Shown here: positions 1 through 64,000 of the stretch, piece after piece
Position numbering within the stretch: position 1 is the stretch's first letter
Layout: the number at the start of each line of letters is the position of its first letter
Assembly (NCBI RefSeq): GCF_012931685.1
Contig: NZ_JABANC010000003.1
Span: 124,001 to 188,000, forward strand
Reading direction: 5' to 3'
Source: Hanstruepera ponticola
Lineage (GTDB): Bacteria > Bacteroidota > Bacteroidia > Flavobacteriales > Flavobacteriaceae
DNA: 64,000 nucleotides
Position numbers and translations under genes: made by a program
Notes under the pieces: model-generated
Databases searched by the model: none
Told to the model about the DNA's origin: nothing
The model's input: only the letters and a program-made list of their open reading frames with translations

Positions 1-38
1 GGGAAGTGGCCACAACTAATAAACTAGAATAATAGCAT

Positions 39-1058
39 ATGAAACCTTTCAAAATAATAGGGGTATTATTAATCTTGACTTCCTGTAACTTAAAAAAATC
101 TGAAAATATACCAAGTGTGGACAATCAGGTTTACACCGGCCCAATAATAGACATGCATATTCATGTAGACAACGAAAATAGTTTACCTCCTGTTGTTCTC
201 GGTTTATGTCCACCATTTTCAACCTTGATAGAAAGTTTTGATCCTCAAGAAAAGTTTGAAGATGTATGGAATGAAAAATTTGGTAATCCTGATTGTGAAA
301 ACGCATTAATGTCTCCAAAATCATATGATGGGTATCTAACAGAGCTCGAGAGTCAATTAAAAAAACATAATGTAGTAGCAATAGCAAGCGGCTCTCTAAC
401 TGATATTACAAATTGGAAATCCAGACTTCCTGAACATATTATTCCAAGCATTGAATTTAGGATAACCAGAGACAGTATTTCTCCAGATCAAATGAAAACC
501 CTAATTATAGAGAATGATATAAAGGTTATTGGTGAAATTTCAAATCAATATGCAGGAATAGCTCCTAATGACCCTAGAATGTTTCCATACTACAAAGTAG
601 CCGAAGAATTAGATATTCCAGTGGCAATTCATCTTGGTAGTGGTATTCCAGGCACGCCATACATGGGTTATCCAGATTATAAAGCCAAACTATCAAACCC
701 ACTTCTACTGGAAGAAGTTTTAAAAAAGTTCCCAAAAATGCGTGTTTCTATAATGCATTATGGAGAACCATTTATTGATGAGTTGATAACCATGCTATAT
801 CATTACCCACAATTATATGTTGATATCGGTGGCATTCAATGGGCCTATCCAAAAGAATACTTTTATGAATACCATTTAAAGAAAATGGTTTTAGCAGGTT
901 TTGATAAAAGGATTATGTATGGGTCTGATATGATAATTTGGCCTAAATTAATAGAACATTCAATAGATATTATTAACGAAGCATCATTTCTATCCTATGA
1001 ACAAAAAGCAGATATTTTTTATAATAATGCCGCAAGATTTTTGAGATTAAAAAAATAA
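39..1058 (+). CDS. Amidohydrolase-family lipoprotein
   Basis: This 339-residue protein has a lipoprotein signal (LTSC, Cys16), so it should be anchored in the periplasm or outer membrane. The rest looks like a TIM-barrel amidohydrolase (amidohydrolase 2 type). It has an HIH metal pair at His40/His42, GEI at about 165, AIHLG with His198, SIMHYGEP with His240 and a GSD motif with Asp297, which would complete a mononuclear or binuclear metal site. The substrate cannot be read from sequence. It is the first cassette visible. Its own 5' attC boundary is not recognisable in the 38 bases before the start codon, so the cassette probably begins outside the window. Confidence 0.82.
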   Translation: MKPFKIIGVLLILTSCNLKKSENIPSVDNQVYTGPIIDMHIHVDNENSLPPVVLGLCPPFSTLIESFDPQEKFEDVWNEKFGNPDCENALMSPKSYDGYLTELESQLKKHNVVAIASGSLTDITNWKSRLPEHIIPSIEFRITRDSISPDQMKTLIIENDIKVIGEISNQYAGIAPNDPRMFPYYKVAEELDIPVAIHLGSGIPGTPYMGYPDYKAKLSNPLLLEEVLKKFPKMRVSIMHYGEPFIDELITMLYHYPQLYVDIGGIQWAYPKEYFYEYHLKKMVLAGFDKRIMYGSDMIIWPKLIEHSIDIINEASFLSYEQKADIFYNNAARFLRLKK

Positions 1059-1060
1059 CT

Positions 1061-1190
1061 GTTTACAACATTGCTTATAGGTAATTGCTAGTTCTAGCCT
1101 ATTTACCAAAGCCCTAACGGATTTTCTATTCGGTTTGTATTTGCTAAATTAGTTGCTTAAACGACACAAGCCATATCCAACAACCTTAGG
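1061..1190 (+). repeat. attC-like site between cassettes 1 and 2
   Basis: The left arm contains TTACAAC (1063-1069) and TTATAGG. The right arm contains CCATAT and ends in CTTAGG (1185-1190), where the expected G before TT is a C. The TTAGG start of cassette 2 matches the GCCTAAC at that cassette's far end. The inner part shares the phrases AATTGCTAG, TTCTAGCC and CTAAATTAG with the next site. This is the most degenerate complete site in the array. Confidence 0.55.
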
Positions 1191-1203
1191 TAACATTAAA
1201 AAA

Positions 1204-2412
1204 ATGAAGAAACTAAAAAAAGAAAATAACAGAAGAGACTTTCTTAAAAAATGCAGTTTATCAACTGTCCCTTTCTTGATTCCTACGATTGGTTTGAATG
1301 CAATGTCATTTGAAAAAACTAATGATAAGGTACTCACTAAAAATCAATCATCTGTTAACTTCATTTACGATGGATTGGCTTTAGGCCCTACTGAATACCT
1401 GAATAAACTGCAAGAAATAAATAAATCAAAACCAATTGAACCCGACTTTTACGGAGGTGGTGGAACCACGAAATTAATTGAAGAAGAATTTGCAAAAATA
1501 ACTGGTAAAGAAAAAGCCATTTATCTTCCAACTGGCACGATGGCTAATCAATTAGCAATTAAGTTGCTTAATGAAAATAATACTAAAGTTATAGTACCCG
1601 AAAACTCACATATCTATAGAGATGAAGCTGATGCCGCTCAAAGTGTTCATGGTAAAAGACTAATTCCTGTTGGAAAAGGAAAGTCATATTTTGATATAAC
1701 TGATTTGAAAAGTACAATAGACTATACAAATAAAAATGAAGTTTTTAAAAGTGGGTTAGGAACAGTAGTGATTGAAAACCCTGTTAGACGAGCTGACGGA
1801 ACTTTCGTGCCAATAGGCGTAATAAAGGACATTTCAAAATATTGCAAAGAAAATAATTACAAAATGCATTTAGACGGTGCGCGAATTCATATAGCGTCTG
1901 CATTCAGCAATATATCGGTTTCAGAATACGCTTCATATTTTGACACGGTTTATATTTCTCTGTATAAATATTTAAATGCATCTGGTGGAGCAATACTTTG
2001 TGGAGATGCAAAAATCATTGAACAAATATCGCATCAAATAAAAATACTTGGAGGAACTGTATTTCAAAGTTGGAATAATACATCAATGGCGTTGCATTAT
2101 TTAGAAGGTATTAATGAGCGATGGAATGAAGTTGTTATAAAATCTGAAAAATTAATTACTGCATTGAACAAGTTAAATGGTATTAGTATTACTAGTCTTA
2201 AAAATGGCACTAATATTTATGATTTAATATTAAGTAATGAAATAAGTTTAAAAAAACTTGCCATATTTCTATACAATGAGCATAATATTTGGTTAGGAAG
2301 AGCCAACGATAAAGGAATTGTAAAATTTACTGTGAATGAAAGTTTATTAACTAGAGATTATACAGATATACTTGATGCTTGGAAGAAAGGAATTGAACAA
2401 GCACGAAATTAA
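1204..2412 (+). CDS. Threonine aldolase / beta-eliminating lyase family PLP enzyme with Tat-like signal
   Basis: The ATG at 1204 gives 402 residues; an upstream TTG start would run into the attC-like repeat. The N-terminus carries RRDFLKK (Arg10-Arg11) followed by a hydrophobic stretch, which resembles a twin-arginine signal and predicts export of a folded, cofactor-bearing enzyme. The remainder is a fold-type I PLP enzyme of the threonine aldolase/beta-eliminating lyase family. LPTGTMANQ (108-116) fits the phosphate loop, MHLDGAR (Asp224) the pyridine-N contact, and ISLYKYLNAS the Schiff-base lysine Lys255. An exported member is unusual. It is a promoterless-looking gene cassette unrelated to its neighbours. 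Confidence 0.82.
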   Translation: MKKLKKENNRRDFLKKCSLSTVPFLIPTIGLNAMSFEKTNDKVLTKNQSSVNFIYDGLALGPTEYLNKLQEINKSKPIEPDFYGGGGTTKLIEEEFAKITGKEKAIYLPTGTMANQLAIKLLNENNTKVIVPENSHIYRDEADAAQSVHGKRLIPVGKGKSYFDITDLKSTIDYTNKNEVFKSGLGTVVIENPVRRADGTFVPIGVIKDISKYCKENNYKMHLDGARIHIASAFSNISVSEYASYFDTVYISLYKYLNASGGAILCGDAKIIEQISHQIKILGGTVFQSWNNTSMALHYLEGINERWNEVVIKSEKLITALNKLNGISITSLKNGTNIYDLILSNEISLKKLAIFLYNEHNIWLGRANDKGIVKFTVNESLLTRDYTDILDAWKKGIEQARN

Positions 2413-2419
2413 AAACGTT

Positions 2420-2552
2420 GCCTAACACCGTATAAAATTTAATGCTAGTTCTAGCCTATTTACCAAAGCCCTAGCGGATTTTCTATTCGGTTTATATTTG
2501 CTAAATTAGGTGCTTAAACACACCATAGCTCAATACAAACACGTTGGCACTT
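2420..2552 (+). repeat. attC-like site between cassettes 2 and 3
   Basis: Outer arms are GCCTAAC (2420-2426) and GTTGGC (2543-2548), pairing with one unpaired T. The inner boxes are GTAT (2430s) and ATAC (about 2532). The centre is strongly similar to the site at 1061-1190, sharing TGCTAG, TTCTAGCC, TATTTACCAAAGCCCTA and GCTAAATTAG. Length and arm layout fit attC R''-L''...L'-R'. Confidence 0.7.
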
Positions 2553-2565
2553 ATTTAAGAAAAAT

Positions 2566-3408
2566 ATGAATAATAAAAAGACGTATATATTTTTATTAAT
2601 GACCATTATTTGGTCTTGGACTTTTTGGTTTTTAGGTCTAAATTATTTTACCAACGGAATCAATCAAGAATCAATCGGAAAATTTTTAATATTCTTTTTT
2701 ACGGGTTTATATGGACCTACAATCAGCGCAATTGTAACAACACTACTTTTTGATGGACTCAAAGGTGTATTGAATTTACTTAAGAAAGTGTTTATTTGGA
2801 ATATTCCCTTTAAAAACTATTTATACATAATACTATTACCTATAATTTTTGTCATTATTGCAATTGGATTATATAGCATATTTATTGGAGATATTGGGAG
2901 TTTTGACAAAGCAGCTTTTCTTTCAATTCCTACTGTATTATGGGCTGGTTTTTATGCTGGACCTTTAGGCGAAGAACTAGGGTGGAGAGGTTTCCTATTA
3001 CCTGAATTACAAAAAAAACATTCTAACTTAAAAAGCGCAATCATAATTGGAGTTATATGGTTTATTTGGCATATGCCACTTTGGTGGGCACCATTTGGCA
3101 CGTTAGTTAGTGTGGAGTCAATTTCTTTTTTAACTGTAACAGCTTATTTTCTAATGCTAATCTGTTTATCAATAATAATCACTTGGTTGTTAATTAATTC
3201 TAAAGGAAGCGTTCTAGTTGCAATCTTATTTCACTTATCAATTAATGCAGGAATAGCATTGCTGTTTTTCCCTGAATTGAGTGCAGATTTTAAAAAAGTA
3301 CATTTATTGTCCAGTATTGGTATGCTTATATTTACAGGAATATTGATAGCTAAAAATAAATTAAAAACAAGTGCCAACAATAGCTACCCTTCAGGCATTA
3401 AAGATTAA
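2566..3408 (+). CDS. CPBP family intramembrane metalloprotease
   Basis: This 280-residue integral membrane protein has about eight hydrophobic segments. The CPBP/Abi (CAAX protease-like) motifs are present: GEELGWRG with Glu136/Glu137 and Arg141, FIWHMPLWW with His169, and a late FHLSINA. These residues form the metal site of the Rce1-like glutamyl protease fold. Bacterial relatives are linked to bacteriocin self-immunity or membrane protein processing, and the substrate here is unknown. The last ten or so residues (NNSYPSGIKD) are encoded inside the downstream attC-like repeat, so the C-terminus was set by recombination. Confidence 0.88.
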   Translation: MNNKKTYIFLLMTIIWSWTFWFLGLNYFTNGINQESIGKFLIFFFTGLYGPTISAIVTTLLFDGLKGVLNLLKKVFIWNIPFKNYLYIILLPIIFVIIAIGLYSIFIGDIGSFDKAAFLSIPTVLWAGFYAGPLGEELGWRGFLLPELQKKHSNLKSAIIIGVIWFIWHMPLWWAPFGTLVSVESISFLTVTAYFLMLICLSIIITWLLINSKGSVLVAILFHLSINAGIALLFFPELSADFKKVHLLSSIGMLIFTGILIAKNKLKTSANNSYPSGIKD

Positions 3409-3556
3409 GCTGGTTTTTGGGTAAAACCCAACCAAAACAAAAACCACGAATACCTAGAGTTAGTGGTTTTTTTTTATCTCAAGATTAGCAATTAATTTAA
3501 TATATTAGTGCTATAGGTTGGATATAATCAATGATTATATCCCATTGTTGGCAGTA
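3369..3556 (+). repeat. attC-like site between cassettes 3 and 4, with built-in terminator
   Basis: Outer arms are GCCAACAAT (3373-3381) and ATTGTTGGC (3544-3552), a perfect 9-bp inverted pair. Inside are a hairpin around GGTTTTTGGGT/ACCCAACC, a terminator at 3439-3475, and a perfect 10-bp hairpin GGATATAATC/GATTATATCC at 3520-3542. About 165 bp (3376-3540) recur nearly unchanged at 6214-6378, in a site joining two other cassettes. Confidence 0.72.
3439..3475 (+). terminator. Rho-independent terminator inside attC-like site
   Basis: A 9-bp stem AAAAACCAC/GTGGTTTTT with a 15-base loop is followed by an uninterrupted T run. It would end transcripts of the CPBP protease cassette before the next cassette. 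Confidence 0.75.
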
Positions 3557-3571
3557 AGTAAAAAGAACATT

Positions 3572-4366
3572 ATGACTAGAATATTTTACATTTTTATTTG
3601 TGGTGTCTTATTATTAAGCTGTAAGGAATCTGATAAAACTCGAAATGAACAGCGGATTGAAAATAAACAATTAACTGGAGAATCAATTCTTGAAAAAAGT
3701 ATTCAATTTCACGATATAAACAATGAATGGAAAACAGCAAATTTCAAAGTAGTCATTGAAGAACCAAGAATAGGAAATCAATTCAGGAATTCTATTGTAG
3801 AACTAGATAATAAATCAAATTATTTTAAACTTCAACGAAATAGAGGCGATAGTATTTCTACTCATATTTCGCAAAACAACAATTATTCTTCATTATTGAA
3901 TGGTCAAATCATAACAGATTCGTTATTGATTAAAAAGTATCGATTAGACCCAAAAAGGAATAAAGGATATCATCGATTTTATAAAACTCTTTTAGGACTG
4001 CCAATGTCGCTGGATGATGAAAATAAGACAATAAAACAAGTAGAAGAAATTACTTTTAATTCAATACAGAGTTATAAAATCACAATAGAATTAGAAGAAT
4101 CTATTGCAGGTGGAACTGTATTAAATACTGTAAAAAGTTTTAAAAACAGAAAGGAGTCATTGTTTTCTAAAGATTGGATTTTGTATGTCGCAAAAAATGA
4201 TTTTAGAATTATTGGTTTGGAGATGATTTATCTAGATGACCCAAATGCAGGAGGACGCATAATATTCGAGGGAGATTTTAATATCAATAATATTTCAATT
4301 CCAAGAATTAGACATTGGAGAGAATTAGATAATTCATATAACGGAAGTGATATTTTAATGGAATGA
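3572..4366 (+). CDS. Hypothetical lipoprotein, possibly DUF6503-like
   Basis: The ATG at 3572 gives 264 residues beginning with a clear lipoprotein signal (LLLSC, Cys17). An in-frame TTG at 3518 lies inside the attC hairpin and would bury this signal, so it is rejected as the start. After the signal comes SILEKSIQFHD, then a beta-rich domain with a late IPRIRHW segment. This resembles the Bacteroidota DUF6503 family of LolA-like periplasmic proteins, recalled by pattern only. The function is unknown. It is the fourth cassette; TACTGCCAAC, 8 bases past the stop, starts the next site. Confidence 0.75.
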   Translation: MTRIFYIFICGVLLLSCKESDKTRNEQRIENKQLTGESILEKSIQFHDINNEWKTANFKVVIEEPRIGNQFRNSIVELDNKSNYFKLQRNRGDSISTHISQNNNYSSLLNGQIITDSLLIKKYRLDPKRNKGYHRFYKTLLGLPMSLDDENKTIKQVEEITFNSIQSYKITIELEESIAGGTVLNTVKSFKNRKESLFSKDWILYVAKNDFRIIGLEMIYLDDPNAGGRIIFEGDFNINNISIPRIRHWRELDNSYNGSDILME

Positions 4367-4374
4367 AAAATACC

Positions 4375-4512
4375 TACTGCCAACACCGTGTATAATTAAT
4401 TGCTATGGCTAGTGCTTATCACGAAAATTCCTTCGGAATTTCCTCTGGCAAGTATTTGTTTACTAAATTAGTTGCTGCGCACGCAACTAACCATACACCA
4501 AACGTTAGCTGC
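4375..4512 (+). repeat. attC-like site between cassettes 4 and 5
   Basis: The outer arms are TACTGCCAAC (4375-4384) and GTTAGC (4504-4509). The inner arms GTGTAT (4388-4393) and ATACAC pair perfectly. A central hairpin GAAATTCC-type/GGAATTTC lies around 4430-4452. AATTGCTATGGCTAG and CTAAATTAGTTGC are shared with other sites in the array. Confidence 0.72.
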
Positions 4513-4541
4513 AATGTGAAAACAGGAATTTCAAATAACAT

Positions 4542-5171
4542 ATGAAAGACAAAGACATTTGGGAGCAAGTTTTTTCTAATATTCCAATGGAATGGAAAGA
4601 AGTTTCTCCAACAGATTCAATGCTTTTTTGTTTAGATTATTTTCAAAAACATAATGTTGAATCTGTATTAGATTTGGGATGTGGTGTAGGTATCTGGTCT
4701 GTTTTTTTAGCAAAAAATGGAATTTCTGTAAAAGGAGTAGATTTTTCTAAAAATGCAATTGAGTATGCCAAAAATTGGGCAAAAGAAGAAAAAGTTAGAG
4801 CTTTGTTTGATTATTCAGATTTAGTCAATCATTCTTTTAAAAAAGAATCTTTTGATGGAGTAGTCGCATCAAAAATTTTGGATAATATTTCGAGATTTAA
4901 ATTGTCTGAAGTTAGTCAACAAATTGAATCTAATTTAAATGATGGCGGAATTCTTTTTTGTGTCTTCAATCCGTATTTAAACGAAACAGATAGAGAAAAA
5001 CTAATGAAAAGCGATAATCCCACCAAAGGGATTACTCATACTGTATACAAAGATGAGGAATTAGAAAAAATCTTTCCCGAATTGAATTTATTAGAATTTA
5101 GAATTTTTGAGCACGGATTTAGAGGTTTGATATGGCAAAAAGAAGAAAACACAGCAGCTAACAATGTGTAA
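4542..5171 (+). CDS. Class I SAM-dependent methyltransferase
   Basis: This 209-residue cytosolic protein has a typical Rossmann methyltransferase core. Motif I is VLDLGCGVGIW (about 42-52), the acidic end of strand 2 is KGVDFS (about 65), and DGVVASKILDNI forms the motif IV region. The acceptor is not recognisable. The gene starts about 30 bases after the cassette boundary. Its last codons (AANNV) run into the GCAGCTAAC arm of the next attC-like site, typical of tightly packed cassettes. Confidence 0.87.
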   Translation: MKDKDIWEQVFSNIPMEWKEVSPTDSMLFCLDYFQKHNVESVLDLGCGVGIWSVFLAKNGISVKGVDFSKNAIEYAKNWAKEEKVRALFDYSDLVNHSFKKESFDGVVASKILDNISRFKLSEVSQQIESNLNDGGILFCVFNPYLNETDREKLMKSDNPTKGITHTVYKDEELEKIFPELNLLEFRIFEHGFRGLIWQKEENTAANNV

Positions 5172-5290
5172 AAATAATTGCTTGGTCACAGTGTACTCGG
5201 AAAATCCTTCGGATTTTCCTCTGGCTTGTGATAGTTTACTATCTTTAGGCAAACCAACGCAACGAAATCATACACAAAACCGTTGTGCTT
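5154..5290 (+). repeat. attC-like site between cassettes 5 and 6
   Basis: The left arm is GCAGCTAAC (5154-5162) followed by TGTGTA. The right arm is TACACA followed by GTTGTGCTT (5282-5290). The inner boxes pair TGTGTA/TACACA. A central perfect hairpin has arms GGAAAATCC/GGATTTTCC (about 5190-5210). The outer AAC/GTT pair is conserved while the flanking bases belong to different cassettes. Confidence 0.72.
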
Positions 5291-5312
5291 CATTATCAGA
5301 AACCGCTAACCA

Positions 5313-6080
5313 ATGATAAAATTCTTTAGAAAAATTAGACAAGATTTACTTTCGAAAGGTAAAACTGGAAAGTACTTTAAATATGCTATTGGTGAAATTG
5401 TGCTAGTTGTGATAGGGATATTGATTGCGTTATCTATAAATAATTGGAATCAAACCTTAAAAAACAGAAAAGCTGAAAAGTCTATATTAGAATCTCTTCA
5501 CAATGAATTTTTACTTACCAAAGAAGAATTGAGAAGAAAGCAAAAAATCTATGAAGAGAAGAAAATAATCTGGGATGAGTTAAATGAACTAGTTGGACAA
5601 GAAAAAAGTGATATCGACAGAAAATATATGGACTCTTTGCTTACAAAGAGCGAAGCATATCCTAGTTTCAACCCTCCGGATGGAGTTGTTTTGGATATCA
5701 TTAATTCAGGCAAGGTATCCCTTATCCAAAATACTGAGCTTAGAGAAGCAATAACTAGTTGGAATGGAATAGTATTGGACGTAAACAAGAACGAAGATTC
5801 TCAGGCAAATTTTATGCTCAATCAATATATGACATACATTAATGATAACGTTGAACTACTTTACACTAGAGCTAAATGGTACTCATTGGAAGAGACTAAA
5901 TCATTTGGACCAGACCCAAGATTGCTTCTGAAAGATTTTCGCTACGCTAACTTGTTGAGAAGAAACCTTTATTGGTATGCGTGGATAACTGGTCAATATA
6001 AAATTGTAGAAAAGAAAATTGATAAAATACTGGAGATGACTAAAAACTCTACAGAATTAAATAATGAACCAATAGAATAA
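5313..6080 (+). CDS. DUF6090 family membrane-anchored protein
   Basis: This 255-residue protein opens with MIKFFRKIRQDLL, a basic amphipathic stretch. One transmembrane segment follows at about 25-43 (YAIGEIVLVVIGILIALSIN), and then a mostly helical, charged domain. The N-terminal pattern GKxxKYxxYAIGEIxLVVIGILIAL..NNW is characteristic of the Bacteroidota family DUF6090, which often occurs in cassette-like repeats in flavobacterial genomes. Function is unknown. The gene is followed by about 115 bases of non-coding sequence before its attC-like site, longer than in the other cassettes. Confidence 0.82.
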   Translation: MIKFFRKIRQDLLSKGKTGKYFKYAIGEIVLVVIGILIALSINNWNQTLKNRKAEKSILESLHNEFLLTKEELRRKQKIYEEKKIIWDELNELVGQEKSDIDRKYMDSLLTKSEAYPSFNPPDGVVLDIINSGKVSLIQNTELREAITSWNGIVLDVNKNEDSQANFMLNQYMTYINDNVELLYTRAKWYSLEETKSFGPDPRLLLKDFRYANLLRRNLYWYAWITGQYKIVEKKIDKILEMTKNSTELNNEPIE

Positions 6081-6104
6081 ATAAAAGTAAAGGCAAATAG
6101 CGTA

Positions 6105-6160
6105 TACAAAAAGCTGGCTGAAGATTTATTGCTAATGGCTAGTCAAGAATTAGAGAAAAT
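6105..6160 (+). repeat. Relic of an attC-like left arm inside cassette 6
   Basis: GCGTATAC followed by TTATTGCTAATGGCTAGT resembles the left arm of the site at 4375-4512 (GTGTAT then TAATTGCTATGGCTAGT), but no right arm follows. It suggests that cassette 6 arose by loss of an older site or fusion of two cassettes. Confidence 0.4.
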
Positions 6161-6194
6161 ATAAAAATGATTGATACTAAAATAAAAATAACGA

Positions 6195-6393
6195 AAGCAC
6201 AACAATCGCTATAAACAATAGCTACCCTTCAGGCATTAAAGATTAAGCTGGTTTTTGGGTAAAACCCAACCAAAACAAAAACCACGAATACCTAGAGTTA
6301 GTGGTTTTTTATATCTCAAGCTTATCATTTAATTTAATATATTAGTGCTATTGGTTGGATATAATCAATGATTATATTCATTTGTTGTAGCCA
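6195..6393 (+). repeat. attC-like site between cassettes 6 and 7, near-identical to the site at 3369-3556
   Basis: The left arm is AAGCACAAC (6195-6203) and the right arm is GTTGTAGCCA (6384-6393). About 165 bp (6214-6378) nearly match 3376-3540, including both internal hairpins and the terminator. The outermost bases differ between copies in both arms, as expected if the outer right bases belong to whichever cassette follows. Confidence 0.72.
6277..6311 (+). terminator. Rho-independent terminator inside attC-like site
   Basis: This is a second copy of the stem AAAAACCAC/GTGGTTTTT with a T run. It ends transcripts from cassette 6. Confidence 0.72.
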
Positions 6394-6412
6394 ATTTGAA
6401 AAACAGCATTTT

Positions 6413-6886
6413 ATGAAAAATAATCGCGCATTTTTAGTAACATTTTTAATAATATTAATCATAATGACAGGATGTAAATCTCATAAGTCGGAATTGGATA
6501 AAATGGTCGAATTCGGACAAAAATATACTGATGCTTGGAACAGTAAAGTGCCAGAAAAAATGGCTTCATTTTATGCAGAGGACGGAACTTTAACTGTGAA
6601 TAACGGAACACCAGCAGTTGGAAGAAAACAATTAGCAGAAACGGCTAACTCATATATGGAGGCATTTCCTGATATGGTTTTGACAATGGACAGTCTAACA
6701 ATAGAAAATGACAGTTTCAGATACTATTGGACATTTAAAGGAACCAATACTGGACCGAATGGAACTGGAAATAAAGTTAACTTCAGCGGATTTGAGGAAT
6801 GGACAATAAATGACCAAGGACTCGTTCAAAAATCAATCGGAACATACAATGCGGTTGATTATGAAAAACAACTAAATGGAAATTAA
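6413..6886 (+). CDS. SnoaL/NTF2-like lipoprotein
   Basis: The ATG at 6413 gives 157 residues with a lipoprotein signal (IIMTGC, Cys21). The longer ORF beginning at 6368 starts inside the attC hairpin and is rejected. The mature part looks like a SnoaL/NTF2 (DUF4440-like) cone fold: a helix ending in YTDAWNSK, then FYAEDGTLTVNNG, LAETANSYMEAFPDMVLTMD and W.FKGTNTGPNGTGN. This scaffold binds small hydrophobic ligands or acts as an isomerase; no catalytic assignment is possible. It is the shortest cassette in the array. Confidence 0.8.
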   Translation: MKNNRAFLVTFLIILIIMTGCKSHKSELDKMVEFGQKYTDAWNSKVPEKMASFYAEDGTLTVNNGTPAVGRKQLAETANSYMEAFPDMVLTMDSLTIENDSFRYYWTFKGTNTGPNGTGNKVNFSGFEEWTINDQGLVQKSIGTYNAVDYEKQLNGN

Positions 6887-6893
6887 AAAAATC

Positions 6894-7010
6894 TGGCTAC
6901 AACAATAGCTATAAGTAACCAGCCCGACAAGTCATTCTGGTGGGTTGCTTGTATTTGCAAAAATCCGTGCTATCCCACGCCACTAATCATACACACAAAC
7001 GTTGTGCTTC
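6894..7010 (+). repeat. attC-like site between cassettes 7 and 8
   Basis: The left arm is TGGCTACAAC (6894-6903), which matches the GTTGTAGCCA at the start of cassette 7. The right arm is GTTGTGCTTC (7001-7010). At 117 bases it is the shortest site. The central region, with GGTGGGTTGCTTGTATTTGC, is unlike the other sites. Confidence 0.68.
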
Positions 7011-7034
7011 ATTCAAACCAACCAAAACCAATAA

Positions 7035-8051
7035 ATGGCATTTAAACAAAATAAAATACTTTTTTTTCTTGTGGCACTTCTTATTTTAGGCTGCAAACAC
7101 TCTGAAAAAAATAAGTCTGAACAAGAAATTATAAACTCTGATTCTTATGTTTTAGTCAAGGATTGGCCTAAATTACCGGATAATTTTATTTTAGGAAGTC
7201 CTACTGGATTGGGACTTGATAGTAAAGGGAATATAATTGCATTTCATCGTTCTGGTAGAGCTTGGTTAACTATGCCAATTTCGCACCTTCCGTTAATTCA
7301 AGAAAATACCATATCAATAATAGATTCCAAAACTGGTGAAATTCTGAATTCCTGGGGAAACAATTTATTCATAATGCCACACGGTCTTGAAGTAGATAAT
7401 CAAGATAACATTTGGGTCACAGATTGCGGACTTCATCAAGTTTTTAAGTTTGATTCTAGAGGTAACTTACTCATGACATTAGGTGAAGCTAAAGTTTCAG
7501 GAAACGATGCTGAACATTTTAATCTTCCAACCGATATCGCTGTTACAAACGATGGTTCATTTTACGTAAGTGATGGGTATGGTAACAGCCGAGTTATAAA
7601 ATATTCCAAAGACGGAACATATTTATTTGAATGGGGAAAATTCGGAAATAAAAAAGGAGAATTCAATATTCCACACGGAATTGATTTAGATAAAAATGGA
7701 AATGTTTATGTCGCTGACCGCGAAAACAATAGAATCCAAAAATTTGACGCTAAAGGAAATTTTATTGCTCTCTGGCAAAATCAAACAACTGACCAATTAT
7801 ATTCTGTAACCATTGACAATCATAAAAACCATCTTTTTGGAATAGATTATTGGACTGATAATGATTCTATTATAAAAGGTTCTGATATTTTTCGATTTGA
7901 TTTAGATGCTAACCTACAAGTACAGTTTGGTAGAACTGGGTTTTACGATGGACCAGTAGCAAGATATCACGATATTCAAATTGATAACGAAGGAAATATT
8001 TATGTCGGAGATATTTTAGGAAATAGAATTCAGAAATTTAAACTAAAATAA
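7035..8051 (+). CDS. NHL-repeat beta-propeller lipoprotein
   Basis: This 338-residue protein has a lipoprotein signal (LLILGC, Cys20) and then a six-bladed NHL-type beta-propeller. Repeats include MPHGLEVDNQDNIWVTDCG, LPTDIAVTNDGSFYVSDGYGNSRVIKYSK, IPHGIDLDKNGNVYVADRENNRIQKFDAKG and HDIQIDNEGNIYVGDILGNRIQKFK. The layout resembles the peptidyl-alpha-hydroxyglycine amidating lyase family, but the family alone does not prove lyase activity. It is the last intact cassette before core chromosome. Confidence 0.85.
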   Translation: MAFKQNKILFFLVALLILGCKHSEKNKSEQEIINSDSYVLVKDWPKLPDNFILGSPTGLGLDSKGNIIAFHRSGRAWLTMPISHLPLIQENTISIIDSKTGEILNSWGNNLFIMPHGLEVDNQDNIWVTDCGLHQVFKFDSRGNLLMTLGEAKVSGNDAEHFNLPTDIAVTNDGSFYVSDGYGNSRVIKYSKDGTYLFEWGKFGNKKGEFNIPHGIDLDKNGNVYVADRENNRIQKFDAKGNFIALWQNQTTDQLYSVTIDNHKNHLFGIDYWTDNDSIIKGSDIFRFDLDANLQVQFGRTGFYDGPVARYHDIQIDNEGNIYVGDILGNRIQKFKLK

Positions 8052-8058
8052 AAACGCC

Positions 8059-8105
8059 GTACAACACTGGCTAGAAGTAATTGCTTGTTCTAGCCTCTTT
8101 CTAAT
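8059..8105 (+). repeat. Truncated attC-like half site at the array's right edge
   Basis: GTACAAC (8059-8065), GGCTAG, AATTGCTTGTTCTAGCC and TC match the left arm of the other sites. No GTT-ending right arm follows, and the sequence turns into AT-rich DNA with short AAATCAAC repeats leading to ychF. This marks a decayed array boundary. Confidence 0.6.
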
Positions 8106-8214
8106 TAATCATATAAACAAATCAACAAATCAACACACATCCGTCTTCGGTCTTCATCACCCAACTACCCACTAAAAACTACCTACTACAAACCAACATC
8201 TAAAAACTAAACTT

Positions 8215-8249
8215 TTTGTTTCCACTAACGCCAACTATAATTATATTTG
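8215..8249 (+). promoter_or_regulatory. Putative Bacteroidota promoter of ychF
   Basis: A -7 box TATATTTG (8242-8249) matches TAnnTTTG. A -33-like TTTG lies at 8215-8218 with a 23-base spacer, slightly longer than usual. The box is 60 bases upstream of the ychF start. Confidence 0.4.
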
Positions 8250-8308
8250 CAGCCTGCAAAAACCACTGTCTTGGTTCTTGCGACTTGAATCTAATGATCT
8301 AAAAAAAA

Positions 8309-9403
8309 ATGAAAGCAGGAATAGTAGGATTACCAAACGTAGGGAAATCAACCTTATTTAATTGTTTAAACAATGCCAAAGCACAAAGTGCCAACTTTCC
8401 GTTTTGTACCATTGAACCCAATATTGGTGTGGTAAACGTACCAGATCCTAGGCTTCAAAAACTAGAAGAACTGGTCAATCCAGAGCGTGTTGTTCCAGCT
8501 ACTGTTGAAATTGTAGATATTGCTGGTTTGGTAAAAGGCGCTAGTAAAGGCGAGGGGCTAGGTAACCAGTTCTTGGCAAACATTCGTGAGACAGACGCTA
8601 TTTTGCACGTGTTACGCTGTTTTGATAATGACAATATTGTACACGTAGATGGCAACGTAAATCCTATTCGCGACAAGGAAACCATTGATATGGAATTGCA
8701 GTTAAAAGATTTAGAGACTGTAGACAAGAAATTGGACAAAGTAAAGCGCGCAGCCAAAACAGGCAATAAAGATGCCCAAAAAGAAGAAGCCGTTCTATTA
8801 AAAATAAAAGCCGGTTTAGAAGCAGGGCAATCGGTACGTGCTTTAGAGTTTTCAGAAGACGATGATAGAGACTTTGTAAAACCAGCGCAGTTTATTACAG
8901 ATAAACCGGTTATGTACGTGTGTAATGTAGATGAAGGTTCGGCAGTTTCAGGTAATGCCTATGTTGAAACCGTTCGCGAAGCTGTTAAGGACGAACACGC
9001 CGAAGTATTAGTCTTGGCTGTTGGTACTGAAGCCGATATTAATGAATTAGACGATTACGAAGAGCGCCAGATGTTTTTATCAGATATAGGACTAGATGAA
9101 CCCGGTTCGGCAAAACTCATTCGTGGTGCTTATAAATTATTGAATCAACAAACCTATTTTACAGCAGGTGTGAAGGAAGTCCGCGCTTGGACGGTTGATA
9201 TAGGAGCCACTGCGCCTCAAGCAGCAGGCGTGATCCATACCGATTTTGAAAAAGGCTTTATTCGTGCCGAAGTAATTGCCTATAATGATTACGTGCAATA
9301 CGGTAGCGAAGCCAAAGTAAAAGAAGCGGGTAAAATGCGTGTTGAAGGCAAAAACTACATTGTTAAAGATGGTGACGTTATGCACTTCTTATTTAACGTA
9401 TAG
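8309..9403 (+). CDS. ychF: Redox-regulated P-loop ATPase YchF
   Basis: This 364-residue, full-length Obg-superfamily ATPase has G1 GLPNVGKS (7-14), the switch-like [11 protein letters not shown]3 [10 protein letters not shown], the NxxE-type G4 motif (NVDE) that explains its preference for ATP, and a C-terminal TGS domain. It is a ribosome-associated protein involved in translation and stress response. It stands alone on the + strand and shares a bidirectional terminator with the convergent PAP2 gene. It marks the start of stable core chromosome after the cassette array. Confidence 0.97.
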
Positions 9404-9425
9404 AAACAGGTATAGTCATAAAATT

Positions 9426-9450
9426 AAAGCTCTTGATTTCCAAGAGCTTT
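9426..9450. terminator. Bidirectional terminator between ychF and the PAP2 gene
   Basis: A perfect 10-bp stem AAAGCTCTTG/CAAGAGCTTT with a 5-base loop lies between two convergent genes and can serve both. Confidence 0.75.
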
Positions 9451-9478
9451 ATGGTTTATATATGATATGTTAAGTTAC

Positions 9479-10312
9479 TTAAAACCGGTATCGCAACGAT
9501 AAGCCTGTGTACTCTTTACCTTGAAAGTCAATACCATTTACAGGAAGTACGGACATTTTATGTTTGCGTTTTTTATGTAAGTGTGGAATAAAATAGCCTG
9601 ATAGTGCTCCAAGGCCATAACCAATTAAAACATCAGTTAAAAAATGCTGACCAGCTTGAATTCTTAAGAATCCAACCGCAGCTGGCAATAGTGCGGCACC
9701 AGCATAAAAATAAGGGATTTTAGATGAGCCAGGGTTAAAATCCTGATAGACTTTAGCTACAAAAAAAGTAGCCGTGGCCGTCATCAAGGTATGCCCAGAA
9801 AAAAATGATCGTTGACCACTGGCACCAACACGTCTATCATAGTCATAATCCTCTGCATATACGTAAGGTCTGCTTTTGTCAACCAGTCCGGCTGTAATGG
9901 TGTACATAGCGCCAGAAGTTGCCATGGTTTCTAGGAATATTCCTAATACCAAACCACTATTGTCATTCACTTCATCATCAAAAAACAAAGCTAGGGGAGC
10001 GGCAAATGATAAATAAAATGGGATATCACTTATTTTTCCAGCAGTTTCTGATGAGTTTCCTGCTGCCCAACGGTTTATACCACTAATATTATCTTCATCA
10101 GCGACTATAGATTGTAATTCAGCATCACTAATGCCATCTTTATTAATTATAAAATATAAACCTAAACCATTAGCTGCCATAGCTGTTCCTGTCCATATAC
10201 CATCTCTCGTCCAATTCCATTCATAAGGCGGATTTTCACCTGTATCAATCTGTTGCGCAAAGGTTGTTTGGCATGAAAAAAATAGTACTAATACTAATAT
10301 TGTAATTCGCAT
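9479..10312 (-). CDS. PAP2-family phosphatase, exported
   Basis: This 277-residue protein has an N-terminal signal sequence (cleavage near residue 20, TFAQ). The PAP2 acid phosphatase signature is visible as KSRPY, then SFFSGHT and LRIQAGQHFLTDVLIGYGLG, which supply the Arg-Pro, Ser-Gly-His and Arg/His/Asp catalytic groups. Several hydrophobic segments surround them. Relatives dephosphorylate undecaprenyl pyrophosphate or other lipid phosphates in the periplasm. The true substrate is uncertain. Confidence 0.87.
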   Translation of the reverse strand: MRITILVLVLFFSCQTTFAQQIDTGENPPYEWNWTRDGIWTGTAMAANGLGLYFIINKDGISDAELQSIVADEDNISGINRWAAGNSSETAGKISDIPFYLSFAAPLALFFDDEVNDNSGLVLGIFLETMATSGAMYTITAGLVDKSRPYVYAEDYDYDRRVGASGQRSFFSGHTLMTATATFFVAKVYQDFNPGSSKIPYFYAGAALLPAAVGFLRIQAGQHFLTDVLIGYGLGALSGYFIPHLHKKRKHKMSVLPVNGIDFQGKEYTGLSLRYRF

Positions 10313-10546
10313 AAATAAAACTTTTGGTTAAAATTACAAGCATAGTCACAACGCTTTTAATTCGATTACTAAAAAAATTAGCGCAATTAGATTTTTAGTG
10401 CTTTCAAATACCTGCCTCATGAAATGAAAGCACCAATGTTCTCAACAAATCAGGCAATTTTTTTGTTAATTACTTTAATAAAATCGGGTTTCATTTTTTA
10501 CTATGAAAATGTATATTAGCAAGGTCTCAAAAAATTCACTTTCACA

Positions 10547-12406
10547 ATGGCTCAAGAAACCAAATATACTGAAGAAAACATACGCTCACTAGACTGGAAA
10601 GAGCACATCCGCATGCGACCTGGTATGTATATCGGGAAATTGGGTGATGGCTCTTCGGGTGATGATGGTATTTATATTCTTCTTAAAGAGGTTTTAGACA
10701 ATTCCATTGATGAATACGTGATGGGTGCCGGAAAAACTATTGAAATTTCAGTTCATGGTAATAAAGTAACTGTTCGCGATTATGGTCGTGGTATTCCGCT
10801 AGGTAAAGTAGTAGATGTGGTTTCTAAAATGAATACCGGTGGAAAGTATGATAGTAAGGCGTTTAAAAAGTCTGTGGGACTAAATGGTGTTGGAACAAAA
10901 GCGGTTAATGCCTTATCTAGTTATTTTAGGGTAGAATCAACACGTGATAATAAATCTGCTTCGGCTGAATTTGAACAAGGAAATCTGACTAATGAGGAGC
11001 TGTTAGATGATACATCTAGACGAAAAGGTACTAAGGTATCCTTTGTACCAGATGACACCATATTTAAAAACTACAAATACCGTAATGAGTATGTCATTAA
11101 AATGCTCAAGAATTATGTGTATTTAAATCCTGGATTGACCATTGTTTTTAATGGTGAAAAATATTACAGTGAAAATGGTTTAAAGGATTTATTGAGTGAA
11201 AACATCAAGGATTCTGACTTATTATATCCAATAATTCATTTAAAAGGTGATGACATTGAAGTAGCCTTAACACACAGTAAAACCCAATATTCCGAAGAAT
11301 ATCATTCTTTTGTAAATGGACAAAACACTACCCAAGGTGGAACCCATCTAGCTGCTTTTCGGGAAGCGCTGGTAAAAACCATACGGGAATTTTATGGCAA
11401 AAACTATGATGCCTCTGATGTTAGAAAATCGGTAGTATCTGCTGTGTCTATAAAAGTTATGGAGCCTGTTTTTGAAAGTCAGACCAAAACTAAATTAGGT
11501 TCAACCGATATGGGTGGCGATTTACCAACGGTAAGAACCTATATCAATGATTTTGTTAAAACCTATTTAGATAACTATCTGCATAAAAATCCGGATACAG
11601 CTGAAAAAATCCAACGCAAAATCTTGCAGGCTGAACGTGAGCGCAAAGAATTATCAGGCATCAGAAAACTAGCTAAAGATCGTGCTAAAAAAGCCAGTTT
11701 ACACAACAAGAAATTACGCGATTGTCGTGTGCATTTTGGTGATACCAAAAACGAACGCAATTTAGAAACTACTTTATTTATTACAGAGGGTGATTCGGCA
11801 TCGGGTAGTATTACCAAGTCACGCGATGTAAATACGCAAGCCGTTTTTAGTTTAAAAGGAAAACCTTTAAACTGCTACGGTTTGAGTAAAAAAATTGTGT
11901 ATGAAAATGAAGAGTTTAATTTATTGCAAGCAGCTTTAAATATAGAAGAATCACTTGAGGATTTGCGTTATAATAATGTTGTAATTGCAACAGATGCTGA
12001 TGTTGATGGTATGCACATTCGCTTATTACTAATAACATTTTTCCTTCAGTTTTTCCCTGAACTCATAAAAGAAGGCCACTTGTATATTTTGCAAACACCC
12101 TTGTTTCGAGTTCGTAATAAAAAGAAAACCATTTATTGTTATTCCGAAGAAGAGCGTCAAAATGCTATTGAAGAATTAAAACCAAAACCAGAAATCACCC
12201 GATTTAAAGGTTTAGGTGAAATTTCACCAGATGAATTTAAACACTTCATTGGTGAAGATATTCGTTTAGATCCTGTTATGCTAGATGACGATATGTCAAT
12301 TGAAGAACTTCTGCAATTCTATATGGGTAAAAACACACCAGACAGACAAGAGTTTATAATCAATAACCTTAAAGTTGAATTAGATTTAGTAGAAGACACA
12401 CCATGA
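10547..12406 (+). CDS. parE: DNA topoisomerase IV subunit B
   Basis: This 619-residue subunit carries a GHKL ATPase domain ([34 protein letters not shown]) and the transducer. The TOPRIM domain ([21 protein letters not shown]) and PLCKYL-like C-terminal segment (ITRFKGLGE) follow. It pairs with ParC to decatenate replicated chromosomes. Its stop overlaps the next start by 4 bases (ATGA), so translation is coupled through a small membrane-protein gene to parC. GyrB in these bacteria is slightly longer, and the parC neighbour supports the ParE assignment. Confidence 0.95.
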
Positions 12407-12888
12407 GAACCAATAACGAAAAAGTAAAAAGTGTCATCATTGGGGTATATTTCATTATGATTGTATTGGCTATCACATCTATTTTTGTGTTTAATGCTGT
12501 TACAGGTCTTGAAGTCAACCCACTTATTCTATTTTTGGTGGTTCTAGGTATTTTTGGAATATTATTCTTTTTGGTGCATCGTGTTGCAAAATATTTTGAA
12601 TATGATAGTGATGGGGCAAAATTAATTTTATTAAATAAAGGTTTATTACTTTCCGATAGATTCAACTACCGAGAGCATAAACTTGAAACCAGTAAGCATG
12701 AACTTGTAGGTTTTAAGATGTATAATTTTTTTCTCTATAAAGAGTTGGTAGTATTCATCAAATGGGATGGACATGAGAGAGTCAAAAAATATAGATTTAA
12801 TATTACTTTGGTCGCTAGAAAAAAGCGTAAATACATGAAACAGTCTTTGAGCAAAACGGTTAAATTAAATAAAAGAGCAAATAATTAA
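12403..12888 (+). CDS. Small membrane protein between parE and parC
   Basis: This 161-residue protein has two hydrophobic segments (about 12-32 and 38-58). A basic, beta-rich cytosolic tail follows and ends in [23 protein letters not shown]. The family was not recognised. The start overlaps the parE stop (ATGA) and the stop overlaps the parC start (TAATG), so it is translated at the join of both topoisomerase IV genes. Its role is unknown; position suggests either a membrane link for topoisomerase IV or a passenger gene kept by coupling. Confidence 0.85.
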
Positions 12889-15548
12889 TGAGCGAAGCGA
12901 ACGACGATTTGATTAATGAACAGGAAGACAATAACGAAACCATTACCAGAGTAACTGGTATGTACAAAGATTGGTTTCTAGATTATGCATCATATGTTAT
13001 ATTAGAACGTGCCGTACCAGCAATTGAGGACGGCTTTAAGCCTGTACAGCGACGTATTATGCACTCCATGAAAGATTTGGATGATGGTCGTTACAACAAA
13101 GTTGCAAATATTGTAGGTCATACCATGCAATACCATCCTCATGGTGATGCTAGTATTGCTGATGCCATGGTGCAAATTGGTCAAAAAGATTTACTAATAG
13201 ATACTCAAGGAAACTGGGGAAATATTTTAACTGGTGATAGTGCAGCGGCATCGCGTTATATTGAAGCACGACTTTCAAAATTTGCTTTAGATGTTGTTTA
13301 CAATCCAAAAGTAACCGAATGGTCTGCAAGTTATGATGGCAGACGAAAAGAGCCTGTTAATTTACCCGTAAAATTTCCCTTATTATTAGCTCAAGGTGGT
13401 GAAGGAATTGCTGTAGGCTTATCTACAAAAATACTCCCACACAATTTTCTTGAATTGGTTGATGCTTCCATAAAACACTTACAAGGCAAACGTTTTAAAA
13501 TTGTTCCTGATTTTCCAACTGCTGGAATAGCTGACTTTACAGATTATAAAGATGGTTTGCGTGGTGGTAAGGTTAGGATTAGAGCAAAAATTTCACAGCT
13601 AGACAAAAATACTTTAGTCATTACCGAAATTCCATTTGGAACTAATACATCTTCTCTAATTGATTCTATTCTAAAAGCCAATGATAAAGGCAAAATTAAA
13701 ATAAAGAAGATAGAAGATAATACGGCAGCTGATGTTGAAATATTGGTGCATTTACCAAGTGGTATTTCTCCAGATAAAACCATTGACGCATTATATGCCT
13801 TTACCAATTGTGAAACATCAATCTCACCTTTAGGCTGTGTGATTGAAGATAATAAACCCTTGTTTATTGGTGTTTCAGAAATGTTACGTCGTTCAACCGA
13901 TCATACAGTTCAGCTACTTAAAAATGAATTGGAAATTAAACTCGCCGAGTTTGAAGAACAATGGCATTTTGCTTCTTTAGAGCGTATTTTTATAGAAAAT
14001 AGAATCTATCGCGATATTGAAGAGGAAGAAACATGGGAAGGCGTTATTCAAGCCATTGACAAGGGCTTACAACCTCATATAAAACACTTAAAACGTGCAG
14101 TTACTGAAGAGGATATTGTTCGATTGACAGAAATTCGAATTAAGCGTATTTCAAAGTTTGATATTGATAAGGCTCAACAAAAAATTGATGCTCTTGAAGA
14201 ACAAATAGCTGAAGTAAAACATCATCTGGCTAATTTAATTGATTATGCTATTGCTTATTTTGAACGTCTTAAAAAAGAATATGGAAGCGGTAAAGAGCGC
14301 AAAACAGAAATCAGAACCTTTGATGACGTTGATGCTACAAAAGTCGTTATAAGAAATACAAAGCTCTATGTAAATAGGGCAGAAGGTTTCATTGGTACGT
14401 CACTACGAAAAGACGAGTATGTTTGCGATTGTAGTGATATTGATGATATCATAGTTTTTACCAAAGAAGGTAAAATGATGGTAACCAAAGTGGATTCTAA
14501 AACCTTTGTTGGCAAAGATATTATTCATGTTGCAGTCTTTAAGAAGAAAGACAAGCGAACAATTTATAATATGATATATCGCGATGGCAAAAGTGGTCCA
14601 ACCTACGTAAAACGTTTTGCCGTGACTTCTGTAACTAGAGATCGTGAATATGATATGACCAATGGTAATAAAAACTCTATGGTTTGGTATTTTTCTGCAA
14701 ATCCAAATGGCGAAGCCGAAGTGGTCACGGTTTATTTACGTCAAGTAGGAAGTATTAAGAAGTTAAAATGGGATTTGGACTTTGCCGATGTACTCATTAA
14801 AGGTCGTGCATCTAAAGGAAATATTGTAACAAAATATGCTGTCAAGAAAATTGAATTGAAAGAAAAAGGTGTTTCTACATTGAAGCCAAGAAAAATTTGG
14901 TTTGATGATACCGTTCAACGTTTAAATGTAGATGGAAGAGGCGAATTAGTTGGTGAATTTAGAGGCGAAGACAGGATATTGATAATCAGGCAATCAGGAA
15001 CCATTAAAACAATCATTCCAGAAGTAACAACTCATTTTGATGATGATATGATAGTCATGGAAAAATGGATTCCTAAAAAGCCTATTTCTGCCGTTTATTT
15101 TGATGGTGAAAAGGAACGCTATTATGTCAAACGTTTTTTAGTTGAAAACGAAGGAAAAGAAGAAAGCTTTATTTCAGATCATCCAAATTCGCAATTGGAA
15201 ATAGTTTCAACAGACTGGAAACCTATGGCAGAAGTTGAATTTACTAAAGAACGCGGTAAAGATAGAAAAGACAATCTTGAAGTTAATTTAGAAGAATTCA
15301 TAGCTATTAAAGGTATAAACGCTTTAGGAAATCAATTGACAAAGGACAAAGTAAATCAAGTAAATTTATTGGATCCTTTGCCTTATGAAGCACCCGAAGA
15401 AGTTCATGCTGAAGATATTGAAGTTATAGATGAAACGGCTGTTACCAGTGAAAAAGAAGAAGATTCTAGCGCAGATTCAAATTCTAAAACTAAAGAAGAT
15501 GACGCTTCAGATAAATTGGATGATCAAGGACAAATAACCTTATTCTAA
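12888..15548 (+). CDS. parC: DNA topoisomerase IV subunit A
   Basis: This 886-residue DNA breakage-reunion subunit begins with MYKDWFLDYASYVILERAVP and RIMHSM. The catalytic tyrosine is in AAASRYIEARLSKFA (Tyr124). A tower/coiled-coil region and a beta-pinwheel C-terminal domain with degenerate repeats follow. An acidic, Ser/Asp-rich tail (about 845-880) ends in QITLF. It acts with ParE in decatenation. The stop overlaps the convergent gene's stop by 4 bases. Confidence 0.95.
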   Translation: MSEANDDLINEQEDNNETITRVTGMYKDWFLDYASYVILERAVPAIEDGFKPVQRRIMHSMKDLDDGRYNKVANIVGHTMQYHPHGDASIADAMVQIGQKDLLIDTQGNWGNILTGDSAAASRYIEARLSKFALDVVYNPKVTEWSASYDGRRKEPVNLPVKFPLLLAQGGEGIAVGLSTKILPHNFLELVDASIKHLQGKRFKIVPDFPTAGIADFTDYKDGLRGGKVRIRAKISQLDKNTLVITEIPFGTNTSSLIDSILKANDKGKIKIKKIEDNTAADVEILVHLPSGISPDKTIDALYAFTNCETSISPLGCVIEDNKPLFIGVSEMLRRSTDHTVQLLKNELEIKLAEFEEQWHFASLERIFIENRIYRDIEEEETWEGVIQAIDKGLQPHIKHLKRAVTEEDIVRLTEIRIKRISKFDIDKAQQKIDALEEQIAEVKHHLANLIDYAIAYFERLKKEYGSGKERKTEIRTFDDVDATKVVIRNTKLYVNRAEGFIGTSLRKDEYVCDCSDIDDIIVFTKEGKMMVTKVDSKTFVGKDIIHVAVFKKKDKRTIYNMIYRDGKSGPTYVKRFAVTSVTRDREYDMTNGNKNSMVWYFSANPNGEAEVVTVYLRQVGSIKKLKWDLDFADVLIKGRASKGNIVTKYAVKKIELKEKGVSTLKPRKIWFDDTVQRLNVDGRGELVGEFRGEDRILIIRQSGTIKTIIPEVTTHFDDDMIVMEKWIPKKPISAVYFDGEKERYYVKRFLVENEGKEESFISDHPNSQLEIVSTDWKPMAEVEFTKERGKDRKDNLEVNLEEFIAIKGINALGNQLTKDKVNQVNLLDPLPYEAPEEVHAEDIEVIDETAVTSEKEEDSSADSNSKTKEDDASDKLDDQGQITLF

Positions 15549-15931
15549 TTTTTATTGAGCCAAGCAAAATATAAGCGTGGTGCTACTAGTAGCCAAATTG
15601 GGATCAAAACCCAAACTCTGCCATTTAGAATGTTATAATCAGCCAATATATCTGTTAAAGTCAAGCCACGATAATACCCAAAACCGAATTCAAAACTCAA
15701 GGTTAAAAGCATCCATGTAACGCCAATTTTATAACTCATCGTTTTAGAAGAAATTGGATATTTCTTAAATACAAAATAGAAGTAAAGCCCAAATAAAAAT
15801 ATTAGTGTTAAAGTGGATAATTGATGTGCTGATTGCTCCCCTAAATAAGATATGTACCATAAATCGCGAGCAGATCCATTAACAATAGCTATGAATATCA
15901 TGGGTATCCAAAGAAAAACATAACGTTTCAT
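15545..15931 (-). CDS. Hypothetical four-helix membrane protein
   Basis: The ATG at 15931 gives 128 residues (MKRYVFLW...). A longer ORF upstream would overlap the YfcC gene's 3' end and is less likely. Four hydrophobic segments are visible, with FEFGFGYYRGL between the third and fourth. No family was identified with confidence. It begins 12 bases after the YfcC stop, so it is probably cotranscribed with that transporter. Confidence 0.75.
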   Translation of the reverse strand: MKRYVFLWIPMIFIAIVNGSARDLWYISYLGEQSAHQLSTLTLIFLFGLYFYFVFKKYPISSKTMSYKIGVTWMLLTLSFEFGFGYYRGLTLTDILADYNILNGRVWVLIPIWLLVAPRLYFAWLNKN

Positions 15932-15942
15932 AAATATGTTTA

Positions 15943-17439
15943 TTAATATAAATAAGCAGAGGTAGTCATAACTAGTAGCGTAAATAGCACTAGAATAATG
16001 AATAAAGGCAGAATAAATTTCAACCATTTATCATAACCAACTTTTGCAATAGCTAGAGATGGCAATATCAATCCTGTAGGACTAATAAGATACAACAATC
16101 CCATACCATATTGATAAGCATTAACTATGAGCTCTCTACCAACACCAACAGTATCAGCCAAAGGCGCCATAATAGGCATAGTTAAAACAGCCATGCCAGA
16201 GGAACTTGGAATGAAAAATGACAATCCAGAATAAGTAAGGGTAAGCACACTAGCAAATAAGCCTTTATTCATACCTGTTGTAATGTCACTAGCATAGTAC
16301 AACATAGTATCACTTATTAATCCATCAGACATAATAACCGTGACGCCTCGCGCAATTCCTATAATTAATGCAACACCCAGTAAATCGCCAGCACCTTTAA
16401 CAAAAACTTCAATAAAGTCACCTTCCTTTATTTTTGTAATAAAACCTATTAATATGGCTCCTACTAAAAATGTTGTAGTCATTTCTAAAAACCACCAATC
16501 TAATAAGGATACACCAATAATCATAATTACAAAACATGCCGAAAACGTTAACAATGCCAATCGTAAGCGCCAATTAAATTTAGTGACTGTTACGGTTCCC
16601 TGATGGAAAAGCGCTTCTATTTGATCCTTTTGACTGTAAATTATGGATTTTGTTGGATCTTTTTTTACACGACTAGCGTAACGCATGATAAATACAAGAG
16701 AAATCAATAAGGTCATTAAGAGCATCGCCAAGCGACCTTGCCAGCCTGTCGTCCAATTTATCCCTGCAGCATCTGATGCGATAATTGTACTAAAAGGATT
16801 TATTGTCGAGCACATGGTACCAATGGAAGACCCTAAAAAGATACAAGCAATAGCAACAAGCGCATCATATTTAGCTGCTAAAAATACAGGTATAAGAATA
16901 GGGAAGAAGGCAATAGTTTCTTCAGCAAAACCAAATGTCGTGCCTCCAAGAGCAACAAGTACTGTAACAATAATAATAAGATAGTATTCGCCTCCATACA
17001 AAGCCTTTGCCAACCAGCCTATTCCAGCATCAAAAGCACCTGTATGATTCATGATACCTATAAGACCTCCAATAATAAGGACTAAAAAAATAATATCGGC
17101 AGCATCAATGATACCTTTTATTGGTGATTTCAAAAAAGCTACTAAACCTTGCGGTTTAGCATCAAGTTCTTTGTAAGTATTTGGAATATTTATGGCTTTG
17201 TAAATGTCACCACTGGTAAATTTTTCTAAAGGAATAATTACATTCAACGATTCTAATGTTTCCTGCGTAGCAGCAAGTGTTTCGGTATTTTCTTGACTTG
17301 TCCTAATAAACATATCTGAAGCATTATCATAAACAAGTGTATCATATTTTCCAGCAGGAACAATAAAGGTTAAAATAGCTACTAAACCAGCTATAATGAG
17401 TAAAATGGTTTGAGCTGAAGGGAATTTGAGTTTTTTCAA
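15943..17439 (-). CDS. YfcC-family transporter
   Basis: This 498-residue inner-membrane protein has about a dozen hydrophobic segments. It begins with KLKFPSAQTILLIIAGLVAILTFIVPAG and has an extracytoplasmic insert at about 30-90. Repeated motifs GGTTFGFAEETIAFFPILIPV and SGLSFFIPSSSGMAVLTMPIMAPL match the YfcC/DcuC ion transporter superfamily. Such proteins are annotated as basic amino acid or C4-dicarboxylate exchangers; the substrate is unproven. It heads a two-gene minus-strand unit divergent from ung. Confidence 0.9.
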   Translation of the reverse strand: MKKLKFPSAQTILLIIAGLVAILTFIVPAGKYDTLVYDNASDMFIRTSQENTETLAATQETLESLNVIIPLEKFTSGDIYKAINIPNTYKELDAKPQGLVAFLKSPIKGIIDAADIIFLVLIIGGLIGIMNHTGAFDAGIGWLAKALYGGEYYLIIIVTVLVALGGTTFGFAEETIAFFPILIPVFLAAKYDALVAIACIFLGSSIGTMCSTINPFSTIIASDAAGINWTTGWQGRLAMLLMTLLISLVFIMRYASRVKKDPTKSIIYSQKDQIEALFHQGTVTVTKFNWRLRLALLTFSACFVIMIIGVSLLDWWFLEMTTTFLVGAILIGFITKIKEGDFIEVFVKGAGDLLGVALIIGIARGVTVIMSDGLISDTMLYYASDITTGMNKGLFASVLTLTYSGLSFFIPSSSGMAVLTMPIMAPLADTVGVGRELIVNAYQYGMGLLYLISPTGLILPSLAIAKVGYDKWLKFILPLFIILVLFTLLVMTTSAYLY

Positions 17440-17505
17440 GGTATTAGATTTTTATAATTTAAAGATAGTATTATTTTAGATGCCCTAAAGTGATACTCAA
17501 AAATA

Positions 17506-18171
17506 ATGACTGTAAACATAAATGATAGCTGGAAATCTTATTTAAATGCAGAATTTGACAAGCCTTATTTTCATAATCTAGTAGAATTTGTTAAATCAGA
17601 GTATTTAAAGCATACTTGTTATCCGCGAGGTAAACAAATTTTCAATGCTTTTGAACATTGCAGTTTTCATGATTTAAAAGTGGTTATTATAGGCCAAGAT
17701 CCTTACCATGGTCCTAATCAAGCAAACGGTTTATGTTTTAGTGTTAATGATGGTATAAAACACCCACCTTCTTTAATTAACATTTTTAAAGAAATCGAGC
17801 AGGATTTGAATATCCCTTATCCAACGAGTGGTAATCTGGAACGTTGGGCAGATCAAGGAGTTTTACTTCTCAATGCGACCTTAACAGTTAGAGCACATGA
17901 AGCAGGAAGCCATCAAAATAAAGGTTGGGAAACCTTTACGGATGCCGTTATAAAGACAATAAATAACAATAAAGAAAATGTGATATTTTTACTTTGGGGT
18001 GGTTTTGCAAAAAAGAAATCGAAATTGATAGACTCAAAGAAACACTATATTTTACAAAGTGGACACCCATCCCCATTAAGTGCAAATAGAGGATATTGGT
18101 TCGGGAATAAACACTTTAGTAAAACTAACTCCCTGTTGGAGCAAGTTGGGTTGAAGGCTGTGGATTGGTAG
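17506..18171 (+). CDS. ung: Uracil-DNA glycosylase (family 1)
   Basis: This 221-residue enzyme has the family 1 signatures: water-activating loop GQDPYHGPNQANGLCFSV (Asp65), the Pro-rich KHPPSLINIF, LLLNATLTV for uracil recognition, and the minor-groove loop GHPSPLSA with the catalytic His near 188. It removes uracil from DNA to start base excision repair in the cytosol. Its 3' end overlaps a small convergent membrane-protein ORF. Confidence 0.96.
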   Translation: MTVNINDSWKSYLNAEFDKPYFHNLVEFVKSEYLKHTCYPRGKQIFNAFEHCSFHDLKVVIIGQDPYHGPNQANGLCFSVNDGIKHPPSLINIFKEIEQDLNIPYPTSGNLERWADQGVLLLNATLTVRAHEAGSHQNKGWETFTDAVIKTINNNKENVIFLLWGGFAKKKSKLIDSKKHYILQSGHPSPLSANRGYWFGNKHFSKTNSLLEQVGLKAVDW

Positions 18172-18307
18172 TGTTTTTAGTTACAATAAACGTAGGTTTT
18201 TTCTCAACAGATTTAACACGCTTTGTTGTTTTATTACAACTAAAAATTAGCAATAAAAAATTGATTGCAATTAAAACTGAAATCACGAGAGTTATTGTTA
18301 ATAGCAT
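18125..18307 (-). CDS. Small single-pass membrane protein
   Basis: The ATG at 18307 gives 60 residues: a hydrophobic anchor (about 3-24), then CNKTTKRVKSVEKK and a polar Thr/Pro/Gln tail. It overlaps the last 47 bases of ung on the other strand. There is no recognisable family. Amino-acid order (anchor followed by a positive patch) looks like a real membrane protein rather than random reading, but no independent signal supports it. Confidence 0.5.
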   Translation of the reverse strand: MLLTITLVISVLIAINFLLLIFSCNKTTKRVKSVEKKPTFIVTKNTTNPQPSTQLAPTGS

Positions 18308-18485
18308 AAGCAATTTGGGTTAGTTAGACACTCTGTTTAAAACAAATATAAACTTTTTGGGCTAAAAATTAAATATTTTTTAACATTTGTGAGTTATTTA
18401 CTAAAATACAAAGGTTTGATTTTGAGCATTCTTCACACATATTCCTATCTCAAAAAACCAAGATTTAACATTTGTGACGTATTAA

Positions 18486-19343
18486 TTAACTAGGTGTATA
18501 AACCAAGTTCTTGTAATCTGTAATTTTAGTTATAATGTTTAATGTAAATAGCTCTTTTTGAATTTTTGCTACAGTATTTCTATCTAAAACTGATTGTGAC
18601 CACTCGGTCAATGATAGCCATTCTTGTACGTCTTCTAACTTTTGTTCGTATCTGTTAGCTATTGTTTTGTCAATACTCGGAATATTCTTAAACTCAGCTG
18701 TGGTGTTATTAATTATTCTCAAAATAGTATCCAGATCATTCTTGCTTTCAGCAATAAAATTATCACTTACAGCAATAACAAAGCATGGCCAAGGTGTTGG
18801 GCATTCATCAATACGTCTAAAAATCTCGTCATCAACATAGGGTTTTGTGGTAAATTTTTCCCACATAAAATAATCAGCGATACCGTTTGTTAGACCTTCA
18901 ACAGCACCATTTAAATTTTTTATAACTTCAAAATGAAGGTCTTTATCCAAATTCCAATGATTGTTTTCGGCATTGATATATGCCATAAGATGAGAGCCAG
19001 AACCATAACGGCTAATGGCTGCTTTGGTTCCCTTTAAATCATTAATTTCGTTATAATTTGAATGATGAGCTACATGAATACCCCAAATGAGTGGCGATTG
19101 CACAAATGTTTGTACAATCTTACTTGGGTTGCCTTCAATAATATCTTTTATGATGCCTTCTGTTAAGATAACTGCCATATCAATGTCACCATTCCGAAGG
19201 GCTTTACACATAGCTCCTGTGCCACCATAATAATCATGCCATCTCAAGTTTATACCTTCAGACTTGTACTCACCATTCTTTAACGTTAAATACCAAGCTA
19301 AATTAAAATGCTCTGGAACACCACCAATTTTAACTGTTCTCAT
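18486..19343 (-). CDS. Periplasmic-binding-protein-like protein without signal peptide (NMT1/SsuA type)
   Basis: This 285-residue protein resembles ABC solute-binding domains of the NMT1/THI5/SsuA type. It opens with VKIGGVPEHFNLAWYLTLKNG and continues with GINLRWHDYYGGTGAMCKALRNGDIDMAV and DLKGTKAAISRYGSGSH. It lacks any signal peptide, so it should stay in the cytosol, unlike transport-linked relatives. The start overlaps the stop of the phosphorylase gene (TAATG), so it is the last gene of a coupled operon. It may be a cytosolic binding enzyme or sensor. Confidence 0.82.
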   Translation of the reverse strand: MRTVKIGGVPEHFNLAWYLTLKNGEYKSEGINLRWHDYYGGTGAMCKALRNGDIDMAVILTEGIIKDIIEGNPSKIVQTFVQSPLIWGIHVAHHSNYNEINDLKGTKAAISRYGSGSHLMAYINAENNHWNLDKDLHFEVIKNLNGAVEGLTNGIADYFMWEKFTTKPYVDDEIFRRIDECPTPWPCFVIAVSDNFIAESKNDLDTILRIINNTTAEFKNIPSIDKTIANRYEQKLEDVQEWLSLTEWSQSVLDRNTVAKIQKELFTLNIITKITDYKNLVYTPS

Positions 19344-20212
19344 TAATTCACAATTTTATCTAGGGTATAAACAATTAAATCATCAACTACTTTTTTAGGA
19401 TCATTACTAAACTCACCAGTAGCTCTATTGGCTATTATAGCATTTAATGAAACGGCATTATGACCTAATAATTTTGACAAACCAAAAATAACGGAAGTTT
19501 CCATCTCCAAATTGGTGACACGTAAACCATTATAACTAAATGAATCTATCTTATTATTAAGTTCACTGTCTTGCAATGGTAACCGTAAAACACGTCCTTG
19601 CGGACCATAGAAACCCCCTGCAGTCGCAGTTATACCAGAATGCATTTTAGGCCCTGTAAACTTCTTTTCTAGCCATTTACTATTTTCAATTACAATGGGT
19701 CTGGATTTGTTTTGATGCCAGTTGGTAAAGTCAATAAAAGAATTTTCAATTTCTGGATGAATAATTTGGTTAATTTGGTAAGCATGTAGCATCCCATTGA
19801 GATCTAATCCATAAGTACTACTTAAAAAAGAATCAACAGGAATATCTTTTTGCAAGGAGCCAGATGTACCCACCCTCACAATATTTAAACTTGTTAGATT
19901 TGCTTTTGGCTCACGAGAATTGAGATCAATATTCACCAAAGCATCTAATTCGTTTAAAACAATGTCTATATTATCTGGTCCAATACCTGTTGATAACACA
20001 GTTATTCGTTTGTTCTTATAAATTCCGGTTTGAGTTTTAAATTCACGCTTTTGTATAGAGAATTCAATAGAATCAAAATGTTGAGTGATTCGTTCTACAC
20101 GATCTTGGTCACCTACAAAAATAATATCTTGAGCTATGTGCTCTGGTTTTAGATTTAAGTGATAAACACTACCATCTGGATTTAGTATAAGTTCAGATTC
20201 TTTAATGGGCAT
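19343..20212 (-). CDS. Nucleoside phosphorylase family protein
   Basis: This 289-residue protein is of the PNP/UDP phosphorylase family. It has IIFVGDQDRVERI near the N-terminus, LSTGIGPDNIDIVLNEL, VRVGTSGSLQKDI for phosphate binding and VTNLEMETSVIFGL for ribose contact. It likely splits a nucleoside into base and ribose-1-phosphate in salvage. The first 31 bases overlap the upstream DUF1835 gene, and the stop overlaps the next start by one base. Confidence 0.9.
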   Translation of the reverse strand: MPIKESELILNPDGSVYHLNLKPEHIAQDIIFVGDQDRVERITQHFDSIEFSIQKREFKTQTGIYKNKRITVLSTGIGPDNIDIVLNELDALVNIDLNSREPKANLTSLNIVRVGTSGSLQKDIPVDSFLSSTYGLDLNGMLHAYQINQIIHPEIENSFIDFTNWHQNKSRPIVIENSKWLEKKFTGPKMHSGITATAGGFYGPQGRVLRLPLQDSELNNKIDSFSYNGLRVTNLEMETSVIFGLSKLLGHNAVSLNAIIANRATGEFSNDPKKVVDDLIVYTLDKIVN

Positions 20213-21144
20213 GGTATCGGGTTTTTTACTAATACATTTTCTTCACTACTGAAGAAATAATCTAATCTGTTAATTCCACCATAAGGAATGTTATTATTGA
20301 TTTCTAAAGCGAAATTATGAGTTTTCAAAAGGGCTTCATGACCTTGTCTGTTTAAAACAATACCATTGTCGTCTTCTGTAAATAATCCTTTTAAATTATC
20401 AATTATTCTATTTAGTTGAGTATCACCATACCCATAATAACCTTGATAATTTAAAATATAACCAAGTAAATGATGCCTTGAATTAATTTCGTTATCACGA
20501 ATTAAAATCAAAACATTTTTTTCTAATATTGACAAACCACTTTTTAAATCAGGAAACCTTCCAAAATGAGCCTTGATACAATTATTTAAATACTTAAAGG
20601 ATGATTCTCTTGTAATGTATGGCTTTAAAAGATTGTGGTCCTTGCCGCAATAAATTCGCCATATGGTTATTGCTAGGTCAATATCAGATTCAGTTAGTTG
20701 TATTTTGTTTTCATAATGACTCAACAACTGCTCATGGTTCAATTCACTTAATCCCTTTAAATTTCTATCACCTTCAACATGACCACTACAAACAAGGTAG
20801 AGTGGGAGAGAAATATTTTTTTCTTTTAATAGGCTAATAATTGCAAGTAGGTTAATGTGGCAGAACAAATCATACTCAAACCAAAGAACAATTTGTGAAT
20901 ACTCTTCAACATTGTCTAAAATTGCCAGTTCATTTTTAAATTCTTCCTCATCAATTTCAATATCGTAATAGGTGCTTAAAAAGGCCTTTCTTTGATTTAA
21001 AAATGATTTAGAACTTACCAATGATGTTGTATTGCCTTCACAAAGCATTTCATGCCAAGTAAGTATATCATCATTAAAATCTAACTCTTTAAGATAATTT
21101 GTAAGACTGGAGCCATTGGTTATATGTAAAATACGTTCGCTCAT
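20182..21144 (-). CDS. DUF1835 domain-containing protein
   Basis: This 320-residue protein begins MSERILHITNGSSLTNYLKEL and continues with DILTWHEMLCEGNTT and EEEFKNELA. This is the hallmark of DUF1835, with a DUF3658-like C-terminal half (LNHEQLLSHYENKIQLTESD and a helical domain). Function is unknown, although the N-terminal pattern suggests nucleotide or sulfonate-type ligand binding. The start overlaps the stop of the SUI1 gene (TAATG). Confidence 0.85.
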   Translation of the reverse strand: MSERILHITNGSSLTNYLKELDFNDDILTWHEMLCEGNTTSLVSSKSFLNQRKAFLSTYYDIEIDEEEFKNELAILDNVEEYSQIVLWFEYDLFCHINLLAIISLLKEKNISLPLYLVCSGHVEGDRNLKGLSELNHEQLLSHYENKIQLTESDIDLAITIWRIYCGKDHNLLKPYITRESSFKYLNNCIKAHFGRFPDLKSGLSILEKNVLILIRDNEINSRHHLLGYILNYQGYYGYGDTQLNRIIDNLKGLFTEDDNGIVLNRQGHEALLKTHNFALEINNNIPYGGINRLDYFFSSEENVLVKNPIPCPLKNLNLY

Positions 21145-21473
21145 TAACCGCCAACGCGTTTAACATTAAATCCCTTATCTTTTAAAATACCCATGATTTT
21201 ATCACGATAATCACCTTGAATAATAATTTTATCATCCTTAAAGCTACCACCAACACTCAAAGTTGTTTTAAGTTCTTTAGCTAGTAATTTAAAATCTTCT
21301 GTAGCTCCTGTATAACCTTCTAAAATAGTTATAGGTTTACCTTTACGCTTTTCATATTTACAGATGATTGGATCATCTTGAAGCCATATTCCTGAATCTT
21401 CTTCTTGTGTTTCAGATGATTCTTCTGGAATATAATCAGGAAACAAGTTTTTTAATTGATCTTGTAAATCCAT
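21144..21473 (-). CDS. SUI1/YciH-family translation factor
   Basis: This 109-residue protein has an acidic N-terminal segment (EESSETQEEDSGIW). A SUI1 domain follows (KGKPITILEGYTGATEDFKLLAKELKTTLSVGGSFKDDKI cut here into its strands) and ends with ILKDKGFNVKRVG. Homologues of eIF1 such as YciH bind the 30S subunit and affect start-codon choice under stress. It sits 2 bases downstream of the oxygenase gene and overlaps the DUF1835 start. Confidence 0.9.
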   Translation of the reverse strand: MDLQDQLKNLFPDYIPEESSETQEEDSGIWLQDDPIICKYEKRKGKPITILEGYTGATEDFKLLAKELKTTLSVGGSFKDDKIIIQGDYRDKIMGILKDKGFNVKRVGG

Positions 21474-21475
21474 GA

Positions 21476-22426
21476 TTATTTTTTAGTTAACCCTAATTCA
21501 ATTAAACGTTCATTTAAGAACTCACCAGCAGTTATATCATCAAATTGTTTCGGGTTGTCTTCATCAATACAACTATCAAGCACATTTAGTTTCATATCAC
21601 TTATGGGATGCATAAAAAATGGAATAGAATAACGTGAGGTTCCCCAAAGCTCTCTTGGAGGATTTATAACACGATGTATGGTTGATTTTAGCTTGTTATT
21701 AGTGTGCCTAGATAACATATCACCAACATTAATCATCAATTCATCAGGCTCTGCAATAGCATCCAACCACTCACCATTATGGTTTTGTACTTGTAGTCCT
21801 CTACCTTGAGCACCCATTAACAATGTGATTAAATTAATATCGCCATGAGCTGCTGCACGAACAGCATTTTTAGGTTCTTCTAAAATAGGAGGGTAGTGAA
21901 TAGGTCTTAAAATACTATTTCCATTATAGATATATTGATCAAAATATGTTTCTTCTAGATTCAAATGCAAAGCCAAGGCCCGCAAAACATATTTAGCAGT
22001 TTTTTCAAGACTTCTGTATGCTTCTTTACCTACACGGTTGAAGTTAGGTAATTCATCAACAACAACGTTTTTAGGATATTCGGCTTCTAATTTCGGATCA
22101 TTTTCAACAAACTGCCCAAAATGCCAAAACTCCTTTAAATCACCTTCCTTTTTACCTTTGGCGCTTTCTTTACCAAATGAAATGTAACCGCGTTGACCGC
22201 CTATGCCTTCAATTTCGTATTTCTGCTTGGTCTCCACAGGAAGATCAAAAAACTTTTTGACTTCATCATAAAGGTTATCTACTAATGAGTCATCTAAAAA
22301 ATGTCCCTTCAAGGCAACAAAGCCAATCTCTTCGTAGGCCTTTCCTATTTCATCAACAAATTTTTGTTTTCGTTCAGGATCGCCTGAAGTAAAATCATTT
22401 AAATTAACGCTAGGTATTTTATTCAT
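21476..22426 (-). CDS. Isopenicillin-N-synthase-like 2-oxoglutarate/Fe(II) oxygenase
   Basis: The ATG at 22426 gives 316 residues (MNKIPSVNLNDF). An upstream in-frame extension has no family match. The protein shows the non-haem iron double-stranded beta-helix: AAAHGDINLITLL (His-x-Asp), HTNNKLKSTIHRVI (second His) and RYSIPFF (Arg/Ser for the co-substrate carboxylate). Bacteroidota members are annotated as isopenicillin N synthase family, but no beta-lactam genes are nearby, so the name is structural only. It is the first gene of a five-gene operon and divergent from the E1 gene. Confidence 0.9.
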   Translation of the reverse strand: MNKIPSVNLNDFTSGDPERKQKFVDEIGKAYEEIGFVALKGHFLDDSLVDNLYDEVKKFFDLPVETKQKYEIEGIGGQRGYISFGKESAKGKKEGDLKEFWHFGQFVENDPKLEAEYPKNVVVDELPNFNRVGKEAYRSLEKTAKYVLRALALHLNLEETYFDQYIYNGNSILRPIHYPPILEEPKNAVRAAAHGDINLITLLMGAQGRGLQVQNHNGEWLDAIAEPDELMINVGDMLSRHTNNKLKSTIHRVINPPRELWGTSRYSIPFFMHPISDMKLNVLDSCIDEDNPKQFDDITAGEFLNERLIELGLTKK

Positions 22427-22508
22427 CGGTATAAATATTTCAAGTGAATGCTTACAAATGTACAAAAACATTACAAAATTTTAAGCAAGAATTCTTTTTG
22501 TATTCGCA

Positions 22509-22537
22509 TTTGTAATTATCAAATTATACTATATTTG
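22509..22537 (+). promoter_or_regulatory. Putative promoter of the E1 dehydrogenase gene
   Basis: TATATTTG (22530-22537) matches the -7 consensus. TTTG at 22509-22512 gives a 17-base spacer, shorter than usual. The start codon at 22551 would leave only a very short leader. Confidence 0.4.
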
Positions 22538-22550
22538 ACAAACAAAATTT

Positions 22551-24557
22551 ATGAGTTCAAAGGTGACTTCAACAGCCGAATTACAATTCAATATTTCAGG
22601 TTTAAAACATAATGAGCTAATTACTTTATACAAGAATATGCTCAAACCAAGACTAATTGAGGAGAAGATGCTTATCCTATTACGTCAAGGTAAAATATCA
22701 AAATGGTTTTCAGGAATTGGTCAAGAAGCTATTTCAGTAGGTGTAACCATGGCTATGCAGACCGAGGAGTACATCTTACCCATGCACAGAAATTTGGGTG
22801 TTTTTACTACGAGAGAAATCCCTTTATACCGATTATTTAGTCAATGGCAAGGGAAGGCCAATGGATTTACCAAAGGGCGTGATCGCTCATTTCATTTTGG
22901 TACACAAGAATTCAAGATCGTGGGTATGATTTCTCATTTAGGACCACAACTAGGTGTAGCTGATGGTATTGCTTTAGCAAGTAAACTAAAAAACCTAAAT
23001 CAAGTAACAACAGTTTTTACAGGAGAAGGTGGCACTAGTGAAGGTGATTTCCACGAAGCATTAAATGTTGCATCAGTATGGCAATTACCTGTTATATTCT
23101 GTGTTGAAAACAATGGTTACGGATTATCCACGCCAACTCGAGAACAATATAATTGTGAGCATATTGCTGATCGTGGTATAGGCTATGGTATGGAGTCACA
23201 TATTATAGACGGGAACAACATTATCGAAGTCTATCAAAAAGTAAATGAAATAGCCAAAAGCATAAGAAAAAACCCCAGACCAGTTTTACTAGAGTTTAAA
23301 ACTTTTAGAATGCGTGGTCATGAAGAGGCTAGTGGTACTAAATATGTGCCACAAGATTTGATGGACGCTTGGGCAAAAAAAGATCCTGTTGAAAACTTTC
23401 AAGCATTTTTAAGAGATGAAGGTATTCTTTCAGAACAGGAAGAGGTTGCTATAAAAGAAACAATTGTTCATGAAATTAATGAACATTTACAAATGGCTTT
23501 TGATGAAGATATTATTTCACCAAACGAAAGTGTTGAATTAAATGATGTTTACAAACCATTTGAATATCAATATTTTAAAACAAAACCAAAAACCGAAGGA
23601 ATTCGATTGATTGATGCCATTTCTCAAGGATTAAAACAATCCATGGAGCAACATGAAGATCTCGTAATTATGGGGCAGGATATTGCAGAATATGGTGGTG
23701 TTTTTAAGATTACTGATGGTTTTGTGGAGCAATTTGGAAATAATCGTGTACGCAATACACCAATATGCGAATCGGCAATAGTTGAAGCTGGAATGGGATT
23801 ATCTATTGCTGGTATGAAAGCAGTAGTTGAAATGCAATTTGCAGATTTTGTTTCTTCAGGATTTAATCCTATTGTCAATTATTTGGCCAAATCACATTAC
23901 AGATGGAATCAACACGCTGATGTTGTTGTTAGAATGCCATGTGGAGCAGGAGTAGCAGCAGGTCCCTTCCATTCACAAACTAATGAGGCTTGGTTTACTA
24001 AAACACCAGGTTTAAAAGTAGTTTATCCAGCATTTCCATTTGATGCGAAAGGCTTATTAGCTACAGCAATCAATGACCCCAATCCAGTGCTTTTCTTTGA
24101 GCATAAAGCTTTATATAGAAGTATTCGTCAAGAAGTTCCTGTTGATTATTACACCCTACCATTTGGTAAGGCATCACTTATAAGAGAAGGTAGCGAGGTA
24201 ACTGTTATTTCTTACGGAGCTGCTGTACATTGGGCGTTGGAAACATTGAATGCTAACCCTGAAATTCAAGCAGACTTAATTGATTTAAGAACTTTGCAGC
24301 CACTTGATACGGAGGCTATTTATAATTCAGTAAGAAAAACAGGACGAGTAATTATTTTACAAGAGGACTCTTTGTTTGGAGGTATTGCTTCGGATATTTC
24401 AGCACAAATCATGGAAAACTGTTTTGAAGATTTAGATGCACCTGTTAAACGTGTAGCCAGTATGGAAACACCTATACCGTTTATCAATCAACTAGAAGAT
24501 CAGTATTTAGCCAAAGGCAAATTTGAAACAGTACTCAAGGAGTTGATTGCCTATTAA
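22551..24557 (+). CDS. 2-oxoacid dehydrogenase E1 component, alpha/beta fusion
   Basis: This 668-residue single chain fuses E1 alpha (about 1-330) and E1 beta (about 345-668). The alpha half has the thiamine-diphosphate site TVFTGEGGTSEGDFHEALN...ENNGYGLSTP. The beta half has DLVIMGQDIAEYGGVFK, FGNNRVRNTPICES and VEMQFADFVSSGFNPI. It most resembles branched-chain (2-oxoisovalerate) E1 of Bacteroidota, which feeds branched fatty acid synthesis. No E2 or E3 gene is in the window, so substrate identity is inferred. Confidence 0.9.
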   Translation: MSSKVTSTAELQFNISGLKHNELITLYKNMLKPRLIEEKMLILLRQGKISKWFSGIGQEAISVGVTMAMQTEEYILPMHRNLGVFTTREIPLYRLFSQWQGKANGFTKGRDRSFHFGTQEFKIVGMISHLGPQLGVADGIALASKLKNLNQVTTVFTGEGGTSEGDFHEALNVASVWQLPVIFCVENNGYGLSTPTREQYNCEHIADRGIGYGMESHIIDGNNIIEVYQKVNEIAKSIRKNPRPVLLEFKTFRMRGHEEASGTKYVPQDLMDAWAKKDPVENFQAFLRDEGILSEQEEVAIKETIVHEINEHLQMAFDEDIISPNESVELNDVYKPFEYQYFKTKPKTEGIRLIDAISQGLKQSMEQHEDLVIMGQDIAEYGGVFKITDGFVEQFGNNRVRNTPICESAIVEAGMGLSIAGMKAVVEMQFADFVSSGFNPIVNYLAKSHYRWNQHADVVVRMPCGAGVAAGPFHSQTNEAWFTKTPGLKVVYPAFPFDAKGLLATAINDPNPVLFFEHKALYRSIRQEVPVDYYTLPFGKASLIREGSEVTVISYGAAVHWALETLNANPEIQADLIDLRTLQPLDTEAIYNSVRKTGRVIILQEDSLFGGIASDISAQIMENCFEDLDAPVKRVASMETPIPFINQLEDQYLAKGKFETVLKELIAY

Positions 24558-24619
24558 CTTTTATTTAGAAAGTAAGTTATTTTTTCTACCATAATTAAGT
24601 AGAAAGCGTATATTTAAAT

Positions 24620-25018
24620 ATGAAATACGGCTTACTAATATTGCTATTCACTTGTATATTGGCTTGTAAAAAATCTAAAAATAAGCCTGTCTATGATTGG
24701 AAAACTATTGAGGTCACTGCAACGGCCTATAATTCATTAGCTTATCAAACAAGTGATAATCCTCACATTACAGCATTTGGAGATAGTCTAAAACCTGGCA
24801 TGAAGTATATAGCTGTTTCTCGTGATCTATTGGCACTAGGACTTAAACACAATACACCAGTTGCCGTAGAGGGAATGGAAGGTCTTTATCTGGTAAAGGA
24901 TAAAATGCATTGGCGCTGGAAAAAACGCATAGATATTTACATGGGAGAAGATGTGAAAGCGGCACGAGAATGGGGCAGAAAAAAGCTTATTATAACCTAT
25001 GGTGTTGAGATTGATTGA
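24620..25018 (+). CDS. 3D-domain (RlpA/MltA-like barrel) lipoprotein
   Basis: This 132-residue protein begins with a lipoprotein signal (TCILAC, Cys16). The mature domain contains VTATAYNS, ITAFGDSLKPGMKYIAVSRDL and GLYLVKDKMHWRWKKRIDIYMG, with a final AREWGRKKLIITY. This is the 3D domain, a double-psi barrel with conserved aspartates that binds or cleaves peptidoglycan in MltA-like enzymes. It probably acts on the cell wall in the periplasm. Confidence 0.85.
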   Translation: MKYGLLILLFTCILACKKSKNKPVYDWKTIEVTATAYNSLAYQTSDNPHITAFGDSLKPGMKYIAVSRDLLALGLKHNTPVAVEGMEGLYLVKDKMHWRWKKRIDIYMGEDVKAAREWGRKKLIITYGVEID

Positions 25019-25086
25019 TAACTAACCATAAAGCTTTATATTATTTAATTTTGTTACTTTTAAAAGAAATTTAAAAATCACTATAC

Positions 25087-27240
25087 ATGAAATTACTTCG
25101 CCTACTATTTGTTTCAGCTTTAATTATTGCTTGTCAATCTGAAAAAAAGGAAGATAAAAAGGAAGTTATTAATCCGCCAATTGCCAAAAAGATTCCAAAA
25201 GAGTTAACCTCTCATGGTGATACCCGAATAGATGATTATTTCTGGATGCGTTTAAGTGATGAACAAAAGAATGCTGATAATCCTGACGACCAAACCCAAG
25301 ATGTTTTAAACTACCTAAATGCTGAAAATGACTATCTCAATGAGGTCATGCAACATACGGAAGTTTTTCAGGATAGATTATTTAATGAAATTGTGGGACG
25401 CATAAAAAAGGATGATCAATCAGTTCCTGTAACCGATAATGGATATTCTTATTACACGAGATATGAAGAAGGCAGTGAATACGCTCTGTATTGCAGAAAA
25501 AAAATAACAGAAAACGCAGAAGAAGAAATCATATTAAACGGTCCTAAATTAGCAAAAGGCTACTCATATTATGGTATAGGAAGTCAAGATGTAAGTCCCA
25601 ACAATAAATTGATGGCTTATGGTATTGATACGATTTCTAGACGCCAATACACCATCTTTTTTAAAAATCTAGAAACGGGTGAGTTATTAAATGATAAGTT
25701 AAGTAATACTGGTGGTAGTGCCACTTGGGCAAATGATAATAAAACTGTTTTTTACACAACTAAAGACCCACAAACACTGCGTCAGAATAAAATTTATAAA
25801 CATGTTTTGGGTACTGATCAAGCTAGTGATGTTTTAGTCTATGAAGAAAAAGATGACACATATCGCTGTGGTGTTTTTAAAACTAAATCGCGAGATTATT
25901 TAATGATAGGTAGTTTTCAAACACTTTCCACTGAATACCGCTTTTTAAAAGCAGACAACCCTGATGGCAATTGGCAAGTTATACAACCTCGAGAAAGTGA
26001 TTTAATTTATTACGCAGACCACTTTGGAGATGATTTTTATATTAGAACCAATAGAGATGCTACCAATTTTAAATTAGTAAAAACTCCAATAAAAAAACCT
26101 TCCAAAGAAAATTGGACAGACATAATTGGTCATCGAGAAGATGTGCTTTTGGAAAACTTTGATCTTTTTAAAGACCATTTAGTAACGGCAGAACGCCTTA
26201 ATGGCTTAAGAACTATAAGAGTTTTGCCATGGGAAGGTAAAGATTATTACATAGAATTTAAAGATCCAGCTTACACCGCATACCCAACCTCTAATTTAGA
26301 TTTTGATACAAATATCTTGCGTTACACATACAGCTCTCTAACAACACCGAATAGTACCTTTGAGTACAACATGGATACAAAAGAGCAAGCACTTTTAAAA
26401 CAAGAAAACGTTTTAGGAGGATTTTCTTCTGATGATTATACTTCAGAAAGATTTGAAGTAACTGCAACTGACGGTACAAAAATCCCTGTTTCTATGGTTT
26501 ATAAAAAAGGGATAAGCATAGGTTCAGAAACACCGCTGTTATTGTATGCTTATGGTTCTTATGGTAATAGTACCGAACCTACTTTTAGATCAGATAGGTT
26601 AAGCTTGCTAGACCGAGGATTTATTTATGCTATAGCGCATGTAAGAGGTGGCCAGGAAATGGGTAGGCAATGGTATGAAAACGGTAAATTACTTAAAAAG
26701 AAAAACACCTTTACAGATTTTATTGATGTTGGCAAATACTTGGTAGACAAAGGCTATACCAGTTCAGAACATTTATATGCCATGGGTGGCAGTGCTGGAG
26801 GATTATTAATGGGAGCCATTGTAAATATGGAACCCTCCTTATGGAACGGTATTATTGCTGCAGTACCTTTTGTAGATATTGTTACTACAATGCTTGATGA
26901 GTCTATTCCACTTACCACTTTTGAATTTGATGAATGGGGTAATCCTAAAGATAAAACATACTATGACTATATGCTATCCTATTCACCATATGATAATGTG
27001 GAAGCAAAAGCTTACCCCAATATGCTCATCACAACGGGTTATTGGGATAGTCAAGTGCAATATTGGGAACCTGCCAAATGGCTTGCTAAATTACGCGACA
27101 TGAAAACAGATAATAACATACTTATCATGGATTGTAATATGGAAACTGGTCATGGAGGTGCATCGGGTCGTTTTGAACGACATAAGAGAACCGCTTTGTA
27201 CTATGCCTTTCTATTTAACCTAGAGGGTATAGAAGATTAA
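25087..27240 (+). CDS. S9 family peptidase (oligopeptidase B-like), lipoprotein
   Basis: This 717-residue protein has a signal ending ALIIACQS (Cys16), indicating a lipoprotein. A seven-bladed propeller occupies about 80-440 and an alpha/beta-hydrolase domain the C-terminal third. The catalytic serine is in GGSAGG (Ser569), with Asp in YWDSQVQYWEP and His in GHGGASGR. DYFWMRLSDE near the N-terminus is typical of prolyl oligopeptidase/oligopeptidase B. It degrades short peptides, here in the periplasm. It converges on exbD with a 4-base overlap. Confidence 0.93.
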   Translation: MKLLRLLFVSALIIACQSEKKEDKKEVINPPIAKKIPKELTSHGDTRIDDYFWMRLSDEQKNADNPDDQTQDVLNYLNAENDYLNEVMQHTEVFQDRLFNEIVGRIKKDDQSVPVTDNGYSYYTRYEEGSEYALYCRKKITENAEEEIILNGPKLAKGYSYYGIGSQDVSPNNKLMAYGIDTISRRQYTIFFKNLETGELLNDKLSNTGGSATWANDNKTVFYTTKDPQTLRQNKIYKHVLGTDQASDVLVYEEKDDTYRCGVFKTKSRDYLMIGSFQTLSTEYRFLKADNPDGNWQVIQPRESDLIYYADHFGDDFYIRTNRDATNFKLVKTPIKKPSKENWTDIIGHREDVLLENFDLFKDHLVTAERLNGLRTIRVLPWEGKDYYIEFKDPAYTAYPTSNLDFDTNILRYTYSSLTTPNSTFEYNMDTKEQALLKQENVLGGFSSDDYTSERFEVTATDGTKIPVSMVYKKGISIGSETPLLLYAYGSYGNSTEPTFRSDRLSLLDRGFIYAIAHVRGGQEMGRQWYENGKLLKKKNTFTDFIDVGKYLVDKGYTSSEHLYAMGGSAGGLLMGAIVNMEPSLWNGIIAAVPFVDIVTTMLDESIPLTTFEFDEWGNPKDKTYYDYMLSYSPYDNVEAKAYPNMLITTGYWDSQVQYWEPAKWLAKLRDMKTDNNILIMDCNMETGHGGASGRFERHKRTALYYAFLFNLEGIED

Positions 27241-27797
27241 TTTTTAGTCATTACTTCAGAAATTTGTACAGGGTATAAGGTATTTATAGACTTTAATTCT
27301 GCAGTTGTTACGTCTGATAAGGGTTTATTATATACCTTTTTTGCATAGTTGTCTTTTAAAAACCAGTAGGCTTTTGAAATCTCATCGTGTACTAAAACAA
27401 ATAGCTCATAGCTAGTTTCTCTATGATGTTGTAAACTTAATACGGCTTCTTTTGGATTATTAGATAGTGATGAATCTGCTGAGCCACCACAATATGTACA
27501 CGTGCCATCAGCATTATTATCTATATGCTTTATTAAAAGTGCTTTTAAGTCTTTTAATTCAACTTGTTCATCGGCAACTAAAATATTATCATCATTATTT
27601 AAGACAATTCTTAAAACATTTTGTTCAAGAATAGTTTTAGTACAATCAACACGGTCTGGGCATTTTTCAGGTAATGTTCTGTTAATACCCTTGTCAGTGG
27701 CAATAGTGGTTGTTACTAAAAAGAAAATAAGGAGTAAGAAGGCAATATCTGCCATAGATCCAGCATTCACTTTTTCTGAAGAGCGATAATTTTTCAT
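27237..27797 (-). CDS. exbD: ExbD/TolR-family biopolymer transport protein
   Basis: This 186-residue protein has a short cytosolic N-terminus, one transmembrane helix (SMADIAFLLLIFFLVTTTI, with the conserved Asp of the ion path) and a periplasmic domain. The latter contains an unusual loop TCTYCGGSADSS with a CxxC pair. ExbD works with ExbB and TonB to energise outer-membrane receptors. No exbB or tonB gene is adjacent here, so it is either an additional copy or separated from partners outside the window. Confidence 0.88.
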   Translation of the reverse strand: MKNYRSSEKVNAGSMADIAFLLLIFFLVTTTIATDKGINRTLPEKCPDRVDCTKTILEQNVLRIVLNNDDNILVADEQVELKDLKALLIKHIDNNADGTCTYCGGSADSSLSNNPKEAVLSLQHHRETSYELFVLVHDEISKAYWFLKDNYAKKVYNKPLSDVTTAELKSINTLYPVQISEVMTKN

Positions 27798-27878
27798 GAG
27801 AACTTGGTGTTAAAATTAATAATTGAGCGTTGAACCAAATAACTCAAAAACAGTACCAAGGAAAATACTGTATATAAA

Positions 27879-27906
27879 AAAAGCCAGTAAACTGTTACTG
27901 GCTTTT
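27879..27906. terminator. Bidirectional terminator upstream of exbD
   Basis: A perfect 12-bp stem AAAAGCCAGTAA/TTACTGGCTTTT with a 4-base loop has T runs on both strands. It lies just after a 44-codon minus-strand ORF, as expected for the end of a small transcript. Confidence 0.75.
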
Positions 27907-27925
27907 AATTTTTAACTAATTCAAA

Positions 27926-28060
27926 CTAATGTAAATATCGTTTAATACCTTTCCAAAGTGTATCGTGACAGTTAGAGAATGACACGGACTCACAACTACG
28001 TTTAAATGGTTTTTTTAAGAATTCGCTGTTATCTCTCGATATTTTATTAACTGCCTCCAT
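27926..28060 (-). CDS. Possible small protein (44 residues)
   Basis: ATG at 28060 to TAG at 27926 encodes MEAVNKISRDNSEFLKKPF, then KRSCESVSFSNCHDTLWKGIKRYLH in two parts. The peptide is basic, with two cysteines. It is followed 20 bases later by a strong terminator. No family is known to me. Support is positional only: the region between exbD and hsp20 otherwise has no explanation, and the ORF plus terminator looks like a complete small transcription unit. Confidence 0.38.
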   Translation of the reverse strand: MEAVNKISRDNSEFLKKPFKRSCESVSFSNCHDTLWKGIKRYLH

Positions 28061-28104
28061 AATTCATTTTTTGATTGATTGATTGTTGACTAAAAAGATT
28101 TCTA

Positions 28105-28191
28105 TTATCTATAACGTCTTTTGCTGTTCCAAGTATTACTTTTCGTATTACTTAATGTTCCTGTTACTTGATTGTTGTCTAAAGTTCTCAT
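28105..28191 (-). CDS. Possible small protein (28 residues)
   Basis: ATG at 28191 to TAA at 28105 encodes MRTLDNNQVTGTLSNTKSN followed by TWNSKRRYR. It is polar with a basic end. It lies just upstream of the 44-codon ORF on the same strand and could share its transcript. There is no known family, and it may equally be leader RNA. Confidence 0.27.
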   Translation of the reverse strand: MRTLDNNQVTGTLSNTKSNTWNSKRRYR

Positions 28192-28341
28192 GATTTAATA
28201 TATTTTAATTGATTGATGTACTATATAGACGACCAATAAATAGAAATGTTACAGTACTATGTATTACAAAGTAGTTATTTAACATTTTTTAACATTTATA
28301 GTGCTAATTATAAGCGTGTTAAAGCAATGCATAAAAATGAC

Positions 28342-28408
28342 AATTTGACGAGTGGGAGCGAAATTTTGACAGAAAGTGAGTGAAAAATAGGATTGGCATC
28401 TATTTTGC
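28342..28408 (+). promoter_or_regulatory. Sigma-54-type promoter of hsp20 with paired upstream repeats
   Basis: TTGGCA (28393-28398) and TTGC (28405-28408) place GG and GC exactly 10 bases apart, the -24/-12 spacing of RpoN promoters. Transcription would start near 28420, about 30 bases before the ATG. AATTTGAC (28342-28349) and AATTTTGAC (28362-28370) repeat about 21 bases apart upstream, in a position where an enhancer-binding activator could sit. Confidence 0.55.
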
Positions 28409-28450
28409 AAATACAATTGTAAACAATGTTTAACTAAAAATTTGATTAAC

Positions 28451-28930
28451 ATGAGTAATTTAGTAACAACGCCAAAAAATGGCACCGACTTATCAAAAAA
28501 AAGAAATGTTACCGGTTTGCCAAGTTTTTCATCTTGGATAGACAATTTTTTTGACACAGAATTAGGAACCGGATTATTATCAAACTTCAATACGGGTATG
28601 ACATTACCAGCAGTGAATATTAAGGAGGATAATGAAAATTATTTTCTTGAAGTTGCTGTTCCTGGTATGAAAAAGGATGATTTTGATTTAGAAATTGATA
28701 ATGATATATTATCTATTTCAGCCGAAACAAAATCAGAGAATGAAACAAAACAAGATACCTACACAAGACGTGAGTTTGGTTATGCTTCTTTCAAGAGAAC
28801 GTTCACTTTGCCTGATACTGTAGAAACTGATAAAATTAAGGCAAAATATGAGGATGGTATTTTAAACATACATATTCCTAAACGTGAAGAGGCTAAAAGA
28901 AAGCCAGCTAAACGCATAGACATTTCTTAA
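28451..28930 (+). CDS. Hsp20 small heat-shock chaperone
   Basis: ATG at 28451 gives 159 residues. An alpha-crystallin domain spans about 52-145: LPAVNIKEDNENYFLEVAVPGM, DDFDLEIDNDILSISAE, RREFGYASFKRTFTLP and AKYEDGILNIHIPKREE. The C-terminal KPAKRIDIS carries the IxI-like motif used for oligomer assembly. It holds unfolded proteins without ATP. A sigma-54-type promoter lies upstream and a terminator at 28964 ends the single-gene unit. Confidence 0.95.
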   Translation: MSNLVTTPKNGTDLSKKRNVTGLPSFSSWIDNFFDTELGTGLLSNFNTGMTLPAVNIKEDNENYFLEVAVPGMKKDDFDLEIDNDILSISAETKSENETKQDTYTRREFGYASFKRTFTLPDTVETDKIKAKYEDGILNIHIPKREEAKRKPAKRIDIS

Positions 28931-28963
28931 GGTTATAGAAATTATAATCTTATCTTAAAACAA

Positions 28964-28992
28964 AGAGAAGCGGATTCCGTTTCTCTTTTTTT
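28964..28992 (+). terminator. Terminator of hsp20
   Basis: The stem AGAGAAGCGG/CCGTTTCTCT, with G-T pairs and a short loop, is followed by seven Ts. Confidence 0.7.
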
Positions 28993-28996
28993 AATT

Positions 28997-29004
28997 TATA
29001 TTTG
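28997..29004 (+). promoter_or_regulatory. -7 promoter box (TATATTTG)
   Basis: A TAnnTTTG match lies directly after the hsp20 terminator and before the secreted-protein gene. No clear -33 TTTG is visible. Confidence 0.4.
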
Positions 29005-29067
29005 ATTTTAAATAGAATAGGTATGGTTTTTGTAAATCTATTGATGAAATCATTTCTAATTAATTAT

Positions 29068-29751
29068 ATGGAAAGAATCGTTTTGTTAATTTGTCTTCTG
29101 CTTTTGGCTGCACCAGTGCTACAGGCTCAAGTTGACGGTAGCAATAATACTACCATTATTCCAGCGGAAACCAATCAATCTGATGGCGACTCTTCCCTAG
29201 ATATAAAGCCTTTGGATAATAAAGGTTTAAGCAATCCAAATAGTAACCGTATTAATGGTATGTCTGTACCAAATACCTCAAGCTCTAACAACAGTGAATT
29301 TTCCATGTTTCCAAAAGAAAAATTTGGAAATCCTGGAGAGATTTATAGTGAAAAGCTTAAGAAACAAGAAAAAAAGCATGATTTAGGAATTGAAGGACAG
29401 ACTTTGGGAGCTGTTGAAGATCAATATTTAGGTGATTTTAAGACTAAAAGCAAAAAGGTAACGATTGCATATAAAGATGGTGGAGGTGTAGTAGATGGAG
29501 ATCGGATAAGGGTTTTTGCAGATGAAGACATTATTCGTGCTGAAGTGCTATTAAGTTATACAATGACTGGGTTTGAATTGGAACTCAAAGAAGGTTTCAA
29601 TAAATTGGATTTTCAAGCATTAAACGAAGGAGAAGCTTCACCTAACACAGCTGAAGTTCTGATTTTGGATGAAGGCGGCAATGTGATTGCCCATGAATAT
29701 TGGGCTTTAGCAACAGGCGTGAAAGCTACTATCATAGTCGTCAAGGAATAA
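29068..29751 (+). CDS. Secreted hypothetical protein
   Basis: ATG at 29068 gives 227 residues with a clean signal peptide (MERIVLLICLLLLAAPVLQAQ). Earlier in-frame starts at 29002 (TTG) and 29023 would put extra residues before it. The mature N-terminal half is rich in Asn, Ser and Asp (low complexity). The C-terminal half (about 120-227) has beta strands including VTIAYKDGGGVVDGDRIRVF and GFELELKEGFNKLDFQALN, suggesting a small beta-sandwich. No family assigned; the protein is likely periplasmic or surface-bound. Confidence 0.8.
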   Translation: MERIVLLICLLLLAAPVLQAQVDGSNNTTIIPAETNQSDGDSSLDIKPLDNKGLSNPNSNRINGMSVPNTSSSNNSEFSMFPKEKFGNPGEIYSEKLKKQEKKHDLGIEGQTLGAVEDQYLGDFKTKSKKVTIAYKDGGGVVDGDRIRVFADEDIIRAEVLLSYTMTGFELELKEGFNKLDFQALNEGEASPNTAEVLILDEGGNVIAHEYWALATGVKATIIVVKE

Positions 29752-30331
29752 TTTGTAATTCTTCAACAGCACCAACATCCATATTGTCTAAAAGAATATT
29801 TCCAATGCGTACACGTACCAAACGCAAGGTTGGATAACCAACTGCCGATGTCATTTTGCGTACTTGTCTAAACTTACCTTCCGTTATGGTTATGCGTATC
29901 CATGATGTAGGTCCATGTCTGGCATCTCGTATCTTTTTGGAACGTTCTGGCAAATTTGGGCTTATGTTTAATTCATTAACAATACATGGTTTTGTCTTAT
30001 ATTTTTCACCATCAAACCCAATTACAACACCTTCTCTTAAATATCTAATGGCATCTTTAGTAATTGTGCCATCCACTTGAACATAATACTCTTTTTCTAT
30101 ATTATTACTTGTAATGTAAGTGCTTGTTTTACCATCAGTAGTCAGTAATAAAAGCCCTTCCGATTTTTCATCCAGGCGACCAATGGCCATTGTACCCTCT
30201 GGAAAATCATAAAATTCACCTAACAATTTTTTATTGCGTTTCTGCTTTCCATTAATAATAAATTGGCTGATATAACCATAGGGTTTGTAGAGTTTAAAAT
30301 GTCTATGATTTTGAAAATGAGCACCTTTCAT
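29741..30331 (-). CDS. RluE-like rRNA pseudouridine synthase
   Basis: This 196-residue pseudouridine synthase of the RsuA/RluE class lacks a long S4 domain. HFKLYKPYGYISQF opens the catalytic domain and AIGRLDEKSEGLLLLTTDG holds the catalytic Asp in GRLD. EGKFRQVRKMTSAVGYPTLRLVRVRIG is the motif III region. Small size and sequence style match RluE, which modifies 23S rRNA. The 3' end overlaps the convergent secreted-protein gene by 11 bases. Confidence 0.9.
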   Translation of the reverse strand: MKGAHFQNHRHFKLYKPYGYISQFIINGKQKRNKKLLGEFYDFPEGTMAIGRLDEKSEGLLLLTTDGKTSTYITSNNIEKEYYVQVDGTITKDAIRYLREGVVIGFDGEKYKTKPCIVNELNISPNLPERSKKIRDARHGPTSWIRITITEGKFRQVRKMTSAVGYPTLRLVRVRIGNILLDNMDVGAVEELQIIP

Positions 30332-30463
30332 AAAATAAGAAAATTCTTCAGCTTAACAAAATTAAGTTTTAAACTATGAACTGTTGAAAAAGTATCCATT
30401 TTAATTTAAAAATAGGCTGTAAAAACCTAGAAAAGAACTTATTTTTGCACATTGGAAAATTTT

Positions 30464-32020
30464 ATGAGTCAGACTATTTCAACATTAGAATTAGAAGATA
30501 GAAAGGTAGGGAAGGACCTCTATAGTTATCAAAAAGGTGCAATTAACAAGATTTTCAAGAGTTTCGAAGAAGCTCCAGAAGATTATCATCTATTATATCA
30601 ATTACCAACTGGTGGCGGAAAAACCGTTATTTTCTCCGAAATCGTTCGTCAGTATCTAAAACATCATCAAAAGAAAGTTTTGGTTATGACACATCGTATT
30701 GAGTTATGCCGACAAACATCGTCGATGCTAACCGAGTTTGGTGTTGAGAATAAAGTGGTAAATAGTAAAGCAAATCTTGATGACCAAGCGCAATACAGTT
30801 GCTTTGTTGCCATGGTTGAAACGCTTAATAACCGTTTGAATGAAGACAAACTGGATATTTCAGATATCGGCTTGGTTATTATTGACGAAGCGCATTACAA
30901 TTCATTTACCAAATTGTTTAAGTTTTTTGAAAAGTCTTTCATACTTGGGGTAACAGCAACACCATTAAGTTCTAACATCAAATTACCTATGAAGGATAAT
31001 TATGATGAATTGATTGTTGGTGAAAGTATTGAGTCTCTTATAAATAATGAGTTTTTGGCAAAAGCCGAAATCTATTCCTACAATGTTGGTCTAACATCAT
31101 TAGTGGTTGGTGCTAATGGAGATTATACGGTAAAGTCGTCTGAAGACTTATATACCAATAACGACATGCTTTCAAAGCTTATTCAAGCTTATGAAGAACG
31201 TTCAAAAGGTAAAAAGACGCTAATCTTTAACAATGGTATCAATACGTCGTTACATGTATATGATACATTCAGGCGTGCTGGTTATCCGGTAGCGCATTTG
31301 GATAATACCAATTCTAAAAAAGAACGTAAAAAAATACTCAAATGGTTTAAAGAAACACCAGATGCCATTTTAACCTCGGTAAGTATTCTAACTACTGGTT
31401 TTGATGAGCCTACTGTTGATTCCATAATCTTAAACCGTGCAACCAAATCATTAACGTTATACTATCAAATGATTGGTAGGGGTTCGCGTATTTTAAAAAA
31501 TAAAAATACCTTCACAGTTATTGATCTAGGTAATAACTTACATCGTTTTGGACCATGGGGAGCCGATCTGGATTGGCATCGTATTTTCAGAACGCCTAAC
31601 TTCTATCTAGATGGCATATTGGGCGATGATGAAATTGAAGAAAACTTTCGTTACGAAATGCCTGAAGAATTACGTGAATCTTTCGCTAATTCTGAAGAGG
31701 TATATTTTGATATCAAAAAAACCTATATTGATGCTGTACGTGCAGGTGAATCTTCAAAAGTTGTACTAGAACGTTCCATAGCGCATCATGCTAAAATTTG
31801 CATTGAAAACAGCGAAGATGTTTATGATGCTTTAGATTTAGCTAAACAATTAGGTGATGATATTGATTATAGGATACAGCGCTATACCAAATGCATTAGC
31901 AAAAGTACATTCAATTTTGTTGAATGGTTAAAGGATGATTATCGTAAAAAACTACGATCCTATCTGCGCACAAATTTTGATGATGTGTTTTTAGAAATTC
32001 ATGGTCGTCCGGCAGAATAG
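30464..32020 (+). CDS. DEAD/DEAH-box superfamily 2 helicase
   Basis: ATG at 30464 gives 518 residues; the in-frame TTG four codons earlier is weaker. Motifs are Q-like YSYQKGAI, Walker A QLPTGGGKT, MTHRIELCRQ (Ia), VIIDEAHYNS (II), GVTATPLS (III), LTTGFDEP (V) and YYQMIGRGSR (VI). The C-terminal 130 residues are helical and hold no nuclease motif. It resembles the type III restriction-like helicases of general Bacteroidota genomes, with an unknown target. TATTTTTG (30440-30447) upstream may be its -7 box. Confidence 0.9.
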   Translation: MSQTISTLELEDRKVGKDLYSYQKGAINKIFKSFEEAPEDYHLLYQLPTGGGKTVIFSEIVRQYLKHHQKKVLVMTHRIELCRQTSSMLTEFGVENKVVNSKANLDDQAQYSCFVAMVETLNNRLNEDKLDISDIGLVIIDEAHYNSFTKLFKFFEKSFILGVTATPLSSNIKLPMKDNYDELIVGESIESLINNEFLAKAEIYSYNVGLTSLVVGANGDYTVKSSEDLYTNNDMLSKLIQAYEERSKGKKTLIFNNGINTSLHVYDTFRRAGYPVAHLDNTNSKKERKKILKWFKETPDAILTSVSILTTGFDEPTVDSIILNRATKSLTLYYQMIGRGSRILKNKNTFTVIDLGNNLHRFGPWGADLDWHRIFRTPNFYLDGILGDDEIEENFRYEMPEELRESFANSEEVYFDIKKTYIDAVRAGESSKVVLERSIAHHAKICIENSEDVYDALDLAKQLGDDIDYRIQRYTKCISKSTFNFVEWLKDDYRKKLRSYLRTNFDDVFLEIHGRPAE

Positions 32021-32052
32021 TTTTTCTAATTTTATAATTGTAAATTTAGGGT

Positions 32053-33051
32053 ATGAATAAACAACTTATCCTAAACAAAAGACCAAAAGGCATGCCAGAT
32101 AGCGATACCTGGTCATTACAAGAAGCACCCATTCCTGAAATTGAAAATGGCGAACTACTTATACAAAACCATTACATATCATTAGATCCTGCCATGCGTG
32201 GCTGGATGAATGATTCAAAATCCTACATAGAACCAGTTGCATTGGGTGATGTCATGCGAGCAGGTACCATAGGAAAGGTAATTAAGTCAAATAACAACAA
32301 ATTTAACATCGGTCAAACTGTTACGGGTTGGGGAGGTGTGCAGCAATATACCATCTCGAATGGTGAAAACTTATATCAAGTAGATGATAGCCAAGTTCCT
32401 ATGACCAAATTCCTAGGCGTTTTGGGTATGCCAGGCATGACGGCTTATTTCGGTATTCTGGAAGTTGGCAAAATCCAATCTGGTGATGTGGTAGTTGTTT
32501 CAGGTGGAGCAGGAGCAGTGGGTAGCGTAGTCGGCCAAATAGCTAAAATTAAAGGGTGTTATGTTGTTGGTATAGCTGGCGGAAAGGAAAAGTGTGATTA
32601 TATTACAAACCAATTAGGTTTTGATGCTGCGATAGATTACAAATCGCAAAACGTTTTTGAAGCTGTAAAGGAAACCTGTCCGAAAGGGATTGATGTGTAT
32701 TTTGATAATGTGGGAGGTGAAATACTGGAAGCTGCTTTATCCAGACTTCGAAAAAAAGCTCGCATAGTTATTTGTGGAGCTATTTCACAATACAATAAAA
32801 TTGATGATATGAAAGGACCACGTAATTATATGTCCTTATTAGTTAATCGTGCTACCATGCAAGGTATGGTAGTTATGGATTATGCCGATAGATATCCAGA
32901 AGCTATGCAAGAAATGGCTGGTTGGATGCAACAGGGTAAACTTAAAAGTAAAGAAACCATTTTTGAAGGTATTGAAAACTTTCAGGAAACCTTTAAGCGC
33001 CTATTTACAGGAGATAAATTAGGTAAACTCATACTAAAGGTCATTGAATAA
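32053..33051 (+). CDS. NADP-dependent MDR-family oxidoreductase
   Basis: This 332-residue protein has a GroES-like N-terminal domain (HYISLDPAMRGWMND) and a Rossmann domain with VSGGAGAVGSVVGQIAKIKG. It is of the zinc-independent leukotriene-B4 dehydrogenase / prostaglandin reductase type, with IDVYFDNVGGEILEAAL and ICGAISQYN. It reduces alpha,beta-unsaturated ketones or aldehydes with NADPH, probably as detoxification. It lies 32 bases after the helicase and 45 before a stress protein, all on +. Confidence 0.92.
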   Translation: MNKQLILNKRPKGMPDSDTWSLQEAPIPEIENGELLIQNHYISLDPAMRGWMNDSKSYIEPVALGDVMRAGTIGKVIKSNNNKFNIGQTVTGWGGVQQYTISNGENLYQVDDSQVPMTKFLGVLGMPGMTAYFGILEVGKIQSGDVVVVSGGAGAVGSVVGQIAKIKGCYVVGIAGGKEKCDYITNQLGFDAAIDYKSQNVFEAVKETCPKGIDVYFDNVGGEILEAALSRLRKKARIVICGAISQYNKIDDMKGPRNYMSLLVNRATMQGMVVMDYADRYPEAMQEMAGWMQQGKLKSKETIFEGIENFQETFKRLFTGDKLGKLILKVIE

Positions 33052-33096
33052 CTATAATTAAACGAATATTTAAACATTAATAATACAATTAGATTC

Positions 33097-33948
33097 ATGA
33101 AAACCATACTACTCCCAACTGATTTTTCTGAAAATGCATGGAAAGCTATGCAATATGCCCTAGAATTGTTTAAGAATGATACGTGTAAATTTTATATTTT
33201 ACATGCGTTAGAACCTCAATCTTCAGCACCATCAGCTGGAATCACCTCAAAACGTGCTTATCAAGCTATTCATGATTCCAGATCTAAATCGTCTCAAGAG
33301 GATTTAGATAAAGTTTTAAAACAAGTACAAGATTATTCTAATAATTCAAAGCATACATTTGAAACAAAATTAGCCTATGGTTCTCTTACAGCTTCAGTTC
33401 AAGGCTATTCTGAAAACAACCATATTGATGTGGTTGTAATTGGAAATAAAGGCGCTAGTGCTATACAAAAGGCAACATTTGGTAGTAACGCAGCGCAATT
33501 AATTCTAAAATTATCGTGTCCTATTATAGCAGTTCCTGAAACTGCTAATGCCAATAATATTAATGAAATAGGATTTACTACAGACTATTCTATTGAAAAT
33601 TATGGAGATGGTCTTTCTCTACTTAAGGAAATAGCGCTATCAAGTAACGCGAAATTGGCAGTGGTTAATGTGGTTAATAAAAATTCAGGACCTGTATCAG
33701 ATTTAGAAGCTAAAAGAGCCATTCTAGAAAAGGCTTTAAAGCCAATAACTCCGGAGTATTATACACTAACTGATGTATCAATTGAAATGGGAATTCACGT
33801 GTTTAGCGAGAGTAGAAAAATTGATATGCTAACGCTCATAACAAAAAAACGAAGCTTTTTTGAAAAACTAACAACTAGAAGTCATAGTAAAGCTATCAGT
33901 CACAATTTAGATGTACCATTATTGGTTTTTGACCAAAGGTCATTTTAA
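33097..33948 (+). CDS. Tandem universal stress protein
   Basis: This 283-residue protein has two UspA-like domains (about 1-147 and 150-283). The first begins KTILLPTDFSENAWKAMQYAL and ends with the ATP-binding GNKGASAIQKATFGSNAAQ, then CPIIAVPE. The second is degenerate, lacking the glycine-rich ATP loop. Such tandem proteins are stress-induced ATP-binding regulators. A strong terminator follows. Confidence 0.92.
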   Translation: MKTILLPTDFSENAWKAMQYALELFKNDTCKFYILHALEPQSSAPSAGITSKRAYQAIHDSRSKSSQEDLDKVLKQVQDYSNNSKHTFETKLAYGSLTASVQGYSENNHIDVVVIGNKGASAIQKATFGSNAAQLILKLSCPIIAVPETANANNINEIGFTTDYSIENYGDGLSLLKEIALSSNAKLAVVNVVNKNSGPVSDLEAKRAILEKALKPITPEYYTLTDVSIEMGIHVFSESRKIDMLTLITKKRSFFEKLTTRSHSKAISHNLDVPLLVFDQRSF

Positions 33949-33980
33949 TTTTACAATTTAAAAACACCCATTATTCTAAT

Positions 33981-34019
33981 AAAAAACGCTCTAACATGTA
34001 GTTGTTAGAGCGTTTTTTT
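33981..34019. terminator. Bidirectional terminator between the stress-protein and OmpA genes
   Basis: A near-perfect stem of about 15 bp (AAAAACGCTCTAACA/TGTTAGAGCGTTTTT) with a 6-base loop and T runs on both strands sits between convergent genes. Confidence 0.85.
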
Positions 34020-34051
34020 GAGGGATTAATTAATAATATATAATGTTTTTC

Positions 34052-34891
34052 TTATTGGTTGTTGCTCTCCAACATCGCAAAAAACTTATTGATGTTTGGC
34101 AAGATTACAATACGTGTACGTCTGTTTTTTGAACGGTTTTCTTTAGTATCGTTATCAACCAATGGTTGGTAAAAACTTCTACCAGCTGCAATTAGCTTTT
34201 CTGGAGCTACGTCAAAATCTTCTTGTAATTTCTTAACTACTGATGTAGCACGCAATACACTCAAGTCCCAGTTGTCCTTTACAGCTGCACCAGGTACCAT
34301 AGTTTTATTATCAGTATGGCCTTCTACCATTACTTCAAGACTTTCTTCTGAATTAATAACATCAGCTAACTTCTGTAATATACCATCTGCTTTATTACTC
34401 ACTCGGTAACTACCTGAATTAAATAGCATTTTATCAGAAATTGAAATCATAACTACAGTTTCATTAATATTAATGGCTATGTCCTCATCTTCATTCATAT
34501 CACTAGTGTCCATAGATTTACGCAAGTTATAACCAACCGCCAAATTCATAGAATCCTTTAAAGTTTTAGCTTCAGCTAAAGCAGCTGGATCCACATGCTT
34601 TAAGGTTTCATTCATTTGCTTACGCACATCATTAGAGATCACCAAGTCATCACCAACAGTTACGAGTTTAGCATCATTTTCTTCTGTAAGGGAATTAATT
34701 TTTGAATTGTAAGTGTCAATTCTAGCTTGAATTTCGGCAAATTTAGCTTCTAAATCTTCTTTCTCAACTTTTGTTTTGGTCAGTTCGCTTTTTATTTCAC
34801 CATTTTCTTGTTGTAAAGCAACATACTTCTTTTTTGATACACACGACATTACAAACAGTCCGGTTAGTACAAGGATTGAAATTTTCTTCAT
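34052..34891 (-). CDS. OmpA-family peptidoglycan-binding lipoprotein
   Basis: This 279-residue protein has a lipoprotein signal (LFVMSC, Cys17) and a coiled-coil region (about 22-75, LQQENGEIKSELTKTKVEKE). The OmpA C-terminal domain spans about 150-272, with LFNSGSYRVS, VEGHTDNKTM, NWDLSVLRATSVVKKL and NRRTRIVI. The domain binds diaminopimelate in peptidoglycan and ties the outer membrane to the wall. It resembles MotB/OmpA-like proteins but lacks a membrane ion channel helix. Confidence 0.93.
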   Translation of the reverse strand: MKKISILVLTGLFVMSCVSKKKYVALQQENGEIKSELTKTKVEKEDLEAKFAEIQARIDTYNSKINSLTEENDAKLVTVGDDLVISNDVRKQMNETLKHVDPAALAEAKTLKDSMNLAVGYNLRKSMDTSDMNEDEDIAININETVVMISISDKMLFNSGSYRVSNKADGILQKLADVINSEESLEVMVEGHTDNKTMVPGAAVKDNWDLSVLRATSVVKKLQEDFDVAPEKLIAAGRSFYQPLVDNDTKENRSKNRRTRIVILPNINKFFAMLESNNQ

Positions 34892-35040
34892 AATTGTTTA
34901 TTTAGTTTTTATGGTTTATTATATCTACGCTCAAAAACACATATTAGACGTTGAAATACATTTTTTATATTTTTTTTAACAATTGCATTATGGCAGCACA
35001 ACTTTATATATATTTATAGAACCCAACCAACAGATGGTTT

Positions 35041-35475
35041 ATGAGAAAAGTAGAAGCAACCATTTCCATTCAATCCAAGCCTGAAAGCATTATTTCAGCG
35101 TTTGTAAACCCTAGTTTGTTAGAAAAATGGTGGCAGGTGGAACGCGCTTTTATTGATACAGAAGTTGATGGTATTTATGCTTTAACCTGGCAAGTAACCA
35201 ATAAAGGTTTTGGTTATATGTCAGTTGGAAACATCAAAACCTATAATCCCAATATGCAGCTAGTGATTGATAACTTCACATATTTCAATCCTGAAAAGCC
35301 CATATTAGGTAATATGACTCTAACGGTTATTGCCAAACAAAATGGCGACCAAACAATATTATACTTATGCCAGGAAGGGTATCAAAAAGGACCTGATTGG
35401 GACTGGTACTATGAGGCCGTTAAACAAGCTTGGCCAGAGGTGCTCCAAACTCTAAAAACCTATTTAGAAAAATAG
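35041..35475 (+). CDS. SRPBCC (AHSA1-like) domain protein
   Basis: This 144-residue single-domain protein with a START-like fold has VEATISIQSKPESIISAFVNPSLLEKWW at the start, VDGIYALTWQVTNKGFGYMSVGNI in the middle and a long C-terminal helix (YYEAVKQAWPEVLQTLKTYL). SRPBCC proteins bind hydrophobic ligands or partner proteins. Its ligand is unknown and it has no informative neighbours. Confidence 0.88.
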   Translation: MRKVEATISIQSKPESIISAFVNPSLLEKWWQVERAFIDTEVDGIYALTWQVTNKGFGYMSVGNIKTYNPNMQLVIDNFTYFNPEKPILGNMTLTVIAKQNGDQTILYLCQEGYQKGPDWDWYYEAVKQAWPEVLQTLKTYLEK

Positions 35476-35571
35476 TAGGGGAGTTACCTTAAAATGTTAA
35501 AACATCTTAAATTGCTTGACTTCAAGCCGTGAGTGCATTATATTATAATAAATCAAATCCATATATTTATT

Positions 35572-35943
35572 ATGAAAACTACACTATATATATTTTTATT
35601 ATTTTTTTCAATAAGCACTTTTGCTCAAGATCCTATGTTGCAAAAACCAGACATTAGTTTAGATGAAAAGGCAAAAGCCTTAACTGTTGAATACAATAAG
35701 CAATTGGGATTAACAAGTGATCAAATAGGCTTGTTTGATATTAAGGTAGAAGAGTTCTTAATCCGAAGAGAAAAAATTGAAAACACACTCCAAGGTAAGG
35801 AAAAGTTAAGAGCACTCTATGCCTTACAAGAACAAGAAACAATTGAAATGCAAAACATTCTTACACAACCACAGATGGATGTTTACAAAAAAGTACGACC
35901 AGAAATACAACCACTAGAGGTCGTAAAGAAAGAGAAAAAATAA
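35572..35943 (+). CDS. Small exported hypothetical protein
   Basis: ATG at 35572 gives 123 residues with a signal peptide (IFLLFFSISTFAQ). The upstream in-frame ATG at 35533 would hide it. The mature part is helical and charged: LDEKAKALTVEYNKQLGLTSDQ, VEEFLIRREKIENTLQGKEKL and EMQNILTQPQMDVYKKVRP. The pattern resembles Bacteroidota periplasmic Spy/CpxP-like helical hairpin proteins, but no family is certain. Confidence 0.78.
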   Translation: MKTTLYIFLLFFSISTFAQDPMLQKPDISLDEKAKALTVEYNKQLGLTSDQIGLFDIKVEEFLIRREKIENTLQGKEKLRALYALQEQETIEMQNILTQPQMDVYKKVRPEIQPLEVVKKEKK

Positions 35944-35944
35944 C

Positions 35945-36214
35945 CTAAGCGCTTAACTGTCTTTGTTTAACCGTTTCTTTTATATGTAGCAAACTATTGA
36001 CTACAGCAACCAATTCAAATTTCAAAAAGTTTTTATTCTTTTTACTAAAATGATTGATGCAATGTGTGTACAAAGGTTTACTGCCTTTTTTAATGGTCAC
36101 AAAATAGGTGTCCTTTTCAGCATCTAGAACAATAGAACTTTTATAATTGCTCTCCAGTAAGAACCAATAAGATAAACTGTTTATCTGATTAAAAAGTGAT
36201 AAGTTGGCTTCCAT
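35945..36214 (-). CDS. Small hypothetical protein
   Basis: This 89-residue soluble-looking protein (MEANLSLFNQINSLSYWFLLESNY) is followed by VLDAEKDTYFVTIKKGSKPLYTHCINHFSKKNK and a C-terminal helix. There is no recognised family and no signal or membrane segment. Its stop lies 1 base past the convergent exported protein's stop. The coding bias and order look real. Confidence 0.6.
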   Translation of the reverse strand: MEANLSLFNQINSLSYWFLLESNYKSSIVLDAEKDTYFVTIKKGSKPLYTHCINHFSKKNKNFLKFELVAVVNSLLHIKETVKQRQLSA

Positions 36215-36357
36215 AATTGTTAAGTTTAATTAGGCTTGGGACCTTGTTTCTATATTCAAGATACAATCTGGAGCGAAGGACCTTCAAAAATGTTTGACAT
36301 AAAACCGTTTTTTTCGTTAAAAAACAACAATTTACCGTTCGTCGATAGTTTTTTGGG

Positions 36358-37206
36358 CTACCACCACACTACAAAAATCCGTTCCATGCTACCATCTGGA
36401 TGGCGTATCCAAACCAAAGGTGAGCGCTGCGATTGCAGTAGTGCTTCCAAACGGGAAATAAAGAGGGTATAGGGCATCCAATTAACATCGTCGTGCGCCA
36501 TGGTAAGCCAATCCATCTTTTCTGGCAAGTAACATTCACAATAACGCAAGGAGGGAAGCTGCTCCTTGTTATAATAATAGCCTGCTATACAGGCCTCATT
36601 TAAAATAGCGTCATGTCTATAGGTCTTATCAATGGGCACAAATAATTGCGCTTTAAACAACAACTGTTGAGATAGATTTTCTGCATGTAGTTCTAGTTTG
36701 TCCAGATACGGTTTGGTACAAGCATGATATAATAAAGGAAATTGCTTGGTTTGTAATTTGTTTAGTTTTTGAATGAAACTATCCTTACGGTTAGGACCAA
36801 TCCAATGATCTAATACTGTAGTACCAACCGTAGAATCATACAAATAAAACTTGTAAACTATTTCCAAATGAATTGCATGATCAAGAGATTGTAACAACAT
36901 ATCAATCTCACCAATGGTTTGCTTATCGTTTTGAATTTGCAAACTTTCAGCCAGCAGCTCTATACCTGTTAATTGTTGTAATTCACGACTCACAAAATGC
37001 TCCACGCGCTTACCTAAACGTTGGGGTAAATACTGTAAATCCACAGCAGGTAAGGGGTTTGCCAATTCATAGTCAAAAGCTTTAAGACCAGAAACAGCAG
37101 CACCCAACCATAAGTTGGGTGTTTGTCTAAAACCATGATATTGTAATACTGTGTTATCTGTCAATGCTTTAGCTGTTATACATGCTGAATAAAGTACATA
37201 ATACAA
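36358..37206 (-). CDS. DUF1853 family protein
   Basis: This 282-residue protein resembles the DUF1853 family. FRQTPNLWLG opens the domain, IGEIDMLLQSLDHAIHLEIVYKFYLYD follows, then HWIGPNRKDSFIQKLNKLQTKQFPLL. This layout (a buried GEID...HLEV/IEV.KF) is reminiscent of a PD-(D/E)XK nuclease fold, which is inference. The start is uncertain: TTG at 37206 is the first candidate after an in-frame stop, and another TTG lies 14 codons later. It begins just after the HPF gene and probably shares its transcript. Confidence 0.8.
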   Translation of the reverse strand: MYYVLYSACITAKALTDNTVLQYHGFRQTPNLWLGAAVSGLKAFDYELANPLPAVDLQYLPQRLGKRVEHFVSRELQQLTGIELLAESLQIQNDKQTIGEIDMLLQSLDHAIHLEIVYKFYLYDSTVGTTVLDHWIGPNRKDSFIQKLNKLQTKQFPLLYHACTKPYLDKLELHAENLSQQLLFKAQLFVPIDKTYRHDAILNEACIAGYYYNKEQLPSLRYCECYLPEKMDWLTMAHDDVNWMPYTLFISRLEALLQSQRSPLVWIRHPDGSMERIFVVWW

Positions 37207-37214
37207 CCCAGTTG

Positions 37215-37517
37215 TTAATACGTTTTCATCTGTTCCTTACGTTTTCGTATTTGGCTCTGTAATTCTTTTATAGTATCACTTACAGCATCTTTAAATGTTT
37301 CTTTAGACGATTCAGCAAATAAACGCGGACCTGGAGCACTCAAACGAATACCGCATTTTTTACCAGTTTCGTCACTGCTAGTATTTTCAATCTTAAAAAA
37401 GATATCAGCACGAATAATAAATTCGTTGCGATTAAATATTGGTTCCAATTTTTCTTTTGTAAATGTTTCTAGTGCATCGCTTTGCGATACATCATGGTAT
37501 TCAAATATGGTTTTCAT
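37215..37517 (-). CDS. hpf: Ribosome hibernation factor, short HPF/RaiA type
   Basis: ATG at 37517 gives 100 residues (MKTIFEYHDVSQSDALETFT). The longer upstream extension has no match. It is the short HPF/RaiA fold, with EKLEPIFNRNEFIIRADIFFK as the beta strands and SKETFKDAVSDTIKELQSQIRKRKEQ as the final helix with its basic end. It binds the 30S decoding region to inactivate ribosomes during stress. It precedes the DUF1853 gene by 8 bases. Confidence 0.87.
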   Translation of the reverse strand: MKTIFEYHDVSQSDALETFTKEKLEPIFNRNEFIIRADIFFKIENTSSDETGKKCGIRLSAPGPRLFAESSKETFKDAVSDTIKELQSQIRKRKEQMKTY

Positions 37518-37712
37518 GTTTTTTGTTTTGTTACAATGTAAGAACAATCTGTGAATGGTAGTAATTCGATTACGAATAATATTAACACGTTTGCTTTTAG
37601 AAATAATTTGACTACAGGGAAGTATCGAACAGGAAGAAGATATGTAATTCCTAGATAAGGGACTAACAACTCTTTAATCAAAAAAATCTATTTTACATAC
37701 TAACTAGTAGCG

Positions 37713-38020
37713 AACATCCAGTGGATGTTTGATATCTAGATACAAAAAGTGGAAGTGAACACTGCTATACAAAAAAATTCTATTTTACATAATATAAATT
37801 ATAGTACAAATGTATATTAAGTGAAATGGTGAATACTTCAGTATTTGATATAATATCAGATATAACTTCACGTATGTGAATTATATCGTCAGATATTATG
37901 TCACAGCCATTTTGTTCTAATTTATTATAAAAGAATTACGCATAGCTTGGCTATTTGATCATAATCATAGATATAATGCCTTTAGGCTTATATCGTTCAT
38001 GATTATGTCAAAGTAATTCT
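37713..38020. repeat. Cluster of three palindromes in the 630-base gap between hpf and the next gene
   Basis: Three inverted repeats stand in a row: AACATCCA/TGGATGTT (37713-37729, 1-base loop); a long imperfect hairpin 37846-37903 with inner arms GATATAA.TTCAC/GTGAA.TTATATC and outer TGATATAATATC; and a hairpin 37932-38020 with inner GATATAA/TTATATC, middle ATAATCAT/ATGATTAT and outer AGAATTAC/GTAATTCT. No ORF of note fills this gap. Shared inner GATATAA/TTATATC suggests one element type or a structured RNA. Confidence 0.6.
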
Positions 38021-38148
38021 AATTCTTCTGATATTCTAAAAATCGCGTATTCAATAAAATATCAACAAAGAATGGTTGTACGCTATTCTCATGACAATAC
38101 TAATACCAGAATTCATCCAAGTAACCCAAAAAAGACGTTTTTTATACC

Positions 38149-39132
38149 TTATTTTATTTTTTCCCCATTAAAATTATAATTTGTTCTTCCTAAAAATTTA
38201 CCGTCTGCATTGTAGTTATAAACCGATTTAGCAATACCATTTCTGTCTACAGTCTTTTCTCCTATTCTATTGTAAAATGTAATACTTTCTCTCGTCATAT
38301 TAGGCCTGTAGGTTATTTTTCCGTAAGCTCTTTGCTCATGAGGATATCCTAAAACATTCATGTAGTAGATACGAGCTGGCTTCCCATATTTATTAAAAGC
38401 TCTCCAATTTATTTTTGCTAAATCAAATCTTGGGTGCAAAAATAGATTCCCTTTTTCATCGAGAAACTGTTCTTCAAAGAACATTCCATCTTGATTGAAT
38501 TGAAAAATTACTGCGGCATAACCATTCTCACCATTTACTACTTTACCATTTATAGCAAGGTTTTGTCTGTAAAGGGTTAAACCATTTTGATCGTAAGCGA
38601 AATTAACTATTGGAAAGCCATTACCATCAGGAATTGTATCATTGGTTACTGAAAATTGAATTTCTGTGGCTAATTCATTTTTTATATTTCGGGTAACTTT
38701 TGAATATGCTACGCCTTCAGTCACTAAATTACCTTTGCTGTAGTTTTCTTTCTTAATCCAATAACCATAAGTGTTTAATAAATATTTTCTTTCATCTATT
38801 CCTCCTGAAATACTAACATATTCGCCTTTTGTGTTCTTGTATTTTTCAATAAAATGATCATCAAAGTAGAATCGTTCCAGTTCATGTGTTCCATAATTTC
38901 CGTGATTACTTTTCTTGCCTTCAAAAAAGAATTTGACGCTTTGTAATCTATCGTGATTGTCAAACTCAACATAATATCCATACATGTTTTGTAATTCATC
39001 TTCACTAATTTTTATACTTGGTTTAACACTTCGTTCGGTATGATCTATATTCCAATTCATATAATAACCCGATTGTTGCGCATAAATGAGTTGTATAGAT
39101 AAACATGTTATTAATAATATAATCTTCTTCAT
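38149..39132 (-). CDS. Exported hypothetical protein with RHS/MORN-like strands
   Basis: This 327-residue protein with a signal peptide (KIILLITCLSIQLIYAQ) has a mature part made of repeating beta units. Examples are FAYDQNGLTLYRQNLAINGK, FQFNQDGMFFEEQFLDEKGN, SITFYNRIGEKTVDRNGIAK and YNYNADGKFLGRTNYNFNGE. These YxxxGxxxxxxxxDxxG periods recall Bacteroidota toxin-antitoxin-like MORN or RHS repeats. No enzyme motif is seen. It may be a surface or periplasmic structural protein. Confidence 0.78.
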   Translation of the reverse strand: MKKIILLITCLSIQLIYAQQSGYYMNWNIDHTERSVKPSIKISEDELQNMYGYYVEFDNHDRLQSVKFFFEGKKSNHGNYGTHELERFYFDDHFIEKYKNTKGEYVSISGGIDERKYLLNTYGYWIKKENYSKGNLVTEGVAYSKVTRNIKNELATEIQFSVTNDTIPDGNGFPIVNFAYDQNGLTLYRQNLAINGKVVNGENGYAAVIFQFNQDGMFFEEQFLDEKGNLFLHPRFDLAKINWRAFNKYGKPARIYYMNVLGYPHEQRAYGKITYRPNMTRESITFYNRIGEKTVDRNGIAKSVYNYNADGKFLGRTNYNFNGEKIK

Positions 39133-39182
39133 TTTATTGGTTCGTGTTATGGATAGCCCTTCATTATTTTTAACTAAATACT

Positions 39183-42100
39183 TTATTCAATTCTAAAAAT
39201 ATTATCAGTATAGTTTTCATCAGATCGTGTTCCATAGGCATCTATAGCTACATAAACAGGTTCTTGATTTACTGTTATGATAATCTGTGACGTATCTTTA
39301 TTAAAGATGTAATTTGATGTATAAATAGGCTTTTCATTTAAACCATATTCTTTTGGGTGTTTTGAAAACAATCCTATTTTTATGGGTTCGTTAATGTCAA
39401 TCTTTGTTTCACTGCCATCTTTATTGGTTTCAAACCTTTCAGAACTCACATCAATAACAACCTCAAATTGATTGCTTGATTGTTTTTTGGTTACTGATGC
39501 AGTCTCAATTTTTAAATCGTAAGTAATGACACGCTTAAACCAATCATCAATTAAATCATGATATTCTTGAGGTGCTACTTTATAAATTTCGTTTAAAAAT
39601 GCCACTGAAGTAACTTCTAATTGAACTTGATCTCTATATTTTTCTGTTAAATTTTTTATCACTTTATTCACAACATCTTCTCCAATTAATTCCCTTAAGG
39701 CCAGCATAACAGTATAATTTTTCCCATAGGATAAAAATCCTTGTCCACTAACTTGATAAATTGGTGGTTCGACTTGGGTGTCATAAGTTCGCCAGGTAAA
39801 ATATTTTTTATTGGCATTACGGCTTAATTCCCAAATAGCCGATTTTCCATACATGTTTTCCATGACAACAGCTTCAGAATATTTTGCAAAACCTTCAACA
39901 AACATCGAACCGCCTTCTACGGGTTTTGGTCCTAGTATATGACCAAACCACTGATGAGCCACTTCATGAATAGTACGCTTGGCTACTAAATCAAAATCTG
40001 TGGAGTCTCGTAAATCAACTAAATGCAACATATCTTCTGTCATACTAATAGTACCAGGATGTGCAAATCCTCCAAAACTCCAATGCGATGGTATTTGCGC
40101 AATACGGATATGTTTAAATGGATAAGGACCAAAATTTTCGGTACAATAGTTTAAGGTATTTATAGTGCTCTCCTCTATCCTATTATTGTTATAAGCGCTT
40201 TCTGGCATAAAATACTGTTCAATTTTAATACCCTTGTGTGTTGTGCTATGCACGTCATAATTTGCTGAAAAGTAGCCCATGGTTGGCATGATTAAAGCTT
40301 CGGAAGCATACTCATAATAGTTTCTATTAGTATCACGCCATTTTTTAATAAGTTCTCCAGATCCTAGAGCAATTTGGTTATGCTCTGTAGATACTACAGT
40401 TTTATAATACACACGCCCTATACTACTTTGTGTTGTTACAATATGATCTTCAGAAATGGTTTCTTCTTCGCGTTCTGGCAAACCTCTTTCTTTACGTTCT
40501 AAAGGATTAGAAATCTCCAATGCTGTTCTGTAACCTAAAGCGGGTTCAAAATCCCTGTGCTGAATATAAGTTCCATTTTTAACAATGTTTTTTGATGTTT
40601 CAAAACCTTTTAATTGTTTATCAACTATATAGGTGAACAGCAGATCGTCATTAGGTCTAATAGGTGTCTTAAAATCAAATAAATAGGTTCCTAGATCCTT
40701 ATTATGTTCCACTAGTTCGCCTCCGGCTAAACTGATGCTCTGTAGTGGTTCTTTTTCTGTAATTAAGTATTGCTTTAATGTTTTTGAGCTTTTATTCTTT
40801 AGAACATATGTTGCCCTAACGACATAGCGACTGTCTGATGGATAAAGATCGACTTCGGTTTCCATTTTTATAGGAAATAAACCTCTTAAATCTTCATATT
40901 TCTTAAATAAGCGCTCGTAGTCCTCTCGCAAATCCAAATGCTCTTGAGTTGTGATATAGTCAGTTTCTACATTTGTATTGTAATATACGGTTGCTGCCGA
41001 TGTTCCAAATAATAGTAATAAGGATGTTAAAACCATAGTAGATTTTTTACCCCAATTGGATACCATAAGTTTAAATCTAAATTTTAAACTTGTTGACACA
41101 CCTCTTTTCCATAGTTTAAATGACAGGAAAGCCAGTAAACTTGCGAATAACAACCAGTAAACCGCTAAATAATTATAGCCTTTTACAATACCACTAAAAC
41201 CATTCATTCCAGAGAAATTAATATTTGGCAATTTTCCTAATAAAAGCATAGGGTGTTGTAAGCCTATTGATGATGATAATGAGGTTCCCAGAAATACAAT
41301 TATTAAACCTGTAATTCCCATGCCTAAATATTTATTAGGTATTAAGGATTGAATAACTAAAGCCAAAAGCGCATAAAACACAAAAGTTAATCCTGGGTTA
41401 TAAAAAAGTGAAAGATATAGGTCTATTTCAAAGTGATCATAACCAAATACACCTTGCAATAGCATGGCTATTAAAGCTCCCATAACAATCAACACCATTG
41501 GTAAGCCCAGTATAGCTAGAAACTTTGACAAGAAAAATGGCAGGTTTCTTGTTGGACTACTATCTATAATACCATTAAAATGTAAACTGCGCTCTCTCCA
41601 AACTATCTCACCACTATAAAATATGATTAGTATATAACTTAAAAATAACAACGGGTCTACAAAAAGCTCAATGAGCTTATACATGGCTGGGTATAAGCTG
41701 TCATTGTAAGGACCACCTTCTACAATTCTTGAAAAAACTTCTATAATTACAATTGTAATCCATAATAAAACCACACCAATAAACGGCAAGCTTTTCATAC
41801 TGTTTGTCATCTCAATCTTGAACAGCGATATAAATGCGCTTATTTGTGATTTGTAAGTCGTATTTACAGCTGCTTTATGATACGGAACTGTATTTATAAG
41901 CCCGTTATCTAGACTTATTTTTTTCTTTGTTTTTTTCTGAATGGTTCTAAATGAAAACAAACGATAAGTCACTAAAAGTGTGATTACGCCAACTAGCACC
42001 CATAATAGTCTATTCCACATAAAATTGCCAGCAAACGCAATGTATTTACTATTCTTCTCAAAAACGGTCCAGAACTGTGTCTGTTCGAAAAGCGCAGATA

Positions 42101-42752
42101 ATCCAAACGGATCTAATAAGGCTGCCATAACATAACTATCAGCTGACATTTGCGTTGAACTAGCCATAATTGGCGAGTTTAAAAATAACGAACAGAGAAA
42201 ATACAACGCATAAATTAAAATGGCACTGGCATAAGTAGCCACGTTACTTTTTGTTAAAATACTCACCGAAAAAATAATGGCAGTACATATAAAAATATTG
42301 GGTAAAACTATAATGAGTAACGTCCATAAGTAATCTGCAATATGAAAAGCATTTACCAATTCTGGATCTAAATTAGGAAACAACGTGGTTATAAAAAATC
42401 CTAATAAAAAAGAGGAAAAGGATAATACACTTGCCATAAATACACCTAAAAATTGACTCCAGAAATAATACTGTTTTTTTACAGGCGTACTAAATATTAT
42501 GGGTTGCATATTATAGCGACTGTCTTTTAGCACACCGCTAATAACAAAAAACATGATGATAAAAACGGCACCTAATGTTAGAATACCAGTAATTTCAGTA
42601 ATGGATTGTGGTGAATTGTAAATAGAAGTGCCTCTTCCATAACCTTGCCTACCAATTTGAATTCCAATTATTAAAAACAAAAGTGAAAGGAAAAGAAAAG
42701 CTCTTTGTTTAAACTGATACCTTATTTCAAATTGAATGAGTTTATTAAACAT
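39183..42752 (-). CDS. ABC-2 permease fused to M1-family aminopeptidase
   Basis: This 1189-residue protein has an N-terminal half (about 1-600) holding roughly twelve transmembrane segments in two ABC-2 permease blocks (FEIRYQFKQRAFLFLSLL and SLFKIEMTNSMKSLPF openings). The C-terminal half is an M1 gluzincin with HEVAHQWFGH (His929, Glu930, His933) and the third zinc ligand in FVEGFAKYSE (about Glu952). The classical GAMEN-like loop is replaced by SFGGFAHPG. The ATPase partner is 22 bases upstream. The pair could couple export with trimming of peptides or sense cell-wall peptides; the substrate is unknown. Confidence 0.92.
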   Translation of the reverse strand: MFNKLIQFEIRYQFKQRAFLFLSLLFLIIGIQIGRQGYGRGTSIYNSPQSITEITGILTLGAVFIIMFFVISGVLKDSRYNMQPIIFSTPVKKQYYFWSQFLGVFMASVLSFSSFLLGFFITTLFPNLDPELVNAFHIADYLWTLLIIVLPNIFICTAIIFSVSILTKSNVATYASAILIYALYFLCSLFLNSPIMASSTQMSADSYVMAALLDPFGLSALFEQTQFWTVFEKNSKYIAFAGNFMWNRLLWVLVGVITLLVTYRLFSFRTIQKKTKKKISLDNGLINTVPYHKAAVNTTYKSQISAFISLFKIEMTNSMKSLPFIGVVLLWITIVIIEVFSRIVEGGPYNDSLYPAMYKLIELFVDPLLFLSYILIIFYSGEIVWRERSLHFNGIIDSSPTRNLPFFLSKFLAILGLPMVLIVMGALIAMLLQGVFGYDHFEIDLYLSLFYNPGLTFVFYALLALVIQSLIPNKYLGMGITGLIIVFLGTSLSSSIGLQHPMLLLGKLPNINFSGMNGFSGIVKGYNYLAVYWLLFASLLAFLSFKLWKRGVSTSLKFRFKLMVSNWGKKSTMVLTSLLLLFGTSAATVYYNTNVETDYITTQEHLDLREDYERLFKKYEDLRGLFPIKMETEVDLYPSDSRYVVRATYVLKNKSSKTLKQYLITEKEPLQSISLAGGELVEHNKDLGTYLFDFKTPIRPNDDLLFTYIVDKQLKGFETSKNIVKNGTYIQHRDFEPALGYRTALEISNPLERKERGLPEREEETISEDHIVTTQSSIGRVYYKTVVSTEHNQIALGSGELIKKWRDTNRNYYEYASEALIMPTMGYFSANYDVHSTTHKGIKIEQYFMPESAYNNNRIEESTINTLNYCTENFGPYPFKHIRIAQIPSHWSFGGFAHPGTISMTEDMLHLVDLRDSTDFDLVAKRTIHEVAHQWFGHILGPKPVEGGSMFVEGFAKYSEAVVMENMYGKSAIWELSRNANKKYFTWRTYDTQVEPPIYQVSGQGFLSYGKNYTVMLALRELIGEDVVNKVIKNLTEKYRDQVQLEVTSVAFLNEIYKVAPQEYHDLIDDWFKRVITYDLKIETASVTKKQSSNQFEVVIDVSSERFETNKDGSETKIDINEPIKIGLFSKHPKEYGLNEKPIYTSNYIFNKDTSQIIITVNQEPVYVAIDAYGTRSDENYTDNIFRIE

Positions 42753-42774
42753 AATATTGCGTTTTTTTGATTGA

Positions 42775-43647
42775 TTAATGTGTTGCTAGCGTGGTAAAAT
42801 AAAAGTCTTCAAGATCTGCTCTTACAGGAGAAAAACCTTCTTCTGGTTTAGTATCTGACAAGACCTTTATTTGAGTTTCTCCCGAGACTAACGCCGATGA
42901 AATAACAGAGAATGCATTTTTATAAGCTTCTAGGTCTGTTTTAGATATAATTTTAGACCATATTTTGCCCTGAATACCCTGTACAAGTTCTGCAGGATTT
43001 CCGGTCACAAGTATGTTTCCGTTAGAAAGAATAGCCATATTCTTGCAGAGATTATGTACATCTTCAACAATATGAGTTGATAAGATGACAATAACGCTCT
43101 CACCTATTTCGCTTAATAAGTTTAAGAATCTATTACGTTCTTCTGGGTCTAATCCAGCAGTAGGTTCATCTACAATTATTAATTGCGGATTACCCAAAAG
43201 TGCTTGGGCTATGCCAAATCTTTGGCGCATACCACCTGAAAAAGTAGCAACCGCTTTTTTTCGATGTTGGTATAAATTAGTTTGTTGGAGTAAACTTTCA
43301 ACTTGCTGTTTTCGCTCCTTGGTATCAATAATACCTTTTAAAATGGCTAGGTGATTTAGAAGTTTTTCTGCTGATAATTTAGGATACACACCAAATTCTT
43401 GAGGTAGATATCCCAAGTTTTCGCGAACATATTGTGGTTTTGATATAATATCAATATCATTGAATGTGATGGTTCCGTTCGAGGGCTCTTGCAAGGAGGC
43501 GATTGTTCGCATTAATGATGATTTCCCAGCACCATTAGAACCAAGTAATCCAAACATACCGTTTGATATGTCTAACGAAACATTTTTAATAGCTTCTACG
43601 CCATTAGGGTATGTTTTACTGATGTTATTAATTTTTAATGTGTTCAT
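42775..43647 (-). CDS. ABC transporter ATP-binding protein
   Basis: This 290-residue ATPase of the ABC-2 (multidrug/bacteriocin) subfamily has Walker A GSNGAGKSS (about 35-43), Q-loop YLPQEFGVYP, signature FSGGMRQRFG, Walker B LIIVDEPTAGLDPEER and switch His in STHIVEDV. The last 60 residues are a variable regulatory tail. It precedes the permease-peptidase gene and must power it. The divergent LytS/LytTR pair begins 208 bases away and is a likely regulator. Confidence 0.95.
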   Translation of the reverse strand: MNTLKINNISKTYPNGVEAIKNVSLDISNGMFGLLGSNGAGKSSLMRTIASLQEPSNGTITFNDIDIISKPQYVRENLGYLPQEFGVYPKLSAEKLLNHLAILKGIIDTKERKQQVESLLQQTNLYQHRKKAVATFSGGMRQRFGIAQALLGNPQLIIVDEPTAGLDPEERNRFLNLLSEIGESVIVILSTHIVEDVHNLCKNMAILSNGNILVTGNPAELVQGIQGKIWSKIISKTDLEAYKNAFSVISSALVSGETQIKVLSDTKPEEGFSPVRADLEDFYFTTLATH

Positions 43648-43855
43648 TTTTATAAGTTTCTTAATTGTGAGACAAATAAAATAGGAAACAAAACATCAAG
43701 AAATTAAAAAGGATACACAACTAGCTTTGGGCTATAAACAATTTTGTTTTTAGGTTAAGACTTGGTTTAACTCAAAAAAAACGGTGTTCATGCAAATTTT
43801 TATACTGTACATCAATATAATTGTGTTTAGACAGTAACATTTGTAATTTCGCCTA

Positions 43856-44983
43856 ATGATTAAGTTTTTAAAAAAATATAAAGCCTTTTTTATTGGTTTA
43901 ATAATTACCAGGGTTTTAGCATTACTTTTGGAATACAAGGGCGTTATTATTATTGATGATGATGAACATCTTACTAATATATTGGGATTTCTGTTTTACT
44001 GGTTTTTAATTTCAATTCTTATTCACAAAATCGCCTATCTCAAAGAACACATAAAAACTATTATTAAGGTCATAAGTCTTATGCTCTTCTTAATAGTCAT
44101 ACTCGTTATAGACTCTAATGCTGATATGCCAGATAATCCGGTTACCATCCTGTTACTCATGGTATTCTATTTGGCCATTGTTTACGTGATAATACCAACA
44201 TTTTTTAAAAAGTACAAAGTAGCTATACTCGCTACCTATACTTTGGCATATTCGGTTTTTCTTTATTTTAGACTGTTTTCAGATAGCTTTGAATTGTACA
44301 GACAGCAAAGCAAGGAATTGTTTATTCTCTTTCTGTTGCCAATCCCCATTTTTGCCTCATTGTGGGCTTACCACCAATGGAAATGGTTTCAAAATTTAAA
44401 AAGTGAAAAGTCAAAAGCCGAATTAGCCATGCTGCAAGCACAAATGAATCCACATTTCTTTTTTAATACCTTAAATAACTTATATGCATTAACCATTAAG
44501 AATTCTGATAAAGCACCTGAAGTTATTTTGAAATTGTCCGATATGATGCGCTATACTATCTATGAAGGTAAAAAGGACTTTGTAACAATTCAAGAAGAGA
44601 TTGAGTATTTAAATAATTATATAGAATTACATAAAATTCGTTATAACAAAGAGGTTGATATTCAATTTAACCATGATGTTGATAACGATTTAAAAATAAA
44701 ACCCTTACTATTCATTATCTTACTAGAAAATGCCTTTAAACATGGTGTTGAATCCTGGCCTAAAAATAATGCATACATTCATATGAATCTGGCTTATACA
44801 AATGATTTTATACAATTTGATATAGAAAATAATTTCGATGGAACACATAATAACGATGTTGGTATCGGGCTGGAGAATCTAAAAAGGCGCTTACAATTAT
44901 TGTTTGGAAAAAACTATACGCTTTTAATTCATAAAACGGACAACACCTATAAAGTAACCTTAAAAATACCACCACATGCTTAA
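43856..44983 (+). CDS. LytS/YehU-type sensor histidine kinase
   Basis: This 375-residue protein has about five to six N-terminal membrane helices (to about 175). The kinase domain is marked by AQMNPHFFFNTLNNLYAL (phospho-His), LKIKPLLFIILLENAFKHG (N box) and VGIGLENLKRRLQLLFG (G box). It is divergent from the ABC/M1 operon, so probably senses a cue related to it. It overlaps the next gene by 8 bases. Confidence 0.93.
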   Translation: MIKFLKKYKAFFIGLIITRVLALLLEYKGVIIIDDDEHLTNILGFLFYWFLISILIHKIAYLKEHIKTIIKVISLMLFLIVILVIDSNADMPDNPVTILLLMVFYLAIVYVIIPTFFKKYKVAILATYTLAYSVFLYFRLFSDSFELYRQQSKELFILFLLPIPIFASLWAYHQWKWFQNLKSEKSKAELAMLQAQMNPHFFFNTLNNLYALTIKNSDKAPEVILKLSDMMRYTIYEGKKDFVTIQEEIEYLNNYIELHKIRYNKEVDIQFNHDVDNDLKIKPLLFIILLENAFKHGVESWPKNNAYIHMNLAYTNDFIQFDIENNFDGTHNNDVGIGLENLKRRLQLLFGKNYTLLIHKTDNTYKVTLKIPPHA

Positions 44984-45680
44984 GTTTATAATTGTTGATG
45001 ACGAACCGCTAGCTCATGAAGTCATAACGGAATTATGTAACATGATTCCGCATATAGAAATGGTTCATAGCTGCTTTAGCGCTATGGAAGCTATGCAGTT
45101 TCTTAATGAAAACAAGGTGGATTTTATGTTTTTAGATATTAATATGCCCAAACTAAAAGGTCTCAACTTCCTAAAAACCTTAAGCCAGCCTCCAAAAACC
45201 ATTATAACTACCGCTTATAAGGAATATGCTTTAGAAGGTTATGAATTAAACGTAGTCGATTACCTTTTAAAACCCTTTAGTTTTGACAGACTGGTAAAAG
45301 CCGTAAACAAGGTTTCAGAGTTACAGACATCTAAAACGGTAATACGAGAAGTTTCAAACAGCAATACCAATCCTTCTAGCCTATTTGTTAAAGGTGATAA
45401 AAAACACCATCAAATAGAATTAGACAACCTGCTATATATTGAAGCCTACGGGAATTATACCAAGCTATATCTAAAGGATGACATGATTGTAAGTCATGAA
45501 AAAATATCATTTTATGAAGCCCTTTTAAATCCTACGCATTTCCTACGCGTTCACAAATCCTTTATCGTTGCCATTGATAAAATAAAATTTATTGAAGGCA
45601 ATCGTATAGTCATACAGGATCACAAGATACCCATTGGTCAAACCTACAAAAGTAATGTAAACAGGCTATTTAAGATTTAA
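44976..45680 (+). CDS. LytTR-family response regulator
   Basis: This 234-residue protein has a CheY-like receiver (IIVDDEPLAHEVI, phosphoacceptor in FLDINMPKLKG, conserved Lys in LLKPFSF). A C-terminal LytTR DNA-binding domain follows (ELDNLLYIEAYGNYTKLYL...HEKISFYEALL...FLRVHKSFIVAIDKI). Such proteins bind two direct repeats upstream of their targets. The neighbouring ABC/M1 operon is the best candidate. Confidence 0.94.
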   Translation: MLKFIIVDDEPLAHEVITELCNMIPHIEMVHSCFSAMEAMQFLNENKVDFMFLDINMPKLKGLNFLKTLSQPPKTIITTAYKEYALEGYELNVVDYLLKPFSFDRLVKAVNKVSELQTSKTVIREVSNSNTNPSSLFVKGDKKHHQIELDNLLYIEAYGNYTKLYLKDDMIVSHEKISFYEALLNPTHFLRVHKSFIVAIDKIKFIEGNRIVIQDHKIPIGQTYKSNVNRLFKI

Positions 45681-45760
45681 TTATATACTATCTAAAATAT
45701 AAACTGAAATCGTAGATTCAACAAAGTTAATCTAGTTAAGCCTAACAAAATTGAGTAACT

Positions 45761-45786
45761 GTCATTCTGAACTTGTTTCAGGGTCT
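45761..45786 (+). repeat. Dispersed REP-like repeat, copy 1
   Basis: GTCATTCTGAAC followed by TTGTTTCAGGGTCT has imperfect hairpin arms TCTGAA/TTCAGG. Related copies are at 50350, 58575 and 58674 (reverse). The family is dispersed in flavobacterial genomes as I recall it. Confidence 0.6.
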
Positions 45787-45863
45787 AAAATTCGATAAAA
45801 TACCAACAAAAAAACCGTTTGCGTGATTGTCAAGCATTAGCGTTTCTTCACAAATCAAAATAA

Positions 45864-47678
45864 TCAATACCTATTAATCGGTATCGTCAAAAAACTATCC
45901 GTATACCATTTAATCTTTAAAGGTTTTCCAGCATCTTGAATAGTCTCGTCACTCACAGCTTTTCCAGTTCCGTAGTTTATTTGCGAAAACGGATGCTTAA
46001 TACCATTAATAACAACAACTATACGACTCCCTTTTTTTAGTTTCTTACTGGTCATTCTAAAATTACTAATCGGTATGGCGGTCTTTTCATTTGGAGTCAA
46101 CAAGTTTCTGTGTTCCTTGTCTTGAGACATACTGGCTCGTGTTGTAAATGGTAATGTCAAACTAAAGAATTTCCCATCTGCGGTTTGTTCGTATAGTAAC
46201 ACATTACAATCAAAATCCTTTTTATTGATAGCCACATTTAAAACGCCTCGTATGGCTCCAGTAATTTCCACATCGTCATCAAAGGGTTCTGTAGCAAACG
46301 AGAAACCTTGACCAACCGTTAGGGTTTCCGATACAATACTACGATCGCCACTTAAATTCCAGGAAAACTGACTGCGATCAGACATATCAATGGTTTGTTC
46401 TATATAATTGGTGGCATCAGCACTTTTAGCTAAACTAAAGTGTTCGTTTACACCCAGATTTCCGGTATCATAGGTCGATTTAAACGCCACACCAGAACGC
46501 TGATTACTAAAATATACCTGTAACGAGTCCGTAGCCAGTTTATCCAGTGAAGCTACATGTTTCCAGGTATTTGCACCCATTACTTGATAATTAATTTTAT
46601 CCTGTAACAATGTGGGTTTCTGGGCATCTTTAAATATGTAATCAAACCATTCAAAAATTAAATTCTTAATATCTATCTGCGCTACGGAATCAATATCATA
46701 CCCTAGAATGTGCTTTTCGGGTAATTCTTGCGCCCCAAAATGAGAATAAGGCCCTATCAAAAGGTAATGCTCGGCATTAGGATTATATTGATAATGTGAT
46801 TTTAAATAGTGCATGGTCCCAAACTGCCCACCATCATAATACCCTGTAGTACTTAAGATGGGTATATCAATTTTAGAAAAATCGGCTTGATTATAAAGTG
46901 TCATACTTTTCCAATAACTATCAAATGTTGGGTGCTCCAGTGTCTTATTGAATCCGGGATTGGGTTCAACATCTAAACTATCCAAACGCTTATAGGCCAC
47001 ACCATCTTTATACCAATTAAAGTATAAATCATTCCAGCGTTTCCCATTATAATATGAAACGGTATCCAACGTTTTATTATTCGTCACATAATGCCACCAC
47101 GGATAATGAAAGTTAAAATAGACTCCATTTTCCATAGGTTCAGCAATACCTGGAGCTGCAGCAACCGACGGCACAATCGTTTTTAAGGCTGGATGCACAG
47201 CTTCCTTCATGGATGCCCACTGTACAAAACCAGCGTAACTACCACCATACATCCCCACTTCAGCATTGCTCCACGCCTGCTTGGCAATCCAATCTATAAC
47301 ATCGTACACATCCTGACCTTCATGAACATAAGGCCTTATCTCGCTCGGACTTAAGTGTTTCCCGCGGGTGTATGATACCACACCTACATAGCCTTTATCG
47401 GCTGCTTCATAAGCCCTGTTTATGTCTTCTGTACGCGTATATATGGTATGAAACAGTATGGCTGGCTGTGGTTTTGTTTCCGCTTTGCTCCTAACTATTA
47501 TGGCAGATACTTTCGCACCATCTCTGGTGGTGATTAATACAGAATCCTGCACCAAATAGGCTTTGCCATCTCTACTTACGGTTCTAGGCTGTTGCTGTAC
47601 GTCTGTTGTCGAGTTACAGGAAACCAACCCGACTAACAGTAGAACAAATGCGACCTTTAATAATTTAAATGCTGTCAT
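45864..47678 (-). CDS. CocE/NonD family hydrolase, lipoprotein
   Basis: This 604-residue protein has a lipoprotein signal (LVGLVSC, Cys21). The alpha/beta hydrolase core has the nucleophile in MYGGSYAGF (Ser147) and aspartate in GYYDGG. The C-terminal X-Pro dipeptidyl-peptidase C-domain jelly roll includes FSWNLSGDRSIVSETL. Family members hydrolyse peptides, cocaine-like esters or cephalosporin esters. It lies 15 bases after the gene at 47694, forming a two-gene operon downstream of the second LytTR system. Confidence 0.92.
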   Translation of the reverse strand: MTAFKLLKVAFVLLLVGLVSCNSTTDVQQQPRTVSRDGKAYLVQDSVLITTRDGAKVSAIIVRSKAETKPQPAILFHTIYTRTEDINRAYEAADKGYVGVVSYTRGKHLSPSEIRPYVHEGQDVYDVIDWIAKQAWSNAEVGMYGGSYAGFVQWASMKEAVHPALKTIVPSVAAAPGIAEPMENGVYFNFHYPWWHYVTNNKTLDTVSYYNGKRWNDLYFNWYKDGVAYKRLDSLDVEPNPGFNKTLEHPTFDSYWKSMTLYNQADFSKIDIPILSTTGYYDGGQFGTMHYLKSHYQYNPNAEHYLLIGPYSHFGAQELPEKHILGYDIDSVAQIDIKNLIFEWFDYIFKDAQKPTLLQDKINYQVMGANTWKHVASLDKLATDSLQVYFSNQRSGVAFKSTYDTGNLGVNEHFSLAKSADATNYIEQTIDMSDRSQFSWNLSGDRSIVSETLTVGQGFSFATEPFDDDVEITGAIRGVLNVAINKKDFDCNVLLYEQTADGKFFSLTLPFTTRASMSQDKEHRNLLTPNEKTAIPISNFRMTSKKLKKGSRIVVVINGIKHPFSQINYGTGKAVSDETIQDAGKPLKIKWYTDSFLTIPINRY

Positions 47679-47693
47679 GGTTATGGATTGGTT

Positions 47694-48305
47694 TTATTTT
47701 GAATATTCAATTAATTCTTCGGTATAAGAAAATCCGTCTTGCACTTGGGTCATTCTTATAAAGTTCTTGACTTCTGGAGCATACACCCACACTTCATCTG
47801 TTTGGGCACTATAACCCCTTGAATTGGAAACGGTTCCCTTGTATTCTATGGTGTAAGCCATAAATGTCCCTGCTCCTACGGTTTCTTCTTTATAGGATAG
47901 CACTTCTACGTCCTGACTTTGCTTTCCGGTAGTACCATCTTGACTGGTCCAGTCTTTTTCATAGGTCCATGTTTTACCAACCTCCAAAGGCCATTTATAG
48001 CGTGGTGTGGCACTCGTTTCAGGCTTTACAATGTCAGACACCAAAACGGTATCCTTACCTAAGGTCATGCCTAATGCGCCATTAATAGCAACAATACGTC
48101 TGGTGTCGGTTCCATCTGATCGGACTTCGCCTGCATCAGTAACGCCTTTATATTTCCACACCCACTTCTCGCCTAGCGAATAATCAGACAATACGGGTTG
48201 CTTCGTCACGGTTACAGCCTGATGACTCTTGCAAGATGCCAAAACCAATAGTGTTAAAGCCACTATGAATGTTACAATGTAATTCTGAATAAAAAAAGGT
48301 TTCAT
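47694..48305 (-). CDS. Hypothetical lipoprotein
   Basis: This 203-residue lipoprotein (TLLVLASC, Cys25) has a mature beta-rich domain: GEKWVWKYKGVTDAGEVRSDG, GKTWTYEKDWTSQDGTTGK, GTFMAYTIEYKGTVSN and YAQTDEVWVYAPEVKNFIRMT. This repeated strand pattern resembles Bacteroidota lipid-carrier-like (LolA/DUF-type) domains, without a firm family. It shares an operon with the CocE hydrolase, and the shared 16-bp motif lies 61 bases before its start. Confidence 0.75.
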   Translation of the reverse strand: MKPFFIQNYIVTFIVALTLLVLASCKSHQAVTVTKQPVLSDYSLGEKWVWKYKGVTDAGEVRSDGTDTRRIVAINGALGMTLGKDTVLVSDIVKPETSATPRYKWPLEVGKTWTYEKDWTSQDGTTGKQSQDVEVLSYKEETVGAGTFMAYTIEYKGTVSNSRGYSAQTDEVWVYAPEVKNFIRMTQVQDGFSYTEELIEYSK

Positions 48306-48365
48306 AATTCTAGTTTTTAATGATTAATGACACAAAGTAAAGGTCATTAAACGTGGCAAAAAACA

Positions 48366-48381
48366 AAAAGTACAGGAGCGT
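48366..48381 (+). promoter_or_regulatory. Shared 16-bp motif, copy 1
   Basis: AAAAGTACAGGAGCGT occurs 61-76 bases upstream of the lipoprotein/CocE operon. A 15 of 16 match (AAAAGTACAGGAACGT) is upstream of the LytS-type kinase gene at 50262. It may be the operator of the LytTR regulator encoded between them. Confidence 0.5.
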
Positions 48382-48423
48382 AACATAACGACATTAAACG
48401 TCAATAATTGAGGCATTTTAACC

Positions 48424-49146
48424 TTACAAACTATTCCAATTTCGAAACTTAACCGACTGACGGCTAGATACATCTATCGTTTCACCTGAAGTTAATTGAA
48501 TCTGCAACCTATTATTAAAATGCGGATGAATCGCTTGTATATAATGGGTATTGATTATCTGACTTCTATTCGCTCTAAAAAATACCGTAGGATCCAGTTT
48601 TTCCTCTAATAGATTTAACGAACGCTTAATCATAGCCTTCTGCTCACCAAAATACAAGCGTGCATAATTCTCCAACGATTCTATATACCGAATCTCAGAC
48701 AGTGGAATAAAATAACAAGCCTCTCCATCCTTAATAAATATCTTGCGGTGCATGGGCAACACATCGGGAGTGGCCTCACGTTTCTTGAGCAGTTCCTGTT
48801 TTACCTTGGCTATGGTTTTGGCAAAACGCTCGTCGCGCAAGGGTTTAACTAAATAATCCAAGGCATTCAACTCAAAGGCTTTAACCGCATACTGGTCATA
48901 AGCAGTTGTAAAAACCACTTCTGGTACCGTACCCAGTTCCTCCAATAAATCAAAGCCAGACTTTTCAGGCATATGGATGTCCAGGAAAATAATGTCGGGC
49001 ACTTCGGTTTCTATCAGTTTAAGAGCTTCATCTACATGCGAAGCCTCCCCGACCACATGAAATTCTTGGTGTGGCTTTAAAGCACGCTTTACCTCTTCTC
49101 TGGCCAAACGCTCATCGTCTATAATTATAGTTTTAAATGTCTTCAT
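48424..49146 (-). CDS. LytTR-family response regulator (second system)
   Basis: This 240-residue protein has a receiver domain (TIIIDDERLAREEV, FLDIHMPEKSGFDLL, YLVKPLRDERF) and a LytTR DNA-binding domain (IPLSEIRYIESLENYARLYFG, LLEEKLDPTVFFRANRSQIINTHYI). It overlaps the kinase gene by 14 bases. It probably controls the neighbouring CocE operon and its own operon through the shared 16-bp motif. Confidence 0.94.
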   Translation of the reverse strand: MKTFKTIIIDDERLAREEVKRALKPHQEFHVVGEASHVDEALKLIETEVPDIIFLDIHMPEKSGFDLLEELGTVPEVVFTTAYDQYAVKAFELNALDYLVKPLRDERFAKTIAKVKQELLKKREATPDVLPMHRKIFIKDGEACYFIPLSEIRYIESLENYARLYFGEQKAMIKRSLNLLEEKLDPTVFFRANRSQIINTHYIQAIHPHFNNRLQIQLTSGETIDVSSRQSVKFRNWNSL

Positions 49147-50221
49147 GGGTATTTAAAGGTAAAATAAGCTGCGCCTCTACAGTATGGGCATCCCGTGCTC
49201 TTAAGGTGCAGGTTGCTGCTGTTTTATATTGTAAGTCCAAGCGTTCTTTTAAATTCTTAAGCCCTACGCCTTTCGTGTTTGATGCTGTCAATTTTCCAGG
49301 GTTTTGTACGCTAATGACTAGCGTATCGTCTTGTTTACTAATGTCCAATCGTACAATACCACCTTTAACCGACTTATCAATACCGTGTTTAATGGCATTC
49401 TCTACTAGTAATTGAATACTTAAGGTTGGTATTTTAATAAGCTCTAAACTGTGGTCTAGCGTAATGTCTAGAGATAAGCGTTCTTCAAAGCGTAGTTTCT
49501 CCAATTCTATATAATCGCTTACCAAGGCCAGCTCGTCCTTAATAGTTATTAAATCGGTATTGGTTTCATAGAGCGAGGAGCGTAATAAATCTGATAACAA
49601 ATCTATGGCCCGTCTGGCTTTACTGGGGTTCTCCTCTATTAGTGACTTAATGGAGTTTAACGAATTGAATAAGAAATGCGGATTCAATTGCGCAGAAAGA
49701 TTATCTAATTGTATCTGTTTGGTTAAAATAGATAGTTGGGCATTTTCTTGAGCCGTAGCCACCTCTTTTTGGTAATAATGGTATAGGTGATACGCCAGAA
49801 TCCAGATGGACATTAAGCGTAAACCCGTAAGTAAAATAGGATCCCAATACACTAGGGCTTGCCCAAAATCTTCAACCTCGCCGGCAATAGCCGTCCAATA
49901 GACGTACCATTTTATATTGTTTAGCAACACATATAACACAGCCAAAACAAGGATGCTGGGTACTACCCTATACAGCAATTTCTTAAGCGGCAATGCGTTC
50001 CAGTGTCTATGTAAAGCAAAGCGCCTGTAACCATGCGTTAAACAAATACCAATGGCAATATCCAGCACATAGTTTATAAACGTGTAAAACACCCCATAGT
50101 TATCGCGTGTATACACCGTATAGGCCCAATAGATGGACACCAGGCTCCACCCCAGGAGCTGACAGGTCCAATACAGTGAAGGCTTGGTCTTACGGGTATG
50201 TGTGGTATTGCTACTAGCCAT
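49133..50221 (-). CDS. LytS-type sensor histidine kinase (second system)
   Basis: ATG at 50221 gives 362 residues; a start 18 bases upstream is also possible. It has four transmembrane helices in the first 150 residues. Then come SAQLNPHFLFNSLNSIKSL with the phosphorylated His, IPTLSIQLLVENAIKHG (N box) and VGLKNLKERLDLQY (G box). It forms an operon with its LytTR regulator. The second LytS/LytTR set in under 7 kb is a paralogue of 43856-45680. Confidence 0.92.
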   Translation of the reverse strand: MASSNTTHTRKTKPSLYWTCQLLGWSLVSIYWAYTVYTRDNYGVFYTFINYVLDIAIGICLTHGYRRFALHRHWNALPLKKLLYRVVPSILVLAVLYVLLNNIKWYVYWTAIAGEVEDFGQALVYWDPILLTGLRLMSIWILAYHLYHYYQKEVATAQENAQLSILTKQIQLDNLSAQLNPHFLFNSLNSIKSLIEENPSKARRAIDLLSDLLRSSLYETNTDLITIKDELALVSDYIELEKLRFEERLSLDITLDHSLELIKIPTLSIQLLVENAIKHGIDKSVKGGIVRLDISKQDDTLVISVQNPGKLTASNTKGVGLKNLKERLDLQYKTAATCTLRARDAHTVEAQLILPLNTHEDI

Positions 50222-50261
50222 TATGAAACAAAGCAACAAAATACTTTTTAATAGTAAAAAT

Positions 50262-50277
50262 AAAAGTACAGGAACGT
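50262..50277 (+). promoter_or_regulatory. Shared 16-bp motif, copy 2
   Basis: AAAAGTACAGGAACGT is the partner of the copy at 48366. It lies 40 bases upstream of the kinase start, in the same orientation relative to the downstream minus-strand gene. Confidence 0.5.
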
Positions 50278-50349
50278 CAGTTTTTAGGTATAGGCGTAAG
50301 TAGCAGAATATAACGGCATCTCACCCCATAAACATATAACCCAACGATT

Positions 50350-50375
50350 GTCATCCTGAACTTGTTTCAGGATCT
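50350..50375 (+). repeat. Dispersed REP-like repeat, copy 2
   Basis: GTCATCCTGAAC followed by TTGTTTCAGGATCT is a near-palindrome: ATCCTGAA/TTCAGGAT arms around a short loop. It marks the left edge of the DRT-bearing island. Confidence 0.65.
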
Positions 50376-50476
50376 ATTATTCCATAAAAATACCCACAAA
50401 ATTTATTGTTAAGCATTTCTCACGTATTTGAAATAAAATTGTAATTATCGTATATTTATTTGAATATCAATAAGTA

Positions 50477-50830
50477 ATGGAATCATTATCCGATTTAACT
50501 TTAGAACAATACGGACTCATACTAATCGTAGTTTCCGTTATTGGGCTTTACATAATTTTACTATTGGTAAGCAATGATTACAAAAAGCAAAAATGGATAA
50601 GCCATTGGAAAGCTCGCCGAGATTACTACCGGAACGTCTACCTAAAATCCGATGCCTGGCGTCGTAAACGCTATGTGGTATTCAAGCGTGATAATTGGAC
50701 CTGCCAATACTGTGGAGCTCGCGCCACCCAAGTACATCACAAACGCTATGCAAAATACCAGATTGGCAAAGAACCCATCAAATGGCTCGTGTCAGTATGC
50801 AAACCTTGTCATGATAAAATTCATGATTAA
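50477..50830 (+). CDS. HNH endonuclease with membrane anchor
   Basis: This 117-residue protein has one hydrophobic segment (about 13-31), a basic region and an HNH domain. Cys76-x2-Cys79, the HH pair at 87-88 (TQVHHKRY), Cys108-x2-Cys111 and His116 provide the zinc site and catalytic His. HNH proteins nick or cut DNA. A membrane-anchored version is uncommon. It converges on the phosphatase gene with a 4-base overlap at the stops. Confidence 0.88.
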   Translation: MESLSDLTLEQYGLILIVVSVIGLYIILLLVSNDYKKQKWISHWKARRDYYRNVYLKSDAWRRKRYVVFKRDNWTCQYCGARATQVHHKRYAKYQIGKEPIKWLVSVCKPCHDKIHD

Positions 50831-51165
50831 AATGAACGAACATCAACCCGTTCCTCCAAAACTCCAATCAAATCCCTATCATAATAAGTGTACACATCCT
50901 TTATCCCCAAAACCATAATCTTACCATAGCAACCACTACCAAAAACCGAAACAAGCGCCTTACGGTGCTTCTCCTCCATCACCAAAACCCTATCCGCCCA
51001 ATCCAATTGCGCTTGGCTAACATACGTAGTCCCAAGCTGCTCACAAACACGCTTATTCGTCCCAGCCGAGTCAAAATGCATATCAGGATATTTGGCACTA
51101 AAATAATCATCGGCCGTTTTAGACCGATCCTTATTTCCGCTACAAACAAACAGGATATTGGGCAT
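50827..51165 (-). CDS. Low-molecular-weight phosphatase-like protein
   Basis: This 112-residue protein starts MPNILFVCSGNKDRSKTADD, with the CX5R phosphate loop (Cys8 to Arg14) of low-molecular-weight tyrosine phosphatases. The usual late D-P-Y acid motif is replaced by DVYTYYDRDL, so activity on phosphotyrosine is uncertain. It may be a regulatory or DNA-damage-linked relative. It sits between the HNH gene and the DUF2779 nuclease. Confidence 0.82.
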   Translation of the reverse strand: MPNILFVCSGNKDRSKTADDYFSAKYPDMHFDSAGTNKRVCEQLGTTYVSQAQLDWADRVLVMEEKHRKALVSVFGSGCYGKIMVLGIKDVYTYYDRDLIGVLEERVDVRSF

Positions 51166-51202
51166 GAATATTAATTAATATTTAGAAAACTAAATAAAAT
51201 AA

Positions 51203-53167
51203 TTATTTGACTGATTCCCTAAAAAACTCATATATCATTACCATTGCTAATGTATCTAACTCACAATACATTAATAATGCTTTTCTTATTTCTAGTCTTT
51301 CTGCATCATTCATTTCTTGAAATTGTAATTTTGAATATGCAATTAATGCAGCTCCACCATTGTCAATTCCTTCTAAATCTGACATTAAACTATCTAATTC
51401 ATCCTCACTCCAATCATCGAATAATTGTGGTAAACTTTTATACGGACTTATAACTTTATCATTTTTGTCAAATTCAATGAATACTTTATCATCATTAAAA
51501 TTTAAACTTGTTAAAGAAATCTCTTTTATAGGTTTAGAATACTTATTTTTTAAATATTCACTACTGTTCAAAACTGCTGGTAGCACTGCCTTTATAGAGT
51601 TAGAGCCTTTTGTTTGAGGGTCATAATAGTATAACTTAACCATTTCACATAAATCTATCATATCCCTATCTCCTACCCAGGAAATAGCACTTTCATTTTT
51701 TGAATGGCTAATAGATTGTATAAAATCAACTAATTCTTCTTTGTCCTTTTCATTTGAAGATATTAATTGTAGATAGATAGCATTAAGAATAGTGTTTTCG
51801 TGATAAGAATATTTAAATATACTTCCATCATCAAAAGACAAAGATTTTTTTAAGTTTCTTAAAAAATCAAAATTCGGAAAACAACCTGCTTCAGAGTTGA
51901 TATATTCAGATTCGTGAGAAATAGAACCGTCTTCCAAAACTTTATGATGTGAAAATTGAAAAGCAATTTGCTCATAAGGCTTTTTCCCTTTATTAAATGG
52001 TATTGCAACTGTTGAAGTTTCAAAATCAATAAAATGTAATGGAAATTTCCAATTTCTCATTTCTAATTTTAATCCATCGATATCAATATAAGGAGTATTA
52101 TCATTTTCCTTTACTTTACTTATTTGTAACCACTGCCTTTCTGATAATGATAATCCATTAAGTTTTGGTACAATTGTTATATCATCTTCAGTTATATCTT
52201 TCATTAAATATAACCCTTCTTCGATCAATTTGGATGCAAGTTTAAAATTACCCACTTCATAAACTTTTGGCTCATTAGTAATCGCATAATTAGATATATT
52301 TACTTGTTCTTTCCAACATTCAATATATCCGCTTTTTAAACTGTCATTATAAACTGTTGTATAGAATTCACAGTTTTTGCATTTCACATTGACTGGAGAG
52401 TTTATTTTTATATCCTTTGAATAATACTCCGAAAATAGAGAAATAGCCTCTATAAAGGATAATGACTCATCATATTTATATACTCCAGACTTTATATTAG
52501 AAATAATTGTTTCCACAGGTACTTTAGCTAAAATAGATTCTCCAATATCATCTTTAGTAGTTCCTTCTTTAACAATTATTCCTGTACGGTTATTCGATTT
52601 AGATGTTACTTTAAATTTTTGATTTAAGCCATCAACAGTTGCTGTTTTACTTTTATCAATTAGTAATAAGAAAGGCTCGATTGTCCAATTAGAAAAGGCA
52701 TTTTCCATTACATAATTTTGAAAAGCAATATCAAATAAATATGCTTTCCATTCACTTCGAAGTCCTCCCCTTTTCCCTAAAATCGAATATTTATCATTAG
52801 AATTTATGGATTTCGCTTTTACTTCAATTAATTCTACAGAGTTACCTTTTTTTACCAAAATATCAACTCTAATAAAACAATTATTATACAAAAAAGCAGG
52901 TTCATAAAGAATGATATTTTCTTGCTTCAACAATTCATTAGTTTTCTTCACTAATAAATGATAATCCCATGGATTACCATCAACAAGCGTTCCTCCATCA
53001 TATTCTAACCTTGCCAATTCTTCTAACTGAAAACCACCTTGTGCTAATGCATCTAAGAAATCATCTTCCTTCTTTTGATTAGCATATTCGTTTTTATTTG
53101 TATAGTAAAGCTTGGTTGGACATTCCAGCCCTAATTTAAACCTTGATTTTGATAAGTATCTTTTCAT
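51203..53167 (-). CDS. DUF2779 nuclease: Cas4-like PD-(D/E)XK domain plus DEDD exonuclease
   Basis: This 654-residue protein is a fusion. The N-terminal half is Cas4/AddB-like: LSKSRFKLGLECPTKLYY (Cys16), RVDIL (Asp102) and IEVKAKS (Glu115, Lys117) make a PD-(D/E)XK site. With Cys16, Cys263, Cys266 and Cys284 (CKNCEF, YIECWK), these cysteines suit a 4Fe-4S cluster. The C-terminal half is DnaQ-like: LHFIDFETS (Asp381, Glu383), KYSYHENTIL and a final YCELDTL (Asp638), the three exonuclease motifs. It starts just after the DRT3 RNA terminator and may be a partner or a separate defence gene. Confidence 0.87.
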   Translation of the reverse strand: MKRYLSKSRFKLGLECPTKLYYTNKNEYANQKKEDDFLDALAQGGFQLEELARLEYDGGTLVDGNPWDYHLLVKKTNELLKQENIILYEPAFLYNNCFIRVDILVKKGNSVELIEVKAKSINSNDKYSILGKRGGLRSEWKAYLFDIAFQNYVMENAFSNWTIEPFLLLIDKSKTATVDGLNQKFKVTSKSNNRTGIIVKEGTTKDDIGESILAKVPVETIISNIKSGVYKYDESLSFIEAISLFSEYYSKDIKINSPVNVKCKNCEFYTTVYNDSLKSGYIECWKEQVNISNYAITNEPKVYEVGNFKLASKLIEEGLYLMKDITEDDITIVPKLNGLSLSERQWLQISKVKENDNTPYIDIDGLKLEMRNWKFPLHFIDFETSTVAIPFNKGKKPYEQIAFQFSHHKVLEDGSISHESEYINSEAGCFPNFDFLRNLKKSLSFDDGSIFKYSYHENTILNAIYLQLISSNEKDKEELVDFIQSISHSKNESAISWVGDRDMIDLCEMVKLYYYDPQTKGSNSIKAVLPAVLNSSEYLKNKYSKPIKEISLTSLNFNDDKVFIEFDKNDKVISPYKSLPQLFDDWSEDELDSLMSDLEGIDNGGAALIAYSKLQFQEMNDAERLEIRKALLMYCELDTLAMVMIYEFFRESVK

Positions 53168-53177
53168 TAATCTTAAT

Positions 53178-53208
53178 AAAAAAGTTAGCCCCAGAAAAAG
53201 CTAACTTT
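53178..53208 (-). terminator. Terminator closing the DRT3 RNA
   Basis: A 9-bp stem (AAAGTTAGC/GCTAACTTT) has a 10-base loop and a run of five Ts on the minus strand. It lies 14 bases before the DUF2779 start, so DUF2779 needs read-through or its own promoter. Confidence 0.75.
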
Positions 53209-53293
53209 GTGACTGTCTTTTTACGGACATATCAGGATGCTTGTGTGTGGCAATATAAAATTGCAAAAATTATCTGGTGCATCCCTTTATTGT
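53178..53293 (-). ncRNA. Candidate DRT3 non-coding RNA with CACACAC template
   Basis: Read on the minus strand, this gap after the second reverse transcriptase gene holds an outer stem GCATCC/GGATGC (plus-strand 53279-53284 and 53235-53240). Within it is an inner hairpin GCAAT/ATTGC (53250-53264). Then an unpaired CACACAC (53243-53249) precedes the closing arm. A terminator stem AAAGTTAGC/GCTAACTTT (53181-53208) with Ts closes it. DRT3 is reported to use an ACACAC-containing RNA as template for one of its two enzymes. The 5' end is not fixed. Confidence 0.72.
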
Positions 53294-55534
53294 TTACGAA
53301 TATGGTTCCAACGAACTTTTTGAATTTAATTCTTCAACTAAATTGAAATTATTCCATTTAGTAAACCAGTATTTTTGTTTTTCAACAAATTTAATAAACT
53401 CATCTTTTTCACTGCTTGGTATACCAAATAGTGTTAATATTTCTTTTTTAAATTTATTGTCATCTTCTTTTAGATAAGGACAAGATACTAAATCAAAAAA
53501 CAATAATACTAATTCAGAATACTTTGATCTTTCAGTTTTTTTGATATTCTTTATTTTACTTCTAATGGCATTTTTAACCATTACTTTAAGTCCTTTATAG
53601 ATTACAATATCTTTGAAATAAAACAGTAACACAGTAATTACAAAATAATTAATGTCATTTTTGAATTTATAACGTTTTGGACTATAACTTAAATTCTCAG
53701 ATGTCATTATTTCATCTAAATTTAAATATTTAACCAATTGTACCGTAGTTAATCTATAATCTTTTCCAAGCTCTTTTAATACTATTAGCAAATAAAGGGT
53801 TTCAATTTGCAAATTCTCATTTAGTTTACTCTTATCTAATACTAATATAATTTCATCTAGTACTTTTTTAAATATTTTCTCTTGATTGATTTTATCAAAT
53901 TGATTTAGCAGATTGTATTTTATTTTACCCTTAGAGTCTTCATAATTAAATCTATATCTTTTCTTAAATGTTTTATTAACAATAGATAAAATATTTACAA
54001 GTTTTATCGTTGAATTTACTTTTGGAGACACACCATAAAGGAAAAACACAAAATCAAGAATTTCTTCAATATATTTCGTAAATTTTGCTTCTTGTTTAAT
54101 TAGCTTTTTTTCTTCTTTTTTAGTCAGTAACCCATTGAATTTTCTTTTTTCTAGTTTTCTTTTATGCTCTTCATATTTCTTAATATTTCTCGTTAAGCTA
54201 CTTTTATAAATTGCTAAAGTATAATTCATTATATCTTTATAAAGAACATTTGACTCAACAACTATTGTTTTAAATTCTGTAATTAATTTATTTGAATTGC
54301 ATCTTATATCAACATCACTAACCTTTATCTTTTTGTCAGGAACAAAATTTGCGTCGTCTTTCTTATCTTCTGGAATTTTTTTATCTTCTTTATCTTTATC
54401 CTTTTTGATTTTAAATTTAATTTTATTCTTTAAAAGATTTACAATTTTATTCTTTGCTATTGTTATTTCTGTTATCAGCGGCTTTTCATATAATTTCGTC
54501 TTAGAATCATTCAAAGACATTTTGTACTCTTTTAAATTAATTTTATAATTATCTAAAACTTCATCTTTAGTTTTTCCATCATTATAGAAAACAAAAAAAT
54601 CGTCGACATATCTATAAATTTCATAATCAACTTTATGTACTAAGCCTTTTTTTCTTAATTTTTGTTCAATCTTTTTATCAATTTGCTGCAAAATCAACTC
54701 TGCAAAAATTCTAGAGAATTCAGGGCCAATAATTATTCCATTTGTTTCACCATAGTTAGTATTCTGCATAAACTTATCAAACTTTCCAGCAAAAGTATTT
54801 GAATCACGATTCAAGTTGTTCTTTACAAAATCTTTACTTATAATTGCCCAAGAAAGTGAGTGAGTATAGATACTGTCAAAACATTTTGCAATATCAAATT
54901 TGAACATTTTGTTATACTTTTTTTCTGCTCTATGATAAATATAGTCTTCATAAAATTTATAGATATTGGAGTATAATTCATAGGTAAAAAAAGTTTTTAA
55001 ATTTTTATATTCTTTTCCGCTTTCTTCAATAAAATCATCTTGATTTCCTTTTTTTGTTGCACCATCATTTAAATAAACAAATTTTGCTATGCTATTAGGT
55101 TTTCTGATTGAAAAAGGGCTTTGTTTGGAGTAATAAACAATTAGTTCTTTAAATTCTTCATAAAAAGAAACTAATTCAATTTGGCTCTTCGGATGTGGTA
55201 TTGCTAAATCACGAAAATCTTTTTCTTTATGAGTAATTTTATAATGAAAAGCTATTTTTCTTAATTCTTTCTCATTCAGTTTTAGGGTATTATTAGTTGA
55301 AGAAGAAATGTCTTTTATATCAAATAAAATGGATAGTAATCTTTTTAAAACGTCATCGTCTTTACATTTTATCCAACTTATGGAATCGTCTTTTAGTTTA
55401 ATTTTATGATTAACTAAAAATTCATAAAAATGACGATTTGAAAAAATAATTGGTGTTTCATAGGGAAGCACATCACTTAATACAGCCCTTTCTATCGAGT
55501 AACTAATTGGTTTTTTTGATATACTTTTTCTCAT
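53294..55534 (-). CDS. Antiviral reverse transcriptase Drt3b-like
   Basis: This 746-residue protein has RT motifs: FSIRKP (about 141-146), motif A FKFDIAKCFDSIY (Asp214), motif B NGIIIGPEFSRIFAE (about 266-280), motif C YRYVDDFFVF (Asp311, Asp312) and motif D-like LNDSKTKLYEKP. The N-terminus reads LSDVLPYETPIIFSNRHFY with Glu26. This N-terminal signature and the large helical C-terminal half (about 390-746) match the UG8 class, Drt3b. I recall, without being able to check, a report that Drt3b makes poly(AC) using protein side chains as template. It starts one base after the other RT gene's stop. Confidence 0.85.
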   Translation of the reverse strand: MRKSISKKPISYSIERAVLSDVLPYETPIIFSNRHFYEFLVNHKIKLKDDSISWIKCKDDDVLKRLLSILFDIKDISSSTNNTLKLNEKELRKIAFHYKITHKEKDFRDLAIPHPKSQIELVSFYEEFKELIVYYSKQSPFSIRKPNSIAKFVYLNDGATKKGNQDDFIEESGKEYKNLKTFFTYELYSNIYKFYEDYIYHRAEKKYNKMFKFDIAKCFDSIYTHSLSWAIISKDFVKNNLNRDSNTFAGKFDKFMQNTNYGETNGIIIGPEFSRIFAELILQQIDKKIEQKLRKKGLVHKVDYEIYRYVDDFFVFYNDGKTKDEVLDNYKINLKEYKMSLNDSKTKLYEKPLITEITIAKNKIVNLLKNKIKFKIKKDKDKEDKKIPEDKKDDANFVPDKKIKVSDVDIRCNSNKLITEFKTIVVESNVLYKDIMNYTLAIYKSSLTRNIKKYEEHKRKLEKRKFNGLLTKKEEKKLIKQEAKFTKYIEEILDFVFFLYGVSPKVNSTIKLVNILSIVNKTFKKRYRFNYEDSKGKIKYNLLNQFDKINQEKIFKKVLDEIILVLDKSKLNENLQIETLYLLIVLKELGKDYRLTTVQLVKYLNLDEIMTSENLSYSPKRYKFKNDINYFVITVLLFYFKDIVIYKGLKVMVKNAIRSKIKNIKKTERSKYSELVLLFFDLVSCPYLKEDDNKFKKEILTLFGIPSSEKDEFIKFVEKQKYWFTKWNNFNLVEELNSKSSLEPYS

Positions 55535-55535
55535 T

Positions 55536-56966
55536 TTATTTCCAAACTGATATTATTCTTTCAAAATTATTATCTAATTTTTTTATCTCTTTCAGTTTAT
55601 CTGGTCGCAGATCAGGTATGTTTTTCTTTTTAGAATTTATATTAAAAAACCTTTTATTCTTAAATCCATCTTCAAAACTATATTCCTTTAGTTTTTTGTT
55701 TAAACTTTTGTAAGTACTACTTGGTAATTTGTGATCAATTATTTTGTGTAATTCATTATCTAAAAACTCTAAATCTTTACAATTTTTCTCTATTAAACTA
55801 TTAGAATAATATATTCCCACTAAACCCTTTTTTGGTTTGTGTAGTCTTGTGTTTTTTGTCAAATAGTTAAATCTATGTAATAATAACTTTGATGCTTCAG
55901 AAGATGCAAAAACCTTTTGTTCGAGAAAAACATCGATAGTTTTTTCTATTCTTGATAGATATCTGTCCTTTTTGTTTTTAGATATAGATGTTCCTGTATA
56001 TTCTGAGTTTTCAATACTGAAAACGTAACCTAAAAATTCAATTTTTATTAAGCTTTTATCACTATTTAAATCATAAGGGTATGTTTTTGATGGATTCATT
56101 AATAAACTACTTTCAGAAATAATCTCTTCAACCTTATTTTTATAATCATCAAGGCTCATTTTCCAACTTGGAGTAAAGAGAACAATTATATCATCGACAT
56201 ATCTACCATAATAAGTTACGTTACCTAACCTTTTTATTTTATTATCTACTTCTCGCATATAAAGTTCCGCCAAATATGCACTTATTCCTGCGCCTCTTGG
56301 TATACCTTTTCTTTCATTAACAGGCAGTTTTATTTGGTCAGTTAGTACATTATAACTATAAAATAGATTTTTAATTAAAGTCTTTGATTTTGGGCTTAAC
56401 AATTGGTTATCATTAATCATGTTTAAAAGCCGCTCTTGTGGTACACTCTCGTAAAAACCTTTAATATCTGTTCTCAAAACTATTTTAGGGAAATTATCTT
56501 TAATTAAAGACTGAACTTGTTTTGAAATCAAATATCTGTTGCCTTGTTTGACTTTAAAAGTGCGATTTATGTTAAATTGCAATTGTTTCATAGCAAAATA
56601 CGAGGATGCATCTTTACCTATCGGATAAACATACTTACCACTTGCTTCGTGTAAGAATTTAGAAAACACAAACTTAAAACCTTTACTATTTACATTTTCG
56701 ACATATTCTTGCAAAGTAATTTCTAATTCATTCTTTTTCTTCTCTTCAATCTTTTTCTTTTCTTCATTAAGTTCTAAAAGACGTTCGTCATCCTTAGCTA
56801 TATCTCCCTTACTTTTAAATGCTTTTATTATTTTTCTTTGCTTTTTTAATTCATTTGATAGATCAAGGAATTTATCGGAATAATATTTTGTTTCAAAATT
56901 TCCTTTACGGTTTTCAATTTCAAATATTTTATTGAAGTTTTCTAAAGAAAATGATTGGTCTAACAT
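55536..56966 (-). CDS. Antiviral reverse transcriptase Drt3a-like
   Basis: This 476-residue protein has a coiled-coil N-terminal part (about 35-85, rich in Lys and Glu). A complete RT palm follows: motif A KIVLRTDIKGFYESV (Asp167), motif B RKGIPRGAGISAYLAEL (about 219-235), motif C YYGRYVDDIIVLF (Asp258, Asp259), and IEFLGYVFS (motif E region, about 309-317). The C-terminal 150 residues are helical. As the first gene of an RT-RT pair it fits UG3 (Drt3a), reported to copy an ACACAC RNA template into poly(GT). It heads an operon with a palindromic operator-like site directly upstream. Confidence 0.85.
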   Translation of the reverse strand: MLDQSFSLENFNKIFEIENRKGNFETKYYSDKFLDLSNELKKQRKIIKAFKSKGDIAKDDERLLELNEEKKKIEEKKKNELEITLQEYVENVNSKGFKFVFSKFLHEASGKYVYPIGKDASSYFAMKQLQFNINRTFKVKQGNRYLISKQVQSLIKDNFPKIVLRTDIKGFYESVPQERLLNMINDNQLLSPKSKTLIKNLFYSYNVLTDQIKLPVNERKGIPRGAGISAYLAELYMREVDNKIKRLGNVTYYGRYVDDIIVLFTPSWKMSLDDYKNKVEEIISESSLLMNPSKTYPYDLNSDKSLIKIEFLGYVFSIENSEYTGTSISKNKKDRYLSRIEKTIDVFLEQKVFASSEASKLLLHRFNYLTKNTRLHKPKKGLVGIYYSNSLIEKNCKDLEFLDNELHKIIDHKLPSSTYKSLNKKLKEYSFEDGFKNKRFFNINSKKKNIPDLRPDKLKEIKKLDNNFERIISVWK

Positions 56967-57028
56967 ATCTGTTTAAAATCTTTATCTAGTTTTAGTTAAT
57001 TAATTTCTTCAAATTACAACTTCAAACT

Positions 57029-57059
57029 CAAAAATAAAATACGTACAAGTACGTATTTT
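57029..57059 (-). promoter_or_regulatory. Promoter with operator-like palindrome upstream of the RT operon
   Basis: On the minus strand a perfect 11-bp inverted repeat (AAAATACGTAC/GTACGTATTTT, 2-base centre, 57036-57059) runs directly into a -7 box TATTTTTG (57036-57029). The start codon is 63 bases downstream. A repressor bound here would block the promoter; no regulator gene is adjacent. Confidence 0.5.
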
Positions 57060-57067
57060 TATAAACC

Positions 57068-57110
57068 AAAAAAAACCCACTCTGGCTCTCTCCAAAACCA
57101 AAGCGGGTTT
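57068..57110 (-). terminator. Terminator of the MARNTSF gene
   Basis: The stem CCCGCTTTGG/CCAGAGTGGG (with G-T pairs) has a loop of about 12 bases and eight Ts on the minus strand. It separates the upstream gene from the RT operon. Confidence 0.8.
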
Positions 57111-57132
57111 ACTAATTAATCAGTCAGGAAAA

Positions 57133-57933
57133 TTATCCCGTTACAGCAACTTTCATGGCATTACCTTGTGCCAATACATAAAGCTCACTGTTTATCTCTT
57201 GGTAAAACACAATACCAACAGTCGCAAACAGCGCACTACTGGCAGGTATCACACCAAGGGCACTCATATCAACCGTTAGCGTTGTATCAGCACCCACCAT
57301 ACCGCCTAGCGCTATGGCATCACTATAAAACACATCACCCCTGCCATTCACCAACTCATCAGTGGGCACATAGGTTTCCGTAGTTTTCTCAAACACATAA
57401 TTATCCACATACCCCGCAGCCAGCACCAGTTTAAAATGCGTAGCACCTTCCGGAGCACGCAAATACGAGTCCGTATCAAAATCAGGTACCAACCACGTCA
57501 CAATATCACGGGTGGCATTAATACTAGGCAACCCACTGGGTGCAAAAAATTGGGTGTTAAAAGGGTCATTCAGGTTAAACTCAAAGTTCAACAAAATATC
57601 CCGCATACTCACCACATCAAAGTCCCGTTCACCACGAACACCAGAACCATTTTTGTTAATCAATTTCATGGTGCGGTTAAGTCGGCCACTCAAATAGGTA
57701 TCGCCCATCAGGCGCACCACATTAGCAAAGGCATCTCTAAAGGCTTTGGCAACCTTACTGGCACCGCCAAATTCAATCATGTTCTCGCGCGTACGCTTGT
57801 ACGTCGGGTCGTTCATAATACGGTTTTTACTCACGCTACTCTTTGTTTTAACAACATTTTCGCCGTCTTTGTTATAAAAGGTCAACCCATCCAGGGTGCC
57901 TTCCAACTTAATAAAGCTTGTGTTACGAGCCAT
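57133..57933 (-). CDS. Hypothetical protein (MARNTSF family)
   Basis: ATG at 57933 gives 266 residues; the longer reading from 58083 has no match. The sequence begins MARNTSFIKLEGTLDGLTFY, then NKDGENVVKTKSSVSKNRI and a helical region. Its second half is beta-rich (VTWLVPDFDTDSYLRAPEGATHFKL). Proteins with this opening occur in several Bacteroidota genomes as I recall, with no known function. It is clearly richer in G+C than neighbouring genes, suggesting separate origin. A GATATACC/GGTATATC hairpin at 57949-57974 lies 16 bases upstream of its start, possibly an operator. Confidence 0.82.
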   Translation of the reverse strand: MARNTSFIKLEGTLDGLTFYNKDGENVVKTKSSVSKNRIMNDPTYKRTRENMIEFGGASKVAKAFRDAFANVVRLMGDTYLSGRLNRTMKLINKNGSGVRGERDFDVVSMRDILLNFEFNLNDPFNTQFFAPSGLPSINATRDIVTWLVPDFDTDSYLRAPEGATHFKLVLAAGYVDNYVFEKTTETYVPTDELVNGRGDVFYSDAIALGGMVGADTTLTVDMSALGVIPASSALFATVGIVFYQEINSELYVLAQGNAMKVAVTG

Positions 57934-57948
57934 TTTAATAAGTATTAT

Positions 57949-57974
57949 GATATACCAATACACATCGGTATATC
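57949..57974. promoter_or_regulatory. Inverted repeat upstream of the MARNTSF gene
   Basis: Perfect 8-bp arms GATATACC/GGTATATC lie around a 10-base loop, 16 bases upstream of the start. It could be an operator or an mRNA leader hairpin. Confidence 0.4.
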
Positions 57975-58320
57975 TGGTTAATAAATACAGATTAGACTTG
58001 GGATCTAAATCTTTAAAACAAATTGCTATTAAGTAATTCTTGGGAGAGATAATAATAAAAACGATTTCCGGAATCGTAACCATGCCTACCCTTCTACCTC
58101 GCGATCGCAGAAATGAGAAGCATCGTCAAATCAAATATATAAAATCGAAATTAACAACCAAACCGTTTGAATTACAGTATTTTATAAAAAATCAGCCTTT
58201 CATTGAAAATTTTTCAAAATCAGATTCAAAAAAATTCCACTTTTTAGAAAATTCTTACAACCACCTGAATACCAATTATTAAAATCATAAAAATGCATAC
58301 CTCTAAATTTTGGTCATTTT

Positions 58321-58375
58321 TCCTTAAGGTCTGCGTCAGGTTTCCTTAAGGTCTCCTTAAGGTCTCCTTAAGGTC
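58321..58375. repeat. 11-bp iterated repeats with palindromic core
   Basis: TCCTTAAGGTC occurs at 58321-58331, 58343-58353, 58354-58364 and 58365-58375; the last three are in perfect tandem. Each contains the palindrome CCTTAAGG. Such iteron-like spacing (about one helical turn) is typical of protein-binding arrays, but no origin or regulator is nearby. Confidence 0.65.
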
Positions 58376-58438
58376 AAACCGTGAAAATTCCTACAAAAAA
58401 CGACCCAAAAAACACCATTAACAAAAAAGCATAAAAAA

Positions 58439-58467
58439 AGGTGCCCAAAACTAAAATTTAGACACCT
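58439..58467 (-). terminator. Weak putative terminator downstream of ohr
   Basis: A 5-bp stem AGGTG/CACCT is followed by a T run on the minus strand. It is 245 bases past the ohr stop, beyond REP-like repeats, so weakly supported. Confidence 0.35.
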
Positions 58468-58493
58468 ATTTGAATTTTTAAAACCTCCTCGTC

Positions 58494-58537
58494 ACTTCGA
58501 GTGTTCCGACCGAAGCGTCGGAATGTATCGAGAAGTC
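58494..58537. repeat. Dispersed repeat of a second type (GTCACTTCGAGTG)
   Basis: GTCACTTCGAG then GTTCCGACCGAAGCGTCGGAA then TCGAGAAGTCA: CCGAC/GTCGG pair around GAAGC, and ACTTCGAG/CGAGAAGT flank them. A compact hairpin in the ohr downstream region; no copy elsewhere in the window. Confidence 0.5.
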
Positions 58538-58574
58538 AATACAGTTATTTTTTTCCTGCAATCATATTGAGCTT

Positions 58575-58600
58575 GTCATCCTGCGCTTGACGCAGGATCC
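58575..58600 (+). repeat. Dispersed REP-like repeat, copy 3
   Basis: GTCATCCTGCGC followed by TTGACGCAGGATCC has arms ATCCTGCG/CGCAGGAT. A third short hairpin TTCCGCA/TGCGGAA lies at about 58622-58640. It marks the right edge of the island. Confidence 0.6.
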
Positions 58601-58673
58601 ATCAGATACTACTTTACATAGATTCCGCATCAAGTGCGGAAATCGAAGATTCGACGAAGTCAATGACAAAAAT

Positions 58674-58699
58674 GGATGCTGAAACAAGTTCAGCATGAC
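58674..58699 (-). repeat. Dispersed REP-like repeat, copy 4 (inverted)
   Basis: Read on the minus strand: GTCATGCTGAAC then TTGTTTCAGCATCC, with arms ATGCTGAA/TTCAGCAT. It lies 12 bases before the ohr stop end. Confidence 0.6.
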
Positions 58700-58711
58700 A
58701 AAGGTTGAGAG

Positions 58712-59140
58712 TTATTCATCCAACAACAAGTTTAAAGTCACCGTAATATTATCGCGTGTAGCCTTACTAAATGGGCAAACTTCATGAGCACTTTCAACCA
58801 ATTGCTCGCCAGTCTCCAGATCAACACCTGGAATATAGCAATCTAGTGTAGCTTCTAGACAAAACCCATCATCATCCTTACAAAAGCCAATAACAGCGGT
58901 CACGCTTAAAGCGGCGTCATCAATATCCAAACCTTGTTGTTTGGCAATAGCTTGTATAGCACCACCAAAACAGGCCGCATAGGCCGCACCAAATAATTGT
59001 TCCGGGTTAGCACCATCACCACCAGCACCTCCCATAGATTTAGGTACTGATAAGTTAAAGTCAATAGGACCGTTCTCTGATTTTACATAGCCTGCTCTGC
59101 CACCAACAGCTTCGGTGGTAGCTTCATATAATGTTTTCAT
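58712..59140 (-). CDS. Organic hydroperoxide reductase (Ohr/OsmC)
   Basis: This 142-residue protein is a canonical Ohr. It begins KTLYEATTEAVGGRAGYVK with the family GGAGGDGANPEQLF, and has reactive cysteine Cys57 (AAYAACFGG) and resolving Cys122 (HEVCPFSKATR). It reduces organic hydroperoxides with lipoyl thiols. It is a single gene; no OhrR regulator is adjacent. Confidence 0.95.
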   Translation of the reverse strand: MKTLYEATTEAVGGRAGYVKSENGPIDFNLSVPKSMGGAGGDGANPEQLFGAAYAACFGGAIQAIAKQQGLDIDDAALSVTAVIGFCKDDDGFCLEATLDCYIPGVDLETGEQLVESAHEVCPFSKATRDNITVTLNLLLDE

Positions 59141-59472
59141 GTTTTCTTTTTTTAGAATGAATCATAAAGATACTATCCCACACATCATCAGTAAAGTGAT
59201 TTCTCATAAATTTCTCTTAAAATACAAATGAGGAGTTAAAGACCTAAAAAAGAGCCCTAAAGGCTTTGAATTGTCAATTATATTTCCTATATTAGTTGAA
59301 TCTTAATTGGGGTGCTTAAGTATTATACAGCTGAAAACAAACCCATTGAACTTCGTCGGATAATGCCAACTGAAGGAATTAAGATACCAAAGGGAATTGA
59401 AGGTGTAAAAAATCTTTTAATTCCCTTTGTTTATTTAGTGCTATACCTTGATTCAGACACGCTATTTGAATA
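59141..59472. other. 332-base gap between two minus-strand genes
   Basis: No gene is supported. The only structure is a perfect 11-bp inverted pair CAAAGGGAATT (59388-59398) and AATTCCCTTTG (59419-59429) around a 20-base loop, which may end the upstream oxidoreductase transcript (minus). A 40-codon + strand reading here has no support. Confidence 0.6.
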
Positions 59473-60192
59473 TTACTTACTATAGATAACAGGCATCTGC
59501 CCTTTCCATTTACTCCAAAGGTTTTCGTTAGTAATAAGACTTGCCATAAAATGCCCCACATTAATACGGCTTACTTTACCTGCATTAAAAATAGCACTTC
59601 GTGTTGGTGAGGCGTGAATCTCATAGTCGGTTACGGTGTCTTCGTTAATCAAACCATCTGGTCTTACGGCAACCCATTCAATTGTTTGATGGTCCTGCCC
59701 TATTTGTGTTCTTAAATAATCTGCTGCTTTTTCATTATCTACATGCGGTGGTAAGAGTAAACGCAACAATCCTATAACACACTTTTGAGCAAAGGAAATG
59801 GGTTCGTTTAAATCCCGATTACGATTCCCTGTAGTATTCATTAGCACATACTTTACAGGTTGCTGTGGGTTATTAGACACTATTGCTTGGCATAATCTGC
59901 GTGTCGCATCTGTAACCAAGCGTCTTGGATGACCGTACACGCCTTTAAACGTCAGGTTATGCCCCAGACAGGATGCTACAGCCTGACAATCGTGAACAAT
60001 ATTGCGCATTTCGGTATCGGTTAATTCTAATACGCTTGCAGCAATTATTTGGAGATTGTCATTAGTTTTCCAAGCATCTGGCGCCTTTTCAGGAGACCTT
60101 ACAATGACTTTTACATTATGGTTTTGAACAAGTAGTTGTTCAACTAATTTACTTCCGGTTGCCCCACTGGCACCTACTACTAAAACTGTCAT
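59473..60192 (-). CDS. NAD(P)-binding (NmrA/SDR-like) protein
   Basis: This 239-residue protein has a Rossmann fold at the N-terminus (VLVVGASGATGSKLVEQLL, glycine motif 7-13). Features of the atypical short-chain dehydrogenases follow: KVIVRSPEKAP, CQAVASCLGHNL, YVLMNTTGN and WVAVRPDGLIN. The usual YxxxK catalytic pair is absent, which points to NmrA-like redox sensing or epimerase-related roles. It starts 51 bases after the serine hydrolase stop, probably cotranscribed. Confidence 0.88.
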   Translation of the reverse strand: MTVLVVGASGATGSKLVEQLLVQNHNVKVIVRSPEKAPDAWKTNDNLQIIAASVLELTDTEMRNIVHDCQAVASCLGHNLTFKGVYGHPRRLVTDATRRLCQAIVSNNPQQPVKYVLMNTTGNRNRDLNEPISFAQKCVIGLLRLLLPPHVDNEKAADYLRTQIGQDHQTIEWVAVRPDGLINEDTVTDYEIHASPTRSAIFNAGKVSRINVGHFMASLITNENLWSKWKGQMPVIYSK

Positions 60193-60243
60193 GATTATTT
60201 TGATTGATTGTGATACTTAAAAGACGCCGTAGTACAACAAATG

Positions 60244-61296
60244 TTACAATGACTGATTCGTTGCTTTCCGTAAGATTTTAACAACACGGTTATGGGTTAT
60301 TTCTAGTAAATTATATTGGTAACCTTCAAAATCGGTGGTATTCATAAATTGTATAACCACGGCATCGATATCTTTATGGTATTCTGCCATACTTTGATGA
60401 CCTGGTACCAGACCACCATGGTTGTACTCATAAGGATAGATTTCCTGTTCGCCTGCATCAAATACAGAACCATCGTTTAAGGCTCGTAAAAATATTGCCA
60501 CATCTTCTGCTGTTGCTATCATGCCGTATTCATTCGCCTTAAAATCTTCATCATACCCAACGTAATACCCACTCATAACATCATCTAGATTCACTTCATT
60601 AAGCGAAAAAAAGGTGTTATGCAATTCAAGCGGTTTTAGTATGCGCTCTTTTATAAACTGTTCGTGACTATGGCCTGTTACCTTTTTAATAAGCTCCCGA
60701 AGCAATAAATAATTGGTATTTGAATATTCATAACCTTCATCGGGTTCAAAACTAGCTGGGAGATCGAGAGCAAAATCGAGTGCTGTTTTACTATTGGTTT
60801 GTTCGTCTTCCCAATAAGCGGGATTATCTGTGAAATTTGGTATGCCAGACCGGTGTTGAACCATCATTTTTAAGGTAATGGTTTCTGCATTTTCAATTCT
60901 ACCTACAAGCTCTGGAAAATAATCTGCTAGCGTTTCATCTAAAGACAATTGCTTATCGCCTACTAATTTTGTGATAGATACGGCAATATATAACTTGCTG
61001 ATACTGGCAATTTTAAATAAGGCATCAGGTTTGGCTGGTATTTGTTGTTCGCGGTTATGATAGCCTGCCGTATAAAAGGCTGGTGCTTTACCAGCTTGAT
61101 CTACATAAACAATAACGCCATCAAAACCATAGGTTAATGTTTGATCCACTTGCTCCTGAACGGTGTCTGGCAGTGGTACTATCCAGGCTTTGACTATAAT
61201 CCATGGCACAAACCATAAGGATATAACCGTACCTACCAGTAATACGATTCTAAATAGTTGTTTGCCTTTACTTTTTTTTCGCGTAGACTTTTTCAT
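60244..61296 (-). CDS. Class C beta-lactamase-like serine hydrolase
   Basis: This 350-residue protein has a membrane anchor (about 14-34). The penicillin-binding/beta-lactamase fold is shown by SxxK in ASISKLYIA (Ser98, Lys101), YSN in YEYSNTNY, and a later HGG in YNHGGLVPGHQS. Relatives are DD-peptidases, esterases or D-aminopeptidases. It is exposed to the periplasm and likely acts on cell-wall peptides or esters. No beta-lactam resistance is implied. Confidence 0.92.
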   Translation of the reverse strand: MKKSTRKKSKGKQLFRIVLLVGTVISLWFVPWIIVKAWIVPLPDTVQEQVDQTLTYGFDGVIVYVDQAGKAPAFYTAGYHNREQQIPAKPDALFKIASISKLYIAVSITKLVGDKQLSLDETLADYFPELVGRIENAETITLKMMVQHRSGIPNFTDNPAYWEDEQTNSKTALDFALDLPASFEPDEGYEYSNTNYLLLRELIKKVTGHSHEQFIKERILKPLELHNTFFSLNEVNLDDVMSGYYVGYDEDFKANEYGMIATAEDVAIFLRALNDGSVFDAGEQEIYPYEYNHGGLVPGHQSMAEYHKDIDAVVIQFMNTTDFEGYQYNLLEITHNRVVKILRKATNQSL

Positions 61297-61457
61297 ATCT
61301 CTTATTATACTTCAATTGGTTGGTGTAACTTTATGGTACAAATATATTGGAGAAAGCCATACCTATATATTGAATTTAACCGAACTGTAGTATTTTATGG
61401 ATGAATTGATTCTTGTTAGGATATGCTGCAATCCATTGATTGGCAAATCCCTATTGT

Positions 61458-64000
61458 TTACACCTCTCGCCGCAATACTTCTAAAGGCGAACTCTTTAAC
61501 ACCCCTTGAATATTGCTTAAACCAATAGCTAATACCAAAAGTGAAATACCCGGTAAGAATCCCAAAAACGGCACGGCTGATGGTACAAAGGGTTCTTTAA
61601 AAACCAGGATAGCTAATAGCAAACTACTGACTAGCGCTAAAAGTACACCTACCAAACTCCCTAAAAGCCCTAAAAACAAATACTCCAATGCCGATATGCG
61701 TAATATCTGCTTGTTTTTAGCCCCCAGTGTTCTTAATAACACACTTTCTTTAACACGTTGGTACTTGCTATTACGCACAGAACCAATTAGTACAATAATA
61801 CCGGTAAGTATGCTGAAGAAAGCCATAAAATTGATAATCCATGTTACTTTTTGCAATATATCTTCAATGATGGTATATACTTGTCTTAAATCGATAATAG
61901 ATACATTTGGAAACTTGGCTACCAATTCGCTTTGTAATTTAGCCGAGCGTGTCTCATCTGGCACATAAGTAGTTAAAACATTAAACTGTGGTGCCTGTTC
62001 CAACACGCCTTTTGGAAATACTATGGAGAAATTGAGTTGCATTTGTCCCCAATCAACCTTCCTGATACTGCCCACAACGGTTTCCATAAGGACACCCTGT
62101 ACATTGAAAACAACCTTGTCACCAATGGCCAATTTGCCGTCTTGCGCTAGATTATCAGAAATGGATATTGGTATAGGGTCTTTAGTGGTGTGATTAGAGA
62201 CCCAGTTCCCTTGTGTTAATTCCTCTGATGCGATGAGATTTTCACGATAGGTGGTTCTAAATTCATGATTTAAAAGCCATCCTCTTATACTGCGGGTACT
62301 ATCTTGCTGGATAGCATTAACGGTGCGCCCTTTAATACTGTGCATGCGCATGGTTACCAGTGGGATATTATCTAATATCTCTAAATTATTGTCTGTAAAC
62401 GTTGTAATGGTTTCAGTAAGTTGAGTGCTTTGCACATCTAAAGCAATAAGATTGGCATTTTCAGTACTGGCGCCAACACTTGTTTTTGCTAACAGAATGT
62501 CCTTGGTAAAGTATAAGGTGCTTATTAAAAACGTTCCTAATCCAATGGCAACGATTAAAACTAATGTCTGATTATTGGGGCGGAATAAGTTTAACAAGCT
62601 TTGCCTCACTGTAAAATCTGCCCATTTAGGAAATAAGGCTTTTACGATTTTCATACACAGCACCGCAACTGCCGCCAAAATAGCAAAGGTTACCAAAACT
62701 CCTATAACAAACGCAGCGGAATACTGCCAGTCTTTAAGCAACCAAAATGAAAAGGCATATAGCGATGCGATAATGATTAATAAGATAATTAGGCGTGCTT
62801 TTTTAGGTTTTTCCATAGGCGTACCACCTATTCGCAGCACTTCCAATGGCGACACATACCAGGTGCGCATCAGTGGCAATAAGGCAAATAAAACCGACAT
62901 AAAAAGCCCCAGTAATACACCCATGATTAGGGGTTGCATGCTAATATGTATTTCGACATCGAAGGGTAAAAAATCTTTTAAGATATACGGAAAAAGCTCC
63001 TGCAAACCAACACCTATAAGTGTTCCGATAAGTCCGCCAATGATGCCAATTCCTGATATTTGTATCAGAAATATCAAGAAACTTTGTCGGCGTGTGGCGC
63101 CCATGCATTTCAACACGGCAACTGCTTTTAGTTTTTCCTTAATGTAAATGTTTACAGAGCTGGCAATACCCACGCAGCCCAATAGTAAGGCAATAAATGC
63201 CACCAGATTTAAGAACTTACCCACATTATCATACCGACGCCCTAAACGTCTGCTTGTGCTGGTGTGGGTGTCTAAATCGGCCTTTTCTAGGTCGAGCATG
63301 GGTTCAATACGATTCTCCAAGGCTTCTAAATCGGCAGTAGGCGCCTTATAAAAAAACTGGTATTCCTTACGGCTTCCAAATTGCAGGAGTTCCGTTTTAG
63401 CAATATACCGATAAGGTATAACTACCGGAGGCGCTACCGAAGACGACATGGCATTACTGCCTGGAATCGATTTTAAAGCCCCTGTAATGGGTAATGTAAT
63501 CTCCCCTACTTTAATGGAATCACCTGCTTTAATATCATATTGCAACATGAGTGTGGCATCCACTAAAGCGCCTCCTAGTTCTTGATAACTAGCAGCAGCC
63601 GAACTGGGTATGGTGGTTAATTTACCATAAAAGGGGAAATCGCCATCCAAGCCTCGAACACGCACTAATTTGGTACCGCCGTTTTTTGGAAAGGCGATCA
63701 TGGATACAAAGTTCACTTCGCGAGCATCAGGATTTAAAGAATCAATGATAGCTTGAGCACGTTCTGTAGGCTCATCGCGACTATCAATGATAAAGTCGGC
63801 TCCCATTAAAACCTTGGATTGTCGCTGGATATTATCTTTTAAATTCTCACTAAACAATTGAATCGAAACAACTGCCGCAATTCCCAAAATAATAGATGCC
63901 ATAAATAATAGCAGCCTTACTTTGCTGGCTTTGGCATCGCGCCATGCCATTTTAAAAAGCCAGGATGTTTTGCTTTTAGATTGGAATTGTGCTTTACTCA
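61458..64000 (-). CDS. FtsX-like/MacB-type ABC transporter permease (5' end at window edge)
   Basis: Coding reads 847 codons from the edge. An internal ATG at 63950 gives 830 residues, but the frame stays open upstream with SKAQFQSKSKTSWLFK. The last two bases are TG of a likely ATG whose A falls at 64001, so I consider the gene to be cut one base short. It has two FtsX domains: four-plus transmembrane helices around 260-430 and again in the last 150 residues, with a MacB-type periplasmic domain at 40-240 and a second at about 470-700. It is probably a lipoprotein or macrolide-type exporter; the partner ATPase is outside the window. Confidence 0.9.
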   Translation of the reverse strand, partial: SKAQFQSKSKTSWLFKMAWRDAKASKVRLLLFMASIILGIAAVVSIQLFSENLKDNIQRQSKVLMGADFIIDSRDEPTERAQAIIDSLNPDAREVNFVSMIAFPKNGGTKLVRVRGLDGDFPFYGKLTTIPSSAAASYQELGGALVDATLMLQYDIKAGDSIKVGEITLPITGALKSIPGSNAMSSSVAPPVVIPYRYIAKTELLQFGSRKEYQFFYKAPTADLEALENRIEPMLDLEKADLDTHTSTSRRLGRRYDNVGKFLNLVAFIALLLGCVGIASSVNIYIKEKLKAVAVLKCMGATRRQSFLIFLIQISGIGIIGGLIGTLIGVGLQELFPYILKDFLPFDVEIHISMQPLIMGVLLGLFMSVLFALLPLMRTWYVSPLEVLRIGGTPMEKPKKARLIILLIIIASLYAFSFWLLKDWQYSAAFVIGVLVTFAILAAVAVLCMKIVKALFPKWADFTVRQSLLNLFRPNNQTLVLIVAIGLGTFLISTLYFTKDILLAKTSVGASTENANLIALDVQSTQLTETITTFTDNNLEILDNIPLVTMRMHSIKGRTVNAIQQDSTRSIRGWLLNHEFRTTYRENLIASEELTQGNWVSNHTTKDPIPISISDNLAQDGKLAIGDKVVFNVQGVLMETVVGSIRKVDWGQMQLNFSIVFPKGVLEQAPQFNVLTTYVPDETRSAKLQSELVAKFPNVSIIDLRQVYTIIEDILQKVTWIINFMAFFSILTGIIVLIGSVRNSKYQRVKESVLLRTLGAKNKQILRISALEYLFLGLLGSLVGVLLALVSSLLLAILVFKEPFVPSAVPFLGFLPGISLLVLAIGLSNIQGVLKSSPLEVLRREV

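Follow-up and report, generated by a model that had tools for sequence, protein, structure and literature searches.

A DRT3-type locus of Hanstruepera ponticola with a predicted DUF2779 nuclease as a probable cassette member

The closest described system is EcoDRT3 from Escherichia coli (PMC13174585; chains 26cz, 9z6y and 9z6z). Here and below, PMC13174585 and PMC3985635 are cited from excerpts. According to these excerpts, E. coli DRT3 acts by DNA synthesis and abortive infection, has no dedicated effector gene for the latter, and becomes toxic once the nuclease RecBCD is removed or inhibited. An ACACAC template is carried by the DRT3 RNA, and the residues of Drt3b for protein-templated, tyrosine-primed poly(CA) synthesis have been described in PMC13174585. 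The same source names host ExoI as the limiting nuclease for DRT9 and host RecBCD for DRT3, and the logic proposed below for the present locus is the same: a nuclease would limit the DNA made by the reverse transcriptase (RT). We analyzed 64,000 nucleotides from H. ponticola (contig NZ_JABANC010000003.1, positions 124,001 to 188,000), hereafter the window. The window possesses drt3a, drt3b and an RNA in the same order as EcoDRT3 and shares its AC-repeat template, and the equivalents of E22, R71, R241, YVDD and the C-terminal tyrosine of EcoDRT3 are present in its Drt3b. In contrast, the window Drt3b is longer (746 amino acids), whereas the E. coli protein is described up to residue 667. Moreover, a DUF2779 gene follows the RNA in the window. 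No such gene is mentioned for EcoDRT3 in the excerpts of PMC13174585, the main text of which does not contain the words Cas4, accessory or AddAB.

A preliminary description of this DNA had reported two full RT genes with one base between them, YVDD boxes at Asp258-259 and Asp311-312, and an LPYETPI N-terminus with Glu26 in the second RT. All of these were confirmed in the translations. The genes drt3a (55536..56966, minus strand; UG3-type, 476 amino acids, YVDD at Asp258-259) and drt3b (53294..55534, minus strand; UG8-type, 746 amino acids, YVDD at Asp311-312) are both intact and lie 1 base apart. Their best family matches are Drt3a/UG3 and Drt3b/UG8, as had been proposed. The profile search that had been suggested gave 344.6 bits for Drt3a (NCBIfam NF041747, curated cut-off 200) and 695.4 bits for Drt3b (NF041748, curated cut-off 350). 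The PADLOC profiles for Drt3a and Drt3b match the two products at 6.7e-102 and 1.7e-189, and the solved chains 9z6y_A (Drt3a) and 26cz_A (Drt3b) match at 3.3e-16 and 5.7e-77, respectively. In the alignment with 26cz_A, E26, R108, D214, F219 and R275 of the window Drt3b correspond to the published E22, R71, D182, F187 and R241, D311/D312 to the published YVDD, and Y745 to the published Y666. Thus, the gate and priming residues (E26, R108, R275, YVDD and Y745) were all found. A best match to another RT class had been named as counter-evidence; models of the group II intron RT and of other RT classes scored far lower. A lack of pairing in related genomes had been named as well and did not occur: in relatives, a Drt3a-like component and a Drt3b component are paired in 81 of 81 loci by neighbour clustering.

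The RNA is predicted at about 53178..53293 on the minus strand, with its 3′ end set at a terminator-like hairpin and both ends approximate. An RNA had been invoked in the preliminary description, and the span given there (53178-57059) covers the RNA now located. Because an Rfam search of positions 50000-59000 gave no match, the RNA was modelled in this analysis: a consensus fold was obtained from 6 relatives, a covariance model (R1) was built, and the fold of the region has z = -2.80. All elements lie on the minus strand. In the single and consensus folds, the template loop is closed by a helix whose 5′ arm is at 53279..53285, and an inner hairpin at 53250..53264 lies directly 5′ of the template. 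The template tract CACACACA (53242..53249) contains the published ACACAC. The 3′ arm of the closing helix (53234..53240) is placed by the folds and by a partner-shuffle test, in which the pairing was 7.96 with the own partner and 7.24 (sd 0.08) when partners were shuffled between loci (200 shuffles, 82 sequences). A terminator scan placed the hairpin that ends the RNA at 53181..53208, followed by a T-rich tail. The predicted RNA behind drt3b, with ACACAC in its loop, is in the published place. With both RTs over their cut-offs and an AC-template RNA in this place, the earlier assignment to DRT type 3 from UG3, UG8 and an RNA is upheld.

The AC tract is also present behind drt3b elsewhere. Of 261 loci from a genome scan, the 80 most similar to alignment A1 were kept, and in all 80 the tract begins no more than 130 nt behind drt3b. 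It also lies behind drt3b in all 14 loci from plasmids or viral contigs in which the DRT3-like match is full. The background is 347 of 15194 random 140-nt stretches. Because the scan patterns (IGPEFSRI and [YFR]RYVDD[YF]F) select R275 and YVDD, the conservation of these residues in the 80 loci is in part built in; no such selection acted on E26, Y745 or the AC tract. Among plasmid matches, H1-H4, H6-H8, H11 and H12 were taken in and H5 was left out. The viral-contig scan gave no locus with a single protein query and 9 with an alignment query; 7 of the latter were taken in, and L219 and L220 were left out as partial RT matches. The incomplete gene of L031 was left out of A1, and neither the Drt3b tree nor the N-terminal count includes L125, in which the drt3b frame is open for just 305 amino acids. 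The tract lies farther behind drt3b in L005 (219 nt) and L031 (183 nt), both outside the 80. It was not found directly behind the gene in four more distant RT loci (L201, L202, L203 and L205), which are left out of the full-match count, nor behind drt3b on its strand in the first three. These distant RT pairs were considered as candidates for a changed template or changed gate residues, but the scattered AC/GT triplets behind drt3b in the three loci may be chance. Taken together, all 94 loci in which the DRT3-like match is full (the best 80 of 261, plus 14) have an AC template, which fits selection on the product sequence itself.

The locus had been placed in an AT-rich island next to other nucleases. 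The island stands: the G+C content is 26.1% at 51203-56966, versus 39.5% at 46000-51200 and 39.1% at 57000-64000. The adjoining DUF2779 gene lies within it. The HNH gene (50477-50830), however, is outside the island, on the other strand and beyond a phosphatase-like gene; thus, the mention of nearby nucleases holds for the former gene only. In the Flavobacteriaceae cassettes L056, L058, L059 and G109 (L009/L138), drt3b, the RNA and the DUF2779 gene are ordered as in the window; the G109 contig begins inside drt3b. Similarity of the first three to the window begins near 57.0 kb, ends near 51.2 kb with the DUF2779 gene, and drops outside the cassette. In L057, where the DUF2779 gene is absent from this place, similarity stops after the RNA. 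In our reading, the window most likely carries an anti-phage system of the DRT3 type that is borne by a small mobile cassette at about 51200-57010.

The gene behind the RNA (51203..53167, minus strand) encodes a DUF2779 protein of 654 amino acids, which we propose as a fourth component on the basis of Pfam, motifs and locus comparison. This likely component was absent from the preliminary description. Pfam PF11074 matches the protein at 75.5 bits (cut-off 23.3). In the excerpts of PMC3985635, DUF2779 is RNase H-like family F.17 with a DUF83 domain, is placed among presumed exonucleases and is called uncharacterised. The domain is common to the window protein, and the catalytic motifs are kept. 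Residues of a Cas4-like PD-(D/E)XK motif (D102, E115 and K117, with Cys16) are invariant across the 10 DUF2779 copies linked to DRT3. Among residues that we ourselves assigned to a DEDD exonuclease motif, D381, E383 and D638 are likewise invariant and D505 is nearly so. Cas4 models match both alphaproteobacterial forms searched (4.5e-7 and 7.4e-8), but neither of two flavobacterial relatives, and the profile search gave no Cas4 match for the window protein. A sequence search of solved structures with the protein or its alignment returned nothing credible. In fold searches with two DUF2779 models, every match was above E 0.001; at this level, the top 50 for one model include Cas4 complexes, AdnAB, lambda exonuclease, Exo5, RNase T and ExoI, the highest-ranked being mostly exonucleases, and matches for the other model were weaker and more mixed. 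The Pfam assignment, the Cas4 matches of the two alphaproteobacterial forms, the invariant motifs and the family description in PMC3985635 together predict a two-domain nuclease.

In 10 of the 81 loci, the gene immediately after the RNA is a DUF2779 gene on the same strand. Such genes account for 10 of the 15 genes found in this slot, versus 3 of 724 other neighbour genes. Could this be an independent defence gene that hitchhikes beside DRT3 in defence islands, with no mechanistic link? Several observations speak for this. The link occurs in 10 of 81 loci only, and the nearest partners differ between two quick trees made without bootstrap: the nearest Drt3b to the window is that of L056, and the nearest DUF2779 that of L058 (identities to the window protein: L056 82%, L058 92%, L059 58%, G109 85%). 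These different partners suggest exchange of parts between cassettes. Furthermore, unlinked DUF2779 genes, unlike that of the window, sit in other neighbourhoods, some of which appear restriction- or defence-like from ORF starts only; co-location in islands therefore accounts for part of the link. However, mere co-location would scatter DUF2779 over neighbouring places, whereas 10 of the 13 copies near DRT3 occupy the single slot behind the RNA. After manual reduction of the copies to 3 linked lineages and 3 others, the slot preference had P = 1.6e-4, a rough value because L068, counted among the others, is the sister of the linked L060. Among 299 genomes of the family of the window, 4 carry both DRT3 and a long DUF2779, versus 0.54 expected (P 0.001), and the two are adjacent in all four. 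We therefore regard an unconnected hitchhiker as somewhat unlikely. In the 9 linked genomes reached through named loci, PF11074 matches exactly once per genome, always inside the DRT3 locus. On the DUF2779 tree, the linked copies are spread over three places (4 changes; by starred branches, at least 3), and on the Drt3b tree the linkage label requires 6 changes (by starred branches, at least 4). For the DUF2779 tree, a usable frame was present in 25 of 28 unlinked loci tried (not in L152, L160 and L182); L146, L153, L156 and matches without loci are excluded. In the class survey, both the centre (G683) and G686 had been identified as linked genomes beforehand. A DRT3 system with the DUF2779 nuclease as a cassette member is, in our judgement, highly probable. 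As far as our searches reach, this membership is new, while the DRT3 core is a known system.

The slot shows no DUF2779 in 71 of the 81 loci, a number that is slightly uncertain because at least 6 of these loci end about 700 nt or less from drt3b. Four other alphaproteobacterial plasmid DRT3 loci also lack it. Thus, DUF2779 is dispensable for DRT3. The curated RecB cut-off was missed by 22 of 23 genomes, with and without the linked nuclease, and passed by Yersinia (L111) alone; all 23 have weaker RecB matches, mostly on the helicase part of the model. Because genomes of both groups fall below the cut-off, absence of RecBCD does not predict the nuclease, and a role of the nuclease as substitute for a lost RecBCD is unsupported.

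From homology with E. coli DRT3, we expect poly(dTdG)/poly(dCdA) synthesis and phage protection for the window locus. Drt3a would use the RNA loop with its AC repeat as template for poly(dTdG), and Drt3b would make poly(dCdA) without a nucleic-acid template, with its own C-terminal Tyr745 as primer and with Glu26 and Arg275 selecting A and C alternately. The two products would anneal into repeat DNA, the accumulation of which would halt the infected cell. The DUF2779 nuclease may trim this DNA in uninfected cells, like RecBCD for DRT3 in E. coli, and a phage that blocks or outpaces the nuclease would trigger DRT3. In DRT9 and DRT3 as published, the nuclease is a host enzyme; in contrast, the candidate in the window would be encoded by the cassette. 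Our tentative preference, by analogy with the published role of RecBCD in E. coli, is that DUF2779 may be a cis-encoded brake on repeat DNA. With more reserve, we put forward a four-component DRT3, in which a cis-encoded RecB/Cas4 plus ExoI/RNase T-like exonuclease might be brake and phage sensor at once. In such a form, the guard role of RecBCD in E. coli DRT3 would reside in the cassette, and the DUF2779 family would have supplied the nuclease on at least three occasions.

Alternatively, DUF2779 could be an effector or activator, triggered by or using the repeat DNA or the RT complex, that attacks phage or host DNA. Its location, immediately after the RNA and on the strand of the RNA, and the intact appearance of both nuclease motif sets agree with this, and since E. 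coli DRT3 needs no such gene for defence, DUF2779 could be an added weapon. The same abortive infection without a dedicated effector gene also tells against it, as do the toxicity that arises on removal or inhibition of RecBCD (PMC13174585) and the best-ranked, non-significant fold matches, which are mostly exonucleases; we judge an effector to be unlikely. Still less probable, to a degree that we think it very doubtful, is an aid to synthesis, for example by trimming ends so that DRT3a can start or reset. No DRT3a primer was found according to the excerpts of PMC13174585, and a 3′-5′ exonuclease could make such ends, but E. coli DRT3a and RNA yield poly(dTdG) in vitro with no nuclease, and most loci have no DUF2779 in the slot. 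Finally, that the RTs are another UG or group II-like pair and not DRT3 is ruled out for practical purposes, since both equivalog cut-offs are exceeded, the best matches are solved DRT3 proteins, the AC-tract RNA and the Drt3b gate residues are present, and the sole matches in its direction are weak ones to a group II maturase model (41.7 and 73.7 bits, cut-off 300).

The preferred reading, a cassette-encoded brake, bears on a system in which protein side chains serve as template. A nuclease that recurs behind the DRT3 RNA is a direct and testable candidate for the control of DRT3 DNA, and such control would be relevant in hosts without RecB by the curated cut-off (22 of 23 genomes). If the reading is true, DRT3 could pass between hosts without dependence on host nucleases.

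At the other border of the cassette, the region upstream of drt3a (56967..57072, minus strand) would hold the putative operon promoter, although the promoter scan gave fewer sites than its shuffles. A terminator scan placed a terminator-like site at 57073-57110, upstream of drt3a. In the search for an empty chromosomal site, one gene of the flanks was used, and it has matches in three of five genomes of the genus, its own included.

The preliminary description had read positions 53178-57059 as a DRT3-type antiphage locus with UG3 (Drt3a) and UG8 (Drt3b) reverse transcriptases (RTs) and an RNA, and this call was right for the core. The two RT genes, drt3a (55536-56966) and drt3b (53294-55534), are both intact, lie on the minus strand and are spaced by one base. 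The motifs named in that description were all found in the window proteins: YVDD at Asp258-259 of Drt3a and at Asp311-312 of Drt3b, and LPYETPI with Glu26 in Drt3b. The NCBIfam equivalogs for Drt3a and Drt3b gave 344.6 bits (cut-off 200) and 695.4 bits (cut-off 350), respectively, and in the profile check the group II intron models stayed far under their own cut-offs for both RTs. PADLOC concurred (Drt3a, 6.7e-102; Drt3b, 1.7e-189). The best solved match of Drt3a was 9z6y_A, named Drt3a (3.3e-16), and that of Drt3b was 26cz_A (5.7e-77), followed by 9z6y_H, named Drt3b (1.8e-63); 26cz is probably E. coli DRT3b, because its residue numbering agrees with PMC13174585. The AT-rich island also stood, since 51203-56966 has 26.1% G+C versus 39.5% and 39.1% in the DNA flanking it. 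A UG8 RT is reported to adjoin about 97% of UG3 RTs (PMC8934634). The core of the window is a further instance of the known DRT3 system. The nuclease-bearing DRT3 cassette is a variant for which no earlier description was found: a literature search for DUF2779, or for a Cas4-like or accessory nuclease, with DRT3 gave no such cassette in the portions of text covered, and a report outside the searched literature is possible.

The nuclease gene is a DUF2779 gene (51203-53167, minus strand; PF11074, 75.5 bits versus 23.3), which lies directly behind the DRT3 RNA on the drt3b strand, a place that we call the slot. We propose it as a fourth component of the cassette. Genomes were scanned with 12 aligned Drt3b proteins, which gave 261 relatives, and the neighbours of the best 80 were clustered together with those of the window. 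DUF2779 was the commonest neighbour family (13 of 81 loci), and the next family reached 8 of 81. Ten of the 13 copies begin 108-248 nt behind drt3b on its strand, as judged by mechanical start codons. Among genes of at least 150 aa, DUF2779 accounted for 10 of 15 in the slot and 3 of 724 elsewhere (Fisher 6.7e-17, kinship ignored); manual reduction of the slot test to 3 of 6 lineages gave a rough P of 1.6e-4. Linked copies, namely those in the slot, are held by five loci of Flavobacteriaceae (the window, L056, L058, L059 and L060) and five of Pseudomonadota (L087, L088, L092, L108 and L126), which we take from their genus names to be Alphaproteobacteria. An additional linked copy was found by genome search in genome G109. 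In quick trees without bootstrap, the linked label required 6 changes over the Drt3b tree (starred branches give at least 4), and linked copies fell in three places among the 39 rows of the DUF2779 tree, which required 4 changes (starred branches give at least 3).

At the nucleotide level, the window resembles L056, L058 and L059 from near 57.0 kb to near 51.2 kb, where the DUF2779 gene ends, and similarity is 37-55% outside the cassette; the resemblance to L057 stops right after the RNA. In 299 Flavobacteriaceae genomes, Drt3b (E <1e-60) was present in 9 and DUF2779 (E <1e-100) in 18. Both were present in 4 genomes (expected 0.54, P 0.001) and were adjacent in all 4. For 9 linked genomes identified via named loci, exactly one PF11074 match per genome was found, at the DRT3 locus. 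The nearest Drt3b to that of the window is in L056 (86%, the same gene as L006) and the nearest DUF2779 protein is in L058 (92%); these differing partners suggest that cassettes have exchanged parts. Elsewhere the slot holds, once each, an AbiH gene (L127), a gene for a Schlafen/AlbA_2 protein (L103) and a gene for an RlaP-type nucleotidyltransferase (L070).

The DRT3 RNA is described as lying behind drt3b, with ACACAC as the template within a loop (PMC13174585). Behind the window drt3b, the tract CACACACA is found at 53242-53249, and the predicted fold has a closing helix (53279-53285 with 53234-53240) and an inner hairpin (53250-53264); a terminator-like hairpin is predicted at 53181-53208 (all minus strand). 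Of 200 dinucleotide shuffles, 2 folded as well as the window sequence (z -2.80), and among six close relatives, including the window, 4 of 28 predicted pairs show both-sided changes with the pair kept. A covariance model, R1, was built from the same six relatives and run over 81 sources. It recovered its five training members in those sources, along with 24 matches of lower score whose E values range from 0.0047 to 7.8. These are mostly non-significant individually, and the evidence is their position: counted from coordinates, 20 sit immediately behind drt3b and the other 4 in different places. R1 thus reached 20 of 76 non-training loci and missed 56.

In the best 80 of the 261 relatives, an AC tract of at least 3 units begins within 130 nt past the drt3b stop in 80/80, and such a tract occurs in 347 of 15194 random 140-nt stretches from the same loci. 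Of these proteins, 79 have a readable N-terminus, and all 79 keep the Glu of [LH]P[YF]E; Tyr is the last or last-but-one Drt3b residue in 80/80. At two loci outside the 80, L005 and L031, the tract is farther from drt3b (219 nt and 183 nt). The template helix scored 7.96 with its own partners versus 7.24 with locus-shuffled ones (sd 0.08, 82 sequences), and 8.01 versus 7.25 (sd 0.09) for 59 distinct right arms; kinship inflates both differences. In 14 further DRT3 loci (7 plasmid and 7 viral contig), some with broken or shortened genes, the tract begins within 156 nt in all 14, and the Glu motif (11/14), a GPExSR-type Arg motif (12/14) and the last or last-but-one Tyr (13/14) are found.

Published classification groups the DUF2779 family with presumed 3'-5' exonucleases in the RNase H-like superfamily and describes a DUF83 domain similar to PD-(D/E)XK nucleases (PMC3985635). 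The window protein retains D102, E115, K117 and Cys16, and D381, E383, D505 and D638, which we assign as putative catalytic sets. Cas4 models matched two alphaproteobacterial relatives (4.5e-7 and 7.4e-8) and did not match two flavobacterial relatives or the window protein. AlphaFold models of DUF2779 proteins had intermediate confidence (mean pLDDT 70.1 and 73.5). The Foldseek top 50 for the second model included Cas4 complexes, AdnAB, lambda exonuclease, Exo5, RNase T and ExoI, none with E <=0.001; the list for the first model was more mixed. The RNA hairpin ends at 53181 and the nuclease ATG (53167) begins 14 nt further on, so nuclease expression probably depends on transcription through the hairpin or on a promoter within the RNA.

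In E. coli, DRT3a with the RNA is reported to make poly(dTdG), and DRT3b to make poly(dCdA) from Tyr666 without a template, where Glu22 and Arg241 choose A and C and Arg71 helps (PMC13174585). Window Drt3b has E26, R108, D214, F219, R275, Y309-D312 and Y745 at the corresponding places, and the core of the window system would operate like published DRT3. The same paper reports that RecBCD restrains the DRT3 duplex, that RecBCD knock-outs could not maintain DRT3 and that phage Gam triggers it (PMC13174585). In our view, the most likely role of the DUF2779 protein in uninfected cells is to trim the repeat DNA or the ends of this DNA; if a phage blocked or diverted the nuclease, repeat DNA would accumulate.

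The rivals to trimming are that the DUF2779 protein is the effector, that its gene is a hitchhiker, or that the protein helps synthesis. The linkage itself has limits. The slot shows no DUF2779 in 71 of 81 loci, at least 6 of which end within about 700 nt of drt3b and could not show it, and four more alphaproteobacterial plasmid DRT3 loci have no DUF2779. Among 289 genomes from the class to which L087 belongs, DRT3 was present in 4 and the linked nuclease in 2 of these (G683, the search centre, and G686); a third close copy is in a genome without a Drt3b match (G828). Unlinked copies lie near restriction-like and other defence-like genes, as judged by ORF starts alone. RecB was below the cut-off in 22 of 23 genomes tested, with the linked nuclease present or absent. 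Therefore, absent RecBCD does not account for the DUF2779 gene.

Just upstream of the cassette, 57133-58083 is a gene of no known family; its own genome contains a second relative, and 2 of the 4 other genomes in the genus gave matches. Beyond the other end, 50477-51165 has higher G+C; its plus strand encodes a small HNH protein and its minus strand carries a short phosphatase-like gene. The counts exclude three more distant RT pairs (L201-L203) and a single RT (L205), in which no AC tract is seen immediately behind the gene. L201, on Lactiplantibacillus plantarum plasmid NZ_CP143286.1 (1551-5004), has divergent Drt3a-like and Drt3b-like RTs; the former label rests on position and RT motifs, and the latter protein has the Glu motif, the Arg motif and a Tyr near its C-terminus. 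The AC tract is absent behind its drt3b; an ACACAC is found in the intergenic stretch, on the strand that encodes the other RT, and a single tract this short could be chance. L201 is possibly a rearranged DRT3. In faecal phage MT836158.1 (L202, about 1460-5000) and Erysipelothrix phage SE-1 (L203, 1356-4863), the second gene of an RT-like pair resembles the N-terminal half of Drt3b (28-31% identity). The AC tract is absent behind this gene on its strand, and L203 has a TGTGTGT behind the gene; this may be a variant or chance. On E. coli plasmid CP083496.1 (L204, 2965-5008), the annotation splits drt3b into two hypothetical genes, so that it looks interrupted, and the AC tract is still behind it.
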